Assembly (NCBI RefSeq): GCF_012927245.1
Contig: NZ_JABBGE010000001.1
Location: 248,001-312,000, forward strand
DNA from: Streptomyces sp. R302
GTDB lineage: Bacteria > Actinomycetota > Actinomycetes > Streptomycetales > Streptomycetaceae
Direction of reading: 5' to 3'
DNA: 64,000 bases
This document shows, in pieces, positions 1-64,000 of this stretch. The number at the start of each line of letters is the position of its first letter. Positions within the stretch are counted from its first letter, which is position 1. The notes beneath the pieces were generated by a model, which worked only from the letters and a program-made list of their open reading frames with translations, was not told the DNA's origin and did not search any database. Made by a program: the position numbers and the translations under genes.

Positions 1-810
1 CGCCACATCCACACCACGGCCTCCGCCAACGGCAAGCGCGTCCAGGCGCTCGGCGGCGCCAAGAACCACATGCTGGTCCTCCCGGACGCCGACCTCGACG
101 CCGCCGCCGACGCCGCCGTCTCCGCCGCGTACGGCTCCGCCGGCGAGCGCTGCATGGCGATCTCCGCGGTCGTCGCCGTCGGCGCCGTCGGCGACGAGCT
201 CGTCGAGAAGATCCGCGAGCGCGCCGAGAAGATCAAGATCGGCCCCGGCACCGACCCGACCTCCGAGATGGGCCCGCTCATCACGGCCGTCCACCGCGAC
301 AAGGTCGCCTCCTACGTGCACGGTGCCGAGGCCGAGGGCTGCCAGGTCGTCCTCGACGGCACCGGCTACACGGTCGAGGGCTACGAGGACGGCCACTGGA
401 TCGGCCTCTCCCTCCTCGACCACGTGCCGACCACCGCCAAGGCCTACCAGGACGAGATCTTCGGCCCGGTCCTCTGCGTGCTGCGCGCCGAGACGTACGA
501 GGAGGGCCTCGCCCTCATCAACGCCTCGCCGTTCGGCAACGGCACCGCGATCTTCACCCGCGACGGCGGCGCCGCCCGCCGCTTCCAGCTGGAGGTCGAG
601 GCCGGCATGGTCGGCGTCAACGTGCCGATCCCGGTGCCGGTCGGCTACCACTCCTTCGGCGGCTGGAAGGACTCGCTCTTCGGCGACCACCACATCTACG
701 GCAACGACGGCGTGCACTTCTACACCCGCGGCAAGGTCGTCACCACCCGCTGGCCCGACCCGGCCGACGCCCCCGCCGGCGTCGACCTCGGCTTCCCGCG
801 CAACCACTGA
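1..810 (+). CDS. mmsA: Methylmalonate-semialdehyde dehydrogenase (CoA-acylating), C-terminal part
   Basis: The reading frame is open from the first base of the window, so the gene begins upstream; about 269 C-terminal residues are visible. This family oxidises methylmalonate or malonate semialdehyde to propionyl- or acetyl-CoA in valine and inositol catabolism in the cytosol. The catalytic cysteine lies in the motif GSAGERCMAIS, and the family-typical GGAKNH and FGGWKDSLFGD blocks are present. The end is intact at a TGA and is followed by a perfect hairpin. The usual family length is about 500 residues, so roughly half is missing only because of the window edge. The CoA-acylating type rather than a generic aldehyde dehydrogenase is inferred from the ERCMA and C-terminal motifs. 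Confidence 0.93.
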   Translation, partial: RHIHTTASANGKRVQALGGAKNHMLVLPDADLDAAADAAVSAAYGSAGERCMAISAVVAVGAVGDELVEKIRERAEKIKIGPGTDPTSEMGPLITAVHRDKVASYVHGAEAEGCQVVLDGTGYTVEGYEDGHWIGLSLLDHVPTTAKAYQDEIFGPVLCVLRAETYEEGLALINASPFGNGTAIFTRDGGAARRFQLEVEAGMVGVNVPIPVPVGYHSFGGWKDSLFGDHHIYGNDGVHFYTRGKVVTTRWPDPADAPAGVDLGFPRNH

Positions 811-825
811 CCCGACGGGTCGTAC

Positions 826-864
826 GACGGCCCCCGGGCGCGCACACCGCGCCCGGGGGCCGTC
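826..864 (+). terminator. Hairpin terminator after mmsA
   Basis: A perfect 17-bp inverted repeat (826-842 and 848-864) with a 5-base loop starts 15 bases after the mmsA stop codon. There is no T tract, which is usual for Streptomyces terminators. Confidence 0.8.
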
Positions 865-874
865 GCCCATGCGG

Positions 875-908
875 CCGGGCGGGCACCCCCGAAGGGGAGC
901 CCGCCCGG
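875..908 (-). terminator. Hairpin terminator for the small secreted-protein gene
   Basis: A 10-bp inverted repeat (875-884 and 899-908) with a further inner CCCC/GGGG pairing lies 21 bases beyond the stop of the minus-strand gene at 930-1106. Together with the mmsA hairpin it separates two convergent transcripts. Confidence 0.65.
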
Positions 909-929
909 AGCGGTCGACCGGACCGCGGG

Positions 930-1106
930 TCAGCCCACGTGCCAGCAGGTGGCGTCGAAGTCCGACACGTGGACACTGCCCGCCGTGGCGTCGACGGCGC
1001 TGAACCAGCAGCCGTGCACGTCACCGGCGTGGGCCGCCGCGGGGGAGGCGGCGATGAAGCCGACAGCGAGCAGACCGGCCAGAGCGATCGAGATGCGCCG
1101 AAGCAT
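930..1106 (-). CDS. Small secreted two-cysteine protein, 58 aa
   Basis: The ATG at 1106 is preceded by a good ribosome binding site (GGAGAG, 3-base spacing). The product starts with MLRRISIALAGLLAVGF and has a clear signal peptide ending near ASPAAAHA, giving a mature peptide of roughly 32 residues with two cysteines (HGCWF and ATCWHVG) and no other recognisable motif. Its position between convergent and divergent genes, its own SD sequence and its own terminator support a real gene. Small two-cysteine exported proteins of unknown function are common in Streptomyces. No function is assigned; the cysteines could form one disulfide. Confidence 0.75.
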   Translation of the reverse strand: MLRRISIALAGLLAVGFIAASPAAAHAGDVHGCWFSAVDATAGSVHVSDFDATCWHVG

Positions 1107-1324
1107 GTTCTCTCCTTCGAGTGGGGGCGTTCGCCACGACTCTTCGGCACCTCCCGGCCCACCGCACGCCGGGAGACGCGATCGGGTGGGTCTCCGCTGC
1201 CGGACGCCTCCCCGGACGTACCGCGCCCGCTGTACAAGGTCGCACCGCGTACGCCTCCAGGAGGCCGCCGATCTCCGCCCCGGGGCGCCGTCCGCGCACA
1301 GCCGGCCCGCATACGCTCGGGGCC

Positions 1325-3967
1325 ATGCGACTCCGACTTCCCCGGTGGGCCGCGGTCACCGCCGTCCTCGCCGTCCTCGCGGGCGCCGGCACCTGGACCG
1401 CCGCCGCCCTGGACGAACCCCCGCCCGTCCAGCGCGAGGACCGGGCCCTCACCCTCGACGGGGTGCGGATCGACACCTCGTACTTCACCGGCTCCGGCTC
1501 CGGCCGCCGCCCCGCCGTGCTGCTCGCGCACGGCTTCGGCGGCTCCAAGGACGACGTCCGGGCCCAGGCCGAACGGCTCGCCCGCGACGGGTACGCCGTC
1601 CTCACCTGGTCCGCGCGCGGCTTCGGCGCCTCCGGCGGGAAGATCGGCCTCAACGACCCCGCGCACGAGGTCGCGGACGTGCGGGGACTCGTCGACTGGC
1701 TCGCCGCCCGCCCCGAGGTCCTGCTCGACAAGGCGGGCGACCCGCGCGTCGGCGTCACCGGAGCCTCCTACGGCGGCGCGATCTCCCTCCTCGCCGCCGG
1801 GCACGACCCCCGCGTCGACGCCCTCGCCCCCCAGATCACCTACTGGAACCTCGCCGACGCCCTCTTCCCCGGCGGCGTCTACAAGAAGCTGTGGTCCGGG
1901 ATCCTCTTCTCGATGGGCGCCGACACCCGGGGCGACGCCTGCGGCCGCTTCGCCCCCGAGATCTGCGCCCTGAAGGAACGCGTCGCCGTCTCCGGCCGGC
2001 CCGACGCCGAGGCCCGCGCCCTCCTGGAGGCCCGCAGCCCCTCCGCCGTCGGCGACCGGATCAAGGTCCCCACCCTCATCGTCCAGGGCCAGACCGACTC
2101 CCTCTTCACCCTCGACCAGTCCGACGCCATGGCCCGCGCCCTCGCCGCCAACGGCGCCCCCGTCGCCGTCGACTGGGCCGCCGGCGGCCACGACGGCGGC
2201 GACCGCGAGACCGGGCGCGTCGAGGACCGGATCGGCGCCTGGTTCGACCGCTGGCTGAAGAAGGACGCCTCCGTCGACACCGGCCCCGCCTTCCGCGTCA
2301 GCCGCACCGGCGGCGTCGACTCCACCGACGGCCGCGCCACCCTCCGCGCCGCCACCGCCGACCACTACCCGGGCCTGCGCGAAGGCACCCGTGAACTCGC
2401 CCTCACCGGCCCGGCCCAGCGCTTCGCCAACCCGGCCGGCGGCGCCCCGCCCGCAGTCTCCGCCGTGCCCGGCCTCGGCGGCGGCCTCGGCGGACTCTCC
2501 TCCTCCCTCGGCGTCGGCCTCGCCCTCGACTTCCCCGGCCAGCACGCCCGCTTCGACACGGCCCCGGTGACCGGGCCGCTGCGGATCACCGGCACCCCGA
2601 CCGCCCGGGTCCGGGTCACCTCCACGGCCCCCGACGGCTCCGCCGTCCTCTTCGCCAAGGTGTACGACGTCGGGCCCGACGGGCGCCGGCAGGTGCTGCC
2701 CGCCCAGCTCGTCGCCCCGCTCCGCGTCGAGGACGCCGGAAAGGGCCGCTCCGTCACCCTCACCCTGCCCGCGATCGACCACGAGGTGGAGGCCGGCCAC
2801 CGGCTCCGCCTGGTCGTCTCGGCCACCGACCTCGGCTACGCCTCCCCGGTCGCCACCGCCGGCTACACCGTCGCCGCCGAGGGCCCGCTCACCGTGCCCA
2901 CCGCGCCGGCGGTCACCACCCAGGCCGCCGGGCTGCCCTGGTGGGTGTGGGGCCTGCCGCTCGCCGGCCTGGCCGTCGCCGCCGTCCTCCTCCTGACCGC
3001 CCGCCGCCGCACCGCCGGCCCGGCGCCGGACCCCGGCCTGGCCGCCGTACCCCTCCGGATCACCGGCCTGTCGAAGAAGTACAAGGGCGGCGACCGGTAC
3101 TCCGTCCGCGACCTCTCCTTCCAGGTCGAACAGGGCCAGGTCCTCGGCCTGCTCGGCCCCAACGGCGCGGGCAAGACCACCACCCTGCGCATGCTCATGG
3201 GCCTGATCACCCCCGACGAGGGCGAGATCCGCGTCTTCGGCCAGGCCATCAGGCCCGGCGCCCCGGTCCTCTCCCGGGTCGGCTCCTTCGTCGAGGGCGC
3301 CGGCTTCCTGCCGCACCTCACCGGCCGGGAGAACCTGGAGCTGTACTGGAAGGCCACCGGCCGCCCCGCCGGGGACGCCCACCTCGACGAGGCCCTCCGC
3401 ATCGCCGACCTCGGCGGCGCCCTCGAACGGGCCGTCCGCACCTACTCGCAGGGCATGCGGCAGCGCCTCGCCATCGCCCAGGCCATGCTCGGCCTGCCCG
3501 ACCTCCTCATCCTCGACGAACCCACCAACGGCCTCGACCCGCCGCAGATCCGCGAGATGCGGGAGGTGATGATCCGGTACGCGGCGGGCGGCCGCACCGT
3601 CATCGTCTCCAGCCACCTCCTCGCGGAGGTCGAGCAGTCCTGCACCCATCTCGTCGTCATGGACCGCGGACAGCTGGTGCAGGCCGGCCCGGTCGCCGAG
3701 ATCACCGGGGCGGGCGACACCCTCCTCGTCACCCTCGGCGAGCCGGTCGCCGACGCCCTCGTCGAGAAGGTCGCCGCCCTGCCCGGCGTCGGCACGGCGA
3801 TCCGCACCGAAGGCGGCCTCCTCGTCGGCCTGTCCACGGCCGACGGCCCCGCCGACGCGACCGCGCTCATCGGCGAACTCGTCCGTCTGGACGTCCCGCT
3901 GACCGGGGTCGGCCCGCACCGACGCCTGGAGGACGCCTTCCTGACCCTGATCGGAGGATCCGCATGA
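1325..3967 (+). CDS. Membrane-anchored alpha/beta hydrolase (S15/CocE-like) fused to ABC transporter ATPase
   Basis: This 880-aa protein joins two normally separate modules. Residues about 1-30 form a signal or anchor segment. The next about 500 residues are an X-Pro dipeptidyl-peptidase/CocE-type hydrolase with nucleophile motif GASYGG (Ser148), an acid candidate in QGQTDSLF and a His in GGHDGG, followed by a beta-rich C-terminal domain. A membrane segment follows near 536-558, then a complete ABC ATPase (about 577-870) with Walker A GPNGAGKTT near 611, signature YSQGMRQRLA, Walker B LLILDEP and an H-loop in SSHLL. The topology would put the hydrolase outside and the ATPase inside. ATG 1325 is chosen over an in-frame start at 1121 because it directly precedes the signal sequence. 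The stop overlaps the permease start (ATGA). The substrate is unknown. Confidence 0.85.
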   Translation: MRLRLPRWAAVTAVLAVLAGAGTWTAAALDEPPPVQREDRALTLDGVRIDTSYFTGSGSGRRPAVLLAHGFGGSKDDVRAQAERLARDGYAVLTWSARGFGASGGKIGLNDPAHEVADVRGLVDWLAARPEVLLDKAGDPRVGVTGASYGGAISLLAAGHDPRVDALAPQITYWNLADALFPGGVYKKLWSGILFSMGADTRGDACGRFAPEICALKERVAVSGRPDAEARALLEARSPSAVGDRIKVPTLIVQGQTDSLFTLDQSDAMARALAANGAPVAVDWAAGGHDGGDRETGRVEDRIGAWFDRWLKKDASVDTGPAFRVSRTGGVDSTDGRATLRAATADHYPGLREGTRELALTGPAQRFANPAGGAPPAVSAVPGLGGGLGGLSSSLGVGLALDFPGQHARFDTAPVTGPLRITGTPTARVRVTSTAPDGSAVLFAKVYDVGPDGRRQVLPAQLVAPLRVEDAGKGRSVTLTLPAIDHEVEAGHRLRLVVSATDLGYASPVATAGYTVAAEGPLTVPTAPAVTTQAAGLPWWVWGLPLAGLAVAAVLLLTARRRTAGPAPDPGLAAVPLRITGLSKKYKGGDRYSVRDLSFQVEQGQVLGLLGPNGAGKTTTLRMLMGLITPDEGEIRVFGQAIRPGAPVLSRVGSFVEGAGFLPHLTGRENLELYWKATGRPAGDAHLDEALRIADLGGALERAVRTYSQGMRQRLAIAQAMLGLPDLLILDEPTNGLDPPQIREMREVMIRYAAGGRTVIVSSHLLAEVEQSCTHLVVMDRGQLVQAGPVAEITGAGDTLLVTLGEPVADALVEKVAALPGVGTAIRTEGGLLVGLSTADGPADATALIGELVRLDVPLTGVGPHRRLEDAFLTLIGGSA

Positions 3968-4869
3968 CCGCGACGGCCCCCGGCCCAGAGGCCCCCGAAG
4001 CCCCCGAAGCCCCCGAGGCTCCTGAGGCCCTCGCCCCCGGTTACCGTCCCGGGCGCACCCTGCCGCTCCGGGTCGAGGCCCTGCGCCAGTGGAAGCGCCG
4101 CCGCACCCTGGTGATGGCGGGGGTGCTCGCCGCCCTGCCGCTCGTCCTGATCGCGGCCTTCGCCATCGGCGGTCCCGACGCCGACGACCGGGGCGGCCGG
4201 ATCACCCTCATCGACACGGCCACCGCCTCGGGCGCCAACTTCGCGGCGACCTGCCTCTTCGTCTCGGCCGGTTTCCTCCTCGTCATCCCCGTGGCGCTCT
4301 TCTGCGGCGACACCGTCGCCTCCGAGGCCGGCTGGTCCTCCCTCCGCTATCTGCTCGCCGCGCCCGTGCCGCGGTCCCGGCTGCTCGCCGCCAAGCTGGC
4401 GGTGGCACTCGGCTACAGCACCGCCGCGCTCTTCCTGCTGCCGCTGCTCGCCCTCGCCGTCGGCACGGTCGCCTACGGCTGGGGTCCGCTCCAGCTCCCC
4501 ACCGGCGGCTCGCTCCCGGCGGGGGAGTCCGTCCTGCGGCTGCTGATCGCCACCTCCTTCGTCCTCGTCTCCCAACTGGTCACCGCGGGCCTTGCCTTCT
4601 GGCTCTCCACCCGCACCGACGCCCCGCTCGGCGCGGTCGGCGGAGCCGTCGGCCTGACCATCGTCGGCAACGTCCTGGACGCGGTCACGGCGCTCGGCGA
4701 CTGGCGCGACTTCCTGCCGGCGCACTGGCAGTTCGCCTGGATCGACGCACTCCAGCCCCACCTGGAGTGGGGCGGCATGGCCCAGGGTGCGGCGATCTCC
4801 GTCACCTACGCCCTGGTCCTCTTCGCGCTCGCCTTCCGAGGCTTCGCCCGCAAGGACATCGTGTCCTAG
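3964..4869 (+). CDS. ABC transporter permease (ABC-2 type), partner of the hydrolase-ATPase
   Basis: The product is 301 aa. The N-terminus is a Pro/Glu/Ala-rich run built on the repeated unit EAP, followed by about six hydrophobic segments (for example VMAGVLAALPLVLIAAFAI and the stretch containing FLLVIPVALFCGDTVASEAGW). This resembles ABC-2 permeases that pair with a single ATPase for drug, peptide or lipid export. The ATG overlaps the TGA of the upstream gene by 4 bases, so translation is probably coupled and the two products likely form one transporter. The exported substrate cannot be read from the sequence. Confidence 0.85.
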   Translation: MTATAPGPEAPEAPEAPEAPEALAPGYRPGRTLPLRVEALRQWKRRRTLVMAGVLAALPLVLIAAFAIGGPDADDRGGRITLIDTATASGANFAATCLFVSAGFLLVIPVALFCGDTVASEAGWSSLRYLLAAPVPRSRLLAAKLAVALGYSTAALFLLPLLALAVGTVAYGWGPLQLPTGGSLPAGESVLRLLIATSFVLVSQLVTAGLAFWLSTRTDAPLGAVGGAVGLTIVGNVLDAVTALGDWRDFLPAHWQFAWIDALQPHLEWGGMAQGAAISVTYALVLFALAFRGFARKDIVS

Positions 4870-4900
4870 GGCCCGACGGGCCGCACCGTCGTACCAGGTC

Positions 4901-5653
4901 TCACAACCACCCCCTCCGAGCCGCTTCCGCGCCCGCGCGGAAGCGGCTCGTCGTCCCCAGGGCGGCCATCAGCTCGCCCACCCGCCGGCTGTACGTCCGC
5001 GCCGACATGCCGAGCCGCGCCGCGGCCGCCTCGTCCGTCAGCCCCGAGACCAGCGCCTCCAGGACCGGCCGCAGCAGCTCCGGCGGCCCGCCCGCCTGCC
5101 GGGGCGGCGGCAGCCGGACCAGCTCCTCCGCCGCCGTCCAGCAGGCGTGATGGGCCCGCACCAGGGCCTGCACCACCACCGGGTCCCGGATCAGCAACAG
5201 GCCGTTGTACAGCAGCTCCAGATCGAGCGGGACCGCCGCCACCGTCCGGTCCACCACGATCAGTTTGAACGGGATCGCGTCGGCGAACCGCGCCCGCCCC
5301 GGTATCCGCGGCCCGTCCTCCAGCCGGGGCAGCGCGTGCCGGGGCACGATCCGCCGCACCTCCCCGGCCCGCTCCGCCGCCGCGCGCATGCACGCTCCCG
5401 CGAGCTCCAGGAACGGCTCGGGGATCGCACGCGACGCCGAGGCCACCGGGTCGTCGAAGGTCAGCAGCTCGTGCCGGGTCGAGGCCGCCAGCCCGGCGAG
5501 CGCCGCGCTGATGCGCCGCGCACCCCGGACCGGGCGCCCCGCCGGCCGCTGCCCCTCGGTCGCGGCCCGGTTCATCGCCGAACGGGCGAGCATCACGGAG
5601 CCCGCGCTCTCTGCCACCGCTGACCACCCCCGCCCGATCGATGTCCACTCCAT
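4901..5653 (-). CDS. Transcriptional regulator with C-terminal LuxR-like HTH
   Basis: This 250-aa protein has a C-terminal helix-turn-helix (DEAAAARLGMSARTYSRRVG, then ELMAALGTTSRFRAGAEAAR) of the type seen in streptomycete TrmB/LuxR-like regulators. The middle region (residues about 60-180) resembles the non-DNA-binding sensor part of that family. A related architecture is found in this window at 50438-51421. It lies convergent to the ABC permease gene and divergent from the VWA lipoprotein gene. The start is uncertain: 5653 has no clear SD, and in-frame ATG 5593 is an alternative. Confidence 0.7.
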   Translation of the reverse strand: MEWTSIGRGWSAVAESAGSVMLARSAMNRAATEGQRPAGRPVRGARRISAALAGLAASTRHELLTFDDPVASASRAIPEPFLELAGACMRAAAERAGEVRRIVPRHALPRLEDGPRIPGRARFADAIPFKLIVVDRTVAAVPLDLELLYNGLLLIRDPVVVQALVRAHHACWTAAEELVRLPPPRQAGGPPELLRPVLEALVSGLTDEAAAARLGMSARTYSRRVGELMAALGTTSRFRAGAEAARRGWL

Positions 5654-5884
5654 GTACTCATGCGACTGCGCACGGTGACAACCCCTGTGGACAAACCTGG
5701 CGTCTCCATGCCACTGGCCCCCGTTCCGCGTTCCGTTGCCACATCGAGATCCATCCGCAACTCCTTCGCGGGGTCCGCCCGCGCCTCCCGTTCGTCACAG
5801 TCACAGAGGCCCGAAGCCCGACCCGCCCCGCCCGGCGGTGCCGGTCGCCCGGCGCAACTTCCGTACAGAAACGGGGAGTCGACC

Positions 5885-7615
5885 ATGAAACGTCCGCACC
5901 GGAGAAGCACCGCCGGAAGCACCGCCGGAAGCACCGTCGGAAGCACCGTCGGAAGCACCGCCGGAAGTGTCGACGGAAGCACCGTCAGGAGCTCCGCCGG
6001 AAGCTCCGCCAGGCGCACCGTCAGGACCGCCGCCCTCGCCGGGGCGCTCGCCGCCGCGCTCCTCGCCGGCGGCTGCGCCGGCGAGGCGGGCGACTCGGCG
6101 CGCGAGTCCAGCGACCACCGGAAGGCCGCACCCGCGCTCCCCAACGGCGGCGGCACCGCCGCCCCGCCGGCCCCGGCCGACGGCCAGGCGGACAGGGGCG
6201 GCGACCAGCGCCCCTCGGGCGCGCCCGAGGGTGAGCAGCGGGCCCCGAGCCCCGACCCCGACTACCTCTCCACCTTCGCCCTCGACGTCGACACCGCCTC
6301 GTACGGCTATGCGCGCCGTTCGCTCGCCGAGGGCCGGCTGCCCGACCCCGCCACCGTCCGGCCCGAGGAGTTCGTCAACAGCTTCCGCCCCGACTACCCG
6401 CGCCCCGCCGACGACGGCTTCAGCGTCACCGTCGACGGCGCCGCCACCGGCGAGGAGGGCTGGTCGCTCGTCCGGGTCGGCCTCGCCACCCGGGGCGCCG
6501 ACCGGGCCGGCGAACGCCCGCCCGCCGCCCTCACCTTCGTCGTCGACGTCTCCGGCTCGATGAACGAGCCGGGCCGGCTCGACCTCGCCCAGCACGCCCT
6601 GCGGCTGGCCGCCGACGAGCTCCGCGACGACGACTCCCTCGCCCTGGTCGCCTTCAGCGACGAGGCGGAGACCCTGCTGCCGATGACCCGCCTCGGCGAC
6701 GCCCGCGGCCGGGTCCGCGAGGCCGTCGACTCCCTCGCCGTCCGCTCCTCCACCAACCTGGAGGCCGGCCTGCGCACCGGCTACGACGTGGCCGCCGAGG
6801 GGCACCGCAAGGGCGCCACCAACCGGGTGGTGCTGCTCTCCGACGCCCTCGCCAACACCGGGGAGACCGCGGCCGACGCCCTCCTCGGCCGCATCGACGA
6901 GCAGCGCCGGGAGAAGGGCATCACCCTCTTCGGGGTGGGGGTCGGCAGCGACTACGGCGACGAGCTGATGGAACGGCTCGCCGACAAGGGCGACGGCCAG
7001 ACCACGTACGTCTCCACCCAGGAGCAGGCGCGGAAGGTCTTCGTCGACCAGCTGCCCGCCCAGGTCGAGCTGCGCGCCCGGGACGCCAAGGCGCAGGTCG
7101 CCTTCGACCGGGGGACCGTGGAGCGCTTCCGGCTGATCGGCTACGAGAACCGCGAGGTCGCCGACGAGGACTTCCGGAACGACCGGGTCGACGGCGGCGA
7201 GGTCGGCGCCGGGCACACGGTCACCGCCCTGTACGTGGTGAAGACCAGGCCCGGCGCGAGCGGCCGGATCGCCACCGCCACCGTCCGCTGGCTCGACCCC
7301 GACTCCCGCTCCCCGCAGGAGCGTTCGGGCACGGTCGAGGCGGGCGCGCTGCGCGCCGGGCTCTGGCAGGGGGGTCACGACAGTCTGCAACTCTCGGCGA
7401 TCTCCGCCTATTTCGCGGAGGAGCTGCGCGGCGGCGGCCGGCTGCCGGGCGCCCCGCGCCTCGGCGAGCTCGCCGGGTACGCCGACGCCATCCGGGGGCG
7501 CTCCGGTTCCGCGGTGGTCGGCGAGCTGGCCGAGGCGGTGCGCCAGGCCGACCGGCTGATGGGTGAACGCCCCTCCCAGGAGGGCGAGTTCCGCTCCGGA
7601 GACCCGTACGCCTGA
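5885..7615 (+). CDS. VWA-domain lipoprotein (YfbK-like, with DUF3520-type C-terminus)
   Basis: The 576-aa product is likely anchored outside the membrane as a lipoprotein: a basic, GST-repeat-rich N-terminus, a hydrophobic segment and a lipobox-like LAGGC (Cys64). The next domain (DYLSTFALDVDTASYGYARR) is the YfbK-type N-terminal domain. A von Willebrand A domain with MIDAS motif DVSGSM near residue 221 follows, then a DUF3520-like C-terminus. ATG 5885 follows GGGGAG. The role is unknown; such proteins are generally thought to bind partners through metal-dependent adhesion sites. The N-terminal tandem repeat before the lipobox is odd, because signal regions are rarely this long. Confidence 0.85.
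   Translation: MKRPHRRSTAGSTAGSTVGSTVGSTAGSVDGSTVRSSAGSSARRTVRTAALAGALAAALLAGGCAGEAGDSARESSDHRKAAPALPNGGGTAAPPAPADGQADRGGDQRPSGAPEGEQRAPSPDPDYLSTFALDVDTASYGYARRSLAEGRLPDPATVRPEEFVNSFRPDYPRPADDGFSVTVDGAATGEEGWSLVRVGLATRGADRAGERPPAALTFVVDVSGSMNEPGRLDLAQHALRLAADELRDDDSLALVAFSDEAETLLPMTRLGDARGRVREAVDSLAVRSSTNLEAGLRTGYDVAAEGHRKGATNRVVLLSDALANTGETAADALLGRIDEQRREKGITLFGVGVGSDYGDELMERLADKGDGQTTYVSTQEQARKVFVDQLPAQVELRARDAKAQVAFDRGTVERFRLIGYENREVADEDFRNDRVDGGEVGAGHTVTALYVVKTRPGASGRIATATVRWLDPDSRSPQERSGTVEAGALRAGLWQGGHDSLQLSAISAYFAEELRGGGRLPGAPRLGELAGYADAIRGRSGSAVVGELAEAVRQADRLMGERPSQEGEFRSGDPYA
5905..6012 (+). repeat. 12-bp coding tandem repeats (GSTxGST) in the VWA gene
   Basis: Imperfect 12-bp units of the form GGAAGCACCGYC are repeated about nine times. 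They encode the Gly-Ser-Thr-rich N-terminus of the VWA lipoprotein. Copy number is likely to vary between strains. Confidence 0.8.
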
Positions 7616-7645
7616 GCCGTACGCCCGAGCCGTACGCCCCATGGG

Positions 7646-7681
7646 TCCGGCCCCTGCCACGCGCGCGTGGCAGGGGCCGGA
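7646..7681. terminator. Perfect 36-bp palindrome after the VWA gene
   Basis: The sequence 7646-7663 is followed directly by its exact reverse complement at 7664-7681. It lies about 30 bases downstream of the VWA stop and upstream of the next gene. It can fold into a stem of about 16 bp with a 4-base loop, so it is most simply a strong terminator. Confidence 0.75.
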
Positions 7682-7770
7682 GTCGTATGCGCGGCGAGGC
7701 CGGAGCCGTACCCGCGGAAGCCGCCCGAGGGGAACGGGCGGCTCCGCCGCGGGCGCGGCATCATGAGCCC

Positions 7771-8238
7771 ATGGCCACCCTGCTGCTCGCCCTCGCCGTC
7801 GGAAGCACCGGCCTCTACGCCGGGTTCCTCCTCGTCTTCCTCACCGGGATCATGCCCGCCCTGGGCCGCCTCACGGACGCCGCGTTCGTCACCGCCATGC
7901 GCCGTGTGAACGAGGCGGTGCCCAGGGCCGTCTTCCTGACCGTCTTCGCCGCCGTCGCGGTCCTCCCGGTCGCCGCCTACCTGGTGCCGGTGGAGGGGCG
8001 GACCGAGGCGCAGCGCTGGCTGGTCCTCACGGGCTTCGTCTGCGCGGTCCTCAACCACCTGGTCACCGTCGTCGGGAACGTCCCGCTCAACAACGCGCTC
8101 GCCGCGGCCGAGGGGCCCGGCGAGGACCCGTCGGCGAGCCGCGCCGCCTTCGAGGGGCGCTGGAACGGCTACCACCGGATCCGTACGGCCCTGATCCTCG
8201 TCTCCTTCGGTCTGCTCACCGCCGCGGCGGTCGGCTGA
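7771..8238 (+). CDS. DUF1772 integral membrane protein
   Basis: The product is 155 aa with about four hydrophobic segments and conserved features of the DUF1772/anthrone-oxygenase-like family (NEAVP, NHLVTVVGNVPLNN, FEGRWNGYHRIRT). Some family members act on polyketides, but most are of unknown function and there is no polyketide synthase next to this one. ATG 7771 starts directly at the first membrane segment; the in-frame upstream extension to 7687 is low-complexity and rejected. It is followed by a long, relatively A+T-rich intergenic region. Confidence 0.8.
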   Translation: MATLLLALAVGSTGLYAGFLLVFLTGIMPALGRLTDAAFVTAMRRVNEAVPRAVFLTVFAAVAVLPVAAYLVPVEGRTEAQRWLVLTGFVCAVLNHLVTVVGNVPLNNALAAAEGPGEDPSASRAAFEGRWNGYHRIRTALILVSFGLLTAAAVG

Positions 8239-8465
8239 AACAGACCGTCGGGTCGGGATGCCGTCCCGGATGGCGCGATCTCATCGAAGATCACCCTCCC
8301 GGCATCCGCAGGGTCCCTGCTAAACCAAACCCCCGAGTCCGAAACATGCTGCTGGCACGCATCGACTTTCGGCCCCTGGCGTGAACACGACGTCCTTATT
8401 CCCCACCAAACCGGGCGAAGGTCTCCCAATTCAGGGACCTGGATTTCATACCTTCCGGTTTCTTA

Positions 8466-8495
8466 TTGACATGACCAGGGGGGTCTTTTTTTAAT
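8466..8495 (+). promoter_or_regulatory. Sigma-70-like promoter of the SARP gene
   Basis: A perfect TTGACA (8466-8471) is followed after 18 bp by TTTAAT (8490-8495), within the most A+T-rich stretch nearby. A start point near 8502 would give a leader of about 34 bases before the GTG start at 8536. The rest of the 8239-8535 gap shows no gene. Confidence 0.7.
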
Positions 8496-8535
8496 CAACC
8501 TCAGGATCCGCTTGCGCAGACACCGAGGGGGCATA

Positions 8536-9615
8536 GTGGACATCCACATCCTGGGGGGACTGTCGGTCCGCGAGGGCGGGGTACCGATCACTCCGACAGC
8601 GGCCGCTCCACGCCAGATCCTCGCCCTGCTCACCGCCTTCGCCGGCCAGGTCGTGCCCGTCACCGTCCTCACCGAGGAGCTGTGGCCGTCCGGCGCCCCG
8701 CGCGGCGCCCGCACCGAGATCGCCACCCACATCGCGGAGCTCCGCGCGCTCATCGCCCGCGCCCTCCACGAGTCCGCGGAGGACACCGGCGCGGCCGGCT
8801 GGACCGAGCGGCGCACCGCCGACGCCGTCCTCGTCTCGCTCCCCGGCGGCTACCGCCTCGACACCGGCGTCGGCGTCCACGACATCGGCCAGTTCGAGCG
8901 CGCGGCCGGCGCCGGCTACCGCGCCATGGACGCCGGCGACCTGGCCCGCGCCTCGCTGCGGCTCGGCGAGGCCCTCGCCCTCTGGCACGGCGAGCCCTAC
9001 GCGGGCGTGGCCGCGGGCCCCTGCCTCCGCCGCGAGATAGAGCGCCTGGAGTCCGCCCGCCTCAGCGTCCTCGACCAGTGGGTGGAGGCCCAGCTCGGCC
9101 TCGGCCGGCACGAGGCGATCCTCTCCGAACTCCCCGGTCTCGCCGCCCGCTACGCCACCAACGAACCGCTCCACGCCCACCTCATGGTCGCCCTGCTCCG
9201 CTGCGGCCGCCACGAGGAGGCCCTCGCCGTCTACGAGCGGCTGCGCACGGTCCTCCACCGGGAGACCGGCATGGAGCCCTCCGCCCGCCTCCGCCGGCTG
9301 CAGCACTCCGCCCTCGCCGTCCGCCACACGCGCGCGCCCGCCGCGACCGGCACCCGCACCGCGCTCAACGGCACCTCCGAGGGGCTCTTCGGGTACGCCG
9401 TCGTGCCCGCGCCCGCGCGTACCGCCGCCACTGCCGCCGCCACGTCCTCCGCCGCCACGTCCTCCGCCGTCACGTCCTCCGCCGTCACGTCCTCCGCCGC
9501 CGCCGAGGAGACGCCCGCCGTCACCTGGTACGGCCCCGCCGTGCCGCGCGTCCCCGGCCAGCCCAAGCCCGTCCGCGCCGGCACCGTCACCACGGGCGTC
9601 GCCATGGCTGTCTGA
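8536..9615 (+). CDS. SARP-family transcriptional regulator (BTAD domain)
   Basis: The 359-aa product has an N-terminal OmpR-like winged helix (IHILGGLSVREGG to VLVSLPGGYRL, about residues 1-115) and a bacterial transcriptional activation domain (about 115-265, containing LALWHGEPYAG and LHRETGMEPS). SARPs activate antibiotic clusters by binding direct repeats near promoters. GTG 8536 is chosen because GAGGGGG lies 4 bases upstream; an in-frame TTG at 8512 is the alternative. The C-terminal tail carries a 15-bp repeat encoding Ala/Thr/Ser units. No obvious biosynthetic target is adjacent. Confidence 0.9.
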   Translation: MDIHILGGLSVREGGVPITPTAAAPRQILALLTAFAGQVVPVTVLTEELWPSGAPRGARTEIATHIAELRALIARALHESAEDTGAAGWTERRTADAVLVSLPGGYRLDTGVGVHDIGQFERAAGAGYRAMDAGDLARASLRLGEALALWHGEPYAGVAAGPCLRREIERLESARLSVLDQWVEAQLGLGRHEAILSELPGLAARYATNEPLHAHLMVALLRCGRHEEALAVYERLRTVLHRETGMEPSARLRRLQHSALAVRHTRAPAATGTRTALNGTSEGLFGYAVVPAPARTAATAAATSSAATSSAVTSSAVTSSAAAEETPAVTWYGPAVPRVPGQPKPVRAGTVTTGVAMAV

Positions 9616-9681
9616 CGCGCCGTCGGTTCCGCCTCCGGAGGGGACGGCGGAGCCCCGGGAATGAAGTGCCGCACGTCACCG

Positions 9682-9710
9682 TTGACCCGCTTCCGGGACC
9701 GAATTAGTTT
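9682..9710 (+). promoter_or_regulatory. Promoter of the PucR-type regulator
   Basis: TTGACC (9682-9687) and TAGTTT (9705-9710) are separated by 17 bp, upstream of the regulator starting at 9774. Confidence 0.5.
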
Positions 9711-9773
9711 CGGCCGCGAGGACGGGTTTTCTCCGAGGTGCCCGATTTAGGTTCGACGACGGGGGTGGGGGAG

Positions 9774-11816
9774 ATGGACAAGCGGGGCGCGGACCAGAGC
9801 GCGGGCGCCGACGCGCTGCTCGCCGTCCTGGAACTGCTCGCCGGACAGGGCGCGCCCGACCGGTTCGAGGCCCTCGTCGACGAGGCCCGCCTCGCCGGAC
9901 TCGACGGCGCCGGACTCGGCCGCCTGGAGCGGGCCGTCGCCCTCGCCCGCTCCCTCCACGACGAACGCGCCACCGACCGGGCCCGCGCCGCCCGCAGCGG
10001 CGCCTCCCTCGCCGTCCTCACCGACACCGCCCGCGATCTGACACTCAGCTACGACCTGGACGGCCTGCTCCGCATCGTCACCCGCCGCGCCCGCCGGCTC
10101 CTCGGCCTCGACATGGCGTACGTGACCCTCCGCGGCCCCCAGGGCGCCTGCTACATCCGCGTCACCGAAGGCTCCCGCACCGGCGGGGACACCGGCGAGA
10201 CCACCGGACCCGGCCTCAGCGTCGGCCTGCGCATCGGCGCGGGGAACTGCCTCGGCGGCGTCGTCCAGCGCACCGGCGAACCCATCTGGACCCCCGACTA
10301 CCCCGCCGACGAGCGGTTCACCAGCGGCGAGGCCCCCGACCCGGCCGCCGCCCTCGACGACGCCGAGGTCGTCGACCCCGGCGACGAGGCCGTCCGCGCC
10401 GAAGGCCTCCGCGCCATCCTCGCCGTGCCGCTGCGCAGCGGGGACTCCGTCATCGGCGCCCTCTTCGGCGCCGACCGCCGCGTCCGCGAGCACACCCCGC
10501 AGGAGATCGCCCTCCTCGGCGCCCTCGCCGCCCTCGCCGTCGAGAAGGCCGGACTCCTCGACCGCACCCGCGCCGAACTCCTCGAACTGGAACGGGACAG
10601 CGCGCGCGTGCGCACCAGCCTCGCCCGGATGCGGCACGTCTCCGAGGCCCACGGCCGGATCATGAACCTGGTCCTCGCCGGCGGCGACCTCCCGCACGTC
10701 GCCAAGGCAGCGGGCGACGCCCTCGACGCCACCGTGATGGTCCGCGACCCCGGCGGCCGGCGCCTCGCCGCCTGCGGCGACTTCCCCGGACTCGACGAGG
10801 AGGCCGTCGCCAAGGCCTCCCTCGACGCCCACGCGCTGCGCCGTCCCGTCCTCGCCGCCGACTCCGTCTGGGTCGCCCCCGTCATCGCCGGCTCCGAGGA
10901 CCTCGGCGGCCTGGTCGTCCGCGTCGAGGGCGGCCTCACCGACGAGGACGAACGACTCCTCGAACTCGTCGCCCAGTCCGTCGCCCTGCTCCTCCTGATG
11001 CAGCGCTCCACCGCCGTCGCCGAGGGCCCCGTCCGCGACGAACTCCTCGACGACCTCATCGCCGACCCGCCGCACGCCCCGCAGCAGAGCGCCAGGCGCG
11101 CCCGGCGACTCGGCGTGGACCTGCGCAAACCTCACGTCCTCGTGGTCGCCCGCCCCGAGGGCGGCGAGCAGGGCCGGGCCGTGGTCTGGGCGTCCTCGTA
11201 CGCGTACCGGCTCTCCGGGCTCAAGACCGTGCAGGGCGGCTGTGTCGTCCTGCTGCTCCCCGGAGTGGACGCCTCCGCCGCCGCCTCCGCCGTCTCCGAG
11301 GAGCTCACCCCGCTCCTCGGCCACCCCGTCTCCGTCGCCGCCGCCGGACCCGGCGGCAGCCCCGACGCGGTCGGCCCGCTGTACGCGGAGGCGCTGCGCT
11401 GCCTGGACGCGATGAGCGCCCTCGGCGGTACGGGCTCCGCCGCGGCCGTCTCCGACCTCGGCTTCCTCGGGATGCTGCTCTCCGACGACCACGACGTCGA
11501 CGGCTTCGTGGAGAACGCGATCGGGCCCGTCCTCGACTACGACGCCGAGCGGCTCACCGACCTCACCCGCACCCTGGAGGCGTACTTCGCCTCCGGCGGC
11601 AGTCCCACCAACGCGGCCGAGGCCCTGCACGTCCACCCCAACACCGTCTCCCGGCGTCTGGAGCGCATCGGCGAACTCCTCGGCCCCGCCTGGCAGAAGC
11701 CCGGCCAGGTCCTGGAGGTCCAGCTCGCCCTGCGCCTGCAGCGCACCCGCGAGGTGCTGGGCCGCCGCAGAGCCGCCACGTCCCCGGCACGCCTCCCGGC
11801 GGGCCCGCTCGACTGA
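9774..11816 (+). CDS. GAF-domain PucR/CdaR-family transcriptional regulator
   Basis: This 680-aa protein has a GAF sensor domain (about residues 85-260, including GLDMAYVTLRGPQGACY and CLGGVVQRTGEPIW), a central linker and second sensor-like region, and a C-terminal HTH_30 domain in which AAEALHVHPNTVSRRLERIG is the recognition part. PucR-type regulators often control purine or aromatic catabolism. The urate oxidase gene lies 3 kb away but is not adjacent, so a link is only possible. ATG 9774 follows a G-rich SD-like run (GGGGGAG); GTG 9738 in frame is less likely. Confidence 0.88.
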   Translation: MDKRGADQSAGADALLAVLELLAGQGAPDRFEALVDEARLAGLDGAGLGRLERAVALARSLHDERATDRARAARSGASLAVLTDTARDLTLSYDLDGLLRIVTRRARRLLGLDMAYVTLRGPQGACYIRVTEGSRTGGDTGETTGPGLSVGLRIGAGNCLGGVVQRTGEPIWTPDYPADERFTSGEAPDPAAALDDAEVVDPGDEAVRAEGLRAILAVPLRSGDSVIGALFGADRRVREHTPQEIALLGALAALAVEKAGLLDRTRAELLELERDSARVRTSLARMRHVSEAHGRIMNLVLAGGDLPHVAKAAGDALDATVMVRDPGGRRLAACGDFPGLDEEAVAKASLDAHALRRPVLAADSVWVAPVIAGSEDLGGLVVRVEGGLTDEDERLLELVAQSVALLLLMQRSTAVAEGPVRDELLDDLIADPPHAPQQSARRARRLGVDLRKPHVLVVARPEGGEQGRAVVWASSYAYRLSGLKTVQGGCVVLLLPGVDASAAASAVSEELTPLLGHPVSVAAAGPGGSPDAVGPLYAEALRCLDAMSALGGTGSAAAVSDLGFLGMLLSDDHDVDGFVENAIGPVLDYDAERLTDLTRTLEAYFASGGSPTNAAEALHVHPNTVSRRLERIGELLGPAWQKPGQVLEVQLALRLQRTREVLGRRRAATSPARLPAGPLD

Positions 11817-11967
11817 CCGCGTCCCGACCGACCGCGTCCCGACCGGCCACGGCTCCACCGACCACGGACCCCGCACCGCACCCGCCACGCGCGCGTGGGC
11901 GCCCGCCCGCGCCGTGCGGACGGGCACCCTTCGGCCCCGGTGGCCCGTTGGGGCGGGCTCGGGCGGA

Positions 11968-11991
11968 CGGCCGGACGGGACCGTCCGGCCG
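11968..11991. terminator. Hairpin between regulator and IS701-like gene
   Basis: An 11-bp perfect inverted repeat lies 20 bases beyond the stop of the minus-strand transposase-like gene and 150 bases after the convergent regulator gene. It probably ends at least the minus-strand transcript. Confidence 0.6.
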
Positions 11992-12010
11992 CAAGAGGTC
12001 CCGGAGCGGG

Positions 12011-13267
12011 TCAGCCGGCGCGGCGCGGGGCGTCGCACGCCGTGTCCCACGTCGAGCCGAGCACCGTCGCCGTGTGCGCGGCCGAGGCCAGCGTGATGTG
12101 CCGGTGCCAGCCGCGGTACGAACGGCCCACGAAGTCCCGCAGCCCCGCCGCCTCGCCGACCGCGGCGAAGTCCCGCTCCACCCGGTGCGCCAGCTTCGTC
12201 AGCCGCAGCAGCGAACCGACCGTCGCCTGCGTCAGGTCGCTGATCCACACCCGGGCCGGGCCCCGGCGCGGGTCGTCCCACTCGCCGAGCAGCATCAGCG
12301 GCCGCATCCGCTCCCCGCCGGGGGAGGGCAGCGCGACCCGGACGGCCGTCGCGAGGGAGGTCCGCGAGGTCCGCGCGCCGCCCACCGTGTCCACCCAGCT
12401 CACCGGTCGCCGCAGTCCCTTCAGGGACTCCAGTATCTGCGCCGCCGGCAGCGGGCCCGCGCCGAAGCCCGGCAGCGAGCGGTCCGCGATCGCGAGCCGC
12501 GAACCGGCCCCGATCCGCGCCACCACCGGCACCCCGGCCGCGGCGAGCCGCGTCAGCGCCGCCCGCCCCGCGCCGCCCCGGATGTCGAGGAGCACCGGCT
12601 TGCGGGTGATGTCGGTCCAGTGCGCCGTCTCCAGGGCGGCGGAGACCGCGCACTCCTCAAGCGTCTCCTCGCCGGCCTCCTCGGGGACCTCCGCGCGGTC
12701 GCGCCGCGTCCGGTCCTTCACCCACGGATCCGGCAGGAACAGCCGCCAGTTGACCGGAGCGCTCAGCTCCTCCCCGGCGAACCACACGCCGAAGGCCTGC
12801 TGGCCCTGGAAGACCTGCCCGCGCTCCGGGTCGAACCGCCGGTCCACGCCCACCGAGTGCTCGCCGGCCTTCGGGATCGGCATCGGCCGCACCACCCACG
12901 CCTGCGGATGCCCGCCGCGCTCCAGGAACCGCCCGAGCGAGGCGCGCATCGGCTGCCAGTCCCAGGTGGAGCTGGAGATGAAGTGGTGCAGGCTCTGCTC
13001 GGCGGCGGGGCCGCCGATCTGCGCGGCGATGTTCCGGATCGACTTGCGGCCCTGCGCGGTGAGCAGTCCGTGCAGGTACTGCTCGGCCTTCAGCCGCTGG
13101 TCGCGGCGGGCGAAGCCGGAGAAGAGCGCGGTGGTCAGCTCGGTGTAGACGTCCGAGCCGGGACGCGGCGCGGCGGCCCGGGGAACGGCGCGGACCCGGG
13201 GACGCGGAACGGTCGACGGGACGGCCACGGCGGCCGTCCCGCGCTTGATTGCGACGGATGTACTCAC
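12011..13267 (-). CDS. IS701-family transposase-like protein
   Basis: The 418-aa product resembles the IS701-type DDE transposases of streptomycetes: the N-terminal region has FARRDQRLKAEQYLHGLL and GRKSIRNIAAQIGG, followed by a long RNase H-like part. GTG 13267 is preceded by AGGAG with 4-base spacing; the upstream extension to 13525 is low-complexity. I see no clear terminal inverted repeats or target duplication right at the gene ends, and its length and composition match its neighbours. It may therefore be a resident or domesticated copy rather than a recent insertion. Confidence 0.75.
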   Translation of the reverse strand: MSTSVAIKRGTAAVAVPSTVPRPRVRAVPRAAAPRPGSDVYTELTTALFSGFARRDQRLKAEQYLHGLLTAQGRKSIRNIAAQIGGPAAEQSLHHFISSSTWDWQPMRASLGRFLERGGHPQAWVVRPMPIPKAGEHSVGVDRRFDPERGQVFQGQQAFGVWFAGEELSAPVNWRLFLPDPWVKDRTRRDRAEVPEEAGEETLEECAVSAALETAHWTDITRKPVLLDIRGGAGRAALTRLAAAGVPVVARIGAGSRLAIADRSLPGFGAGPLPAAQILESLKGLRRPVSWVDTVGGARTSRTSLATAVRVALPSPGGERMRPLMLLGEWDDPRRGPARVWISDLTQATVGSLLRLTKLAHRVERDFAAVGEAAGLRDFVGRSYRGWHRHITLASAAHTATVLGSTWDTACDAPRRAG

Positions 13268-13383
13268 GACACTCCTGCCCGTCCTGCCCGAGGGTTGCGC
13301 AGCTGCCTCCCGCTGCCCCTTCACGGTCTCGCCTCCACCCCCGTCCCGACGAGGTGGACCCGGCACCCGAATCGGCCTCTTGA

Positions 13384-13525
13384 TGGTGGCCGGACCACCG
13401 CCCCACCCCTGACCTGCGCTTCGACCGCTTCCGCGGGGGCCTCGAACCACCCTCGAACCGAGCCCGGAACGCGCTCCGAGGGCCCCCGCACCCACCTCGG
13501 GCACCGGGGGTGGTGGCCGGACCAC
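13384..13525. repeat. 15-bp direct repeat pair upstream of the IS701-like gene
   Basis: The same 15-mer (TGGTGGCCGGACCAC) occurs at 13384-13398 and 13511-13525. Both copies lie in the 463-bp gene-free gap between the transposase-like gene and fluC. They could be binding sites or remnants of an element end. Nothing else recognisable fills this gap. Confidence 0.6.
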
Positions 13526-13730
13526 ACCCCCCGGCGCGGGGCCGCGCCCGCCCCGCCGTCACCGGTCCGCGGGCCCTCCCCGAGGAGCTGACAGACTCGC
13601 CGGACCCGCTTTGACCCGTCGCGCTCCGTCGCCGGACCATCGCAGAGCGAGGCGGCACGGGCAGGACCCGGTTAATGCCCCAGGCCGGTACCGCGGCCCG
13701 TGCGCCTCGCACCACCCTTAACCTGGGGGT

Positions 13731-14144
13731 ATGGGTATCCGGGAGCAGGCGCCGGTCGTCGCGGTGGTCGCCGCCGGCGGTGTGCTCGGCGCGTCCGCCC
13801 GTTATGCCGCGACGCTCGCCTGGCCGACCGCGCCCGGCACGTTCCCCTGGACGATCTTCCTGGTCAACGCGCTCGGCTGCGCCGTGATCGGCCTCCTGAT
13901 GGTCTTCGCCACCGAGGCCCCGTCGGCGCCGCACCCGCTCCTGAGGCCCTTCCTCGGCACCGGGTTCTGCGGCGGCTTCACCACCTTCTCGACGTACGCG
14001 CTCGACACCCGGGGCCTGTTCGCCGCGGGCGGCCCCGCCGAGGGTGTCCTCTATCTGGGCGGGACGCTGGTCACCGCGCTCGCCGCCGTCGTCGCCGGCG
14101 TCGCCGCGGGCCGGGCCCTGTGGGTGCGGAGGGAGCCGGCATGA
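13731..14144 (+). CDS. fluC: Fluoride exporter CrcB/FluC, subunit 1
   Basis: The 137-aa, four-helix membrane protein has the Fluc family signatures [24 protein letters not shown] and [15 protein letters not shown]. Fluc channels export F- as antiparallel dimers; Gram-positive bacteria often use two different subunits, and a second homologue follows at 14524. The stop overlaps the next gene (ATGA). I looked for a fluoride riboswitch in the leader and did not see one. Confidence 0.95.
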
Positions 14145-14527
14145 CACCGCCCGGGACGACACCGCACGGAACGAGGCCGGCGCTGCGGCTGACGGTCGTC
14201 GTCGGCGAGAACGACACCTGGCACCACCGTCCGCTCTCCAGCGAGATCGTGCACCGCGCCCACGCCGCCGGACTGGCCGGCGCCTCCGTCTTCCGGGGCG
14301 TCGAGGGCTTCGGCGGCGCCGGCCGCGTCCACACCGCCCGCATCCTCTCGCTCAGCGAGGACCTGCCGGTGGCGGTGGTGATCGTGGACGAGGAGGAGCG
14401 GATCCGCGCCTTCCTGCCGCAGCTCGACGAGCTGGTGACGGGCGGCGGTCTGGTGGTCCTCGACGCCTGCGAGACGGTGCGCCGGACGGACCCCGCCGAC
14501 GGCCCGGAAGGGACGCCGGCGGAGTGA
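14141..14527 (+). CDS. DUF190 protein associated with fluoride exporter
   Basis: This 128-aa soluble protein has the DUF190 pattern: [29 protein letters not shown] appears in pieces, followed by [18 protein letters not shown]190 proteins are commonly encoded between two crcB genes in actinobacteria and resemble PII-like proteins. Its ATG overlaps the first fluC stop and its TGA overlaps the GTG start of the second fluC. That arrangement suggests a translationally coupled three-gene operon and a role in fluoride homeostasis, possibly regulatory. Confidence 0.88.
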
Positions 14528-14877
14528 ACTGGCTGCTCGTCGCCCTCGGCGCCGGCGTGGGCGCGCCGCTGCGCTACCTCACGGACCGGGCCGTGCAGGC
14601 CCGCCACGACTCGGTCTTCCCCTGGGGGACCTTCACCGTCAACGTCGTGGGCTCGTTCGTCCTCGGCCTGCTCACCGGCGTCGCCTCGGCGCAGGCGCAG
14701 CTGCTGCTCGGCACCGGCCTGTGCGGCGCCCTCACCACGTACTCGACCTTCTCGTACGAGACGCTGAAGCTGTACGAGGGCGGGGCGAAGGGGTACGCGG
14801 TCCTGAACGCGGCGGGCAGCCCGATCGCCGGGCTCGGAGCCGTATGGCTGGGAACCGGGGCGGCCGGGCTGCTCTAG
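14524..14877 (+). CDS. fluC: Fluoride exporter CrcB/FluC, subunit 2
   Basis: The 117-aa product has the Fluc signatures [27 protein letters not shown] and [18 protein letters not shown] 14524 overlaps the stop of the DUF190 gene (GTGA), which fixes the start and makes longer in-frame versions unlikely. It probably forms a heterodimeric F- channel with the product of 13731-14144. Confidence 0.93.
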
Positions 14878-14887
14878 CGGCTGCCGG

Positions 14888-15808
14888 TCAGGCGGTGATC
14901 CAGTCGGAGGTGGCGATCACCGGCTGCACGCCGTCGCGGTGGACGGTGCCCTCGATGAGGCCGTACATGCGGTCCGCCGCGAAGTACACCTCGTTGTCGT
15001 TCTTCAGGCCGAAGGGCTCCAGGTCCACCAGGAAGTGGTGCTTGTTCGGCAGGTTCAGCCGCACCTCGTTGACGGTGGGCACGTGGTCCAGGACCCGGCA
15101 GGCCATCGCGTGCAGGGTCTGCTGGAGCGAGTGGCTGTACGTCTCCGCGAACGCCTCCAGCATGTGCCGGCGGGCCTTGGCGTACGAGCGGTCCCAGTCG
15201 TGCTCCGGGTCCGCCGCGGCTGTGGCCGAGTTCGCCCAGCGGGCGGTGACCTTGGTGGCCAGGATCCGGTCGTACGCCTCCTGGAGCGTCGTGTACTCGT
15301 CCTTGATGAAGCCGTGGAACTCCGAGTTGGTCGAGTTCATCACGGTCAGGTCCTTCAGACCGGACAGCACCTGGAGGCCGGTGGCCTCGCTGTACGTGAC
15401 CTGCGCGGTGCGCACCTCCTGGCCCTTGCGGACGAAGGAGTGCTGCTCCTTGCGGGTGGGGACCGGGATCCGCTCCCAGGCGTACTCCTCGACGCGGATC
15501 TGCGCCTCGCGGATCACCTCCTGGGAGGTCACGAAGTGCTTGGCGAGGAGGATCGCGAACGCCTCGGGGGAGGCGATGCCGTGCTCCTTGGCGAAGGCGT
15601 AGACCGTGTTCTTGGTGGTGTCGGTCGGCAGGCAGTTGCCGTTGTCGCCGGTCAGGTGGACGTCGCGGTACTCGCCGCGCAGCGCCACCGACACGTTCAG
15701 GTCGCGGATCTCGTGCCAGGCGCCGTCCTCGCCGCCCTTGCGGGAGATGCGGACGACGCGGTTCTCGGCCTTGCCGTACTGGTTCTGGGCCAGGACGTGC
15801 TTGCTCAT
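14888..15808 (-). CDS. Urate oxidase (uricase)
   Basis: The 306-aa product matches cofactor-free uricases in length and motifs: LAQNQYGKAENRVVRI at the N-terminus, TDTTKNTVYAFAKEHG (with the catalytic Thr/Lys region), TNSEFHGFIKDEYTTL, and LPNKHHFLVDLEPFGL near the C-terminus. It oxidises urate to 5-hydroxyisourate in purine catabolism. The ATG at 15808 begins the conserved MSKHVLAQNQYGK; the upstream extension is rejected. The allantoin-pathway genes often found next to it are absent here, and the gene is convergent with fluC only 10 bases away. Confidence 0.95.
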   Translation of the reverse strand: MSKHVLAQNQYGKAENRVVRISRKGGEDGAWHEIRDLNVSVALRGEYRDVHLTGDNGNCLPTDTTKNTVYAFAKEHGIASPEAFAILLAKHFVTSQEVIREAQIRVEEYAWERIPVPTRKEQHSFVRKGQEVRTAQVTYSEATGLQVLSGLKDLTVMNSTNSEFHGFIKDEYTTLQEAYDRILATKVTARWANSATAAADPEHDWDRSYAKARRHMLEAFAETYSHSLQQTLHAMACRVLDHVPTVNEVRLNLPNKHHFLVDLEPFGLKNDNEVYFAADRMYGLIEGTVHRDGVQPVIATSDWITA

Positions 15809-16027
15809 GCGGTTCAGCTCCTGCGGGTACGCGGATACGGGTATCCCGTACGCCCGGCGTCCAGCGCGCCGCGTCCCGCGGTCGTGCGCTCCCCGCCGTC
15901 CGGCCCGTGAACGGCGGACCGCCCCGGGACTGACGAGCATCCCGGTCCGTAGGTGTGGCTCGAAGATAGGCGGCCCGAAGGTCACTGGCAATGGGGGAGC
16001 CCCGGACGGGCCGGGTCGTAGGGGAAG

Positions 16028-16066
16028 CGTCAAGACGGGCGTGCGCGGCGTCAGAGGCACGTCAAC
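16028..16066 (+). promoter_or_regulatory. Possible response-regulator box before the kdp operon
   Basis: Three CGTCA repeats begin at 16028, 16049 and 16060. The last two are 11 bp apart, the spacing typical of OmpR-family direct repeats such as KdpE sites. No kdpDE genes are in the window, so this is only a candidate. Confidence 0.3.
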
Positions 16067-16142
16067 GAAGGCGGTGGGGGCCCGGGAAGGAGGTTTTCTC
16101 GTCCTGTCCGAGAATCCCCTCTTCCTTCTCCAGGGAGTCACG

Positions 16143-16226
16143 ATGGCCGATCTGGCCTTCGTCGTCACCGCGCTCGCGGTCTTCGCGCTGGTGGCGCTCA
16201 TCGCCAAGGGGGTGGCGAAGCTGTGA
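16143..16226 (+). CDS. 27-aa membrane peptide at the head of the kdp operon
   Basis: ATG 16143 follows AGGGAG with 5-base spacing. The peptide ([20 protein letters not shown], then AKGVAKL) is a single hydrophobic helix with a short basic end. Its TGA overlaps the GTG of kdpF by four bases, the same coupling used through the rest of the operon. It resembles KdpF in size and topology but is a separate gene. It may stabilise the Kdp complex or act as a leader peptide; both are inferences. Confidence 0.75.
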
Positions 16227-16312
16227 GTGCCGAGAACGTCGTCGGTCTCCTCGTGGCCGCCGCCCTCCTGGGCTATCTCGTCCTCGCCCTCGTCAAGCCG
16301 GAGAGGTTCTGA
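16223..16312 (+). CDS. kdpF: Potassium-transporting ATPase subunit KdpF
   Basis: This 29-aa single-helix peptide ends in LALVKPERF, the hallmark of KdpF (YLxxALxxPExF). KdpF is a small stabilising subunit of the Kdp complex. The GTG start at 16223 overlaps the upstream peptide gene, and kdpA begins 8 bases after the stop. Confidence 0.92.
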
Positions 16313-16320
16313 GTCCCGAG

Positions 16321-17985
16321 ATGAGTCCTGTCCTCGCTGGAGTCCTCCAGCTCCTGGCGCTGGTGGCCGCCCTCGGTCTGTCGTACAGACCGCTCGGCGA
16401 CCACATGGCGCGCGTGTACTCCTCGGAGAAGCATCTGCGGTTCGAGCGGTGGGTCTACCGGGCGATCGGCGCCGACCCGTCGGTGGAGATGCGCTGGCCG
16501 GCGTATCTGCGCGGGGTCCTCGCCTTCTCCCTGGTGAGCCTGCTGTTCCTGTACGCGCTCCAGCGGGTGCAGGGCGCGCTGCCCGGCTCGCTGGGCTTCG
16601 TGTCGATCGACCCGGACCAGGCGTTCAACACGGCCGCGTCGTTCGTGGCGAACACCAACTGGCAGTCGTACTCCGGCGAGCAGGCCATGGGCCACGTCGT
16701 GCAGACCGGCGGCCTGGCGGTGCAGAACTTCGTGTCGGCGGCCGTCGGCATGGCCGTCGCGGTCGCGCTGGTGCGCGGCTTCGCCCGGTCCCGCACCGGT
16801 GAGCTGGGGAACTTCTGGGCCGACCTGGTGCGCGGTGTCGTCCGGATCCTGCTGCCGATGGCGGTCGTGGGGGCGCTGGTGCTCGTCGCGTGCGGGGTGA
16901 TCCAGAACTTCTCCGGGATCCACGAGGTCGGCCGGTTCACCGGCGGCACGCAGCAGTGGAACGGCGGCGCGGTGGCCTCGCAGGAGGTCATCAAGGAGCT
17001 GGGCACGAACGGCGGCGGCTACTTCAACGCCAACTCCTCCCACCCCTTCGAGAACCCCGACGGGCTGTCGAACCTCTTCGAGATCTACCTGATCCTCGTC
17101 ATCCCCTTCGCCCTGACCCGGACCTTCGGCCGCATGGTCGGTTCGGTGAAGCAGGGGTACGCGATCCTCGGCACGATGGCCGCGATCTGGATCGGGTTCA
17201 CGGCGCTGATGATGTGGACCGAGTTCGCGGGCCGGGGCCCGGCGTTCGAGATCGCGGGCGGGGCGATGGAGGGCAAGGAGACCCGTTTCGGGGTCGCCGG
17301 CTCCTCGCTCTTCGCGGTCGCCACGACGCTGACGTCGACGGGCGCGGTGAACTCCTTCCACTCCTCGTACACGGGCTTCGGCGGCGGCATCACCATGCTC
17401 GGCATGCAACTGGGCGAGATCGCGCCCGGCGGCGTCGGCTCCGGCCTCTACGGCATGCTGATCATGGCGGTCATCGCGGTGTTCCTCGCCGGTCTGATGG
17501 TCGGGCGGACCCCGGAGTACCTGGGCAAGAAGATCGGCACCCGCGAGATCAAGTTCGCGGCCTGCTACATCCTGGTCACCCCCGCGCTGGTCCTGTGCTT
17601 CACCGCGGCGTCGTTCGTCCTGGACACGCCGTCGCACTCGATGACGAACTCCGGCGCGCACGGCTTCTCCGAGATCCTGTACGCGTTCACCTCCGGCGCC
17701 AACAACAACGGTTCGGCGTTCGCGGGCCTGAACGCCGACACCCAGTGGTTCAACTCGACCATCGGCATCGCGATCCTGCTGGGCCGCTTCCTGCCGATGG
17801 TGTTCGTCCTCGCGCTGGCCGGCTCGCTGGCCGGGCAGCAGCCCGTACCGGAGACAGCGGGCACGCTGCGGACCGAGAAACCGCTGTTCACGGGCCTGCT
17901 GGTCGGCACGATCGCGATCATCACCGGCCTCACCTACTTCCCGGCCCTCGCCCTGGGACCGCTCGCCGAAGGACTCGCAGCATGA
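16321..17985 (+). CDS. kdpA: Potassium-transporting ATPase subunit KdpA
   Basis: The 554-aa polytopic protein is the K+-binding and translocating subunit, related to the Trk/Ktr superfamily. Selectivity-filter-type motifs are visible: [32 protein letters not shown] and [13 protein letters not shown]. Length is normal. ATG 16321 is chosen since the upstream open frame runs through kdpF. The stop overlaps the kdpB ATG (ATGA). Confidence 0.97.
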
Positions 17986-20090
17986 GCACCCTCACCCCCA
18001 CCCGGCCCCCGAGGACCGGGGCACCCTCCGGAGCGACCGCCGAGACCGGACGCGTCGGCGGCGGGCTCTTCGAACCCCGCCAGCTCCTCGCCTCCTTCCC
18101 GGACGCGGTCAGGAAGCTCGACCCGCGCGTGATGGTGAAGTCGCCGGTCATGTTCGTGGTGCTCGTCGGCTCGGTCGTCACCACCGTCCTCGCCGTGATG
18201 CACCCCGGGGACTGGTTCGGCTGGGCGATCACCGCCTGGCTGTGGCTGACCACGGTCTTCGCCAACCTCGCGGAGGCGGTCGCCGAGGGCCGGGGCAAGG
18301 CGCAGGCCGACACCCTGCGCAAGGCCAAGACCGACACCGTCGCCCGCCGGATCATCGGCGAGAACGAGGAGCGCGTCCCCGGTACCGAGCTGAAGATCGG
18401 CGACCTCGTCGTCTGCGAGGCCGGCGACGTCATCCCCGGCGACGGTGACGTCGTCGAGGGCGTCGCGTCCGTGGACGAGTCCGCCATCACCGGCGAGTCC
18501 GCCCCGGTCATCCGCGAGTCCGGCGGCGACCGCTCGGCCGTCACCGGCGGCACGAAGGTGCTGTCGGACCGGATCGTCGTCAAGATCACGACGAAGCCCG
18601 GCGAGACCTTCATCGACCGCATGATCAACCTGGTCGAGGGCGCGGCGCGGCAGAAGACCCCGAACGAGATCGCCCTCAACATCCTGCTGGCGTCCCTCAC
18701 CATCGTCTTCCTGCTCGCCGTCGTCACCCTGAAGCCGTTCGCGATCTACGCGGGCGCCGACGAGCAGACCTCGCTCATCGTCCTGACGGCTCTTCTGGTC
18801 TGCCTGATCCCGACGACGATCGGCGCGCTGCTCTCCGCGATCGGCATCGCCGGCATGGACCGGCTGGTGCAGCGCAACGTCCTCGCCATGTCGGGGCGGG
18901 CGGTCGAGGCCGCCGGCGACGTGAGCACCCTGTTGCTCGACAAGACGGGAACGATCACCCTGGGCAACCGGCAGGCCGCCGAGTTCGTCCCCGTACGCGG
19001 CACGACGGAGGCCGAGGTCGCTGACGCCGCCCAGCTCTCCTCGCTGGCCGACGAGACGCCCGAGGGCCGTTCCATCGTGGTCCTCGCCAAGGAGAAGTAC
19101 GGGCTGCGCGAGCGTCACCAGGGCGAGCTGGCCCACGCCGAGTGGATCCAGTTCACCGCCCAGACGCGCATGTCCGGCGTGGACGTCGACGGCCGGAAGG
19201 TGCGCAAGGGCGCGACCGGTTCGGTCGTCGCGTGGGTGGAGGAGCAGGGTGGCACCGTCGCCGAGGACGCGCAGGCGCTCACGGACCGGATTTCCCAGGC
19301 TGGTGGCACGCCGCTGCTGGTGGCTGTTCAGGACGACGAGGGCGCGCGCGTCCTGGGCGTGATCCACCTGAAGGACATCGTCAAGGAGGGCATGCGGGAG
19401 CGGTTCGACGAGCTGCGTCGCATGGGCATCAAGACGATCATGATCACGGGTGACAACCCGCTGACCGCGCAGGCGATCGCCGAGGAGGCGGGTGTCGACG
19501 ACTTCCTCGCCGAGGCCACCCCCGAGGACAAGATGGCCCTCATCAAGCGGGAGCAGGCCGGCGGCAAGCTGGTCGCGATGACCGGCGACGGCACGAACGA
19601 CGCGCCCGCGCTGGCGCAGGCGGACGTGGGCGTGGCGATGAACACGGGCACGTCGGCGGCGAAGGAGGCCGGCAACATGGTCGACCTCGACTCGAACCCG
19701 ACCAAGCTCATCGAGATCGTCGAGATCGGCAAGCAGCTCCTCATCACCCGGGGCGCGTTGACGACCTTCTCCATCGCCAACGACGTCGCGAAGTACTTCG
19801 CGATCATCCCGGCCATGTTCGCCGTGGCCCACCCCTCGCTCGACAAGCTCAACATCATGGGCCTGGCCTCGCCCGAGTCCGCGATCCTCTCCGCCGTCGT
19901 CTTCAACGCGCTGATCATCGTCGCCCTGGTGCCGCTCGCCCTGAAGGGCGTGCGCTACCGGCCGAGCAGCGCCGACTCGATGCTCCGCCGCAACCTCGCG
20001 GTCTACGGGCTCGGCGGCCTGATCGCCCCCTTCGTCGGCATCAAGCTCATCGACCTCCTCCTCGCCCTCCTCATCCCCGGAATCGGTTGA
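17982..20090 (+). CDS. kdpB: Potassium-transporting P-type ATPase subunit KdpB
   Basis: The 702-aa catalytic subunit hydrolyses ATP to drive K+ uptake. It has the actuator motif ITGES, the phosphorylation site DKTGTIT (Asp320) and the hinge motif [20 protein letters not shown] proline-rich N-terminal tail of about 35 residues precedes the membrane domain. The start is fixed by the ATGA overlap with kdpA. All catalytic residues appear intact. Confidence 0.98.
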
Positions 20091-20098
20091 TCGCCGTC

Positions 20099-20752
20099 AT
20101 GAACAACTCCGTCAGCAACACCGGGCGTGTGCTCTGGGCGGGCCTGCGCGCCCTCCTCGCCCTCACCCTCGTCTGCGGCGTCCTCTACCCGCTCGCCGTC
20201 ACCGGCATCGCCCAACTCGCCTTCCCCGGCAAGGCGAACGGCTCCGAGACCGAGGACGCGAGCGGGAGGGTCGTCGGCTCCGCGCTCATCGGGCAGACCT
20301 ACCTCGACGGGGAAGCCCCCGACCTGCGCTGGTTCCAGCCCCGTCCCTCGAACGGCCTGGGCGTCAACTCCGTCAACACCCAGTACTCGATCATCCTGTC
20401 CGGGGCCACCAACCGATCGGGTGACAACGCGGACCTGATCCAGTGGGTCACGGACGCGAAGGCGGCCGTGATCAAGGACAACTCGGTGAACGGCTACACG
20501 GTGAAGCCCTCGGACGTGCCCGCCGACGCGGTCACCTCCTCCGGCTCCGGCCTGGACCCGCACATCTCCCCGGAGTACGCGAAGCTCCAGGTCCACCGCG
20601 TCGCCGAACGCAACAAGCTCGACGTCGCGACGGTCGGGAAACTGGTCGCCGACCACACCGACGACCGGATCCTCGGCTTCATCGGCGAACCCCGCGTCAA
20701 CGTCCTCGAACTCAACATCGCCCTCAAGGCGCTGACGGCCGGCGGTCAGTAG
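20099..20752 (+). CDS. kdpC: Potassium-transporting ATPase subunit KdpC
   Basis: The 217-aa single-helix subunit has the KdpC signatures GSALIGQ, WFQPRPS and SGSGLDPHISPEYA. It associates with KdpB near the outer membrane face and increases K+ affinity. ATG 20099 is the preferred start; an in-frame TTG at 20087 overlaps the kdpB stop and is a possible coupled start. The last seven bases overlap the convergent gene at 20746. KdpD and KdpE are not in this window. Confidence 0.96.
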   Translation: MNNSVSNTGRVLWAGLRALLALTLVCGVLYPLAVTGIAQLAFPGKANGSETEDASGRVVGSALIGQTYLDGEAPDLRWFQPRPSNGLGVNSVNTQYSIILSGATNRSGDNADLIQWVTDAKAAVIKDNSVNGYTVKPSDVPADAVTSSGSGLDPHISPEYAKLQVHRVAERNKLDVATVGKLVADHTDDRILGFIGEPRVNVLELNIALKALTAGGQ

Positions 20753-21918
20753 GGCAGGACGCGGGTCTCGACCGCCGGCAGGCCCTTCGCCCACCAGTGG
20801 TCGTACCGCCCGTACACCCGCGGATCGCGGTCGGCGAGCAGCGCCCCCAGGGACGCCGCCTCGGCCGCGAGCCCGTCCCAGTCGGCGGGCGCGAGCGGGT
20901 GGAGGGCCGCCGCCTCGATCCCGCCCTCGACCGGCCGCCAGGCGCCCGCCACGTACCCGTCGACCAGGAGCGTCGGCAGCACGTCGCCGTTGATCCGTAT
21001 GACGTGCTTCCGGTACGCGGCGGGGACGATCCGGCTCCGGTCCGCGTACGCGAGCAGCGTGCTGTCCCACATCGCCATCAGGCGCGGCGGGGCGGGCACG
21101 GCGCCGTCCGGGCGGGCCGCCCCCGGCAGGTCGTACAGGACCGCCCCGTCCGGGCCCGCCAGGACCTCCGCCGCGCCCTCCGCGACGAGCGCGTCGAGCG
21201 CCGCGCGGGCCCGGCCGCGCTGCACCAGGCCGAACTGGCCCAGATCCGCCGCCGACGCCGGGCCGAAGCCCGCGAGATAGCGGCGGGCCAGTGCCTTCAG
21301 CCCCTCGGCGGCGGCCTCCGGGCCGGCCGTGAGCGACCCGGGCGTCGCCGCCACGAAACCGGGGGAGGTGGCGTACTGCCACGGCGGGCCGCTCGGCACG
21401 TGCCAGAGCGGCGCGTACTGCCGCAGCATCCGCCCCGCCGCCGGGGTGAGGCTCCCGCCGCCCCACAACTCCTCGGCGCGCCGCCGTAGTTCCTCCCCGG
21501 TGCGGGAACGGGCGGCGTACGCGAGGAGCTCCGGCAGCAGCGCGTCGGCGCCCTCCGGGGTGAGCCCGGTGTCGGTGAACCGCCGGTCGCGCAGCCGGCT
21601 GCCGCGCAGCGTCGGCTCCACCGCCGCCCGGAAGGGGCGGTAGTCGTCGGCACGCACGAGGTGCAGGGTGATCCGCATCAGCGTCGAGCGGACCAGCCGG
21701 AAGCCCTCGACGGCCGCGTCCAGGGCGGCCGGGTCGAAGCCCGCCACCCTGTTCCACAGCGCCACGTACGGCGAGCCCGGCTGCTGCGCCTGGAGCGCCA
21801 CCACCCGCCGGACCGCCTCCTCCACGGACACCGGTTCCCGCGCGAGCAGCAACTGACGGGCGAGCGTGGCCCGGTTGAGGGAGCGGGCGGTGAGGGCCGG
21901 CGGCACGGTCGCGGTCAT
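20746..21918 (-). CDS. AlkZ-like (HTH_42) winged-helix DNA glycosylase family protein
   Basis: This 390-aa protein belongs to the HTH_42 family that includes AlkZ and YcaQ, DNA glycosylases acting on bulky or crosslinked alkyl adducts. The N-terminal block RRVVALQAQQPGSPYVALW carries the QxQ catalytic motif (QAQ) typical of the AlkZ-like branch rather than the QxD of YcaQ. Tandem winged-helix regions follow. ATG 21918 starts the conserved part. AlkZ relatives sometimes provide self-resistance to DNA-alkylating natural products; no such cluster is visible here, so a general repair role is as likely. Confidence 0.8.
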   Translation of the reverse strand: MTATVPPALTARSLNRATLARQLLLAREPVSVEEAVRRVVALQAQQPGSPYVALWNRVAGFDPAALDAAVEGFRLVRSTLMRITLHLVRADDYRPFRAAVEPTLRGSRLRDRRFTDTGLTPEGADALLPELLAYAARSRTGEELRRRAEELWGGGSLTPAAGRMLRQYAPLWHVPSGPPWQYATSPGFVAATPGSLTAGPEAAAEGLKALARRYLAGFGPASAADLGQFGLVQRGRARAALDALVAEGAAEVLAGPDGAVLYDLPGAARPDGAVPAPPRLMAMWDSTLLAYADRSRIVPAAYRKHVIRINGDVLPTLLVDGYVAGAWRPVEGGIEAAALHPLAPADWDGLAAEAASLGALLADRDPRVYGRYDHWWAKGLPAVETRVLPY

Positions 21919-22105
21919 GGCTCCGATTGTGGCGGGTGGCACCGACAATCCCGGTGCGTCACGGTCGTCGTCCGAGGTCCCGCCCCCCCCGCGCGAAAAA
22001 AGCGGCTCCGCGTGAACGGCCCCGTGCGAACAATGAGGAGGGAACCGCACGCACCGCACGGCACCGTACGCACCGCACCACCGACCACCCACAGGAGCCC
22101 CGCCC

Positions 22106-23215
22106 ATGAGCACCCCAGCCCCCCTCCGGATAGGCGTCCTCGCCCCGCTGAGCCGCCCCGGCTGGACGGAGGCGGGCCGGCACCTGCTGGCCGGCCTCGA
22201 ACTGGCCGCGGACGAGATCACCGCCACGGGAGGGATCACCGCGGCCGGAGGTGTCGGCGGGCGGCCCCTGGAGCTCCTGGTCAGGGACACCGCGGCCGAC
22301 CCGCGCCGGGCCGAGGCGGCCGTGGACGAGCTGGCGGCCCTCGGGGCGGTCGCCCTGGCGGGGGAGTACCACAGCGTGGTGGCGCGGGCCGCGGCCGCCC
22401 GCGCCGAGGCCCTCGGCGTGCCGTACCTGTGCTCGTCCGCGGTGATCGACGCGCTGACCGACGAGCCGGCGGAGCGGGTGGCGCGCCTGGCCCCCGTACA
22501 GTCCCAAGGCTGGCGGCTCTACGCCGAGTTCCTCCTCGCCGAGGGCCACACCCGCCTCGCGGTCGCGACCGAGCCGGGCGCCTACTGGGCGGCGGGCACC
22601 CGGATCCTCCGCGAGCACCTGGCCCCGCGCGGCGGCACCGTCACGGAGTTCGACGCGCGCGCCCTGGAGCCGGCGGCGCTCGCCGACGCGCTGGCCGCTG
22701 AGGGCGCGACGGCGCTGCTCCTCCTCACCGGCTTCCCGGGCCCGGCGGTCGAGCTGGTCCGGGCGGTCCGCGGGGCAGCCCGCCGCGACCCGCGCCTCGC
22801 GGGCGTCCTGATCGGCGCGCCGGCCGGCCAGCCGGAGTTCGCCGAGTGGGCGGAGCTGCTCGGCGAGGAGGCCGGCGGGGTCCCCTTCCTCCGCTACCTC
22901 CCCGCCCGGCCGACCCCCCTCGGCGCACGGGTGGAGGCGGCCCTCCGCGCCCGCCTCGGCGCCGCGCCGTCCTTCGTGGCCTTCGAGGGGTACGACACGG
23001 TCACCGTCCTCGCCGACGCCCTCCGCGTCCACGGCACGGACCGCGCGGCGGTGGCCGGGGCCTGGCCGCGGGTGGTCGTGGAGGGCACCCGGGGCGAGAT
23101 CCGCTTCACCCGCCCGTCCCCGTCCGCCCCCGTCTGGCAGTGGGCGGGCCCGGTCCAGGTGGCCGACCGCGACCCGGCGGATCCCACCCGCTTCCGTACT
23201 CTCCGCGTGCGGTAG
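22106..23215 (+). CDS. Periplasmic-binding-fold protein without signal peptide
   Basis: The 369-aa product has the type I periplasmic binding fold of Leu/Ile/Val-type receptors (LRIGVLAPLSRPGWTEAGRH; VRDTAADPRRAEAAVDEL; VAFEGYDTVTVLADALR). No signal peptide or lipobox is present, so it is probably cytosolic and not part of an importer. It starts at an ATG with AGGAG upstream. No permease or ATPase genes are adjacent. It could be a small-molecule sensor or an enzyme-like relative; the ligand is unknown. Confidence 0.75.
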   Translation: MSTPAPLRIGVLAPLSRPGWTEAGRHLLAGLELAADEITATGGITAAGGVGGRPLELLVRDTAADPRRAEAAVDELAALGAVALAGEYHSVVARAAAARAEALGVPYLCSSAVIDALTDEPAERVARLAPVQSQGWRLYAEFLLAEGHTRLAVATEPGAYWAAGTRILREHLAPRGGTVTEFDARALEPAALADALAAEGATALLLLTGFPGPAVELVRAVRGAARRDPRLAGVLIGAPAGQPEFAEWAELLGEEAGGVPFLRYLPARPTPLGARVEAALRARLGAAPSFVAFEGYDTVTVLADALRVHGTDRAAVAGAWPRVVVEGTRGEIRFTRPSPSAPVWQWAGPVQVADRDPADPTRFRTLRVR

Positions 23216-23357
23216 GCGAGTCGGAGGCCGTGGTGATCGCGGTGCTGAGCCACCCCGGCGCTGCCGGGCAAGCTCTCCGCGCCGCAGCGCCGGGAAGGCG
23301 ACGAACGCACCACCGCCCTCCTCACCGCCGCCGCCCCGCCTGACCCCTGCGGGCCGG

Positions 23358-25331
23358 TCAATCCGCCGTTCGCCGCAGGACCAGGCTGAGGAAGCCGAAG
23401 CTGTCCCGGTACCCGTGCAGCCACCGCGAGCGCTGAGCGTCGGCCGTCTCCAGCACCTGTGCGGCGGCCGGATCGGCGGGGTGGTCCAGAGCCCATGCGG
23501 CCAGCGAGCCCCAGCAGGCCCACTCGTAGGCGTCCAGCTCGGCGCGGGTGCTGACATGGCCGTGGACGGGGGTCCATCCCTCGGCGACGACGCGGTCCAC
23601 CGTGGTCGCCAGGTCGTCGAGATCACCGAACATCTCGACGGCCTCCGGCGAGGGGGCGCGGTCCCAGAACGACTCGCCGATCAGGACACGGCCGCCGGGG
23701 GCCAGGTGCTCGCGGGCCGCCGCGAGGGTGGGGAGCAGGCCGCCGAAGGCATGGGTCGCGCCGACGCTGACGACCAGGTCGAACCGCTGCGCGGAGACGA
23801 ACCCCGCGGCTTCCCGGTGGTGGAGGACCAGCCGCTCGCCGACCCCGAGCCCGTTCGCCGCCCGGCGGGCCCGCGCCAGGGAGACGTCGGAGACGTCGAC
23901 GCCCTCGGCGTGCAGGCGGGGGCGCTTCGCCAGGGCGCGCAGCAGCCATTCCGCCGTGCCGCACCCGAGGTCGAGCACCCGCTCGTCGCCGCGCGGGAGG
24001 CCGCGTTCGAGGAGCAGGCCGACCGCGTCGTCGTCGAGCGGAGCCTTGATCGGGTGGCCGGCATGGGCGATCGCGGAGATCCGTTCGCGGCTCATCGGCG
24101 CGGCGGGTGCCGTGCCGAGGGCGTCCGCCGTGTCGAGGAGCAGCTTCGCCGCCACCGCTGTCCCGTCGGTGCGGATCGTGGAGGCGACGGCCTTCGCCCG
24201 TGCCTCCGTCTCGGGGGCCAGGGCCGTCCCGAGCGCGGCCGACAGCGAGTCGAAGGTCGGGGTCGGGCCGTCGTGCGCCGCGCCGATGCCCAGGTCGGCC
24301 ACGCGGGCGGCCCAGTGCGGCTGGTCCACGAACTGGGGTACCACCACCTGGGGCGCACCGGCTCGGGCGGCGGTGGTCGTCGTGCCCGCGCCGCCGTGGT
24401 GGACGACGGCGGCGACACGGCGGAACAGGGCCTGGTGGTTGACGTCGCCGACGGCGAAGCAGTCGTCCGCGTCGTCGACCGGCCCCAGGCCGGCCCAGCC
24501 GCGGGAGACGAGGACGCGTCGGCCCTGAGCGCGGGCCGCCTCGACGGTCGTCCGGGCGATGTCGGTGGCCGTGCCCATGGGCATGCTCCCGAAGCCGACG
24601 TACACCGGAGGCGTACCGGCGTCCAGGAAGGCCTCCAGGTCGGCGGGCAGGGGGCGTTCGTCGGGCAGGATCCACGCGCCGGTCTGCACGACGTCGAGGT
24701 TCGTCAGCCGCTCCCACGGGCCCAGGACGGGGTCCACCGCCAGCCACGGCCGCTCGCCGAAGACGTGGTCGCGGACGTTGTCCACCGGTGCGAGGCCGAG
24801 CGCCTCGCGGTGGGCGTTGAGGGGCTCGCGCTAGAGGGCGTCGACCTTCTGGGCGTCCAGGTCCCACAGGGCCTGGATGTCGGTCGTTCCGGGCGGGGCG
24901 GGCGGGCCCGGCCGCGCCGACGGACGGTAGTGCGCGGACGGCATCTCGAACGGATGGAAGCCCGCGTACACGTAGCGGATGCCCAGCTTCTCGGCCACCG
25001 AGCGGGCACCGGCCGGCATCAGACCGCTCGCGACCAGCACGTCGCAGCCCTCGGCCGCCTCGCCGACCGTGTCGAAGTGCGCGGCGACCAGCTCGGCGGC
25101 GAACGCGGCCGCGTCCGACGGCGGCGCTCCCGTACGCAGCGCGCGCACGTCCCGCCCGAAGGGCACCAGCTCCGCGCCGACACCGGCCAGCAGGTCCGCG
25201 AACTCCTCGTCCGGCGGCGCGCACACGCGTACCTCCGCGCCGAGCTTCCGCAGCTGAAGCGCCAGACCCGCCAGCGGTGCGATGTCGCCGCGCGATCCGT
25301 AGGCCATCAACAACACGCGCATTCCGTGCAT
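23358..25331 (-). pseudogene. Glycosyltransferase (GT1)-methyltransferase fusion interrupted by an in-frame TAG
   Basis: A single minus-strand frame encodes an antibiotic-type GT1 glycosyltransferase (N-domain MRVLLMAYGSRGDIAPLAGL; C-domain [13 protein letters not shown] and [18 protein letters not shown]) followed directly by a class I SAM methyltransferase ([14 protein letters not shown]). At 24831-24833 a TAG stop splits the frame after KVDAL; the following codons continue the expected GT sequence ([18 protein letters not shown]) without a shift. ATG 25331 follows AGGA. Either this is a recent nonsense mutation, a base-call error, or readthrough. The methyltransferase half could still be translated from ATG 24785 or 24095, though no good SD is seen. 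The GT-methyltransferase fusion itself is uncommon. Confidence 0.8.
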
Positions 25332-25441
25332 CTCATTCCTGTGGGTGCCGGCCGTGGCCGGCGATGGTGCGGCGGGATTCGGGTCCTCCGAGTCCCGCCG
25401 TGGGCCCCCTCGGGGCCGGGACGTCGTGCGGGTGGTGCGGG

Positions 25442-26254
25442 TCAGCGGGCCCAGGGCAGTTCCCGCGTGCCGTCGGTACCGGGGACGGAGGCGACTCCGC
25501 CGGCGGGCATGGAGACGTGGGCCGCGGCCTGTTCCGGGGCGTGGACCCGGCGGAGGAGGTTCGGCGGCAGGATCAGGGTCTGGCCGGCCGTGACCTTCTC
25601 GCTCCGGCCGTCGCAGGTCACCTCCAGGGCTCCCGCGGTGACCGTCCAGACCTGTTCACGGTCGACGGAGTGCTCGGGGCCGGTGGCGCCGGCGTTCATC
25701 GTGACGGTCCAGGTGCTGAGCGCGGCGCTGCCGCGGCTGGGAGCCGCCAGGCCGGTCATGGTCGCGTTCGGGGAGACGGTGACGTGGTCCGCGGAGGGTG
25801 AGATCACCCGCATGGCGGCGCTCACGTCGTCGTCGACGGGATCGGTGGCGGCCGGATCGGCGTCGACAGGATGGGCGTCGGCCGCCCATTCGACGAGCTG
25901 GACGACGACACCGTTCGGGTCGGTCATCTGGAACAGCCGCTCGCCCCACGGCTCCTCGCGCAGCGGCATGGTGATGGGGGCGCCCGCCGCGCGCAGCCGG
26001 GTCTCCTCCGCCGCGAGGTCGGTCACGGTGAGCGCCAGGATCAGACCGGCCGCCCGCCGGTCGCGCTGCTCGGGCGGGAGGATCTCCGTACCCGCGCGGA
26101 GCAGGACGACGTCGACGGCGGCGTCCCCGCGCGTCAGGGACGCGAACCCGTCGTCGGCCCTCGTCACCTCGTAGCCGAGGTAGGCGTGGAGGAACCGGCG
26201 GGAGGCGTCCACGTCGGCGACGGTCAGGGAGAGCGTGGAGGAGGAGACGTTCAT
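25442..26254 (-). CDS. VOC (glyoxalase-like) domain fused to cupin domain
   Basis: The 270-aa protein has an N-terminal glyoxalase/dioxygenase-superfamily domain (residues about 1-128, ending in MTDPNGVVVQLVEWA) and a C-terminal cupin domain (about 150-265, with EHSVDREQVWTVTAGALEV). Single VOC proteins often bind drugs or act as lyases; the cupin may bind metal or ligand. The ATG overlaps the stop of the upstream DHFR-like gene (ATGA), so the two are co-expressed. The function is unknown. Confidence 0.8.
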   Translation of the reverse strand: MNVSSSTLSLTVADVDASRRFLHAYLGYEVTRADDGFASLTRGDAAVDVVLLRAGTEILPPEQRDRRAAGLILALTVTDLAAEETRLRAAGAPITMPLREEPWGERLFQMTDPNGVVVQLVEWAADAHPVDADPAATDPVDDDVSAAMRVISPSADHVTVSPNATMTGLAAPSRGSAALSTWTVTMNAGATGPEHSVDREQVWTVTAGALEVTCDGRSEKVTAGQTLILPPNLLRRVHAPEQAAAHVSMPAGGVASVPGTDGTRELPWAR

Positions 26255-26823
26255 GCCTGCACCTTCGCGAAGTGGGTGAGGGTGAAGCCGGAGTCGAAGG
26301 ACCGCGTGCCGACCGGGGCGAAGCGCGTCGGAGAGAACGGGCCGTCGAACAGGGGGATGCCGGATCCGAGGAAGATGGGGTGGCGCTTGATGATCAGCTC
26401 GTCGATCTCGTCCCGGAGGACGGCCGCCAGCTTGCCGCCGCCGCACAGCCAGATGTCCAGGCCGTCCTGTTCCTTGAGCTCGCGGACGAGCGCGACGGGG
26501 TCGTCCACGACGGTCACCGCCGGATCGGGGCTGACGAGCGTGCGGGAGACGACGTACTGATCCAGGTGGGCGTACGGGCTGGTGAGTCCGGCCTTGAGCC
26601 CCGGGTCGTAGGTCGCGCGGCCCATGATGACCGTGTCGAAGCGCCGGGCGGCCCGGTCGGCGACGCCGAACGGCTCACGCGCGGGGGTGGGCATGGTCTC
26701 GGGAAAGTCCGCCAGGATCGCGGCGGCCTCCTCCCCCTCGAAGGGGAGGAAGTCGTACTGGCCCTCGGGCCCCGCGATGAAGCCGTCGAGGGTGGCGGAT
26801 ATGTAGTAGGTCAGCTTGCGCAA
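26251..26823 (-). CDS. Dihydrofolate reductase/RibD C-terminal family protein
   Basis: The 190-aa product has the RibD-C fold motifs MRKLTYYISATLDGFIAGP, FDTVIMGRATYDPGL and DIWLCGGGKLAAVLRDEID. These YyaP/YwjB-like NADPH-binding proteins are of mostly unknown substrate; they are not the housekeeping DHFR. The gene is coupled to the VOC-cupin gene by a 4-base overlap. Confidence 0.85.
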   Translation of the reverse strand: MRKLTYYISATLDGFIAGPEGQYDFLPFEGEEAAAILADFPETMPTPAREPFGVADRAARRFDTVIMGRATYDPGLKAGLTSPYAHLDQYVVSRTLVSPDPAVTVVDDPVALVRELKEQDGLDIWLCGGGKLAAVLRDEIDELIIKRHPIFLGSGIPLFDGPFSPTRFAPVGTRSFDSGFTLTHFAKVQA

Positions 26824-26859
26824 GCGCTTCTCGCTTCTTCGATTCTTCGATGGAGGGCG

Positions 26860-26895
26860 TGTACGGGGTGTACGGGGTGTACGGGGTGTACGGGG
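26860..26895. repeat. Four tandem copies of a 9-bp unit
   Basis: TGTACGGGG is repeated four times without change directly downstream of the GNAT gene stop and upstream of the DHFR-like gene on the minus strand. It could vary in copy number by slippage. Confidence 0.85.
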
Positions 26896-26896
26896 A

Positions 26897-27898
26897 TCAG
26901 GCGGCGGGCACGTCGAGCTGGAACTCGTGCGTGCGCCGGTAGGAGCGGAACCCCAGCCGGTGGTTGACGGCCAGCATGTGGACGTTGTCGTCGGCGTTGT
27001 CCGTCTCGATCTCGACGACGCCGGGGTGCTCGGCGCGCAGCCGCCGCACCATGGCGGCCTTGACCCATAGCCCGAGGCCGTGGCCGCGGTGGGCGGGCAC
27101 GACCGCCGTGTCGTACTGCTGGGCGCGCGGACCCGTGCCCTGGGGGAGCAGGATCTCGGTGTAGCCGGCCATGGTGCCGTCGTCGTGGACGGCGGCGACG
27201 GTCAGCAGGGTGTCCCCGCGATCGGCGACCACCCGGCCCATGGCGCGGACCCGGTCGGCGTCCCACGCCACGCTGCCGTAGTCCAGGTCTCCCACGGGCA
27301 TGTCGTTCATCGCGTTCTTGGCCGCGGCGAAGGCGTCGGCGAGGTCGTCGGGAACGGTTCCGGTCCAGCCGGTCAGCCGGTAGCCGGGGTGCTCGGCATC
27401 GGCCGTCCGCAGGAGGTCGGCCCCGCCCGTCCCGTCGAGGCGCAGGAGGAGGTGATCCAGGGTGAGCGCCCTGCGGAAGCCGTGACGCTCGCCGAACGCC
27501 TCGCCCGGACCGCCGGCCGCGGCCGTGGTGATCAGGCTGCGCCGGTTCTCGGCGCGGCAGGCCGCCACCGCTGCCGACAGCAGGAGGGTGCCGAAGCCCA
27601 GGCGGCGGTGGGCGGGGTCGAGGTGGAGTTCCAGTTCGGCCAGGTGCTCCTGCCCTCCGGAGGTGAACAGCCGCAGGCCGGCGACGCCGACCGGGATGCC
27701 GTCCGCACCGGTGGCGAGCCAGGTGAGCCGGCGACTGCCCAGGGCGGGTCCGGTGAGCTGGGCGTGGATCTGCTCCGGGCCGGGCGGCGGTACGTCCGGC
27801 AGGTCGTGGGCCATCGAGGCGGCGACGACCTGATGCCACGCGGCGGCTTCGGAGGGCGAAACGGTCTGGAGCGGGTGGATGTGCACTGCTGTGGGCAA
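26897..27898 (-). CDS. Tandem-domain GNAT N-acetyltransferase
   Basis: The 333-aa protein contains two GNAT folds. The first has a degenerate acetyl-CoA site (LHLDPAHRRLGFGTLLL) and the second has VVPAHRGHGLGLWVKAAMV, closer to the canonical R/Q-x-x-G-x-G/A loop, followed by NADDNVHMLAVNHRLGFR. Such double GNATs resemble mycothiol synthase in layout, but the substrate here is unknown. The start is uncertain: TTG 27898 gives the longest sensible product, GTG 27886 is an alternative, and neither has a strong SD. Confidence 0.8.
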   Translation of the reverse strand: MPTAVHIHPLQTVSPSEAAAWHQVVAASMAHDLPDVPPPGPEQIHAQLTGPALGSRRLTWLATGADGIPVGVAGLRLFTSGGQEHLAELELHLDPAHRRLGFGTLLLSAAVAACRAENRRSLITTAAAGGPGEAFGERHGFRRALTLDHLLLRLDGTGGADLLRTADAEHPGYRLTGWTGTVPDDLADAFAAAKNAMNDMPVGDLDYGSVAWDADRVRAMGRVVADRGDTLLTVAAVHDDGTMAGYTEILLPQGTGPRAQQYDTAVVPAHRGHGLGLWVKAAMVRRLRAEHPGVVEIETDNADDNVHMLAVNHRLGFRSYRRTHEFQLDVPAA

Positions 27899-27961
27899 AG
27901 TGGTGACTTTCGTGATCGATGAAGCACTTCAGGGAGGTGTGAAGGGGGCTGCGCGCCCCGA

Positions 27962-28010
27962 TTCAGGCGCTGCGCCGTTGTTCAGACGCTGCGCCGTTGT
28001 TCAGGCGCCG
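27962..28010. repeat. 19-bp tandem repeat, 2.5 copies
   Basis: Units at 27962-27980 and 27981-27999 differ at one base and a partial third copy runs into the stop codon of the AhpD-like gene. It lies in the short gap before the GNAT gene. Confidence 0.8.
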
Positions 28011-28585
28011 TGGCTCCGACCGTGGCTCGCGTGCGCGTTCTCCCGGTCGGTGTGGCGCACGAGCGGCCAGTCGACGGCGACGCGGCCGGCCATGGCGAGG
28101 TAGTTGGTGAAGACGCTCAGAGCGACATGGGCGACGACCTCGACGACCTGCCCGTCGCACAGGCCGGCGCGCCGGGCCGCGGCCAGCTGCTCGTCGGTGA
28201 CGGTTCCGCGCTCACGGACCAGCACGGCGGCCAGGTCCAGGACGGCGGCGACCCAGGGGTCGTCGGCCTCGCCCCGGCGTGCGCGGGTGGCCTGCCGCGC
28301 ACTCAGCCCGGCCGTCCTGGTCCCGCGGAACGAGTGCACCGACAGGCAGTAGTCGGACCCGTTCTCCTGCGCCACCAGCAACGCGATGCTCTCGCGCACG
28401 GCGGCCGGCAGGGTCGCCTCCGTGTCCAGGGCGGTGACGACGTCCACGTACCCCTTCAGCACCGGCAGGCTGTTGGCCATCACCCTGGCCAGGTTGGGGA
28501 CGACTCCCAGGGCTCGGTGCGTGGCGGTGAACAGGGCGGCGGCTTCACCGGTCGCGATCTCCGGTTCTACGGTGTGGAGGGGCAT
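28001..28585 (-). CDS. Carboxymuconolactone decarboxylase/AhpD-like peroxidase-related protein
   Basis: The 194-aa product is an AhpD-like all-helical protein with the active-site region NGSDYCLSVHSFRG. Only one cysteine of the usual CxxC pair is present, placing it with the peroxidase-related subgroup that has CxxxH. It begins the minus-strand gene group and is divergent from the AfsR-type regulator; the 80-bp gap between them is the likely regulatory region. Confidence 0.85.
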   Translation of the reverse strand: MPLHTVEPEIATGEAAALFTATHRALGVVPNLARVMANSLPVLKGYVDVVTALDTEATLPAAVRESIALLVAQENGSDYCLSVHSFRGTRTAGLSARQATRARRGEADDPWVAAVLDLAAVLVRERGTVTDEQLAAARRAGLCDGQVVEVVAHVALSVFTNYLAMAGRVAVDWPLVRHTDRENAHASHGRSHGA

Positions 28586-28665
28586 GCCGAGTACCCTGCC
28601 GGTCGATCTTGATACATTCCCGATGCGTCTTCGATGCGCGCACGGACGACTCCTCGAAGGACGGC

Positions 28666-31572
28666 ATGCGGTTCACGATCCTCGGTCCGGTGGAGGCCGT
28701 GGCTCCCGGCTCGGACGCGCCCGGCCTGGCACCCCGCCATCGCGCGGTGCTCGCCTATCTGCTGCTGCACGCCGGGGTGGCGGTCAGCACGGATCGCCTG
28801 ATCGACGCGATGTGGGGGCCGCTGCCGCCGGACTCCGCCCGCGCGCAGATCCAGACCACGATCGCCGCGATCCGACGGATGCTGCGCGCTTCGGGGAACG
28901 ACCGGATGCTGGTCACACGGCCGGCCGGATACGTGATCACACCCGGGCCGGGACAACTCGACCTGGACGAGTTCACCGGCCTGGTCGCCAAGGCGTCGGC
29001 GGGCTCCGGCGACCCGGGGGAGACGGCGGACCGGATGCGCGCCGCGCTGGCGCTGTGGCGGGGAGAACCGCTGGCCGGCATCACCGCCCACTACGTGCAG
29101 GGCGCCAGAGGACGCCTCGACGGGCAGCGGCTCACCGCCGTCGAGCGCCTGGCCGAGGTCGAACTGTCCCTGGGCCGTCACGAGGACGTCATCGACGAGC
29201 TCTCCGCCCATCTGGCGGCCCACCCGCTGCGGGAGCGGCTGTGCTGCCACCTGATGCTCGCCCTGCACCGTGCCGGACGGCAGGCCGACGCGCTGGACGT
29301 GGCGAGAACCTTCCGGTCGAACCTGGCCGAGGAGCAGGGACTCGACCCGGGCCACGCGTTCGGCAAGCTCGAACAGGACATCCTGCGGGACGCCGCCGAC
29401 CTGCGGCCGCCGGACGCCGCGCCGGCGAAGCCGCAGGGGAGCAACTTCCTGCCGTTCGACGTCCCGGACTTCACCGGACGCGAGGGCGAGCTCGACGGGC
29501 TGACCCGCAAGTGGGCGGGGAACGACGGCGGAGTCGTGACGATCTCGGCGATCGACGGGATGGCCGGGGTCGGCAAGACGGCGCTCGCGGTCCACGTGGG
29601 GCACCGCCTCGCCGCGCACTTCCCCGACGGGCAGCTCTTCGTGGACCTCCAGGCCCACACCGCCGGTCAGCTGCCGCTGGACTCCGGCGCCGCGCTGGAG
29701 GTCCTCCTCGGCCAGCTCGGCGTGCCGGCGCAGCAGATTCCGGCGTCGGTCGCCGAGCGCGCCGCGCTGTGGCGGTCCGAGCTCTCCGGCCGTCGCGTGC
29801 TGGCCGTCCTCGACAACGCCCTCGGCATCGACCAGATACGCCCGTTGCTGCCGGGCTCCTCCTCTCCCGCCCTCCTCCTGGTCACGAGCCGGCGGCGGCT
29901 GACCGACCTGGACGGGGCGCACGCCCTGTCCATGGACGTGCTGCCCGCCGCCGACGCCGTCGAGCTGTTCGCGGCGATCGTCGGCGAACGGGCCGCCGCC
30001 GAACCCCTGGCCGTCCTCGACGTCCTCCAGCTGTGCGGATTCCTGCCGCTGGCCGTCCGCATCGCCGCCGCCCGGCTGCACCACCGCCCCCGGTGGACCG
30101 TCGCCCACCTGGCCGGCCGGCTCCGCGACCAGCGCCGCAGACTGGCCGAACTGGCCACCTCGGAACGAGGGGTGGCCGCGGCCTTCACGCTCTCCTACCA
30201 GCAGCTCACGCCCGATCAGCAGCGCATGTTCCGGCTTCTGGGACTTCAGCCGGGCCGTGACATCGGCCCGGAGGCGGCCGCCGCGCTGACCGGCCTCCCG
30301 CTCGACGAGGCCGAGACCCTCCTCGAAGACCTCCTGGACGCCCACGTCCTGACCCAGCACCAGCTCGGCCGCTACACCTTCCACGACCTGCTCCGCGAGC
30401 ACGCCCTCGCCACCGCCGCCGCCGAGGAGCCCTCCGACGCCCGGAGCGAGGCCCTCGGCCGGCTGTTCCACCACTATCTCCACACCGCGAGCACGGCCGT
30501 CGACCACCTCTACCCCGAGGGCAGGAACCGCAGGCCGCGCATCCCCGCGCCGGACGAACCGGCCCGGCCCCCGCAGGACGAGGCCGAGGCGATCACCTGG
30601 CTGGACGGCGAACGCGCGAACCTCATGGCGACCGGTCAGTACGCGGCCGACCACGACTGGCACTCCCACACCGGCCGACTGGCCGCCACCCTGCACCGCT
30701 ACCTGCTGGGCCACGGCCACCAGGCCGACGCGCTGGCCCTCAACGGCCTGGCACTGCGCGCCGCCCGCCTCTGCGGCGACACGGCCGCCGAAGCCCGCAC
30801 GCTCATCGACCGGGGCCAGGTGTACTTCTGGTGGCACGGCGCCTACGAGCAGGCGGCCGAGCACTTCCGGAACGCCCTGGACCTCGCGCGCGAGACCGGC
30901 GACCAGGGCGTCGCGGCCAGCGCGCTGGCCGCCCTCGGCACCGTCGCCACGCGGCGGCGCGCCTACGACCGGGCCCACGAACACTGCGCGCAGGCCCTCG
31001 CGCTCTTCCAGGAGCTCGGCGACCGCGGCGGCGAGGCGAGATGCCTGACCGACCTCGGCATCGTCCACGAACGCCAGGGACGATACGAGGACGCCCACGA
31101 GCACCACCGGAAGGCGCTGCACGTGTACCGCGAGACGGGATCCCGCATCGGCGAGACCGTCGTGCTGAACAACATCGGCCTGCTGTGCCAGCAGCAGGCC
31201 CGCTACGACGAGGCCCGGCGCCACCACGGCGAAGCCCTCGACCTGAGCCGCCGCTTCGACTTCCCCGGCGACGAGGCCGAGTCCCTCAACGCCCTCGCGG
31301 AAGCCTCCCGCTCCCTGGGCGACCTCGCCCGGGCCGTGACCGAGTTCGACTCCGCGCTGACCCTCGCCCGGGAGTTCAGCTACCTCCCCGAACAGGCCCG
31401 CGCCCACAACGGCCTCGCCCACGTCCACCGCGACCTCGGCCGCACCGACCTCGCCCACGACCACGCCCGCCAGGCCCTCGACCTCTACACCGCCCTCGCG
31501 GTCCCCGAAGCCGAAGAGGTCCGCACCTTCCTCGCCGACCTCCCCCCGACACCGAGCACCCCCGAACCCTGA
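28666..31572 (+). CDS. AfsR-type SARP regulator with NB-ARC and TPR domains
   Basis: This 968-aa protein has an OmpR-like DNA-binding domain (about 1-95), a BTAD (about 95-245), an NB-ARC ATPase domain with P-loop GMAGVGKTAL near residue 298, and C-terminal tetratricopeptide repeats from about residue 690 (for example DRAHEHCAQALALFQELGDR). AfsR-like proteins integrate signals and activate secondary-metabolite genes. ATG 28666 follows GAAGGA; the earlier in-frame start at 28609 is less likely. It probably controls the divergent minus-strand group including the glycosyltransferase-methyltransferase gene. Confidence 0.92.
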   Translation: MRFTILGPVEAVAPGSDAPGLAPRHRAVLAYLLLHAGVAVSTDRLIDAMWGPLPPDSARAQIQTTIAAIRRMLRASGNDRMLVTRPAGYVITPGPGQLDLDEFTGLVAKASAGSGDPGETADRMRAALALWRGEPLAGITAHYVQGARGRLDGQRLTAVERLAEVELSLGRHEDVIDELSAHLAAHPLRERLCCHLMLALHRAGRQADALDVARTFRSNLAEEQGLDPGHAFGKLEQDILRDAADLRPPDAAPAKPQGSNFLPFDVPDFTGREGELDGLTRKWAGNDGGVVTISAIDGMAGVGKTALAVHVGHRLAAHFPDGQLFVDLQAHTAGQLPLDSGAALEVLLGQLGVPAQQIPASVAERAALWRSELSGRRVLAVLDNALGIDQIRPLLPGSSSPALLLVTSRRRLTDLDGAHALSMDVLPAADAVELFAAIVGERAAAEPLAVLDVLQLCGFLPLAVRIAAARLHHRPRWTVAHLAGRLRDQRRRLAELATSERGVAAAFTLSYQQLTPDQQRMFRLLGLQPGRDIGPEAAAALTGLPLDEAETLLEDLLDAHVLTQHQLGRYTFHDLLREHALATAAAEEPSDARSEALGRLFHHYLHTASTAVDHLYPEGRNRRPRIPAPDEPARPPQDEAEAITWLDGERANLMATGQYAADHDWHSHTGRLAATLHRYLLGHGHQADALALNGLALRAARLCGDTAAEARTLIDRGQVYFWWHGAYEQAAEHFRNALDLARETGDQGVAASALAALGTVATRRRAYDRAHEHCAQALALFQELGDRGGEARCLTDLGIVHERQGRYEDAHEHHRKALHVYRETGSRIGETVVLNNIGLLCQQQARYDEARRHHGEALDLSRRFDFPGDEAESLNALAEASRSLGDLARAVTEFDSALTLAREFSYLPEQARAHNGLAHVHRDLGRTDLAHDHARQALDLYTALAVPEAEEVRTFLADLPPTPSTPEP

Positions 31573-31712
31573 ACTCGGGGCAGGACGGTGCCAGGGGCGG
31601 TTCCTGCCGGCGGGTGCGGGTTCCGCCCGGGCGGGCGGGTGCCGAGACTCGGCGGTGACCGCAGTGTGCGCCGGCATGGGCGGCGTACGCGTCCCGTCGA
31701 AAGAGAGCGCAC

Positions 31713-32324
31713 GTGTCCCCAGTACCCCGGGCCAAGCTGCTGAGTCGGGCGATCCTCGCGGGGACGTCCGTCTATCTCGCCGGCCAGGTGGTGCACACGG
31801 TCCTCAACACCAACCGGTGGCCGTTCTGCACCTTCAACATGTTCGCGTACCACAAGCGTGACCAGGCGCTGCAGATGCGCGTCCGGCTCTTCACGGACGA
31901 CGGCGAGGCCGTCGGGCCCACCGATCCGTGGTCGCTGCTGCCGCTGGAGTTCTTCCGGGTGGTGTCCGTCCTGGAACGGGTCTTCCACGCGCAGGACGAC
32001 GTCGAGGTCCGCGACCGGTTCTGCCGGCAGGCGCTGGAGCGGCTGAACCGGCGCGGGTGGCGGGCCTGGGACGAGGTGAAGGCGTCGTTCTCGGCGGGTC
32101 CCGGGCGGCGGTTCGTCGCGATGGAGCTGTACTTCGTCGAGGTCGACTTCCGGACCTGCTCCCCCTACGACCGGACGGAGGTGACGTCGGCCGAGCTCGT
32201 CCACCGGTACGACCCCGAAGGCGTCGTGGCCGATCGGGCGGAGGCACCGCTGTGGCGGTTCGTCGAGCCCCTCGTCGAGGAGACCGAGCATGAGAGCAAG
32301 GAGGAGGCGGGGCATGCTGCCTGA
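31713..32324 (+). CDS. Membrane-anchored protein of unknown function, partner of HTTM protein
   Basis: The 203-aa product has one N-terminal hydrophobic segment (LLSRAILAGTSVYLAGQVVH) followed directly by a WPFCTFNMFAYH motif and a soluble alpha/beta-looking domain. GTG 31713 has an AGAGAG-type SD. The following HTTM gene begins inside its 3' end, so the two are translationally coupled. Proteins with a W-P-F-x-x-F-x-M-F motif after a membrane helix are often encoded with HTTM proteins. I do not recognise a function. Confidence 0.7.
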   Translation: MSPVPRAKLLSRAILAGTSVYLAGQVVHTVLNTNRWPFCTFNMFAYHKRDQALQMRVRLFTDDGEAVGPTDPWSLLPLEFFRVVSVLERVFHAQDDVEVRDRFCRQALERLNRRGWRAWDEVKASFSAGPGRRFVAMELYFVEVDFRTCSPYDRTEVTSAELVHRYDPEGVVADRAEAPLWRFVEPLVEETEHESKEEAGHAA

Positions 32325-33201
32325 GATCACCGGGGCGCGTCAGCGCCTCGCACTGGCCCGGCTCACCACCGGCCTGGCGATTCTGAACACGCTCTGGCAC
32401 CTCCCGCCCGGCGACGCCCTCGTCGACGAGTGGAGCCGGAAGGCGGAGGGCGAGGACGGCCCGGCCTCCGGGCGGCTGAGCGCCGAGCAGTACGAGGCGC
32501 TGCGGCGGCTCGCGTTCGTGTCGACGGCCGCCTGGACGCTCGGCGCCGAGAGCAAGGCCCTCACGTTCGCGGCCAACGCCTCGTTCGCCGCCGTGCAGCG
32601 ACACGTGGCGCAGTTCGACCAGCGGGCGTGGAACTACAACTCCAACCTCAACGTCTACCTGCTCCTGCTCTCCCTGACCGACTCGCGCGGCAGCCTCGCC
32701 GAAGCCGTCGGAGAGGGGACGGGCGACGGTACGGGCGGCGGGACGGACGACGGCACGGACGGCGGGGGACCGTCGTCCGACGTCGCCACCGCCGTGCTGC
32801 TCGCCCTGCGGCTGTACTACGGCTGCCTCTACTTCCAGTCGGGGCTCTCCAAGCTGCTGCTGAGCGGGCCCGCCTGGGCCGACGGCCGTACCCTGCGCGG
32901 CAGCTGGGCCGAGCTGGGCACCCGCGCCGGCAAGTGGCTCAGCCGGCGGCCGATGACGGTGGCGGCCGCCGCCAGCGCCGCCACGCTCGCCTTCGAACTG
33001 CTCTTCCCCGCCGCGCAGATCGCGCTGCGCAAGCGCCCCCGTGCCGTGGGGCTGTCCTCCCTCGCCTTCCACGCCTCCATCAAGGCGACGATGGGCATCT
33101 CCTTCTGGCACCACGCCGTCCACGCCCTGCCGCTGTTCGTCCTCGACCCGGGCGCCGAACGGCACACGGCACGCCTCCTGCGTCCCTTCCGGAAGCGCTG
33201 A
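32314..33201 (+). CDS. HTTM (vitamin K-dependent carboxylase-like) membrane protein
   Basis: The 295-aa protein is largely hydrophobic and has the HTTM features of a tyrosine-rich helix ending in LYYGCLYFQSGLSKLLLSGP. HTTM proteins are related to gamma-glutamyl carboxylase and to SdpB of the Bacillus toxin system; most bacterial members have unknown function. A Gly/Thr/Asp-rich linker (GEGTGDGTGGGTDDG) interrupts the middle. ATG 32314 follows GGAGGAGG and overlaps the upstream gene by 11 bases. The gene ends 273 bases before the microcin-like precursor gene and has its own terminator, so membership of that cluster is open. Confidence 0.72.
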   Translation: MLPEITGARQRLALARLTTGLAILNTLWHLPPGDALVDEWSRKAEGEDGPASGRLSAEQYEALRRLAFVSTAAWTLGAESKALTFAANASFAAVQRHVAQFDQRAWNYNSNLNVYLLLLSLTDSRGSLAEAVGEGTGDGTGGGTDDGTDGGGPSSDVATAVLLALRLYYGCLYFQSGLSKLLLSGPAWADGRTLRGSWAELGTRAGKWLSRRPMTVAAAASAATLAFELLFPAAQIALRKRPRAVGLSSLAFHASIKATMGISFWHHAVHALPLFVLDPGAERHTARLLRPFRKR

Positions 33202-33251
33202 ACGGAGCCCTCGACAGCGCGCCGACAGGCTGCCGTACGCGTCCTCCGCCG

Positions 33252-33285
33252 GCCCCCCGAGCCTTCCGCCCGGGGGGCTTTCGCG
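33252..33285 (+). terminator. Terminator after the HTTM gene
   Basis: An 8-bp G/C stem (33252-33259 and 33271-33278) is followed by a T-rich run. It separates the HTTM pair from the microcin-like locus. The remaining gap to 33473 has no gene apart from the small leader hairpin listed next; I could not identify a convincing -10/-35 pair. Confidence 0.65.
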
Positions 33286-33427
33286 TTTCCGGAACGGCTT
33301 TTCCAGTGGTATCCGATTTCGGCTCGGGGCAGCTTCCTGCCGGGTGCAATTGATGCCAATCGGAAGACCTTCCGTGGGCTCCCGCCACAGGACATCATCA
33401 ACTCGTCGCCAACAAACGGAGGCGACA

Positions 33428-33444
33428 CCGGGAGGAAATCCCGG
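33428..33444 (+). promoter_or_regulatory. Leader hairpin upstream of the precursor peptide gene
   Basis: CCGGGA (33428-33433) pairs with TCCCGG (33439-33444) across a 5-base loop, 29 bases before the ATG of the 19-codon gene. It could affect mRNA stability or translation of the precursor. Confidence 0.35.
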
Positions 33445-33473
33445 GAAACCTCGAAATCACTCAGGGAGTCATC

Positions 33474-33533
33474 ATGCTGAAGATCATCAAGGTCGTCGCC
33501 GCCCGCGCCGTCTCCGGCCGCGCCTTCAACTAG
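33474..33533 (+). CDS. mccA: Microcin C-like precursor peptide, 19 aa, C-terminal Asn
   Basis: ATG 33474 is preceded by GGGAG at a 6-base spacing and encodes MLKIIKVVAARAVSGRAFN before a TAG. In microcin C the ribosomal peptide MccA ends in Asn, and MccB converts that residue to a phosphoramidate-linked nucleotide. Here the peptide also ends in Asn, is directly followed by a hairpin, an exporter gene and an MccB homologue. From memory, the precursor of the Bacillus amyloliquefaciens peptide-cytidine antibiotic has the same length and a shared MLKI-KV-RA-G-N pattern. The peptide is basic and amphipathic, as expected for entry into target cells. It is too short for normal gene finders. The symbol is given by analogy. 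Confidence 0.88.
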   Translation: MLKIIKVVAARAVSGRAFN

Positions 33534-33545
33534 CAGTCGTCGCCT

Positions 33546-33580
33546 CGCGGGCCGGGAGCGACCCCGTTTCCCGGCCCGCG
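33546..33580 (+). terminator. Intra-operon hairpin between precursor and exporter genes
   Basis: A perfect 12-bp stem (33546-33557 and 33569-33580) with an 11-base loop begins 12 bases after the precursor stop codon. In the E. coli mcc operon a terminator in the same place, modulated by ribosomes on mccA, keeps precursor mRNA in excess over the downstream genes. The same role is inferred here. Confidence 0.75.
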
Positions 33581-33625
33581 GCAGCGCAGTCCAGTCCCGA
33601 AGTTCGTCCGGAGGCGGAACGGCCC

Positions 33626-34936
33626 ATGGTGCATACGGAAAAGAAGGACGCGGAACCGTCCGGTGTGAAATCCATCTGGCGCGACTCCAGATTCCGCCGC
33701 CATTTCGCCGGAATGTGGGTCAACGCCTTCGGGAACGGCGTCTTCAACATCGTCCTTCCGCTTCTCGTCCTCGACCGGACGCATTCCTTCGCCGCGATGG
33801 GCGGCGTGGCCCTCGCCACCCAGCTGCCCAAGGCGTTCCCCGGCCCCCTCGTCGGCGTGCTCGCCGACCGCCGGTCGCCCCGCGCGATGATGCTGTGGGC
33901 CTACCTCCTCCAGGCCGGCCTCGTCCTGACGATCCCGCTCGCCGCCGGCGCGTCCGTCGCCGCCGTCTGGCTGATCGGCCTCATCGCGTACGCGATGAAC
34001 ACCATCGACCTGTTCGCCCGCACGGCCACCTTCGTCACCATCCCCCGCGTGTACGGAGACCGCCGCAGCAAGGTGAACGCGGCCTTCGCCAGCGCCTGGA
34101 CGTCCGCCTCGGTCCTCGGCCCCGCCGCCGGCGGGTTCCTGCTGCAGGTCACCTCGGCCGACGTGCTGATGCTGCTCGACAGCCTCACCTTCCTGGCCAT
34201 CGCCGCCGTCGTCCTCACCATCGGCGTCCCCACCACGCCCGGGAACGCCTCCACCGCCCCCATCCGGAAGAGCCTCGTCGAAGGCCTCACCTGGTTCCGC
34301 AGGGCCGAGGGCGCCGGGCGGTTCATGAGCTCGATCGCCGCCGTGGCCGTCGTGTACGCGCCCCTCGGCACCCTGGCCGTCTTCGCCGTACGGGACGTGT
34401 ACGGCGACGGGCCCACCGAGGCCGGCATCGTGACGAGCGCCGCCGGCGCGGGCCTCTTCCTCGGCACCCTGGTCTGCCAGCGCCTCGCCGACCGGCCCAA
34501 GGAACCCGTGATGCGGCGGGCCGCCTTCTGGATGGCCTTCGGCGCGGCCCTCTTCGCCGTCCCGTCCTGGATCGGCGCCGCGGCGGCGATGCTCGTCGTG
34601 AACCTCTGCGGCATGGTCTACGCGGTCTCCCGCTCCAACCTCATCCAGGAGCGCGTCCCGATGGAGCACCTGGGCCAGACGATGACCGCCGTGCAGTCCC
34701 TGGAGTCCGCCGTCCAGCCGGTCTCCGTCGCCGTCGTGAGCGCCGTGCTCGCCCTGGCCGGACCGCCCGGAGCGGCCGTCTTCCTCACCGCCTTCTCGGT
34801 CGTCGCGGCCCTGCTCGTCCTCGGCGGCGGGCGGCTCCTTGCACCCCGTACCGAGACCGTGGCCCCGACCACCTCCCGCACCCCGTCCACCCTGAACGCG
34901 ACCGCCTCCGCGGCGGCCCACGGAGGTACCCGATGA
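33626..34936 (+). CDS. mccC: MFS exporter, MccC-like
   Basis: The 436-aa protein has about 12 hydrophobic segments and major-facilitator features (WVNAFGNGVFNIVLPLLVLD; LADRRSPRAMMLWAYLLQAG). It sits between the precursor gene and the MccB homologue, exactly where mccC encodes the export pump that secretes the peptide-nucleotide and gives partial immunity. ATG 33626 follows GGAGG by 11 bases. Its TGA overlaps the mccB ATG. General MFS function is certain; the substrate is inferred from context. Confidence 0.85.
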   Translation: MVHTEKKDAEPSGVKSIWRDSRFRRHFAGMWVNAFGNGVFNIVLPLLVLDRTHSFAAMGGVALATQLPKAFPGPLVGVLADRRSPRAMMLWAYLLQAGLVLTIPLAAGASVAAVWLIGLIAYAMNTIDLFARTATFVTIPRVYGDRRSKVNAAFASAWTSASVLGPAAGGFLLQVTSADVLMLLDSLTFLAIAAVVLTIGVPTTPGNASTAPIRKSLVEGLTWFRRAEGAGRFMSSIAAVAVVYAPLGTLAVFAVRDVYGDGPTEAGIVTSAAGAGLFLGTLVCQRLADRPKEPVMRRAAFWMAFGAALFAVPSWIGAAAAMLVVNLCGMVYAVSRSNLIQERVPMEHLGQTMTAVQSLESAVQPVSVAVVSAVLALAGPPGAAVFLTAFSVVAALLVLGGGRLLAPRTETVAPTTSRTPSTLNATASAAAHGGTR

Positions 34937-36033
34937 CTTCGATCAACCTGCGGCAGGGCCTCTCCGTCCTGCAGCCGGGCAAGGACCTCATGATCGGCCT
35001 CATGCCGCCCGCGGCACTGGCCGTCGAGGACGCCCCCGACTACCTGCGGCACGTCCTGTCCGCCTTCTCCCGGCCCGTCCCCGAGGCGGAGGCGCTCGCC
35101 ACCGTGACCGCCCACTCCGACCTGGGCGTCGAGGAAGCCGGCCGGCTTCTCTCTGAGCTCCGCTGCGCCGGGGTGCTCACCACGCACTGGGTCGACCGGG
35201 AGGAGCGCTACAGCCGCCACCGCCTCTACTTCGGCGTCGCGGGCTTCGAGGGCGACCCGATGGCCGTCATCCGGAACAGCACCGTCGGGCTCATCGGCAC
35301 CGGCGGCATCGGCAGCAACGTGGCGATGATGCTGGCCGCGGCGGGTGTCGGCCGGCTGGTCGTCGCCGACGCGGACGTCGTGGAGACCACGAACCTCACC
35401 CGCCAGTTCCTGTACACCGAGGGCGACGTCGGCACCCCGAAGGTCGAGGCCCTGGCCCGCCGCGTCGCCGAACGCAACACCGAGGTGCGCGTCGACGTCG
35501 TCAACGACGTCTTCGACGGCCCCGACTTCGCCGTCCGGCACTTCGCCGACTGCGACCTCGTCATCCTCTCCGCCGACACCCCGCAGGACGTCCACCGCTG
35601 GCTGAACGAGGCGTCGGTCCGGACCGGCGTCCCCTACACCTGCGCCGGCTACCTCGACACGATGGGCATCGTCGGCCCGCTCGTCGTCCCCGGGCGCACG
35701 GCCTGCCTGGAGTGCCACTTCGCCGACACCGGCCTGGCCTCGTTCAACGGCGGCGACCTGGAGACCACCGACTTCACCGACTACAACCAGGCCTACCAGG
35801 CCCCGAGCTACGGCCCGCTCAACGCCATGGTCTCGGCCGCCGCCGTCAACGACACCCTGCGCTTCCTCCTCGGCCTGCCGGCCAGGTCCCTGGGCACGAA
35901 GCTGCTCCTCGACTCCATCGAGTACGGCGTCCAGACGGAGGAGTACGAGCGGAACGCCGCCTGCGGCTCGTGCGGCACGGGCGGTGCGGGTGGCACGGGC
36001 CTACGTGAAGAGGCACTGAGCGGCGCGGTGTAG
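34933..36033 (+). CDS. mccB: MccB-like peptide nucleotidyltransferase (E1/ThiF superfamily)
   Basis: The 366-aa protein has an N-terminal winged-helix-like peptide-binding region (about 1-110) and an E1/ThiF adenylation domain with nucleotide loop GTGGIGSN (about 122), acidic strand end VVADADVV, the E1-type TNLTRQFLY segment and the KVEAL helix. A zinc site is formed by CLEC (Cys258, Cys261) and CGSC (Cys344, Cys347). MccB activates the C-terminal Asn of the precursor with ATP (CTP in some systems) through a succinimide to give a stable P-N bond. GGAGG lies 7 bases before the ATG. A ThiF/MoeB housekeeping role is unlikely because sulfur-carrier partners are missing and the gene is coupled to the exporter. 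Confidence 0.9.
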   Translation: MTSINLRQGLSVLQPGKDLMIGLMPPAALAVEDAPDYLRHVLSAFSRPVPEAEALATVTAHSDLGVEEAGRLLSELRCAGVLTTHWVDREERYSRHRLYFGVAGFEGDPMAVIRNSTVGLIGTGGIGSNVAMMLAAAGVGRLVVADADVVETTNLTRQFLYTEGDVGTPKVEALARRVAERNTEVRVDVVNDVFDGPDFAVRHFADCDLVILSADTPQDVHRWLNEASVRTGVPYTCAGYLDTMGIVGPLVVPGRTACLECHFADTGLASFNGGDLETTDFTDYNQAYQAPSYGPLNAMVSAAAVNDTLRFLLGLPARSLGTKLLLDSIEYGVQTEEYERNAACGSCGTGGAGGTGLREEALSGAV

Positions 36034-36060
36034 CCCCGGAGCCGGCTGCCGGTCGGCGCC

Positions 36061-36570
36061 TCAGTCGCGCAGGAGGAGTTCCATCTCCCGTTCACGCTGG
36101 TTCGCGTTCAGCGGGTACGGCTCCTCGTGGCCGGTCGGGACGAAGCCGCTGCGCCGGTAGAAGCCGATGGCCCGGCGGTTCTCCTCGTGGACGAGGAGGA
36201 CGAGGCGCTCGGCGGCCGTCTCCTCGCGCGCCCAGCGCACGATCTCGTCCAGCATGAGCGCCGCCACGCCCCCGGCCGGGCCCCGGTGGTCCGGGTGCAG
36301 CCAGACGCCGACGAGCTTGGCCGTGTCCTGCGCCGGCAGGAATCCGTTCATGACCCCGACCCACGCTCCCTCGGGCTCGACGGCCGCCACACCGATGTTG
36401 CCCGGGCTCGCGGACCGCGTCGTGCGGAACCGCCACTCGGAATCGGGGTGGGCGAGGGCGTCGTCGAGCGTCTCCAGGTAGGCGAGCGGGGTGTCGCGGA
36501 TCATGTCCAGGCGTATCGCCCGGTACGCGGGCCAGTCCTCCGCCTGTACGCGGTGCAGGGTGTAGTCCAT
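36061..36570 (-). CDS. GNAT N-acetyltransferase, possible self-immunity enzyme
   Basis: The 169-aa single-domain GNAT has WLHPDHRGPAGGVAALMLDE as acetyl-CoA loop and EENRRAIGFYRRSGF as the C-terminal motif. Its stop is 27 bases from the end of the MccB homologue, convergent. In E. coli the MccE acetyltransferase domain detoxifies processed microcin C by acetylating the aminoacyl nucleotide. A similar role here is plausible from position alone; a generic acetyltransferase is equally possible. Confidence 0.8.
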   Translation of the reverse strand: MDYTLHRVQAEDWPAYRAIRLDMIRDTPLAYLETLDDALAHPDSEWRFRTTRSASPGNIGVAAVEPEGAWVGVMNGFLPAQDTAKLVGVWLHPDHRGPAGGVAALMLDEIVRWAREETAAERLVLLVHEENRRAIGFYRRSGFVPTGHEEPYPLNANQREREMELLLRD

Positions 36571-36614
36571 GGCGGGCGATCTTCGCAGGAAGCCGGCGCC
36601 CTGGCCAGAACCCG

Positions 36615-36645
36615 ATTCATCGAATATCGTCGATGATCGATGAAT
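36615..36645 (+). promoter_or_regulatory. Operator-like inverted repeat overlapping the arsR start
   Basis: ATTCATCGA (36615-36623) and its exact reverse complement TCGATGAAT (36637-36645) flank 13 bases and overlap the ATG of the ArsR-type gene at 36640. This suits autoregulation. Confidence 0.6.
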
Positions 36646-36963
36646 ACCTCAGAGGCGATCACCGAGGACGAGGCCCGTACGTACGCCACGTGGTTCCGGG
36701 CCCTCGGCGACCCCACCCGCGTCCGGCTGCTGCACCTGCTCGCCGGGGCCGGGCGGGCGATGACGGTGGGCGAACTGGTCGCCCGGGTGGACGTCGGCCA
36801 GTCGACCGTCTCCCACCACCTGAAGATCCTGGCCGAGGTCCGCTTCGTCCTCGCCGAGAAGCAGGGGACCTCGACCCTGTACGCCGTGAACCGCACCTGC
36901 CTGTCGGTCTTCCCCCGCGCGGTGCGGTCGATCATGGGGGAGGAGGTGCCCGATGGGTGCTGA
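36640..36963 (+). CDS. arsR: ArsR-family transcriptional repressor
   Basis: The 107-aa winged-helix protein has the ArsR core FRALGDPTRVRLLHLL and recognition helix DVGQSTVSHHLKILAEV. The classic ELCVCDL metal site is replaced by MTVGELVARVD, so As(III) sensing through that helix is not expected; a C-terminal cysteine exists (PDGC). It overlaps the GNAT gene downstream by 11 bases and probably represses it. Confidence 0.88.
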   Translation: MNTSEAITEDEARTYATWFRALGDPTRVRLLHLLAGAGRAMTVGELVARVDVGQSTVSHHLKILAEVRFVLAEKQGTSTLYAVNRTCLSVFPRAVRSIMGEEVPDGC

Positions 36964-37453
36964 GTACGCGTCGGCCCCGATGACCGCCGACCACGCCGAG
37001 CAGGTCCTGGCGATCTACCGGGCCGGGATCGACGAGGGCGACGCCACCTTCGAGACCACCGCGCCGACGTGGGAGGTCTTCGACGCGGGCAGACTGCCCG
37101 GGCACCGCTTCGTCGCCCTCGGCGAGGCCGACCGCGTCCTCGGCTGGGTCGCCGCCTCCGCCGTCTCCGACCGCCGCGTGTACGCGGGGGTGGTCGAGCA
37201 CTCGGTGTACGTCCATCCCGAGGCCCGTGGACGCGGGGTCGCCGGCGCCCTCCTGCGGGCCCTGATCGACTCCACGGAGGCGGCCGGGATCTGGACGATC
37301 CAGTCCGGGATCTTCCCGGAGAACACGGCGAGCCTCGCCGTGCACGAGCGCGCGGGCTTCCGCCTCATCGGCCGGCGCGAGCGCGTCGGCCGGCACCACG
37401 GCCGGTGGCGGGACACGGTGCTGCTGGAGCGCCGCAGCCGGGTCGTCGGCTAG
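36953..37453 (+). CDS. PAT-like GNAT acetyltransferase, ArsN1 candidate
   Basis: The 166-aa protein is of the phosphinothricin/methionine sulfoximine acetyltransferase type (YASAPMTADHAEQVLAIYRAG at the N-terminus; SVYVHPEARGRGVAGALLRAL; NTASLAVHERAGFR). In arsenic gene clusters, ArsN1 proteins of this type acetylate the antibiotic arsinothricin or methylarsenical amino acids. It is translated from the ArsR gene's end and is next to arsO/acr3. Acetylation of a glutamate-like toxin is therefore a good guess; phosphinothricin resistance is the alternative. Confidence 0.82.
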   Translation: MGAEYASAPMTADHAEQVLAIYRAGIDEGDATFETTAPTWEVFDAGRLPGHRFVALGEADRVLGWVAASAVSDRRVYAGVVEHSVYVHPEARGRGVAGALLRALIDSTEAAGIWTIQSGIFPENTASLAVHERAGFRLIGRRERVGRHHGRWRDTVLLERRSRVVG

Positions 37454-38511
37454 CGCAGGAGCTCGGCGACGGCGCGGGCCGCGTCGCGGGCCGGGCGGCC
37501 GACGCCGATGAGGGTGGCGGAGGCGGGGCCGGTCCAGTCGCCGTAGCCGAGGAGGTGGAGGCGGGGTTCGCCGATCGCCTGGGTGCCGGTGGTGGGGATG
37601 TGGCCTCGGGGGCCGCGCAGGCCCAGCGGGGCGAGGTGGGAGAGGGCGGGGCGGAAGCCGGTGCACCAGATGATCGCGTCGGCTTCGGCCGTCGTGCCGT
37701 CGGGCCATTCCACGCCGGTCGCGGTGAGCCGGGTGAACATCGGCTGCGCCTTGAGGAGTCCGGCGTCGCGGGCGGTGCGGACCGGGGGGACGGCGACGAT
37801 GTCGCCGAGGGAGGCGACGCCGCCGGTGTCGGTGCGGCCCTCGTCGAGGGCCTTGCGGCGTGCGGTGGCGTGGTCGAAGAGGGCGCGGCCGTCGATGTCG
37901 TCGGCGAGGTAGCGGGGTTCGCGGAGGGTGACCCAGGTCAGGTCGGAGTCGTACGCGAGGTCGGCGGCGATCTGCGCGCCGGAGTTGCCGCCGCCGACCA
38001 CGATCACCTTCCGGCCGGCGAAGTCGGAGGGCCGCTGGTACTCCACGGTGTGGAGCTGGGCGCCCTGGAACTCCGTACGGCCGGGGACGGCCGGGACGAA
38101 GGGGCGGGACCAGGTGCCCGTCGCGCTGATGACCGCCCGGGCCCGCCACGTACCCGAGTCGGTTTCGACGCGGAGGAGTTCGCCGTCGCGGTGGACGCCC
38201 GAGACGCGTACGGGGCGGTGGACTGGGAGGTCGTAGCGCTGCTCGTAGTCGGAGAGGTACGCGACGACGTGGGCCGCGTCCGGGTACGTCTCGCCCGGCT
38301 GCGGGGGCATCAGGCGGCCGGGGAGGGACGAGTACGCGGCGGGGGAGAAGAGGTGGAGGGAGTCCCAGGTGTGCTTCCAGGCGCCGCCAGGGGACGTATC
38401 GGCGTCCAGGACGACGAAGTCCAGTGCGGCACGGCGCAGGTGGTAGCCGGCGGCGAGGCCCGCCTGGCCTCCGCCGATCACGACGACGTCGACGGTCTGG
38501 TGCTGGGGCAT
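37450..38511 (-). CDS. arsO: ArsO-like flavin-dependent monooxygenase
   Basis: The 353-aa protein has an FAD-binding GGGQAGLAAGYHLRR loop near the N-terminus, an NAD(P)H-binding VVGGGNSGAQIAADLA loop in the middle, and ATG motif SATGTWSRP, as in flavin monooxygenases of the ArsO/CzcO type found in ars operons. It follows acr3 with a 78-bp gap on the same strand and probably belongs to the arsR-acr3-arsO transcript. Its precise arsenical substrate is unproven in the family. It converges with the GNAT gene, overlapping by 4 bases. Confidence 0.85.
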   Translation of the reverse strand: MPQHQTVDVVVIGGGQAGLAAGYHLRRAALDFVVLDADTSPGGAWKHTWDSLHLFSPAAYSSLPGRLMPPQPGETYPDAAHVVAYLSDYEQRYDLPVHRPVRVSGVHRDGELLRVETDSGTWRARAVISATGTWSRPFVPAVPGRTEFQGAQLHTVEYQRPSDFAGRKVIVVGGGNSGAQIAADLAYDSDLTWVTLREPRYLADDIDGRALFDHATARRKALDEGRTDTGGVASLGDIVAVPPVRTARDAGLLKAQPMFTRLTATGVEWPDGTTAEADAIIWCTGFRPALSHLAPLGLRGPRGHIPTTGTQAIGEPRLHLLGYGDWTGPASATLIGVGRPARDAARAVAELLR

Positions 38512-38589
38512 GCCCGGGATTCCCTTCTCGACGACGGTGCCCCGGCCCGCGCGGCGGGGCGGGGCACCTGGTGGTGACGCGGAGCGTGC

Positions 38590-39675
38590 CTACCGCTGGG
38601 CGGGGGCGAACTTCCTGCGCCAGGCCAGCGACACGTACACCAGGGCGACGAGGACGGGGACCTCGATCAGCGGGCCGACGACGCCGGAGAGGGCCTGGCC
38701 GCTGGTGACGCCGAAGGTGGCGATGGCGACGGCGATGGCGAGCTCGAAGTTGTTGCCGGCCGCGGTGAAGGCGAGGGTCGCCGTGCGGTCGTAGTGCAGG
38801 CCGATCGCCTTGCCGAGCGCGAAGGTGCCGAACCACATGATCGCGAAGTAGACGAGGAGGGGGAGCGCGATGCGGGCGACGTCGAGCGGCTGCGAGGTGA
38901 TCGTCTTCCCCTGGAGGGCGAAGAGGATCACGATGGTGAAGAGCAGGCCGTAGAGGGCCCACGGGCCGATCCTCGGCAGGAACTTCGCCTCGTACGACTC
39001 GCGGCCCAGCTTCTTCTCGCCGATGCGGCGGGTCAGGAAGCCCGCGACGAGCGGGACGCCGAGGAAGATGACGACGTTCAGCGCGATCTTCCACATGGAG
39101 ATGTCGAGCGTCTCGCCCTCGCCCAGGCCCAGCCAGCCGGGCAGCAGGTCGAGGTAGAACCAGCCGAGGACGCCGAAGGCCAGGACCTGGAAGACCGAGT
39201 TCAGGGCGACCAGGACGGCGGCGGCCTCGCGGTCGCCGCAGGCGAGGTCGTTCCAGATGATGACCATGGCGATGCAGCGGGCCAGGCCGACGATGATCAG
39301 GCCGGTGCGGTACTCGGGCAGGTCCGGCAGGAAGATCCAGGCCAGGGCGAACATGATCGCCGGGCCCAGGATCCAGTTGATGACCAGCGAGGAGATCATC
39401 AGCTTGCGGTCGCCGGTGACGGCGTCGAGCCTGTCGTAGCGGACCTTGGCCAGGACCGGATACATCATGATCAGCAGTCCGACGGCGATGGGGAGCGAGA
39501 TCCCGCCGATCTCGACCTTCGCGAGGGCGTCGTCCAGGCCGGGGACCAGCCGCCCGAGGCCGAGGCCGAGGCCCATGGCCAGGAGGATCCAGACGGCGAG
39601 GAAGCGGTCGAGTGTCGACAGCTTCGCGACCACGGACTTCTCGGGACTCGTGGTCGTGGGGGCGGCGGGGGTCAC
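38590..39675 (-). CDS. acr3: Arsenite efflux transporter Acr3
   Basis: The 361-aa ten-helix protein matches Acr3: NWILGPAIMFALAWIFLP, GLARCIAMVIIWNDLACGD with the essential conserved Cys of the family, and AAGNNFELAIAVAIATFG. It expels As(III) using the membrane potential. GTG 39675 overlaps the TGA of the upstream ArsR gene, giving translational coupling and excluding longer starts. Confidence 0.96.
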   Translation of the reverse strand: MTPAAPTTTSPEKSVVAKLSTLDRFLAVWILLAMGLGLGLGRLVPGLDDALAKVEIGGISLPIAVGLLIMMYPVLAKVRYDRLDAVTGDRKLMISSLVINWILGPAIMFALAWIFLPDLPEYRTGLIIVGLARCIAMVIIWNDLACGDREAAAVLVALNSVFQVLAFGVLGWFYLDLLPGWLGLGEGETLDISMWKIALNVVIFLGVPLVAGFLTRRIGEKKLGRESYEAKFLPRIGPWALYGLLFTIVILFALQGKTITSQPLDVARIALPLLVYFAIMWFGTFALGKAIGLHYDRTATLAFTAAGNNFELAIAVAIATFGVTSGQALSGVVGPLIEVPVLVALVYVSLAWRRKFAPAQR

Positions 39676-39980
39676 GGGCAGGACCTCTTGGTGTCGGCGT
39701 TGGCGCGGGCGGTGGCGGCGAGGCCGGCGAACTGCTCGGCGAGCGAGTCCAGGACCTCGGGCTGCAGTCGGTAGTACGTGAACCGGCCGCAGGGCTCGGT
39801 GTCCACGACGCCGGCCTCGCGGAGCACGCGCAGGTGGTTGGAGAGGTTGGTCTGTCTGGCCCCCGTCTCCTCCACCAGGTGCGTGGTGCACAGGGTCTCG
39901 CGGGCGAGCAGGGTCACGATCTGGAGCCGCAGCGGGTCGGCGAGGACCTTCAACAGCTCAGTGTCGACTGACGTCAGCAT
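39672..39980 (-). CDS. arsR: ArsR-family arsenic-responsive repressor
   Basis: The 102-aa protein has the ArsR winged helix (LKVLADPLRLQIVTLLARE; RQTNLSNHLRVLREAGV). Cysteines lie in ETLCTTHLVEE and EPCGRFTYY and near the C-terminus (KRSCP), giving a possible thiolate site for As(III). It heads the acr3 operon and is divergent from arsC. Confidence 0.93.
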   Translation of the reverse strand: MLTSVDTELLKVLADPLRLQIVTLLARETLCTTHLVEETGARQTNLSNHLRVLREAGVVDTEPCGRFTYYRLQPEVLDSLAEQFAGLAATARANADTKRSCP

Positions 39981-40054
39981 GGACTGATACTGTCACATCA
40001 TTGAGGGCTGATGCCAGCCCGGGCTGATACCTGCCTGCTGTGAAGGAAGAACCG
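39981..40054. promoter_or_regulatory. Divergent arsR-acr3 / arsC control region
   Basis: This 74-bp gap contains an inverted pair CATCA (39996-40000) and TGATG (40009-40013), plus repeated CTGATAC/CTGATGC elements. It is the natural site for ArsR binding to both divergent promoters. Confidence 0.5.
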
Positions 40055-40486
40055 ATGTCCGAGACCCCGCTCGCGTCCGTACTGTTCGTCTGCGTCCACA
40101 ACGCGGGGCGCTCCCAGATGGCCGCCGGCTTCCTCCGCCACCTGGCGGGCGACCGCGTCGAGGTCCGCTCGGCCGGCTCCCTCCCGGGCGACCAGGTCAA
40201 CCCGGCCGCCGTGGCCGCCATGACCGAGCTCGGCATCGACATCTCCGACCAGAAGCCGAAGGTCCTCACCGCCGAGGCCGCGCAGGCGTCGGACTACATC
40301 ATCACCATGGGCTGCGGCGACGCCTGCCCCTACTTCCCCGGCAAGACCTACCTCGACTGGGTCCTGGAGGACCCGGCCGGCCAGGGGGTCGAGGCCGTCC
40401 GTCCCATCCGGGACGAGATCAAGGGGCTCATCGAGGGCCTCATCGCGGAGATCGACTCCAAGAACGCCGAGAAGCAGGAGAGCTGA
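40055..40486 (+). CDS. arsC: Arsenate reductase, low-molecular-weight phosphatase type
   Basis: The 143-aa protein has the phosphatase-type active site CVHNAGRS (Cys13) and the distal redox cysteines in GCGDACPYFPG. It reduces As(V) to As(III) with electrons from thioredoxin (or mycothiol in related actinobacterial enzymes). ATG 40055 follows GAAGGAAG. The next gene is a thioredoxin reductase, fitting the thioredoxin-coupled type. Confidence 0.95.
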   Translation: MSETPLASVLFVCVHNAGRSQMAAGFLRHLAGDRVEVRSAGSLPGDQVNPAAVAAMTELGIDISDQKPKVLTAEAAQASDYIITMGCGDACPYFPGKTYLDWVLEDPAGQGVEAVRPIRDEIKGLIEGLIAEIDSKNAEKQES

Positions 40487-40493
40487 CCTCACC

Positions 40494-41501
40494 ATGACGA
40501 CTGCCACGACCCCGACCGGTGCCCAGGACGACGTCCGCGAGGTCGTCATCATCGGCTCCGGCCCCGCCGGGTACACCGCCGCGCTCTACACGGCCCGCGC
40601 CCAGCTGAAGCCGCTGCTGTTCGGCAGCTCCATATTCGTCGGCGGCTCGCTCACCACCACCACCGAGGTCGAGAACTTCCCCGGCTTCCCCACCGGCATC
40701 GACGGCCCGGACCTCATGGACGACATGCGGGCCCAGGCCGAGAAGTTCGGCGCCGAGATGATCGACGACGACATCGTCTCCGTCGACCTCGCCGGCGACA
40801 TCAAGCTCCTCACCGACTCCGCCGGCACCGTCCACCGCGCGAAGACGGTGATCATCGCCACCGGCTCCGGCTACCGCAAGCTCGGCCTCCCCCAGGAGGA
40901 CGAGCTGTCCGGTCGCGGCGTCTCCTGGTGCGCCACCTGCGACGGCTTCTTCTTCCGCGACCGCGACATCGTCGTGGTCGGCGGCGGCGACACCGCCATG
41001 GAGGAGGCCACCTTCCTCACCCGCTTCGCCCGCTCGGTCACCGTCGTCCACCGCCGCTCCACCCTGCGCGCGTCCAAGACCATGCAGAACCGGGCCTTCG
41101 CCGACGACAAGATCTCCTTCGCCTTCGACAGCGAGGTCGCCGAGATCAGGTCCGAGAACGGCATGCTGTCCGGCGTCGTCCTCCGGGACGTCCTCTCCGG
41201 CGAGACCCGCGAGCTGGACGCGACCGGCCTGTTCATCGCCATCGGCCACGACCCGCGCACCGAACTCTTCGCCGACCAGCTCGAACTCGACGGCGAGGGC
41301 TACCTGAAGACGCAGTCCCCGACGACCCGTACGAGCCTCCCGGGCGTCTTCGGCGCCGGTGACGTCGTCGACCACATCTACCGCCAGGCCATCACGGCCG
41401 CGGGCTCCGGCTGCGCCGCCGCCCTCGACGCCGAGCGGTACCTCGCGGCCCGCCGCGACGCGGAGCCGGCCGCCGAGGCCGGGCTCGTCACCGCCGGCTG
41501 A
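40494..41501 (+). CDS. trxB: Thioredoxin reductase, arsenic-operon copy
   Basis: The 335-aa flavoprotein has the FAD loop GSGPAGYTAALYTARA, the active-site CATC in SWCATCDGFFF, the NADPH loop VVGGGDTAMEEA and the C-terminal GVFGAGDVVDH. It starts 8 bases after arsC and likely regenerates thioredoxin for ArsC. It is probably a second copy besides the housekeeping trxB, which is not in the window. Confidence 0.93.
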   Translation: MTTATTPTGAQDDVREVVIIGSGPAGYTAALYTARAQLKPLLFGSSIFVGGSLTTTTEVENFPGFPTGIDGPDLMDDMRAQAEKFGAEMIDDDIVSVDLAGDIKLLTDSAGTVHRAKTVIIATGSGYRKLGLPQEDELSGRGVSWCATCDGFFFRDRDIVVVGGGDTAMEEATFLTRFARSVTVVHRRSTLRASKTMQNRAFADDKISFAFDSEVAEIRSENGMLSGVVLRDVLSGETRELDATGLFIAIGHDPRTELFADQLELDGEGYLKTQSPTTRTSLPGVFGAGDVVDHIYRQAITAAGSGCAAALDAERYLAARRDAEPAAEAGLVTAG

Positions 41502-41506
41502 AAAGC

Positions 41507-41553
41507 GTCGGGCCCGGCCCGTCGTGCTTTCCTCACGACGGACCGGGCCCGAT
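41507..41553. terminator. Bidirectional terminator between trxB and the ABC importer operon
   Basis: A long stem (41508-41517 with 41543-41552 plus an inner GTCGTG/CACGAC pairing) separates the convergent trxB and pstB-like genes. An A run precedes it and a T run lies in the loop. Confidence 0.75.
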
Positions 41554-41578
41554 CACCGGGGACCCCGCGATGCGGGGT

Positions 41579-42286
41579 TCAGGAAGCGGTCACCAGCGCG
41601 GCCGCCTCCGGCAGTTCCAGCTTGACCGTACGGTCGCAGAGCCGGTCCACCTGGCCCGGGTCGTGCGACACGAGCAGGACCGTACGGTTGCCGCGCAGCG
41701 CCGCCACCGACTCCTCGACCGTGTCACGGCTGCGCTCGTCCAGGGCGCTGGTCGGCTCGTCGAGCAGGAGCGCCGCCGGCTCCAGGGCGAGGGCCCGGGC
41801 CAGGCACAACCGCTGGCGCTGGCCGTTGGAGAGCGACTGCGCCGGGGTGTCGAGCCGGTCGCGGACCTCGTTCCACAGGCCCGACTCCCGCAGCGCCTTC
41901 TCCATCCGGTCGCGCATCTCCGTACGGGAGGCGCGGACCAGGTGGCGGAGGCCGAACAGGGCGTTGTCCATGATGCTTCCGCCGAAGACCACCGGCGTCT
42001 GCGGCACCAGGACGACCGTGCTCCGCAGGGTCGCGTCCCCCTTGCCGCAGCAGATCGCGCGCCCCTGCACGTCCACCTCGCCGACCCGCCGCAGCCCGTG
42101 CGGCAGGAGGTCGACCAGGGCGCGCAGCACCGTCGACTTGCCGGCGCCGGAGGGGCCGCACAGACCGGTGGTGGAGCCGGCGGGCAGCTCGAAGGAGACC
42201 GGGCCGACCAGCGTCTTCTTTCCGTCGAGGACCCGCAGGTCGCGGACGGAGATCACGTTCTCCGGGGTCGCGTTCCCCGTCGTCAC
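41579..42286 (-). CDS. PstB-like ABC transporter ATP-binding protein
   Basis: The 235-aa ATPase has Walker A GPSGAGKST, signature LSNGQRQRLCLARAL (Asn instead of the usual Gly), Walker B LLLDEPTSALD and the switch His in LLVSHDPGQ. It also contains a vicinal Cys pair (RAICCGKG). GTG 42286 overlaps the permease stop. It energises the Pst-like importer encoded upstream. It is shorter than typical PstB (about 255 aa). Confidence 0.85.
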   Translation of the reverse strand: MTTGNATPENVISVRDLRVLDGKKTLVGPVSFELPAGSTTGLCGPSGAGKSTVLRALVDLLPHGLRRVGEVDVQGRAICCGKGDATLRSTVVLVPQTPVVFGGSIMDNALFGLRHLVRASRTEMRDRMEKALRESGLWNEVRDRLDTPAQSLSNGQRQRLCLARALALEPAALLLDEPTSALDERSRDTVEESVAALRGNRTVLLVSHDPGQVDRLCDRTVKLELPEAAALVTAS

Positions 42287-44115
42287 GTTGTCCAACGTCG
42301 TGCTCCTTCGAATCGGTTGCGCAGGAAGACGGCCAGGGTGAGGAGTCCCGCGGTGATCAGGACCAGGACGAGGGCGCTGCCCCACGCCTGGGCGATCGCC
42401 TCGGGGGCGCCGGAGTCCTGCGACAGGGTGAAGATGTGCGTGGGCAGGGCCTGGATGGGGGCGTCGACGATGCCGGCCGGGAGGGCGGGGGCCCCGAAGA
42501 ACACCGTCGCGGTGAAGATCAGGGGGGCCGTCTCGCCCGCGGCCCGGGCCAGACCGAGCAGCAGGCCGGTGAGCGTCGCCGGCCACGTGTAGGGGATGAC
42601 CACGGAGCGGATGTACTGCGACCGGGTCAGGCCAAGCGCGAGCGCGGCCTCGGTGAGTTCGCCCGGCATCCCGCGGACGCGTCCGGCAGTGGTGAGCGCG
42701 ACGACCGGGACCACGACCGGGACCAGGACGACCGCACCGGCCAGCCAGGACCTGCCCCAGCCCATCGTCGTGCAGAGCAGGACGTAGCCCGCCAGGCCGA
42801 GCAGGATGGTGGGCGTCCCGCCGACCGCCACCGTCAGCGTCTCCAGGATCCGGGAGGTCTTCGCCGAGGCGCGGGTGCCGATCACGATGCCCGCTCCGTA
42901 GCCGAGCGGCAGCGCGATCAGCGCCGTGGTGGCGAGGAGCAGGAGCGTGCCGACGATCTGGTCGCGGATGCCCCCGTCGGCCGCGCCGGCGGACGGCGTG
43001 AACCAGAAGGCCGGGTTGAGCGCCGCGCCACCGCGGGCCAGCAGGATGCCGAGCATGCCCAGGAGGAGGGCGGTCGGCAGGAGCAGGGCGCCGTACCGGA
43101 CGGCCGTCGTCAGCCGGTCCTTGGGGCCGCGCATCCACGCGGAGGTCCGCCGGACGCGCGGACCGCGTCGCACCCGGGCCGAAGAGCCGCGGGTGCCCCA
43201 CACGGTGGCGGCGGCGACCAGGGCGAGCAGGATGACGCCGAGCCCGCACAGGGCTGCGAAGTACGGGCCGGAGGTGCCCGCGAGCATCGGCTCGGGGCCG
43301 GCCAGCTTGGTGGTCAGGGTCTGGCCGGGGCGGACGAGCGAGGAGAAGAAGTCCCCGAACGACTGCGGGAGCCGTCCGTCGGCGCGGCCGATGACCATGA
43401 AGACCGCGATGGCCTCGCCGAGTGCCCGGGCCAGGCCGAGCAGGACGCCGGCGCGCATGCCCGAGCGGGCCTGGGGGAGTACGGCGGAGCGGACGACCTC
43501 GCGCCGCGTCAGGCCGAGGGAGTACGCGGCCTCCCGGTAGCGGCCGGGCACGGCGGCGAGGGCGTCGACGCTGACCGCCACGATCGTCGGCATGATCATC
43601 ACCGCGAGGACGATGCCGGCGGCGAGGATGCTGTCGCCGCCCGGCACGTCGCCGAGACCGGCGACGAACGGCCGGATCACCATGATGCCGATCAGGCCGT
43701 AGACGATGGAGGGGACCGCGGCGAGGAGCTCGATGCTCAGGCGGAGGGGCTTGGCGAGGCGGGGCGGCAGGTACTCGGAGAGCGCGACGGCCGCCGCCCA
43801 GCCGACGGGGACCGCGAGGACCAGGGCGAGGACGCAGACGACCGCCGAGCCGTAGATCATGGCCAGGCCGCCGAAGGCGAGGTTCCCCGGGCTCCAGACG
43901 GAGTCGGTGAGCAGGGCCCCCCAGTCGACCGTGCCGCTCGCGATGCCGTCGGCCAGGTACCCGACCAGGACCACGAGGGCCAGGACGACGGACAGGACGC
44001 CGCTGTAGGCCCAGCCCCAGACCCATCTCGCCCGGCCGGGGCGGCCGCCCTCCACGGGCGGCCGCGTCGCGGCGGTCACGGGCGCCTCGGCGGGGCGCTC
44101 CAGGGTGAGGCTCAT
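42283..44115 (-). CDS. Fused PstC-PstA phosphate-type ABC permease
   Basis: The 610-aa protein contains two complete Pst permease halves. The PstC half has the EAA-loop SLGLTRREVVRSAVLPQARSG and the PstA half has ALGLTRSQYIRSVVIPYTWP, with a basic linker around residues 310-335. In most streptomycetes pstC and pstA are separate genes. The position between pstS-like and pstB-like genes and beside ars genes suggests a specialised phosphate/arsenate importer. The start ATG 44115 begins just after pstS. Confidence 0.9.
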   Translation of the reverse strand: MSLTLERPAEAPVTAATRPPVEGGRPGRARWVWGWAYSGVLSVVLALVVLVGYLADGIASGTVDWGALLTDSVWSPGNLAFGGLAMIYGSAVVCVLALVLAVPVGWAAAVALSEYLPPRLAKPLRLSIELLAAVPSIVYGLIGIMVIRPFVAGLGDVPGGDSILAAGIVLAVMIMPTIVAVSVDALAAVPGRYREAAYSLGLTRREVVRSAVLPQARSGMRAGVLLGLARALGEAIAVFMVIGRADGRLPQSFGDFFSSLVRPGQTLTTKLAGPEPMLAGTSGPYFAALCGLGVILLALVAAATVWGTRGSSARVRRGPRVRRTSAWMRGPKDRLTTAVRYGALLLPTALLLGMLGILLARGGAALNPAFWFTPSAGAADGGIRDQIVGTLLLLATTALIALPLGYGAGIVIGTRASAKTSRILETLTVAVGGTPTILLGLAGYVLLCTTMGWGRSWLAGAVVLVPVVVPVVALTTAGRVRGMPGELTEAALALGLTRSQYIRSVVIPYTWPATLTGLLLGLARAAGETAPLIFTATVFFGAPALPAGIVDAPIQALPTHIFTLSQDSGAPEAIAQAWGSALVLVLITAGLLTLAVFLRNRFEGARRWTT

Positions 44116-44118
44116 CGG

Positions 44119-45036
44119 TCAGAGCCCCATCTGCTCGCGGGTGAGGTAGCCGTGCTTGGGCAGCAGCTTCTGGCCCTCGGCCGACAGGATGTAGTCGATG
44201 TACTGCTTGGCGTGGCCCTTCGGCTGCCCGTTGGTGATCATGTACAGCGGGCGGGTCATCGGGTACGTGCCGGTGGCCACGTTCTCCAGGGTGGGGGCGA
44301 TGCCCTCCAGGGGGACGGCGACCAGGTCGGGGTGGCCGTCGATGAAGCCGGTCGACAGCGGGGCGACCGAACCGCGGGTGGACTTCAGCTTGTTGCGGGT
44401 CTCGGTGTTGCCGCCGACGACGGCGTAGTTCGCGGACTGCGGCGGGGCCGGCGGCTCGCCCTTGCCGTAGACGAACTTGTCGAGGACCTCGCGGGTGCCG
44501 CGGCCGGGCTCCTTGTCGTAGACGAAGACCTGGAGGTCGGGGCCGCCGACCTCCTTCCAGTTGGTGATCCTGCCCTCGAACAGGCCCTGCACCTGCGCCT
44601 TGGAGAGGCTCTTCACCCCGCCGTCGGCGACCTCCTTGGTGATGATGACGCCCACGGCGTCCGCGCCGATCTGCGTGGTCACGAAGTCGGCGTCCGGGTA
44701 CGCCTTGTGGTCCTTGTCGGACAGCGGCTTGGAGCTGAGGGCGATCTCGATCTGGCCGGTGCCGAGCTGGGAGATGCCGCCGGCGGAGCCGCCCTGGGTG
44801 GCGACGGTGATGTTCAGGCCCTTGGACTTGAGCGCCTCGGCGGCGTCGGAGGCGACCGGGGCGACCGTGGTGGAGCCGCTGGCCTGGAGGGCCCCGGTGT
44901 CGGCCTTCGCGGAGCCGGCGCAGCCGGTGAGGACGGCGGCGAGGACGAGTCCGGCGGAGGCGGCGGCGCCCTGCCGCATCCGGCGCGCGGTGAAGACCGC
45001 AGCGGTGCTTCGGAGTTCGGTGGAGATGACAGACAT
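44119..45036 (-). CDS. PstS-like phosphate/arsenate-binding lipoprotein
   Basis: The 305-aa protein has a lipoprotein signal (LVLAAVLTGC) and PstS motifs: ASGSTTVAPV, GGSAGGISQLGTGQIEIAL, GRITNWKEVGG and a GRGTRE loop. PstS proteins bind phosphate with variable discrimination against arsenate. The gene is divergent from an ArsR gene and leads the PstS-PstCA-PstB operon. Whether it prefers arsenate cannot be read from sequence alone. Confidence 0.9.
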   Translation of the reverse strand: MSVISTELRSTAAVFTARRMRQGAAASAGLVLAAVLTGCAGSAKADTGALQASGSTTVAPVASDAAEALKSKGLNITVATQGGSAGGISQLGTGQIEIALSSKPLSDKDHKAYPDADFVTTQIGADAVGVIITKEVADGGVKSLSKAQVQGLFEGRITNWKEVGGPDLQVFVYDKEPGRGTREVLDKFVYGKGEPPAPPQSANYAVVGGNTETRNKLKSTRGSVAPLSTGFIDGHPDLVAVPLEGIAPTLENVATGTYPMTRPLYMITNGQPKGHAKQYIDYILSAEGQKLLPKHGYLTREQMGL

Positions 45037-45178
45037 GGCGGTGCCTTTGCGGTGGTGGGGAAGGGAAGGGGAGGACGTGCGGGGGCTGTTCGGACGGGCA
45101 TTGAATGACAGGCGAACAGTGGATGAACTCGACTGACGGGACGCGGTCGGCCGGCCGTGCGGTCATAGGGTGATCGTT

Positions 45179-45580
45179 ATGCCAGCAGAACAAGCGACCG
45201 ACCATCGCTCGGGGTTGCTGCCCTTCGTCGACGAGGATCCGACCTGCGGGCCGCCTCTCGAAGTGGACCCGCTGCCCAGAGAGCGGGCGGAGGCGCTGGC
45301 CCGGAGCGTGAAGGGCATCGCCGATCCCACCCGGCTGCAGATCCTCAGCGTGCTGCTCGCGGCCCCGGACGGCGAGGCATGCGTGTGCGACATGACGCCG
45401 CTGCTCGACCTCGCCCAGCCGACCGTCAGCTACCACATGAAGATCCTGGTGAGCACCGGCCTGGTGAGCCGCAGGAAGCGCGGCACCTGGGCCTGGTACG
45501 CGGTCCGGCCCGAGCAGCGTGCGGTGCTCGACGCGCTGATCTGGGGCGAGGGCGAGGGCGAGGGCCCGGCGGAGGCGTGA
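45179..45580 (+). CDS. arsR: ArsR-family repressor with CVCD metal site
   Basis: The 133-aa protein has the classic As(III)-binding helix EACVCDMTPLLDLAQPTVSYH and the ArsR core KGIADPTRLQILSVLL. ATG 45179 is chosen over the in-frame GTG at 45170. It ends in an acidic Gly/Glu tail coded by a short repeat. Divergent placement from the pstS-like gene (142-bp gap) implies it controls the importer in response to arsenic. Confidence 0.92.
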   Translation: MPAEQATDHRSGLLPFVDEDPTCGPPLEVDPLPRERAEALARSVKGIADPTRLQILSVLLAAPDGEACVCDMTPLLDLAQPTVSYHMKILVSTGLVSRRKRGTWAWYAVRPEQRAVLDALIWGEGEGEGPAEA

Positions 45581-45640
45581 ACCGCCCACGCCGGGCGTAC
45601 CGCCTCGGACGGGCGAGGCCGTTCCCAGGGGCGTACCGCC

Positions 45641-46348
45641 TCAGACGGCGACGGCCGCCCGCGCGCTCACCTCGGCCGTGAAGGCCGTGATCAGCCGGTG
45701 GATCCGGCCCGGTCCGGAGACCAGCTCGGGCTGGAACAGGGTGCCGATGAAGAACGGGTGCCCGGGCACCTCGGCGGCCCGCGGGGCGCCTTCCTCGTCC
45801 CATCCGCTGAACAGCACGCCCGCGCCGGTGAGCAGTTCCACGAACTCCGCGTTCAGGCCGTACTTGCAGTGGTACGTCTCCGTCGAGCGCTCGGCACCGT
45901 CGTAGACGGCCGCCAGCCGGCTGCCGGCCGTCAGCAGCAGCGGCGCCTGCTCGCCGGCGAGGCAGCAGGTGAGCGGCACGATCAGCGGGGTGGCGGCCTC
46001 GGGGTCGTACTGGACGTCGTCGGCGTCGGTGAGGCCGGCGACGCTGCGGGCGTACTCGATCAGCGCGTGCTGGAAGCCGCCGCAGGTGCCCAGGTACGGG
46101 ACGCCGTACTCGCGGGCGTGCCGGACGGCGGCGAGGACGCCGTCCTTGTTCTCGTACGGGGAGCCGGGGACGACCCAGAGGCCGTCGAAGCCGTCGAAGG
46201 ACTCCGGGCCGGTGATCGTCTCGGTGGGCACCCACTCGGTGTCCACCTCCAGCTCGGCGCGGAAGCCGTCGAGGCGGGCGTGGGCGGGGGACTTGCCGTG
46301 GTCGCCGATCAGCGCCACGCGGGGGCGGGGTCCGGTGACGGTGGTCAT
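45641..46348 (-). CDS. CTP-synthase-like glutamine amidotransferase domain protein with His-to-Gln change
   Basis: The 235-aa protein resembles the GATase domain of CTP synthase: RVALIGDHGK, FDGLWVVPGSPYENKDG, nucleophile elbow GTCGGFQHALIEYA (Cys89) and the C-terminal GTLFQPEL. In active class I GATases the last motif is FHPE; here His is replaced by Gln206 while Glu208 remains. Glutaminase activity may thus be lost or altered. The synthetase domain of PyrG is absent. It is the last gene of the operon with the EPSPS-like and mutase-like genes, with a 4-base overlap upstream. CTP-synthase-like genes occur in the known arseno-organic clusters, as I recall. Confidence 0.82.
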   Translation of the reverse strand: MTTVTGPRPRVALIGDHGKSPAHARLDGFRAELEVDTEWVPTETITGPESFDGFDGLWVVPGSPYENKDGVLAAVRHAREYGVPYLGTCGGFQHALIEYARSVAGLTDADDVQYDPEAATPLIVPLTCCLAGEQAPLLLTAGSRLAAVYDGAERSTETYHCKYGLNAEFVELLTGAGVLFSGWDEEGAPRAAEVPGHPFFIGTLFQPELVSGPGRIHRLITAFTAEVSARAAVAV

Positions 46349-46719
46349 GAGGCGGTCTCCTGGTCGGTGTCGAGGGCGCGCCCGAGGCGGACGAACCCGT
46401 GGGGGGCGAGGCGGGCGACGAGCCGTCCGTCGCGCTCGGCGGTGGTGGAGGCGCCGCCGAGGAACAGCAGCGGTCCGTCGCCGGGCGGCAGCAGCGGTTC
46501 GGGAAGCAGCTCCTGCGCCTCGGAGGTGAGGTTGGTGACGGTCAGCACGTGGGCGGAGCCGTCGGCGCTGGCGAGGACCTCGGCGGCCAGCGAGGGGCCC
46601 GCGTCCGGCTCGTGGCGGACGGCGCCGTCGGCGTAGGCGCCGGCGAAGCGGGGGCCGCCCGGGGTGAGGGTCGGGGCGAGCGGGGTGAGGGTCTGGGCGA
46701 GCGGGGGCGCGAGGGTCAC
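46345..46719 (-). CDS. Unknown small protein in the organoarsenical operon
   Basis: The 124-aa product has a proline/leucine-rich N-terminus (LAPPLAQTLTPLAPTLTPGG) and a beta-rich remainder (ADGSAHVLTVTNLTSEAQEL; RLVARLAPHGFVRLG). It resembles all-beta C-terminal domains of some carbohydrate enzymes but I do not recognise it. It is coupled on both sides by 4-base overlaps (46345-46348 and 46716-46719), so it belongs to the operon. Confidence 0.7.
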   Translation of the reverse strand: MTLAPPLAQTLTPLAPTLTPGGPRFAGAYADGAVRHEPDAGPSLAAEVLASADGSAHVLTVTNLTSEAQELLPEPLLPPGDGPLLFLGGASTTAERDGRLVARLAPHGFVRLGRALDTDQETAS

Positions 46720-48248
46720 AGCAGACTCCGTCCGGTCATGGCCGGGCCGTTCGGGCGACCCAGCAGGGCGAGCACGGTGGGCGCGATGTCGGCGAGGCTG
46801 CCGCCGTCGCGGAGGGCGTCGGGCAGGAGCTGTCCGGGGGCCGGGACGACGACCGCGGGGACCGGGTTGGTGGTGTGCCCGCCGTACGGGAGCGGGGTGC
46901 CGTCCGGGCCGGGCGTGGACATCCGCTCGGCGTTCCCGTGGTCGCCGACCAGGACCACCCAGCGGCCGGTCGCCGCGGCGGCGGTCAGGATCCGGTCGAC
47001 CTGCCCGTCGGTGTACTCGGCGGCCCTCACGGTGGCGTCGTGGTCGCCGGTGTGGCCGACGACGTCGATGTTGGCGAGGTTGGCCGCCACCAGGGCGACG
47101 TCGGACCGGCCGGCGGCCTCGATCACCGCGTCGGCGACCCGGTCGAGGTTCATCTCGGGCCGGGCGGTGTACTCGGGCGCCTCGTCCGAGGTGATCCGGA
47201 CGTGCTCCTCGACCTCCCGGCGCCGCTCGTCGCGCCCGTTCAGGTAGTAGGTGACGTGCTCGAACTTCTCCTGCTCCGCGACCCGCACGGACCGCAGCCC
47301 GTGTGCCTCCAGCTGGTCCGCGAGACCGCCCGAGGCGTCGGCGCGGCCGACCAGGGCGGGGATGTCCGCCTCGGTGTCGTACCGGGTCAGGGAGAGGATC
47401 CGCACGTCGCTCTCGGCCAGGTGCTTGACCAGGTCGTCGGCGAGCTGCTGGATGCGGTCGCTGCGGAAGTTGGCGAACAGGACCGCGTCGCCGTCCCGTA
47501 TGGTCGCCTGCGGTTCGCCGGCGGCGTCGGTGAGGACGGTCGGCGTGACCCAGACGTCGCCGTCGCCGGCCCCGGCCAGGACCTGGGCGTAGTCGCGGGC
47601 GCGGGCTCCGCGACCGTCCGCGACCGCCTGGGTGACCTTGGCGGTCAGCTCCAGGTCGCCGCTCTTGTCGAGGGCGTAGCCGCGGCCGGAGACCGTGGCC
47701 AGGCGGCCGACGCCGGTCGTCGCGAAGAACTCCTCGACCCGGCCCAGGTAGTGACCGGCCGTGCGGTCGGCGACGTCCCGGCCGTCGGTGACGGCGTGCA
47801 CCCAGACCCGCCGCACGCCCCGGGCGGAGGCGATGGAGAGCAGCTCGCGCAGGTGGTCGACGTGGGCGTGGATCTGCCCGTCGGAGACCAGTCCGATCAG
47901 GTGCAGGGCGCCGCCGCCGGCCGCGAGCGCGTCGAGCGCCTCGGTCAGGCGCGGGTTGTCGCGCAGGCCGCCGGAGTCGATCTGCCGCTGGACGAGCACG
48001 CTGTCGTAGTCCAGCGGGCGGCCGGCGCCGATGACCATGTGGCCGATCTCGGAGTTGCCGACCGTACCGGGCAGCAGGCCGACGTACTCCCCGGACGCCT
48101 CGACGAGCGTGGCGGGGTACTTGGTGCGGATGCCGTCCAGGACGGGGGTCTCCGCGACCGCGAGGGCGTTCCCGGTCCCCGGTTCGGCGTGGCCCCAGCC
48201 GTCGAGGACGAGCAGGATGCCGGGACGGGTGTCGGTGGACCCGGTCAT
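46716..48248 (-). CDS. Phosphoglycerate-mutase (iPGM) homologue, likely arsenoenolpyruvate mutase
   Basis: The 510-aa protein belongs to the alkaline phosphatase superfamily and has the full iPGM layout: metal ligand LVLDGWG (Asp16), nucleophile GNSEIGH (Ser66), and C-terminal [13 protein letters not shown] and GGHTTNPVP. Streptomycetes normally use the cofactor-dependent mutase for glycolysis. Next to an EPSPS homologue and ars genes, an iPGM homologue is the mark of the arseno-organic pathway, where it rearranges arsenoenolpyruvate to arsonopyruvate and so makes the C-As bond. That role is inferred from context; glycolytic activity is the alternative. The stop and start are coupled to neighbours (ATGA, GTGA). 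Confidence 0.88.
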
Positions 48249-49555
48249 CGCAGGGTGTCCAGGGTCTGCCAGAAGGCGGGGAAGGACTTGGCGACGCAGC
48301 CGGGGTCCTTGATGACGACGCCGGGGGTGCGCAGGCCCATGACGGCGAAGGTCATGGCGATGCGGTGGTCGTCGTAGGTGTCGATGACCGCGCCGTGCGA
48401 GGGGCCGCCGTGGACGGTCATGGCGTCGTCGTACTCGTCGACCTTCACGCCCATCTTGCGCAGCTCGGTGGTGACGGCCGCGATGCGGTCGCACTCCTTG
48501 ACCCGGAGGCTGGCGATGTTGGTGATGTGGGTCGGGCCCTCGGCGAAGGCGGCGACGGCGGCGAGCGAGGGGACGACGTCGGGCATGGCGTCCATGTCGA
48601 CCTCGATGCCCCGCAGCCGCCCGCCCTCGACGGTGACCGAGTTCTCGGTGACCTCGGTGTGCGCGCCCATCCGGCCGAGGACCTCGACCAGGCCGACGTC
48701 GCCCTGGTGGGAGGTGGAGCCGATGCCCGGGACGGTGACCCGGCCGCCGAGGATCGCGGCGGCGGCGATGAAGTACGACAGGCCCGAGGCGTCCGGCTCG
48801 ACGACGGCGTGGCCGCCCTTGAAGGACTGGCCGGCGGGCACCTTGAACCAGCGGTAGCCGTCGCGCTCGACGGTGATGCCGTGCTCGGCGAGCGTGGCGA
48901 GGGTCATCTCGACGTACGGCTTGGAGACCAGCCCGTCGACGATCTCGATCTCGGTGTCCTGCTTCGCGAGCACGGAGCTGATGAGGAGCGAGGAGGTGTA
49001 CTGGCTGGAGACGGCGCCGGAGATCTTCGTCTTCCCGCCGGTGAAGTTGCCGCCGGTGACGCGGATCGGCGGGGAGCCGTTGCCGCGCACCGCGACCGCC
49101 TCGACGCCGAGGCCCGGGAGGGCGGCGAGCAGGTCGCCGAACGGACGCTCCTGCATGCGGGCGTTGCCGGTGAGGGTGGTGGTGCCCTCGGCGAGGCCCG
49201 CCATGGAGATGAGGAAGCGCAGCGGGGTGCCGGCGCCGCCGACGAAGATCTCCTCCCGCGGGGCCGTCATCGGCTTGCCCGTGGGGGTGAAGGCGATCCG
49301 GTGGGCCGCGTGGTCGATCTCGGCGGTGACGTGCCCGAAGGACTCGACGGCCCGGGTGAAGTAGACGGTGTCGTCGGAGATGAGCGCCCCGTCGATCACG
49401 CCTTCCTTGCCGGACAGGGCGGCGAGGGCAGCGACGGCGATCTGCCGGTTGGTGTAGCTCTTCGAGCCGAGCACCTTCACGTCGTGGTCGATGGCGGCCA
49501 GCGGCTCGACGGTGAGCTCTTCGGCCTTGAGACGGGGGTCGTTGATGCCGCTCAT
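48245..49555 (-). CDS. EPSP synthase homologue, likely enolpyruvyl transfer to arsenate
   Basis: The 436-aa protein retains the EPSPS fold and active-site pattern: [62 protein letters not shown] and CVAKSFP. A housekeeping shikimate role is possible, but no aromatic pathway genes are near. In the Streptomyces arseno-organic cluster an AroA homologue is proposed to join arsenate and PEP. The same pairing with an iPGM homologue (ATGA overlap) supports that role here. The upstream gene is only 34 bases away, so it is in the operon starting at 50099. Confidence 0.88.
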
Positions 49556-49589
49556 GGGTGGTACTCCTCGCAGGGGTGTGTGATCTGGA

Positions 49590-50099
49590 TCACGCGGGAA
49601 GGGGGCCCGAGCCGGGGAGGGCGTCGGGAAGTCGGGGGGCGGTGATGATCCGCCAATGGGCCAGAGAGGGGCTGGAATTCAGTGCCCGCACGCAGATTTC
49701 CCACGCGGCGGAAATCGCCTCGGCGGGGTTGCGCGTCCGATGGAAGAAGGTCAGCTCGATTCGACCCGGAGTGGAACTGGCGTGGACATGCTCAAGGTCG
49801 TCCTCACCCCTTGCGGACGCCCAGACGATGTCCGTCACCGCCGCCGCCTTCAGGGTCCGGTGCGCGGCGGCGTCGGTGGCGACGAGGGTGGCGGTGGCCA
49901 TGAGCATGGGGCCTCCCGGCCGGGCGGCGAGCCCAGGTACGGACCACACGTGCTGGTCGGCCTCGGCCGGAGCGATCTCGCCGTACAGCTCGGCGTGGCG
50001 GCACTTGGGGCCGCAGCCGTGCCCGCCGGCGGGCGAGAAGCCCAGGGCGACGGCGGCGGCCCTGTTGGCCAGGCGCAGCAGACTCCGCGCAGCGGACAT
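49590..50099 (-). CDS. Unknown protein leading the EPSPS/mutase operon
   Basis: The 169-aa product has a weakly hydrophobic N-terminus ([13 protein letters not shown]), a cysteine region [16 protein letters not shown], and a central domain with [20 protein letters not shown] and [11 protein letters not shown]. It does not match a family I know. The ATG at 50099 and the promoter module at 50200-50272 show it is the first gene of the organoarsenical operon. A third cysteine in ICVRALN could form a site with the C-x3-C pair. Confidence 0.72.
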
Positions 50100-50199
50100 G
50101 GCTGTCCTCCGTGTGTGGTGGATGGAATGCCCCGCGAAAAGGGGCGTGAAGTGAGGTGCGGATTCCGTCGTGCCGGCCTGCCGAACCTTTGTGACCACA

Positions 50200-50272
50200 A
50201 GTCTGCTGAGGCCCCGGCGGCGGCGGAAGGGATATCGGCTGGCATGAACTGCGTCCGGCAACGACCTGCCTG
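50200..50272 (-). promoter_or_regulatory. Promoter module of the organoarsenical operon (copy 1)
   Basis: On the minus strand a 33-bp element (50240-50272), TTCCGC (50223-50228) and CAGACT (50200-50205, 17-bp spacer) precede the gene at 49590-50099. The same set occurs before the gene at 53121-53501: the 33-bp elements match at 28 of 33 positions, and the element ends 141 and 140 bases from the two start codons. The element would sit around -45 to -75, as for an activator site. Confidence 0.75.
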
Positions 50273-50437
50273 TGAGGGGTAATTCCGGCCGCACGGGGTG
50301 GCCGGGACCGGTGCCTCGGGGGTCTGGTCGAAAGGTGAAGACGTCTTGTCTGCGGCCGACCTGAGCTGCAAAGATCGGCGCTCGCCGATGGACTGACGAG
50401 AATGTCTCGCATCTTGAGACGTGGCCGGGGGGTCGCT

Positions 50438-51421
50438 GTGCTGGCGAGTTTGGGACTGGATGCGGACGCCGAGACGGTCTACCGCCTGATGCTCACGCAC
50501 CAGGACTGGGGCGTCGCGGAGCTCGCCGGCCATCTGGGCCGCCCCGAGCCGGAGATACGCGCGGCCCTGGACCGGCTCGCGGAGCTCAACCTGCTGCGCC
50601 GCTCCCTCCAGGCCCCCGGCGGTGTCCGACCCGTCAGCCCCAACCTGGGCTTCCAGCTCCTGCTCCAGCGACAGCAGGCGGAACTCCTCGCGCAACAGCA
50701 GCAGTTCGCCGAGTCGCAGGCCGCCATCAGCACCCTGCTCGCCGAGTACGCCGAGCTGCGCACCGGTGAACGGCACGGCGTGGAGTACCTCCAGGGGATC
50801 GACGCCATCCAGGCCCGGCTCGAAGAGCTGGCCCACCGCAGCACCCACGAGTGCCTGTCCTTCATGCCCGGCGGCGCGCAGTCCGCGGCCAGCCTGGAGG
50901 CGAGCCGCCCCCTCGACGAGCAGCTGATGCGGCGCGGGGTGCGCGTCCTGACCGCCTACCTGGACAGCGTCCGCAACGACACGCCCACCGTCGATTACGC
51001 GCACTGGCTGCACGACAACGGCGGCGAGGTGCGCACCGTCCCGGCCCTCCCGCTGCGGATGGTCCTCTTCGACCGCGAGGTCGCCCTGCTGCCCGTCGAC
51101 CCGGACAACACCAAGAAGGGCGCCGTGCAGCTGACCGGCCCCGGCGTCATGACCGCCCTCGTCTCCCTGTTCGATCAGGTCTGGGAGCGCGCGGCACCCC
51201 TCGGCAGCGTCCGTGACCGGGACGCGGCCGGCCTGACCGCACAGGAGCGGGAACTGCTGCGCCAGCTCACGCAGGGCGCCACCGATGAGATCGCCGCGAA
51301 GAAGCTCGGCATCGGCCTGCGCACGGAGCGCCGGATCATGTCCGAGCTGATGGCACGGCTCGGCGCCCGCAGCCGCTTCGAGGCCGGGGTCCTCGCGGCC
51401 AAGGCCGGCTGGACGGACTGA
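50438..51421 (+). CDS. TrmB/LuxR-type transcriptional regulator, likely cluster activator
   Basis: The protein has an N-terminal TrmB-like winged helix (DAETVYRLMLTHQDWGVAELA and PEPEIRAALDRLAELNLL), a middle coiled/sensor region (QQAELLAQQQQFAESQAA) and a C-terminal LuxR-type HTH (LTAQERELLRQLTQGATDEI, then AAKKLGIGLRTERRIMSELM). GTG 50438 with an upstream G run is chosen (327 aa); ATG 50402 in frame would add 12 residues. It is divergent from the organoarsenical operon and is the best candidate for binding the shared 33-bp element. Confidence 0.8.
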   Translation: MLASLGLDADAETVYRLMLTHQDWGVAELAGHLGRPEPEIRAALDRLAELNLLRRSLQAPGGVRPVSPNLGFQLLLQRQQAELLAQQQQFAESQAAISTLLAEYAELRTGERHGVEYLQGIDAIQARLEELAHRSTHECLSFMPGGAQSAASLEASRPLDEQLMRRGVRVLTAYLDSVRNDTPTVDYAHWLHDNGGEVRTVPALPLRMVLFDREVALLPVDPDNTKKGAVQLTGPGVMTALVSLFDQVWERAAPLGSVRDRDAAGLTAQERELLRQLTQGATDEIAAKKLGIGLRTERRIMSELMARLGARSRFEAGVLAAKAGWTD

Positions 51422-51459
51422 CCGGCCCTTCGGCGGCGCCTCTGCCGGGAACACGCCCG

Positions 51460-51490
51460 GCCGGCCCGGTGCGCGAGGCACCGGACCGGC
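51460..51490. terminator. Hairpin between the regulator and the Cys-pair protein gene
   Basis: A 13-bp stem with one mismatch (51460-51472 and 51478-51490) and a 5-base loop lies between convergent genes. Confidence 0.7.
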
Positions 51491-51546
51491 TCTACGGGGG
51501 CGGTATGGAGTGGTGATGAAGAAGGGGAGAGGGCCCGGTCCGCGGC

Positions 51547-53046
51547 TCAGCCGCAGCAGCCGCCCTCGGGCTGCAGGGGCTTGATCGGCTCGTAGGCCGT
51601 GCTGCCGAGCAGCTTCGCCCTCAGACGGCCGATCGCCGTGGTCGGCGCCGCTTCCTCGGCGGTCGAGCCGAGCGTCTCGCGGCGGGCCCGGCCGTAGGCG
51701 GCGTGCAGCTCGGCGACCTTCGGGCGGAGCGCGGCGTCGGCGACCAGGACCACGGAGCGGATCCGCCCCGGGCGGAAGCCGCGCAGCCGCTTCGCCTCGT
51801 CCGCGCCCGGGCCCGCCTCGATCGCGGTGATCCCCTCGGCGTAGGCGTCGCGCAGCGGGCGGTCGAGCGCGATCTCGAAGTAGACGCCGCTGCGCTCGCC
51901 CAGCGCCTCGTAGTCGAAGCCCGCCCACTTCACGAACAGCCGCTTCCCCTGCCTGACCGTCACCGAGGCGGCGACCACCGCGTCGCCCTTGTGGACCAGG
52001 TACGCGCGGATGTCGGCGCCGCCCTCGACCAGCGCCGTCAGCAGGGCGCCGATGTGGACCTCGTCCTCGCCGCCCTCGTACTTCTGGCGGTTGTGCGTGA
52101 CGAGCTCGGTGATCCGGCCGATCAGCGGGCGCAGCTCCTCGCGGTCCTTGCGCTCGATGCGGGTGCCGGAGTTGTCCGCGCGGTCGCGGTCCTCCTTCAC
52201 GCGGCGCCGCTTCCTGGCGGGCAGCGAGGCCAGGTAGGCGTCGTAGCTGTCGTGCTGGAGGTCGAGCAGGTTGTTCTCGCCGTGGAAGGCGAGGTCGCCG
52301 CCGTACGCCTGGAGCGCCAGGGCGAGGGTGTCGCTGTACGCGCTGTCGTGCAGCCAGGGTGCGGTGATCGAGCGGAACCCGGCCTCGATCGCGGCCGGGA
52401 CGATGCGGTCGACGAGGTCGGCGACGAGCAGCGGGTCCTCGACGGAGGCGTTCGCCTCGGAGCGGTAGCCGAGCGGCGAGCCGAGCAGCAGGGCCGGGAA
52501 GAACGCGTCGGCGCCGAGGGCCTCGACGGTGTCGGTGGCGGACTCGCAGCAGGAGGTGGTGGCCGAGCAGCACGCGGCGGTGCCGTCCTTCGGCTGCCAG
52601 CCCAGGAGCGTACGGGGGTCGGCGTCCACGATCGGGTCGACGTCGAAGGCGTACCCGGGGAGGAAGGCGATGTCGCCCTCGCCGCGGTCGGCGACGGTGT
52701 GCCAGGGCTTGGCGCCCTTCAGGCTCTCCTCGGTCGCCCGCAGCCAGTCCGTCTGCGTGTACGGGGTGGGGTCGGTGGCCTGCGGGATGCCGCCGCCGAG
52801 GGCCGCGACCGCGTCGTCCAGGGAGAGTCCGGTCCGCACCTGGGCGGGGTCGGCCTGCTCCTCCTGCGGTCCGCAGCAGCCGGACGCCGCGACGGGCTCG
52901 GGCTCGGCGGGGCCGCAGCAGCCGGACGCCTCGGCGGGCTCGGGCTCGGAGGCCGGGGCGTCGCAGCAGCCGGTGGAGGCGGTCTCGACGACCGGGAGGA
53001 CCGGGGCGGGCTCCTCGGCGGTGGTGCTGCAGCAGGTGGTGCTCAT
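51547..53046 (-). CDS. FemAB/GNAT-type acyltransferase-like protein with seven vicinal cysteine pairs
   Basis: The 499-aa protein has a catalytic-looking FemAB/COG3146-type region (about 190-480: NNLLDLQHDSYDAYLASLPA, RKRRRVKEDRDR, YFEIALDRPLRDAYAEG). Its N-terminal 100 residues carry repeated Cys-Cys pairs (residues 5-6, 27-28, 43-44, 57-58), two more pairs follow (AACCSATTSCCES), and the protein ends in GGCCG. Such pairs would bind As(III) or another soft metal. FemAB-like enzymes transfer amino acids or acyl groups. ATG 53046 follows GAGGAGAG. It lies 74 bases after the GAGWD-repeat gene and is probably in the same transcript. Confidence 0.78.
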   Translation of the reverse strand: MSTTCCSTTAEEPAPVLPVVETASTGCCDAPASEPEPAEASGCCGPAEPEPVAASGCCGPQEEQADPAQVRTGLSLDDAVAALGGGIPQATDPTPYTQTDWLRATEESLKGAKPWHTVADRGEGDIAFLPGYAFDVDPIVDADPRTLLGWQPKDGTAACCSATTSCCESATDTVEALGADAFFPALLLGSPLGYRSEANASVEDPLLVADLVDRIVPAAIEAGFRSITAPWLHDSAYSDTLALALQAYGGDLAFHGENNLLDLQHDSYDAYLASLPARKRRRVKEDRDRADNSGTRIERKDREELRPLIGRITELVTHNRQKYEGGEDEVHIGALLTALVEGGADIRAYLVHKGDAVVAASVTVRQGKRLFVKWAGFDYEALGERSGVYFEIALDRPLRDAYAEGITAIEAGPGADEAKRLRGFRPGRIRSVVLVADAALRPKVAELHAAYGRARRETLGSTAEEAAPTTAIGRLRAKLLGSTAYEPIKPLQPEGGCCG

Positions 53047-53120
53047 GGGTGCTCTCCTCGTGGGGTCGGCGGTGCGCGGGGTGCGGGGTGGGGTGCCCGG
53101 CGGGAAGGGCAGGGGGCTGG

Positions 53121-53501
53121 TCAGTCCCAGCCGGCGCCGTCGGTGGAGGGGTCGGTGGGGGCCGAGTCCCAGCCGGCACCGTCCGTGGAGCCGGCCGTCG
53201 CGGGGGCCACGTCCCAGCCGGCGCCGTCGGTCGAGCCGTCGGTCGAGCCGTCGGTCGAGCCCTCGGTCGTCGCGGGAGCCACGTCCCAGCCCGCGCCGTC
53301 GAGGGAGGAGGCGAGGACGACGGGGGCCACGTCCCAGCCGGCACCGTCCGTGGAGTCGGTGGGCGTGGTGGGTGCGGTGTCCCAGCCGGCCCCGGCGAGG
53401 GCGGGGAGGGCGGTCGCGCCCAGGGTCGAGGTGGCACCGAGTCCGATCACGGCGACGAGCGCGGCGGTGGCAAGACGCATCGAGGTACGCGAAGCAGACA
53501 T
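53121..53501 (-). CDS. Secreted GAGWD-repeat protein, possible multi-core peptide precursor
   Basis: The 126-aa product has a signal peptide (RLATAALVAVIGLGATS) with a likely cleavage at LPALA, leaving a mature chain that begins with GAGWD. Six GAGWD units follow, mostly as DGAGWDVAP or DGAGWDSAP separated by Ser/Thr/Asp/Pro spacers, and the protein ends in the sixth GAGWD. No cysteine is present. The pattern is like multi-core RiPP precursors or cell-wall repeat proteins; the partner enzyme gene at 51547 is next. It carries copy 2 of the organoarsenical promoter module. No known family is recognised. Confidence 0.75.
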   Translation of the reverse strand: MSASRTSMRLATAALVAVIGLGATSTLGATALPALAGAGWDTAPTTPTDSTDGAGWDVAPVVLASSLDGAGWDVAPATTEGSTDGSTDGSTDGAGWDVAPATAGSTDGAGWDSAPTDPSTDGAGWD

Positions 53502-53599
53502 GGCTCTCCCCTGGGCGATGGCGGTGGCTTTTCGGCGGCCGGCGGCCTCGGCGGCCGTTCCCGGTGTCCCGGGGGCTTGTCGCCCTTCCGGTGTTCATG

Positions 53600-53673
53600 A
53601 GTCTGTCCGAGCTCACCCAGGGTGTGGAAGGGACCGCAGGTGGCAGGAAACGCGTCCGGCATCCACCTGCCTG
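53600..53673 (-). promoter_or_regulatory. Promoter module (copy 2) of the GAGWD-repeat operon
   Basis: The 33-bp element (53641-53673), the TTCCAC (53624-53629) and CAGACT (53600-53605, 18-bp spacer) match copy 1 at 50200-50272 in order and spacing. A shared TCCCTTCC lies 8 bases from the element in both. Confidence 0.75.
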
Positions 53674-53682
53674 GAGACGCCG

Positions 53683-53726
53683 AAGGGCCGGTCCTCCGCG
53701 CGTGACGCGGGGGTGAACCGGCCCTT
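53683..53726 (-). terminator. Terminator of the ArsR gene at 53752
   Basis: A 10-bp outer stem (53683-53692 and 53717-53726) encloses a smaller inner CCGCG/CGCGG stem just beyond the ArsR stop. Confidence 0.7.
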
Positions 53727-53751
53727 GGTGAGAGGGAGTTGTCGTGCCTGG

Positions 53752-54105
53752 TCAGCTCGCCGTGAGGAGCTGGGGCGACGGGTCCAGCGCCTGGCAGAGC
53801 ACGCTCATGCTCTCCGGGGCGATCCGGTAGTAGGTCTGGCGCCCGCGCTTCTCGCGCTCCAGGAACCCGGCCTCGTACAGCACCCGCAGGTGGTGGGTGA
53901 CGGTCGGCTGGGTGAGGCCCAGGGGTTCGGTGAGGTCGCAGGTGCACGCCTCGCCGGTGGGCTGGGAGCGGATCAGGCCGAGCAGGCGCAGGCGGGTGGC
54001 GTCCGCGACGACCTTCAGGGCGGTCGCGAGGTCGTCGGCGGCCTCGGGGGTGAGCGGGCCGGCGAGCACGGGGGAGCAGCACAGCTCCGAGATCGACGTG
54101 GGCAT
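53752..54105 (-). CDS. arsR: ArsR-family repressor with CC and CTCD sites
   Basis: The 117-aa protein has ArsR core LKVVADATRLRLLGLI, metal-site helix EACTCDLTEPLGLTQPTVTHH and an N-terminal Cys pair (ELCCSP). ATG 54105 is preferred because an in-frame ATG at 54126 lies inside the operator-like CATCTATG element. It is divergent from arsP and likely controls it. Confidence 0.9.
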   Translation of the reverse strand: MPTSISELCCSPVLAGPLTPEAADDLATALKVVADATRLRLLGLIRSQPTGEACTCDLTEPLGLTQPTVTHHLRVLYEAGFLEREKRGRQTYYRIAPESMSVLCQALDPSPQLLTAS

Positions 54106-54123
54106 ACCGGATTCAACGATGGC

Positions 54124-54203
54124 CATCTATGAATTGTTCCCGCGATCCATTGACAGTCATCTATGGGTTCCGGCAGAGTCTGACCCATCGACAGCCGTCT
54201 ATG
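54124..54203. promoter_or_regulatory. ArsR operator cluster before arsP
   Basis: CATCTATG occurs at 54124-54131 and 54158-54165, and CGTCTATG at 54196-54203. A TTGACA (54150-54155) precedes the middle copy. The same words recur at 55904-55957 and 58814-58821, suggesting a shared ArsR-type operator. Confidence 0.6.
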
Positions 54204-54220
54204 AATTGCTGGAGCCCCCC

Positions 54221-55321
54221 GTGATCGACACCGTCCTCGACGTCCTGTGGCGCACCGCCCAGGACGTCGGCCACTCCCTCGCCGCCAACTGGCCGTTCCT
54301 GCTCATCAGCGTGGTCCTGGCCTCGGCCATCCCCGTCTACATCGGGGCGGAGCGCCTGTCGGCCTGGATGCGCCGCAAGACCGCGGTCGCGGTGCTCGGT
54401 GCGATCGTCCTGGCGACCCTCACCCCGTTCTGTTCCTGCGGCACGACCGCGGTGGTCCTCGGGGCGCTCGCCGCCAGCGTGCCGTGGGCCCCGGTCGTCA
54501 CCTTCATGGTGTCCTCGCCGCTGACCAGCCCCGAGGAGTACGTGTACTCCACCGGCCTCTTCGGCTTCGACTTCGCGACCACCTTCTTCGTGGCCGCGAT
54601 GATCCTCGGCGTCTTCGCCGGTTTCGTCACCTGGCTCATCGAGAAGACCGGCTGGCTGGCGGGCCAGGCGCGCCTCAGTGCCAACCAGGCGGAGGAGAAG
54701 GCGTCCGAGAGCTGCTGCGGCGACGAGGGCGAGACCGAGGGCTTCGGCGGTGGCGGCGTCTCGGCCGGCGGCGGTGTTCCCGCCGGTGGTGGTGGTCTCG
54801 TCAGTGGCGGTGGTCTCGCCGGTGGCGGTGGTCTCGCCCGTACGGCCCTGCTCACCCGCCCCGTCGCCCCGGAGCCGGCCCCCGCGCCCGCCCCGGCCGG
54901 TGTCGCGGAGCGTCTGAAGCTGAAGGAGTTCGGCGAGGAGCTGAAGGTCAACGCCAAGCGTCTCGCCCTCTACTTCCTGGGCTTCGCGACCCTCGGCTTC
55001 CTGCTCATCAACTCGATCCCGACCAGCTTCCTCACCGAGTTCCTCGGCGACGGCAACATCTTCTCCGTCCCGATCGCCGCCCTCATCGGCGTCCCGGTCT
55101 ACCTGAACTCCGACGGCTCGCTCCCGCTCGTCGCCACCCTGATGCAGGGCGGGATGGGCCCCGGCGCCGCGCTCGCCTTCCTCGTGACCGGCGCGGGCAC
55201 CAGCATCGGCGCCATCAGCGGCATGCTGCTCATCGCCCGCTGGCGCGTCGTCACCCTGGTCGTCGGCATCCTCTTCACCGGCGCGATCGTCCTGGGCTAC
55301 TCGGCCCCGATCTGGCTCTGA
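54221..55321 (+). CDS. arsP: ArsP-type permease (organoarsenical efflux family)
   Basis: The 366-aa membrane protein has the permease signature TPFCSCGTTAVV (Cys71, Cys73) and the second-half motif PVYLNSDGSLPLVATLMQGGMG. ArsP proteins expel trivalent organoarsenicals; other members of this fold move other metals. A long Gly-rich cytosolic loop with a Cys pair (ESCCGDEGE) and GGG repeats links the two halves. GTG 54221 follows GGAG by 6 bases; upstream in-frame sequence contains the operators. Confidence 0.85.
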   Translation: MIDTVLDVLWRTAQDVGHSLAANWPFLLISVVLASAIPVYIGAERLSAWMRRKTAVAVLGAIVLATLTPFCSCGTTAVVLGALAASVPWAPVVTFMVSSPLTSPEEYVYSTGLFGFDFATTFFVAAMILGVFAGFVTWLIEKTGWLAGQARLSANQAEEKASESCCGDEGETEGFGGGGVSAGGGVPAGGGGLVSGGGLAGGGGLARTALLTRPVAPEPAPAPAPAGVAERLKLKEFGEELKVNAKRLALYFLGFATLGFLLINSIPTSFLTEFLGDGNIFSVPIAALIGVPVYLNSDGSLPLVATLMQGGMGPGAALAFLVTGAGTSIGAISGMLLIARWRVVTLVVGILFTGAIVLGYSAPIWL

Positions 55322-55412
55322 GTCCCCACGGGCCGACGCCCGGCACCGCGAACCGCACCACGATCACCAGCATCAGCATCAGCACCAGCACCAGCACCAC
55401 GTAAGACGGCAA

Positions 55413-55444
55413 CGGCCCGCCCCCCTGGCTTCGGGGGCGGGCCG
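55413..55444. terminator. Terminator between arsP and the next ArsR gene
   Basis: A perfect 12-bp stem (55413-55424 and 55433-55444) lies between convergent genes. The 40 bases before it are a CAGCAC/CAGCAT-type repeat with no convincing start codon. Confidence 0.8.
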
Positions 55445-55463
55445 CAGCCGTTTCCGCGTGTGT

Positions 55464-55829
55464 TCAGCAGCGCGAAGGCGAGCAGGCTGCGCTCCGCATC
55501 CCCGCGAGCGGGCCGATCAGGTGCTCGATCCGGTCCGGGCGGACGAAGTAGTAGACCTCGTTCGCGCGCCGTTCCGAGGCGAGGATGCCGGCCTCGCGCA
55601 GCTTGCGCAGGTGGTGGCTGATGGTCGGGCCGGTCAGGTCGAACTCGGCGGCGATCTCGCCCATGCAGACCTCGCCCGCCGGGCAGCAGGCCACGATGCT
55701 GGCGATCCGCAGGCGCACCGGGTCCGCCAGTGCCTTGAACGCGGCCGACAGCTCCTCCGCCTGATCCGGCGTCATGGGGGCGGAGCAGCAGGATCCGGAC
55801 GGGGGTTCGGTGGTCAAGGGCTCGATCAT
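55464..55829 (-). CDS. arsR: ArsR-family repressor
   Basis: The 121-aa protein has the ArsR core FKALADPVRLRIASIVACC and recognition helix LTGPTISHHLRKLREAGIL. Cysteines occur as GSCCSAP at the N-terminus, VACCPAGEVCMGEI in the metal-site helix, and a C-terminal AACSPSRC, offering several thiolate sites. ATG 55829 is the internal start chosen, because the extension to 55904 shows no domain. It is divergent from the small CxxC protein gene. Confidence 0.88.
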   Translation of the reverse strand: MIEPLTTEPPSGSCCSAPMTPDQAEELSAAFKALADPVRLRIASIVACCPAGEVCMGEIAAEFDLTGPTISHHLRKLREAGILASERRANEVYYFVRPDRIEHLIGPLAGMRSAACSPSRC

Positions 55830-55903
55830 GCGGCCCAATGTGGCCGATGGCGGCGCGCCGCGTCCAGGGTTGCCCGCCTTCCGGGCCGCCCTCGACCAAC
55901 CCA

Positions 55904-55957
55904 TTGACAGTCGTCTATGGATCGCGCCACACTCTTCTCATAGATAAGCATCTATGA
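55904..55957 (+). promoter_or_regulatory. ArsR-type operator and promoter before the CxxC protein gene
   Basis: TTGACA (55904-55909) overlaps CGTCTATG (55912-55919); a perfect 8-4-8 inverted repeat, TCATAGAT-N4-ATCTATGA, lies at 55938-55957. The palindrome defines the half-site seen singly elsewhere in the arsenic island. Confidence 0.7.
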
Positions 55958-55971
55958 ATCGAGGTCGTGTC

Positions 55972-56145
55972 ATGCCGTCCCTCCTCGCCTCGCTCCGCCG
56001 GCTCCGCAGCACCCGACGGTCCGCGCGCGCCGCCGACGTGCGGTTCTGCGACGGCTGCGTGGAGATCGTCGACCGCGGTGCCCGCGCCGCGGCCCTCCGC
56101 CGGGGCCACGAAGCCGCGCTCACCCACTTCGCCGTCCGCCTCTGA
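55972..56145 (+). CDS. Small basic CxxC protein, 57 aa
   Basis: ATG 55972 has GAGG seven bases upstream; ATG 55954 lies within the operator palindrome and is less likely. The peptide is arginine-rich with one CDGC motif (VRFCDGCVEIVD). It could bind a metal or be a redox or regulatory peptide. It is followed after 15 bases by the aminotransferase gene and shares its promoter. Confidence 0.7.
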   Translation: MPSLLASLRRLRSTRRSARAADVRFCDGCVEIVDRGARAAALRRGHEAALTHFAVRL

Positions 56146-56160
56146 CCCGTGAGGAACCCC

Positions 56161-57366
56161 GTGAACCCGCTCCGCCCCGCCGCGCGCGCCGCCGCCGTCC
56201 CGCCCTCGGCCACCGCCGCGCTCGACGCCCAGGCCAAGGCCCTCGTCGCCGAGGGCGTCGACGTCGTCAACCTGACCAGCGGCGAACCGGCGTTCCCGAC
56301 CGTCGGACCCGCCGCCCACGCGGCGGAGCAGGCCATCGCCGAGGACTTCACCCGCTACACCCCGGCGGCCGGCGTCCCCGCCCTGCGTACGGCGATATCC
56401 GCACACCTCAACCGCCACGGCACGACGTACGAGGCCGCACAGGTCGTCGTGACGGCGGGCGCCAAGCAGGCCCTGCACCACGCCTTCACGGCCCTGCTCG
56501 ACCCGGGCGACGAGGTGCTCGTCCCCGCCCCGTACTGGGTCAGCTACCCCCACCTCATCGCCCTGGCCGGCGGAACCCTGGTCCCCGTCCGCCCCGCTCC
56601 CGGCGCCGGCCTGAAGGTCACACCCGAGCAGGTACGGGAGGCGATCACCGACCGCACGAGGATCCTGCTCCTCAACAGCCCCGCCAACCCGTCCGGCGTC
56701 GTCTATAGCCGCCACGAACTGGCCGCCCTGGCCGAAGTGGCCGTCGAGCGCGACCTCGTCGTCATCAGCGACGAGATCTGCGACCACTGGGTCTTCGGTG
56801 ACGCGCGCTTCGCCTCCGTGGCGGCGCTGGGCGCCGGGATCGCCGCCCGCACCGTCACGATCGGCGGCGTCTCCAAGACCTTCGCCATGACCGGCTGGCG
56901 CATCGGCTGGCTCGCCGCCCCGGCCGAACTGGCCTCCACCGTCACGGCCCTGCAGAGCCACACCGCCTCCGCGCCGTCCTCCATCGCCCAGCGGGCCGCC
57001 CTCGGCGCGCTGACCGCCGACCTCGGCGCCGAACTGGAGCGCCGCCGCTCCGCGCTCGACACCCGCCGCCTCGCGACCGTCAAGGCGATCGCCGACATCC
57101 CCGGCCTGCGGGTCGACGGCAACCCCGAAGGCGCCTTCTTCCTCCTCGCCGACGTCTCCGGCCTGTACGGGAAGACCCGCGCCGGCCGCACCATCACCTC
57201 GGCCGCCGACTTCGCCGAACTCCTCCTGGCCGAAGCCCAGGTGGCGGTCGTCCCCGGCGCCGACTTCGCCGCCCCGGACCACGTCCGCATCTCGTACACG
57301 GTCCCACCCGAGCAACTCGACGAGGCGCTCGAACGCCTGGCGCGGTTCGTGAACGGGCTGTCCTGA
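56161..57366 (+). CDS. Class I PLP-dependent aminotransferase (aspartate-type)
   Basis: The 401-aa enzyme has the PLP lysine in GGVSKTFAMTGWRIGW (Lys239), the NSPANPSG segment, the ISDEICDHWVF segment and the C-terminal Arg in HVRISYT. GTG 56161 has GAGGA at 6 bases; GTG 56149 lacks an SD. Under an ArsR-type operator and beside the C-As pathway genes, a substrate such as arsonopyruvate is an attractive idea, but ordinary aspartate or aromatic transamination cannot be excluded. Confidence 0.9.
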   Translation: MNPLRPAARAAAVPPSATAALDAQAKALVAEGVDVVNLTSGEPAFPTVGPAAHAAEQAIAEDFTRYTPAAGVPALRTAISAHLNRHGTTYEAAQVVVTAGAKQALHHAFTALLDPGDEVLVPAPYWVSYPHLIALAGGTLVPVRPAPGAGLKVTPEQVREAITDRTRILLLNSPANPSGVVYSRHELAALAEVAVERDLVVISDEICDHWVFGDARFASVAALGAGIAARTVTIGGVSKTFAMTGWRIGWLAAPAELASTVTALQSHTASAPSSIAQRAALGALTADLGAELERRRSALDTRRLATVKAIADIPGLRVDGNPEGAFFLLADVSGLYGKTRAGRTITSAADFAELLLAEAQVAVVPGADFAAPDHVRISYTVPPEQLDEALERLARFVNGLS

Positions 57367-57398
57367 CGGCCGGAGCCACCCCGCCCGCGACCGTGAAC

Positions 57399-57431
57399 GG
57401 GCGTCGGCCGCACCGGCCGACGCCCCTTTCG
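57399..57431 (+). terminator. Terminator after the aminotransferase gene
   Basis: A perfect 12-bp stem (57399-57410 and 57414-57425) with a 3-base loop is followed by CTTTC. Confidence 0.85.
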
Positions 57432-57463
57432 CGCACACCGTCCGACGACGGCGGAGTCCATCC

Positions 57464-57710
57464 GGCGTGATGGATGCTCTTGAAGGTCTCGCTGCCGTCG
57501 TCCGGCATCAGGCGAAGGCGGGGCTGGCTGCCCGGGCTTGGGGGCGTCCCTGGAGAAGGTGTTCACGAAGAGAGCCGTCTCGCCGGCATCCCGCCGTCCC
57601 GGCTTGTTCCGGGTCTCGGCGTTCACCTTGCGCGCGGCCGCGGTGACCGCCCGCCGGAAGTGACCGCTCTGCCAGAGGGCTCGGGCCCCTTCCCGTGCCC
57701 ACGGGTGCAT
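57464..57710 (-). pseudogene. Remnant of an Abi_C/TIGR02391-type (Ymh) gene
   Basis: The minus-strand frame from ATG 57710 reads MHPWAREGARALWQSGHFRR and FVNTFSRDAPKPGQ, typical of the TIGR02391/Abi-C family found in phage-defence and unknown contexts. A tandem CAGC-CAGC duplication near 57519-57526 shifts the frame, and the next frame continues with RLRLMPDDGSETFKSIHHAG and then loses similarity. Both the N- and C-terminal parts of the family are missing, so it is a decayed fragment. Confidence 0.7.
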
Positions 57711-57778
57711 GGTCGAGTCGACATCGACGGCCATACCGCCGTCATGCGACCGGCCACTGACAAGGGAGTGGGCTTCAC

Positions 57779-58144
57779 TCAGGCCGTGGCCGCCGTAGGG
57801 CTCAGCAACTGCCCCATCGCCGCGAGGACGCCCGGCTCCACCCGGTAGTACACCCAGGTCCCGCGCCGCTCGGAGGTGAGCAGCCCGGCCTCCTTCAGCT
57901 TCTTCAGGTGGTGGGAGACGGTGGGCTGGGAAACACCCACGTCGGAGATGTCGCAGACGCACGCCTCGCCGCCCTCGTGTGAGGCCACGGAGGAGAACAG
58001 CCGCAGCCGCACCGGATCGCCCAGAGCCTTGAACATGAGCGCGGTCCGCTCCGCCTCCTCGGCCGTCAGCGGGCGTTCCGTGAGCGGCGGGCAGCACGGC
58101 TCGACGGCGGGCTGGAGCAGCGGGAGCGCCTTCACGTTCGACAT
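57779..58144 (-). CDS. arsR: ArsR-family repressor with EPCCPP and CVCD sites
   Basis: The 121-aa protein has ArsR core FKALGDPVRLRLFSSV, metal-site helix EACVCDISDVGVSQPTVSHH and an N-terminal Cys pair. ATG 58144 is chosen; the sequence upstream (58150-58168) contains CTATG and CGTCTA half-sites around a TTGACA-like word, likely its own operator. It may control the flavoprotein-MFS operon to the right. Confidence 0.9.
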   Translation of the reverse strand: MSNVKALPLLQPAVEPCCPPLTERPLTAEEAERTALMFKALGDPVRLRLFSSVASHEGGEACVCDISDVGVSQPTVSHHLKKLKEAGLLTSERRGTWVYYRVEPGVLAAMGQLLSPTAATA

Positions 58145-58192
58145 ACGCCTATGTTGACACACGTCTAAACAAGTGCCCAGGGGCTCGCTGTC

Positions 58193-58228
58193 GGCGCAGG
58201 CGCAGGCGCAGGCGCAGGCGCAGGGGCA
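58193..58228. repeat. Hexanucleotide repeat (GGCGCA)5 plus one variant
   Basis: Five perfect GGCGCA units are followed by GGGGCA, directly next to the decayed monooxygenase gene. A simple slippage-prone repeat. Confidence 0.9.
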
Positions 58229-58231
58229 GGG

Positions 58232-58770
58232 CTAGGGCCAGGGTCGGGCGTCGGGCGTCGGGCGGCGCGCCCGGCCGCGCTGCCACTCCAGCCCCACCTG
58301 GGGCCAGGCGGGCCGGGCGAGCGAAGCGCTGTCCCGGTGCCGGTGCCGGGCAGGTAGCCGGTGTCCAGGACGAATCGTGTCCACCTCTTCCCGCGTGCCG
58401 TCGGCCCACGTCACGGTCGAGCCGTCGAGACCGGCGAACGTGGGCCGCCGGTCCGGCCGGCCGGCGGCGAGGGCGACCGGCCCGGTAGCGGCGGCCGTCG
58501 CCGACGACCGCCATCGTCGCCGGACGCCGCTGGATGCGACCGAGCGGCGCCGCGTCCGCATTCGCGCCGGTGACCGTGAGCCAGAAGCGCGGGCCCCGCC
58601 CGAGCGGCCGCTGAGGCAGCCGACGCACGAGGCGCCCGGCTCACCAGGCTCACCCGCTACCTGCACCGCCGAATTCCCCGCGCCGACCACCACGACCCGC
58701 TGCCCCGCGAACGGGTCCGGGGCGCGGTATCGAGCCCGGAAACCCTCCTCGGCCGGGCGTACCGAGGGGT
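58232..58770 (-). pseudogene. Decayed ArsO/CzcO-like flavin monooxygenase
   Basis: Fragments of one protein appear in different minus-strand frames: DPFAGQRVVVVGAGNSAVQV (NADPH loop), FWLTVTGANADAAPLGRI in a second frame, then RPTFAGLDGSTVTWADGTRE and VGLEWQR back in the first. The N-terminal FAD domain is missing and several indels are needed to restore one frame. It is a relict of the same family as the intact arsO at 37450. Confidence 0.75.
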
Positions 58771-58813
58771 GGCCGTATAGGCGCGGTCCGCGACCATCAC
58801 TCAATTCGACAGA

Positions 58814-58850
58814 CATCTATGTTGACGTCCATCGATATCCCGTGCATGCT
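58814..58850 (+). promoter_or_regulatory. Operator/promoter of the flavoprotein-MFS operon
   Basis: CATCTATG (58814-58821) abuts TTGACG (58822-58827); CATGCT follows after 17 bp (58845-58850). ATCTATG and CATCGAT form an imperfect inverted repeat over the -35 region, as expected for ArsR repression. Confidence 0.6.
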
Positions 58851-58898
58851 GGGAGCGCAAGAGATCGACGGACGTCGAAACATAAGGGGACCCCCGTC

Positions 58899-60296
58899 AT
58901 GAACGCCGCCACTGAGCAGCTGCCCGTCGTGGTCATCGGAGCCGGTCCCACCGGCCTGGCCGCCGCCGCCCACCTCGTCGAGCGCGGCATCGTGCCGCTG
59001 GTCCTGGAGGCCGGACCCACGGCAGCCGCGGCGGTACGCGAGTGGTCGCACGTCCGGCTGTTCTCCACCTGGGGCGAGCTCACCGACCCCGCCGCCGAGA
59101 AGCTCCTCGCCCCCACCGGCTGGACCAAGCCCGACGCGAAGACCTACCCCACCGGCGGCGACTGGGCGGACGGCTACCTCCAGCCCCTCGCCGACGCCCT
59201 CGGCGACCGAGTCCGCACCGGCGCCCGCGTCACCGGCGTCTCCCGCGCCGGGCGCGACCGGATCGTCGACGCGGACCGCGACGCCCAGCCGTTCACCGTG
59301 TACGTCACGTACGCCGACGGACGCGAGGAGCGGATCCCCGCCCGCGCCGTCGTCGACGCCTCCGGCACCTGGGCGGTCCCGAGCCCCGCCGGCGCCGACG
59401 GACTCCCGGCGCTCGGCGAACGCGCGGCCGCCGACCGGATCGCGTACCGCGTGCCCGACCTCGACGACCCCGCCGTCCGCGCCCGGTACGCGGGCAGGCG
59501 CACCGCCGTCATCGGCTCCGGCGCCTCCGCCTTCACCGCGCTCGCCTCCCTCGCCTCCCTCGCCCGCGACGAGGAGGGCACGAAGGCGCTCTGGATCCTC
59601 CGCCGGGGCCTGTCCGGCGCCACCTTCGGCGGCGGCAGCGCCGACCAGCTCCCCGCCCGCGGCGCCCTGGGCCTCGCCGCCAAGGCCGCCGTCGACGAAG
59701 GCCACGCCGACGCGGTCACCGGTTTCCGTACGCAGGCGATCGAGCGCGACGGCGACGCCCGCCTGATCCTGATCGCGGAGGACGGCCGCCGCCTCGACCC
59801 GGTCGACGAGCTGATCGTCCTCACCGGCCTCCGCCCCGACCACTCCTTCCTCGGCGAACTCCGCCTCGGCCTCGACGACCGCCTCCAGGCCCCCACCGCC
59901 CTCGCCCCGCTCATCGACCCCAACCAGCACTCCTGCGGCACCGTCTACCCCCACGGCCACCGCGAGCTCTCCCACCCCGAACAGGGCGTGTACCTGGTCG
60001 GCATGAAGTCCTACGGCCGCGCCCCGACCTTCCTCGCCCTCACCGGCTACGAGCAGGTCCGCTCCGTCGCCGCCGCCCTCGCCGGCGACCTCGACTCCGC
60101 CGACCGCGTCGAACTCACCCTCCCCGAGACCGGGGTCTGCGGCGGCTCGGGCCTGTACGACGCCCCCGAAGCCGCATCCAGCGATGCCGGCGGCGGCTGC
60201 TGCGCACCGCCGGCGCCCCAGCTCGTCCAGCTCGGTGCCCCGTCCGCGCTGCCCCTCGTCACCGAGCAGTCCACCGGCGGCTGCTGCGGCTCGTGA
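58899..60296 (+). CDS. FAD/NAD(P)-binding oxidoreductase with C-terminal Cys pairs
   Basis: The 465-aa flavoprotein has the FAD loop VVIGAGPTGLAAAAHLVERG, a second nucleotide loop AVIGSGASAFTALASLA and a flavin-oxidoreductase C-terminal region. The tail adds two vicinal Cys pairs (GGGCCAPP and a terminal GGCCGS) that are not part of the core fold. ATG 58899 follows GGGGA. It is coupled to the MFS gene (GTGA). A role in oxidising or reducing an arsenical is inferred from the ArsR operator and tail. Confidence 0.85.
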   Translation: MNAATEQLPVVVIGAGPTGLAAAAHLVERGIVPLVLEAGPTAAAAVREWSHVRLFSTWGELTDPAAEKLLAPTGWTKPDAKTYPTGGDWADGYLQPLADALGDRVRTGARVTGVSRAGRDRIVDADRDAQPFTVYVTYADGREERIPARAVVDASGTWAVPSPAGADGLPALGERAAADRIAYRVPDLDDPAVRARYAGRRTAVIGSGASAFTALASLASLARDEEGTKALWILRRGLSGATFGGGSADQLPARGALGLAAKAAVDEGHADAVTGFRTQAIERDGDARLILIAEDGRRLDPVDELIVLTGLRPDHSFLGELRLGLDDRLQAPTALAPLIDPNQHSCGTVYPHGHRELSHPEQGVYLVGMKSYGRAPTFLALTGYEQVRSVAAALAGDLDSADRVELTLPETGVCGGSGLYDAPEAASSDAGGGCCAPPAPQLVQLGAPSALPLVTEQSTGGCCGS

Positions 60297-61594
60297 CCGA
60301 CACCGAAGCCGAAGCCGAAGCCGACACCGAAGCCGAAGCCGAAGCCGAAACCGCCGCCGCTGACGCCGAAGCCGACACCGACGCCGGCGCGCGCGAGGCC
60401 GGGACCGCCCCCGAGGACCGGTCCCGGCCCGGTGCCGTCCTGCCCGCTCTCTGCGTCACCCAGATCACCGGCTGGGGGATCGTCTACTACGCCTTCCCGG
60501 TCCTGAACCCGCAGATCACGGCGGCGACCGGCTGGTCCGCCACGACGACCATGGCGGCGTTCTCGCTCGCCCTGGTCGTCTCGGGCATCGCGGGCATCAG
60601 GGTCGGCCGGATCATCGACCGGCACGGCCCCCGCACGATCATGACGGCGGGCTCGGTGACCGGAGCCGTGGCCCTGGTCGTGATCGCCCTCGCCCCGAAC
60701 CCGGCCGTGTTCTCCGCCGGTTGGGTCCTGGCCGGACTCTCCATGTCCGCCACCTTCTACCAGCCCGCGTTCGCCGCACTCACCCGCTGGTACGCCCCCG
60801 ACCACGTCCGCGCCCTCACGATCGTCACCCTCGCCGGAGGCCTGGCCTCCACCGTCTTCGCCCCGCTCGCGGCCGTCCTCGCGGACCACTTCACCTGGCG
60901 GACGGCCTACCTCGTCCTCGCCACGATCCTGGCGGCCCTCACGATCCCGGCCCACGCCCTCGCCCTCCGCGCCCCCTGGCCACCGGCCCCACCCGCACCG
61001 ACCGCCACCGGCCACACCCCCCGCGCGATCATCCGCAGCCGCCCCTTCCTCCTCCTCGGACTCGCCCTCACCCTCTCCGCGTTCGCGACGTACGCGGCGG
61101 TCGTCACCCTCGTCCCGCTCCTCGTCGAACGCGGCTACACCACCGCCCAGGCCGCCTGGGTCCTCGGCCTCGGCGGCGCCGGCCAGACCCTCGGCCGCAC
61201 CCTTTACGCCTCACTGGCCCGCCGCACCGGCACGACCACGCGCACGGTCGTCCTCATCGCCCTCGGCAGCCTGACCACCGCCGCCCTGGCCGTCACACCC
61301 GGCCCGTACGGCCTGCTGATCGCCGTCTCGGTCGCCGCCGGCATGGTCCGGGGCAACCTCACCCTCCTCCAGGCCACCGCCGTCACCGACCGCTGGGGCG
61401 CCCGCCACTACGGCCGCCTCTCCGGCCTCCTCGGCGCCCCGGCCATGACCGCCTCCGCCCTGGCCCCCTTCGCGGCGGCCGCCCTCGCACCGACCTTCGG
61501 CGGCTACCCGCCCCTGTTCCTGATGCTGGCGACCTCGGCGGGCGCCGCCGCCGTCCTCGCCACCGGCTCGACGCCCAAAGGCCGGGTCGAATGA
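60293..61594 (+). CDS. MFS exporter of the arsenic island
   Basis: The 433-aa protein has about 12 membrane helices with the MFS loop GRIIDRHGPRTIMTAG. The N-terminal 40 residues are an acidic Glu/Ala/Asp-rich tail coded by GAAGCC repeats (60301-60380). GTG 60293 overlaps the flavoprotein stop, so the pair is co-translated; export of the oxidoreductase product or an arsenical is inferred. The tail might be length-variable. Confidence 0.85.
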   Translation: MTDTEAEAEADTEAEAEAETAAADAEADTDAGAREAGTAPEDRSRPGAVLPALCVTQITGWGIVYYAFPVLNPQITAATGWSATTTMAAFSLALVVSGIAGIRVGRIIDRHGPRTIMTAGSVTGAVALVVIALAPNPAVFSAGWVLAGLSMSATFYQPAFAALTRWYAPDHVRALTIVTLAGGLASTVFAPLAAVLADHFTWRTAYLVLATILAALTIPAHALALRAPWPPAPPAPTATGHTPRAIIRSRPFLLLGLALTLSAFATYAAVVTLVPLLVERGYTTAQAAWVLGLGGAGQTLGRTLYASLARRTGTTTRTVVLIALGSLTTAALAVTPGPYGLLIAVSVAAGMVRGNLTLLQATAVTDRWGARHYGRLSGLLGAPAMTASALAPFAAAALAPTFGGYPPLFLMLATSAGAAAVLATGSTPKGRVE

Positions 61595-61795
61595 GACCCA
61601 GGACTCCTGGACGACGAACGCCCGATGGCGGGGATCGCGAGGAAGGCGGCGCGGCCCCGGCCTCGACCGCCTTCAGGGTGCCCGTCAGTAGCTACCCCAT
61701 CCGGGTCGACTCCCGTGGAGGTTGCCGGATGGAAGGGCTCCCACCTGGTTGTCTCTTGCAGTAGCTCGGCACATCATCGACGAGAGGGCGCCCCC

Positions 61796-62401
61796 ATGCG
61801 CTTGACGAGCGTATCGCTCGTAGTGCTTCCTGCCGCCGCTGCGATCGCCCTTCTCGGCGCGGGGACCGGCGTGCAGGCGGTCCAGGCCCGTGCCGATGGA
61901 GGGCAGACTCCGGCCGACGCCGAGGTCATGTCCAACGACGAGTACGTGGCGCGTTACGGCACCGAGCAGGCGCTCGCGGAGCAGGTCCCGCTTCCGCCGG
62001 ACAGCACCCCGACTACTGCCCTGCCGTCCGAGGCAGACCCCAGCATCCCGTGGCACCACATCTACTGGTCGGCCTTGGACTGGGACCGCTACGACATCCC
62101 CACGCGCAGGGGGACCAACGACTTCGGCCTCAAGCACACCTGCTCGAAGCACAACATGTGCACGCAGAAGGCGATCAACGCGCCGTACAACGGCAAGGCC
62201 GACCGTGTCCGAGGAAGCCGTGCCGAGTACGACGGCGTCATCACAAGCGGGGGAACCGTGCGGATGACCATCACCAGCGCCGCCGAGCGCGGTGAACGGG
62301 GGCCCCATGGTCAGGACACGCCGGACGGTCGCCCCATCGGTACGGTCACCGCGTTCTGCCGTGGGCAGACCCTCTGCCCGGACTGGGTCAACCAGCTCTG
62401 A
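61796..62401 (+). CDS. Secreted protein of unknown function, four cysteines
   Basis: The 201-aa product starts with a signal peptide (VVLPAAAAIALLGAGTGVQA). The mature part has HTCSKHNMCTQKAIN and a C-terminal CRGQTLCPDW, so two disulfides are likely. I do not recognise a domain. ATG 61796 has a weak GAGAGGG SD. The region 61595-61795 contains no gene that I can support. Confidence 0.7.
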   Translation: MRLTSVSLVVLPAAAAIALLGAGTGVQAVQARADGGQTPADAEVMSNDEYVARYGTEQALAEQVPLPPDSTPTTALPSEADPSIPWHHIYWSALDWDRYDIPTRRGTNDFGLKHTCSKHNMCTQKAINAPYNGKADRVRGSRAEYDGVITSGGTVRMTITSAAERGERGPHGQDTPDGRPIGTVTAFCRGQTLCPDWVNQL

Positions 62402-62446
62402 TCCACGCGGCGTCCACGCCGCCTGCCCGGAAGGGGACACGAGGCC

Positions 62447-63115
62447 ATGGAGCGCGACGCGGAAGCGGTTCTGCTGGCGCTGCGTCGGTTCATCGCCGCG
62501 CCGATCCCCGGCACAGCCTGGCGCCTTCGCGCCTTCCTGCCTTCCTCCGGTCTCATCCGCGTCCGGCTGGAAGACGACACGCCCAGGACCGTACTGATCG
62601 AACTGCCCCACCGCCCAGGAGCCGCGCCGGCGTCGCTCGGCTCCTGGTGGTACGTGGGAGCGCTGCGCGACGCGGCCCGCTGGGCGACCGACAGCACCGA
62701 GGCGGGCGTACTGGACCTCGACACGCTGACGGCGGCCGCTGTCCTTCCCGTCGACGTGGAGGTCACCTCGGACGACGCCCTGGACTACGTGGTGGCCGAC
62801 CTCGTCGGCGACCCGTACTGGCACGACCCCGCTGCCACCGTCGCCCCGGACCTCTACCGCCTTGTCGGCTTCGACACGCGGGACCGAGGGGTGGTCCGCC
62901 TCTACCTCGCGTTGCCCGAGCGGGGCACGATCGGCATCGACGTCGGTACGACCGACTCCGAGTCCGGGGAAAGCCGCCCCGTGGGTTGGTGGGCCTCCAC
63001 CAAGCTCATCGCGCTCCTCAACCCCGACGCGCCGGAGAGTCTGGAGGCCCTGCGCGTCCCTGGTGCCATCGACTCCCACTGCGACGGCGTGTACGACGCG
63101 ACGGCTTGGGCCTGA
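62447..63115 (+). CDS. Hypothetical cytosolic protein, 222 aa
   Basis: ATG 62447 follows AAGGGGA. The product has no signal peptide or membrane segment and looks like a globular alpha/beta protein (ALRRFIAAPIPGTAWRLRAF; VGWWASTKLIALLNP). It lies 45 bases after the secreted protein gene on the same strand and may be co-transcribed, possibly as its cytosolic partner. No family is recognised. Confidence 0.7.
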   Translation: MERDAEAVLLALRRFIAAPIPGTAWRLRAFLPSSGLIRVRLEDDTPRTVLIELPHRPGAAPASLGSWWYVGALRDAARWATDSTEAGVLDLDTLTAAAVLPVDVEVTSDDALDYVVADLVGDPYWHDPAATVAPDLYRLVGFDTRDRGVVRLYLALPERGTIGIDVGTTDSESGESRPVGWWASTKLIALLNPDAPESLEALRVPGAIDSHCDGVYDATAWA

Positions 63116-63357
63116 GGGCCAGTGCGACTCCCTGGCCTGGCGCTTCGCTGTCGGGGTGGCACGGGAACCCACGACCACTTCGTCCCGAACGAGGTCCGGT
63201 CGTGATCGACACCGGGCGGTCTGCTGTTTTGTGAACCTCAGCCGACCCCACGGCGGGGTGGCAGAAGTGCCAGGCTGGTCGCTAAGGGTGCGCGCTGTCT
63301 GCAGACCGGCACATAGCTCGTGCGACAGGGCCGCGGCGTCAGCCTCGTTCCCGGCCC

Positions 63358-64000
63358 TCAGTTCCGTAATCGCCCTCGCTGAGCTGATCGGTGACCGCCG
63401 CCTCGCTCCGCTTCAGCAGCAAGATCCGGTTGGCCCGTCGAGCCGAACCTGCCCATCTTGCGGCGGCGCTCCGTCACCTGCCATCGCTGACGTCGGTGTT
63501 CGAGGACGGCCTTCCACAACTCCAGACGATGGCGAGAATCCTTCGGCAACACGAAGCGGAGGACTCCAGTCCAGCGGAACTCCCATGAGTCCTCGCCCCC
63601 CCCAGAGCCGACGTACGGTACCGTGCCGGACCACTTCCGGTTCCTTCCGGCGTTCGACTCCGGGGCGCTCCAGAGGGTCCCAGGACAGACTGGTCGCCCA
63701 GTGGCCACGCCGGTCAACCAGGTTGTAACGGGAAACCAGACCTGCCAGCAGAGTGGTCGCTTCCCCCGAGATCGGGGGGACCGCTGCCAGTGCGCGGCGC
63801 TCGTGCGCGGTGGGATCGTTGTCCAACGTGAGATAGGGGCGCCGGGGCACGTGACTGCGCCTGTTGCCGCGCCGGCACCCGGCGGGGTCACCGGTGATGG
63901 TCAGCAGTGCACCGGTGGGCAGATGGCGCAGACAAACGGAGCGCCGCCCATGACACGTGTAGGTGGCCTCGTGCCGTAGTCCGGGGGACGCCGCGTGAGC
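63358..64000 (-). pseudogene. Partial gene split by a frameshift at an 8-G run
   Basis: A minus-strand frame is open from the window edge (LTITGDPAGCRRGNRR; VSRYNLVDRRGHWATSLSWD) to about 63600, where a run of eight G (C on the plus strand, 63596-63603) occurs. The next frame continues with plausible protein (DSWEFRWTGVLRFVLPKDSR; RHRLELWKAVLEHRRQRW) to a stop at 63358. The two halves are best read as one gene with a one-base slip, through true mutation, phase variation or a base-call error. The function is unknown. The stretch 63116-63357 holds no supported gene. Confidence 0.55.

What the first reader, a model, noticed from the sequence alone, without database searches (positions are those of the whole stretch)
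33474..36033. Microcin C-like peptide-nucleotide antibiotic locus in an actinomycete
Seen: a 19-codon gene with good SD whose product ends in Asn; an MFS gene; an E1/ThiF protein with P-loop, zinc tetrad and N-terminal winged-helix region, coupled by ATGA. Known: MccB enzymes modify the C-terminal Asn of MccA with a nucleotide, MccC exports it. Inferred: this strain makes a peptide-nucleotide Trojan-horse inhibitor of (probably) aspartyl-tRNA synthetase. The tiny gene would be missed by normal annotation. From memory, the precursor shares length and the MLKI/KV/RA/G/N positions with a Bacillus peptide-cytidine system.
Basis: partly seen in the sequence, partly recalled or inferred. Interest (0 to 1): 0.95.

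Follow-up and report, generated by a model that had tools for sequence, protein, structure and literature searches.

The report
Streptomyces microcin C-like antibiotic cluster
This Streptomyces genome carries a compact gene cluster with a 19-residue peptide gene ending in asparagine that likely makes a microcin C-like "Trojan-horse" antibiotic, predicted to poison bacterial aspartyl-tRNA synthetase, and beside it sits a conserved two-gene membrane module that probably takes the place of the usual tailoring genes and whose role is untested.

Summary
The enzyme's best solved relative is E. coli MccB (E 4e-41; next family 7e-18), and in a tree it falls with MccB-like enzymes, apart from MoeB/ThiF. 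The precursor is conserved in four Streptomyces-type loci; other MccB loci carry 18-22-residue Asn-ending ORFs. So it is a microcin C-like locus, predicted (by phylogeny only) to make a peptidyl-cytidylate.

A small protein (31713-32324) and a membrane protein (32290-33201) whose predicted fold matches the vitamin K-dependent gamma-carboxylase membrane domain recur with single-domain MccB in Streptomyces, Arthrobacter and a Bdellovibrionaceae MAG (12 loci). The known carboxymethylation module is in 9 other loci; no examined locus has both. A linked GNAT gene (36061-36570, -) is a candidate self-immunity gene, and a conserved hairpin follows mccA.

Actinobacterial mcc clusters are in print (Nocardia, Mycobacteroides, Nocardiopsis); I found no Streptomyces one in my searches, but key papers are not held. 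No chemistry was tested. Verdict: new variant of a known kind.

The parts
33474..33533 (+). mccA-like precursor, 19 aa MLKIIKVVAARAVSGRAFN
   Evidence: identical in L006/L007, 2 changes in L008, 3 in L009; only 2 such SD-led Asn-ending ORFs in 64 kb
33626..34936 (+). mccC-like MFS exporter, 436 aa
   Evidence: MFS_1 E 1.7e-28; TIGR00900 E 3.3e-39 (below its curated cut-off); homologues (39-42%) in six Arthrobacter/Paenarthrobacter mcc loci
34933..36033 (+). mccB-like ThiF-fold peptide nucleotidyltransferase, 366 aa, single domain (no methyltransferase fusion)
31713..32324 (+). small protein with a hydrophobic N-terminal helix (by eye and in the model) and a WPF..NMF motif; first gene of the conserved pair
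   Evidence: 13 homologue clusters, own counted; profile of Streptomyces-type rows finds it in six Arthrobacter/Paenarthrobacter loci (E 5.3e-18 or better) and weakly in L021 (E 0.0034; 1.3e-5 with Arthrobacter rows)
32290..33201 (+). membrane protein, predicted fold of the vitamin K-dependent gamma-carboxylase (GGCX/HTTM) membrane domain
33546..33580 (+). 12-bp hairpin directly after mccA (possible partial terminator or attenuator)
   Evidence: 12 of 12 pairs kept in 5 of 5 loci (4 distinct sequences), one compensatory GC to AU in L009; folding z -2.91
36061..36570 (-). GNAT acetyltransferase, candidate self-immunity gene
   Evidence: 73-92% copies beside mcc in L006, L008, L009 and 2.5 kb away in L007; more distant Streptomyces copies 41-46%

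Best explanation
The locus is a microcin C-like cluster in which the MccB-type enzyme would likely attach a nucleotide to the C-terminal asparagine of the 19-residue precursor MLKIIKVVAARAVSGRAFN, and the MFS protein would likely export the product. Shown: the genes, the conserved precursor, the MccB ancestry, and the conserved extra genes. Inferred: MccB turns the C-terminal Asn into an isoAsn phosphoramidate of a nucleotide, probably CMP, because the relatives in its part of the tree for which papers read here report a nucleotide (Nocardia vaccinii directly; Bacillus amyloliquefaciens and Yersinia pseudotuberculosis by close kin) use cytidine; the product enters target cells as a peptide, is trimmed, and the remaining isoAsn-nucleotide mimics aspartyl-adenylate and blocks aspartyl-tRNA synthetase. 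Inferred: the pair 31713-33201 stands in for the carboxymethylation module of relatives as a maturation or tailoring step, and the GNAT acetylates the processed toxin for self-protection, as the MccE C-terminal domain does in E. coli.
For: PDB: three MccB sequences E 4e-41 to 5e-41, next family 7e-18. Tree: 59 MccB-like rows split from 6 MoeB/ThiF rows at SH-aLRT 100; the window sits in a 10-row Streptomyces-type clade (100) inside a 47-row group (support 90) that holds relatives from Bacillus, N. vaccinii and Yersinia similis but not E. coli MccB. Precursor conserved in 4 of 4 Streptomyces-type relatives, and Asn-ending ORFs of 18-22 aa in L010-L018, L020, L022, L024 and L060 (these scans asked for a final Asn). 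A 62-aa Asn-ending ORF in L021. N. vaccinii MccB in print cytidylates a 21-aa Asn-ending precursor (PMC9239234 passages). In 4 related loci an AspRS gene lies between mccA and mccB, which fits AspRS as target.
Against: No product, enzyme assay or activity is known. ThiF-like RiPP enzymes can do other chemistry (PaaA, GrcB, EnfB, IndF; PMC12250964 and PMC12150305 passages). CTP use rests on a quick tree with support 90, not on a tested residue. The methyltransferase and cxSAM synthase of the B. amyloliquefaciens type are absent. GNAT has no MccE hit in the PDB sequence search. The membrane pair also occurs in L103 and L104, where the window's MccB gives no match, so its role is not specific to McC. 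My scans found no convincing Asn-ending precursor in L019 (one is in print), L023, L025, L026 or L030.
Confidence: 0.87

Rival explanations
1. The ThiF-like enzyme activates the peptide C-terminus but makes a macrocycle or amide (like GrcB, EnfB, IndF or PaaA) rather than a nucleotide phosphoramidate.
For: ThiF-like RiPP enzymes with these chemistries are in print; a PaaA chain matches the N-terminal part.
Against: Best match and tree place it with MccB. The C-terminal Asn is kept in all five Streptomyces-type precursors (window, L006-L009). The precursor has no Cys, Trp, Glu or Asp, so the Glu-Cys and Trp linkages of GrcB and IndF are out; EnfB's product is unsettled.
Confidence: 0.07
2. The enzyme is an ordinary MoeB/ThiF sulfur-carrier adenylyltransferase next to an unrelated MFS gene, and the small ORF is chance.
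For: Pfam PF00899 ThiF and NCBIfam ThiF/MoeB profiles match.
Against: All 23 listed NCBIfam scores are below their curated cut-offs (best 109 against 275 bits); tree and PDB place it with MccB; the ORF is conserved; MFS and MccB homologues travel together with Asn-ending ORFs in Arthrobacter.
Confidence: 0.02
3. The membrane pair 31713-33201 is a neighbour conserved by synteny only and has no role in the mcc system.
For: It lies upstream of mccA; the pair occurs where no MccB match was found in L103 and L104.
Against: Homologues lie between mccB and mccC in six Arthrobacter/Paenarthrobacter loci and just before GNAT and MccB in a Bdellovibrionaceae MAG; in L009, of 12 window genes tested only the pair, mccC, mccB and GNAT were found (short contig); 5 of 394 Streptomycetaceae genomes, own counted, have the membrane protein at E 1e-15.
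Confidence: 0.15
4. The locus makes a peptidyl-adenylate, not a cytidylate.
For: The enzyme is single-domain like E. coli MccB and lacks the cytosine-modifying domain.
Against: It groups with relatives of the cytidine-using MccBs of N. vaccinii and B. amyloliquefaciens, not with E. coli MccB.
Confidence: 0.3

Closest known systems
B. amyloliquefaciens peptidyl-carboxymethyl-cytidylate system (MccA 19 aa, fused MccB, MccS)
   Same: 19-aa precursor (length from PMC12250964 passage); MccB 39% identical to a B. amyloliquefaciens-labelled homologue, P0026, not shown to be the characterised protein
   Different: No methyltransferase domain and no cxSAM synthase match in the 64-kb window; extra membrane pair and GNAT instead
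Nocardia vaccinii / Mycobacteroides abscessus mcc (PMC9239234, passages read)
   Same: Actinobacterial mcc cluster with an Asn-ending precursor (21 aa in N. vaccinii) and related MccB (39% over the N-terminal domain)
   Different: N. vaccinii has fused MccB, MccS, MccD, MccE1, an MccX homologue and MccG; the window's genome has no S51 (MccG-family) match over the cut-off (one at E 9e-4 below it)
E. coli microcin C7 (mccABCDEF)
   Same: Asn-ending precursor, MccB, exporter; GNAT-type immunity concept
   Different: 7-aa precursor, AMP and aminopropyl decoration (PMC7136475 passages); E. coli MccB lies outside the window's 47-row group
B. subtilis SdpA/SdpB (YitP/YitO) pair of peptide-toxin operons (PMC6818787 passages)
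   Same: Two accessory proteins encoded with a peptide toxin and suggested there to be needed for its processing; that SdpA is small and SdpB a membrane protein is recalled
   Different: Homology not tested; the likeness is organisational, and those toxins are not known to be nucleotidylated (recalled)
Vitamin K-dependent gamma-carboxylase (GGCX) membrane domain / HTTM proteins
   Different: Pfam HTTM only E 0.016, under the cut-off; no sequence match to GGCX; about half the length of the GGCX chains; precursor has no Glu

Membership tests
Microcin C-like (MccABC) peptide-nucleotide systems | ThiF-fold enzyme of the MccB branch, not MoeB/ThiF | tested here: met
Microcin C-like (MccABC) peptide-nucleotide systems | Short precursor gene ending in Asn, conserved in relatives | tested here: met
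Microcin C-like (MccABC) peptide-nucleotide systems | Dedicated exporter gene in the operon | tested here: met
   MFS gene overlapping mccB by ATGA; export itself not tested
Microcin C-like (MccABC) peptide-nucleotide systems | Nucleotide transferred to the C-terminal Asn | not testable with these tools
   needs enzyme assay or MS; expected masses
Microcin C-like (MccABC) peptide-nucleotide systems | Processed product inhibits AspRS | not testable with these tools
   only indirect: AspRS gene inside 4 related mcc loci; the window's genome has one AspRS match, on another contig
Microcin C-like (MccABC) peptide-nucleotide systems | Self-immunity gene (MccE GNAT, MccF, MccG or MccH); frequent, not obligatory | tested here: inconclusive
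   GNAT 36061-36570 linked but no MccE hit; two S66 genes, on other contigs; no S51 over cut-off; HIT genes not searched
B. amyloliquefaciens-type peptidyl-carboxymethylcytidylate | Carboxymethyltransferase domain (usually C-terminal in MccB) | tested here: not met
   MccB ends at 366 aa; no MT match in the 64 kb
B. amyloliquefaciens-type peptidyl-carboxymethylcytidylate | MccS/CmoA-like cxSAM synthase in the cluster | tested here: not met
   no match in the 64 kb at E 1e-3
MoeB/ThiF sulfur-carrier adenylyltransferases | Groups with MoeB/ThiF and passes their NCBIfam cut-offs | tested here: not met
GGCX/HTTM (for 32290-33201) | Shared membrane-domain fold | tested here: met
GGCX/HTTM (for 32290-33201) | Pfam HTTM score above gathering cut-off | tested here: not met
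   15.2 against 27.7 bits
GGCX/HTTM (for 32290-33201) | Catalytic Lys218 of GGCX (recalled; K217/K218 mutants are in PDB titles) conserved | tested here: inconclusive
   Lys188 invariant in 30 of 30 rows and in a 16-row set with Arthrobacter and L021; residue-level match to Lys218 could not be printed

The most novel reading that the evidence does not exclude
Microcin C-like clusters have two interchangeable tailoring modules: the known cxSAM carboxymethylation pair, and here a new membrane pair in which a gamma-carboxylase-fold protein with an invariant lysine chemically modifies the peptidyl-nucleotide (for example a quinol-driven carboxylation or a base-catalysed epimerisation) before export. 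That would make it the first such membrane enzyme in a peptide-nucleotide antibiotic pathway.
Probability: 0.15. Interest if true: 0.88.

Novelty: new variant of a known kind. Interest (0 to 1): 0.62.

Why it matters
If right, Streptomyces and Arthrobacter hold a branch of microcin C-like antibiotics whose small precursor genes are easily missed by gene callers. The branch has, in place of the known carboxymethylation genes, a membrane-protein pair one of whose members has a gamma-carboxylase-like predicted fold, which makes the function of such proteins in peptide maturation directly testable on a 19-residue substrate. The AspRS gene inside four related mcc loci offers a second, target-based route to self-protection to test.

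Tried and rejected

Literature: 10 searches, of which I saw listings, and passages of PMC6495379, PMC9239234, PMC12250964, PMC7136475, PMC6818787, PMC9927463, PMC12150305 and PMC7157772. 'Streptomyces' occurs 0 times in the main texts of PMC6495379, PMC9239234, PMC12250964, PMC12150305 and PMC7157772; 'Arthrobacter' was looked up only in PMC9239234 (once, a standalone MccG homologue). The primary B. amyloliquefaciens paper (id taken from the reference list) and two papers looked up from recall are not held, so an earlier report of a Streptomyces cluster cannot be excluded.
Full report
Observation. The 19-codon ORF 33474-33533 reads MLKIIKVVAARAVSGRAFN behind a GGAG at 5 bases. A scan of both strands of the 64 kb for SD-led ATG/GTG ORFs of 7-40 codons ending in Asn finds two in all, and this is one of them. 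The MFS gene starts at ATG 33626 and overlaps mccB (34933-36033) by ATGA.

Enzyme identity. Against the PDB the 366-aa protein finds MccB first (three sequences, E 4e-41 to 5e-41), then ubiquitin E1 at 7e-18, MoeB at 2e-17 and ThiF at 2e-16. NCBIfam MoeB and ThiF models match below their cut-offs. In a quick maximum-likelihood tree of 65 rows, 59 MccB-like rows separate from 6 MoeB/ThiF rows at SH-aLRT 100; the window lies in a 10-row Streptomyces-type clade (100) inside a 47-row group (90) that also holds rows from Bacillus, Nocardia vaccinii, Yersinia similis and Bartonella, but not E. coli MccB. It is a quick tree without bootstrap and with some long branches (Bdellovibrionaceae L021, Mycoplasma L026, L003, L004, P0047, E. 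coli). The Gly-rich loop and four Cys of the presumed zinc site are invariant in 22 of 22 aligned rows.

Precursor conservation. The same 19-aa ORF lies upstream of the MFS gene in Streptomyces sp. NRRL F-5727 (L006, identical), S. roseicoloratus (L007, identical), a record named Microtetraspora glauca NRRL B-3735 (L008, 2 changes) and S. phyllanthi (L009, 3 changes). Against L009 the 200 bases upstream are 68.8% identical while mccA is 87.7%. More distant MccB loci carry their own Asn-ending small ORFs: 19 aa in six Arthrobacter/Paenarthrobacter loci and Streptacidiphilus pinicola, 21 aa in two Nocardiopsis, a Dactylosporangium MAG and a Mycobacterium MAG (25 aa from an earlier start), 18 aa in a gammaproteobacterial MAG, 22 aa in another Streptomyces (L060). 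The scans asked for an SD and a final Asn, so for these distant loci the Asn itself is not independent evidence. The scan found none convincing in L019, L021, L023, L025, L026 and L030; for L019 a 21-aa precursor is in print, and in L021 I found a 62-aa TTG-started one by eye.

The cluster is larger. tblastn of 12 window genes shows that 31713-32324 and 32290-33201 lie upstream of mccA in all four Streptomyces-type relatives. A profile of the membrane protein built without Arthrobacter or L021 rows finds it in L021 (E 1.5e-18) and in all six Arthrobacter/Paenarthrobacter loci (E 6.4e-5 to 7.6e-7) among 6771 ORFs; a profile of the small protein from Streptomyces-type rows finds it in the same six (E 5.3e-18 or better) and weakly in L021 (E 0.0034; 1.3e-5 once Arthrobacter rows are added). 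In the Arthrobacter loci both lie between mccB and mccC. In the Bdellovibrionaceae MAG L021 the order is a probable transporter (not family-tested), the small protein, the membrane protein, a GNAT, MccB and a gene weakly like TldD (below cut-off). Eleven columns are invariant in a 16-row alignment across the three groups. The small protein's family is narrow: 13 clusters, own counted, in the protein search; the membrane protein has 35 from a capped list of candidates. At E 1e-15 the membrane protein is in 5 of 394 Streptomycetaceae genomes, own counted, and above 90% only in the own genome and G1045, the L007 record. MccB at E 1e-50 is in 4 of 392 genomes of the genus and 3 of 394 of the family, own counted.

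Two modules not seen together. One tblastn table over the window and 30 fetched loci (L099 being L015 again) finds the membrane pair in 12 (window, L006-L009, L011-L014, L021, L022, L024) and the carboxymethyl module (MccB methyltransferase domain plus cxSAM synthase) in 9 distinct ones (L010, L015-L019, L023, L025, L060; weakest in L025). No locus has both. L020, L026 and L063-L069 have neither at that threshold; the L020 MccB frame is 567 aa with an unidentified extra part. Some queries came from loci in the table, but the profile test bears out the pair's distribution: among these MccB loci its only other hit up to E 1 is one of 0.014 in L064. The Streptomyces and Arthrobacter clades are sisters in the tree (support 92), so the pattern may reflect few evolutionary events.

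Immunity and regulation. GNAT 36061-36570 (-) follows mccB in the window, L006, L008 and L009 and lies 2.5 kb away in L007. In L009, of the 12 window genes tested, only the pair, mccC, mccB and this gene are found, on a short contig. In 150 Streptomyces genomes, 13 have a homologue at E 1e-25, own counted; besides the own and G115 (the L008 record, 88%) the others are 41-46% identical. In E. coli the MccE GNAT domain acetylates processed McC (PMC12250964 and PMC7157772 passages), so an immunity role is plausible but untested. A 12-bp hairpin starts 12 bases after mccA and keeps 12 of 12 pairs in 5 of 5 loci, with one compensatory change; from recall, E. coli mcc has a terminator-like hairpin at the same place, but that paper is not held.

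Related loci bearing on the target. In L010, L016, L017 and L018 an aspartyl-tRNA synthetase gene lies between mccA and fused mccB, followed by a cxSAM synthase. The two Nocardiopsis genomes show only that one AspRS at E 1e-40, while the two MAGs show a second, more distant one. In these relatives the presumed target is thus encoded within the cluster; whether it is a resistant form is unknown.

Prior art and verdict. mcc clusters in Nocardia, Mycobacteroides, Nocardiopsis and Thermobifida are in print (passages). I found no report of the Streptomyces or Arthrobacter branch, of the membrane pair, or of AspRS inside an mcc operon in my ten searches, but the key primary papers are not held. The locus is best filed as a new variant of a known kind. 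The core assignment is strong; the nucleotide, target, immunity and membrane-pair functions are inferences.

Noticed in passing
L021:5575-5763 and 5812-11019: Bdellovibrionaceae MAG mcc-like operon with a 62-aa Asn-ending precursor that ends in six VRNAGP units and a last VRN, plus a probable transporter, the pair, GNAT, MccB and a weakly TldD-like gene.
   Followed up: partly
L010:6062-7822, L016:7269-8891, L017:7282-8976, L018:7285-8973: Aspartyl-tRNA synthetase gene between a 21-aa mccA and fused mccB, followed by a cxSAM synthase. The L016 AspRS match is split in two.
   Followed up: partly
L104:4107-12598 (G105): Streptomyces locus without a match to the window's MccB in which the pair sits among a class II tRNA-synthetase-like gene, a methyltransferase, an S66 (MccF-family) peptidase, an AlaRS-like gene, an MFS gene and an ATP-grasp gene: perhaps another aminoacyl-nucleotide-like pathway.
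   Followed up: partly
L103:6715-8156 (G899): The pair beside a gene with a weak condensation-domain match, no MccB match.
   Followed up: no
L053 and L054 (G232:C1, 18 kb from each contig end): Two copies of a fused-type MccB gene with equal scores, at equal distance from both ends of a 10.37-Mb contig, as expected in terminal inverted repeats.
   Followed up: no
window 36640-41501: Arsenic gene set: ArsR-type regulators, ArsN1-like acetyltransferase (below cut-off), ArsO, ACR3, arsenate reductase-like (below cut-off), thioredoxin reductase.
   Followed up: partly
window 28609-31572: Large SARP/AfsR-type regulator (BTAD, NB-ARC, TPR) upstream of the cluster, not found beside mcc in L006-L009.
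   Followed up: partly
L063, L064, L066, L067: Actinobacterial loci whose ThiF-like enzymes (L055, L056, L057, L059) group with E. coli MccB in the tree and which carry neither module; precursors not examined.
   Followed up: no
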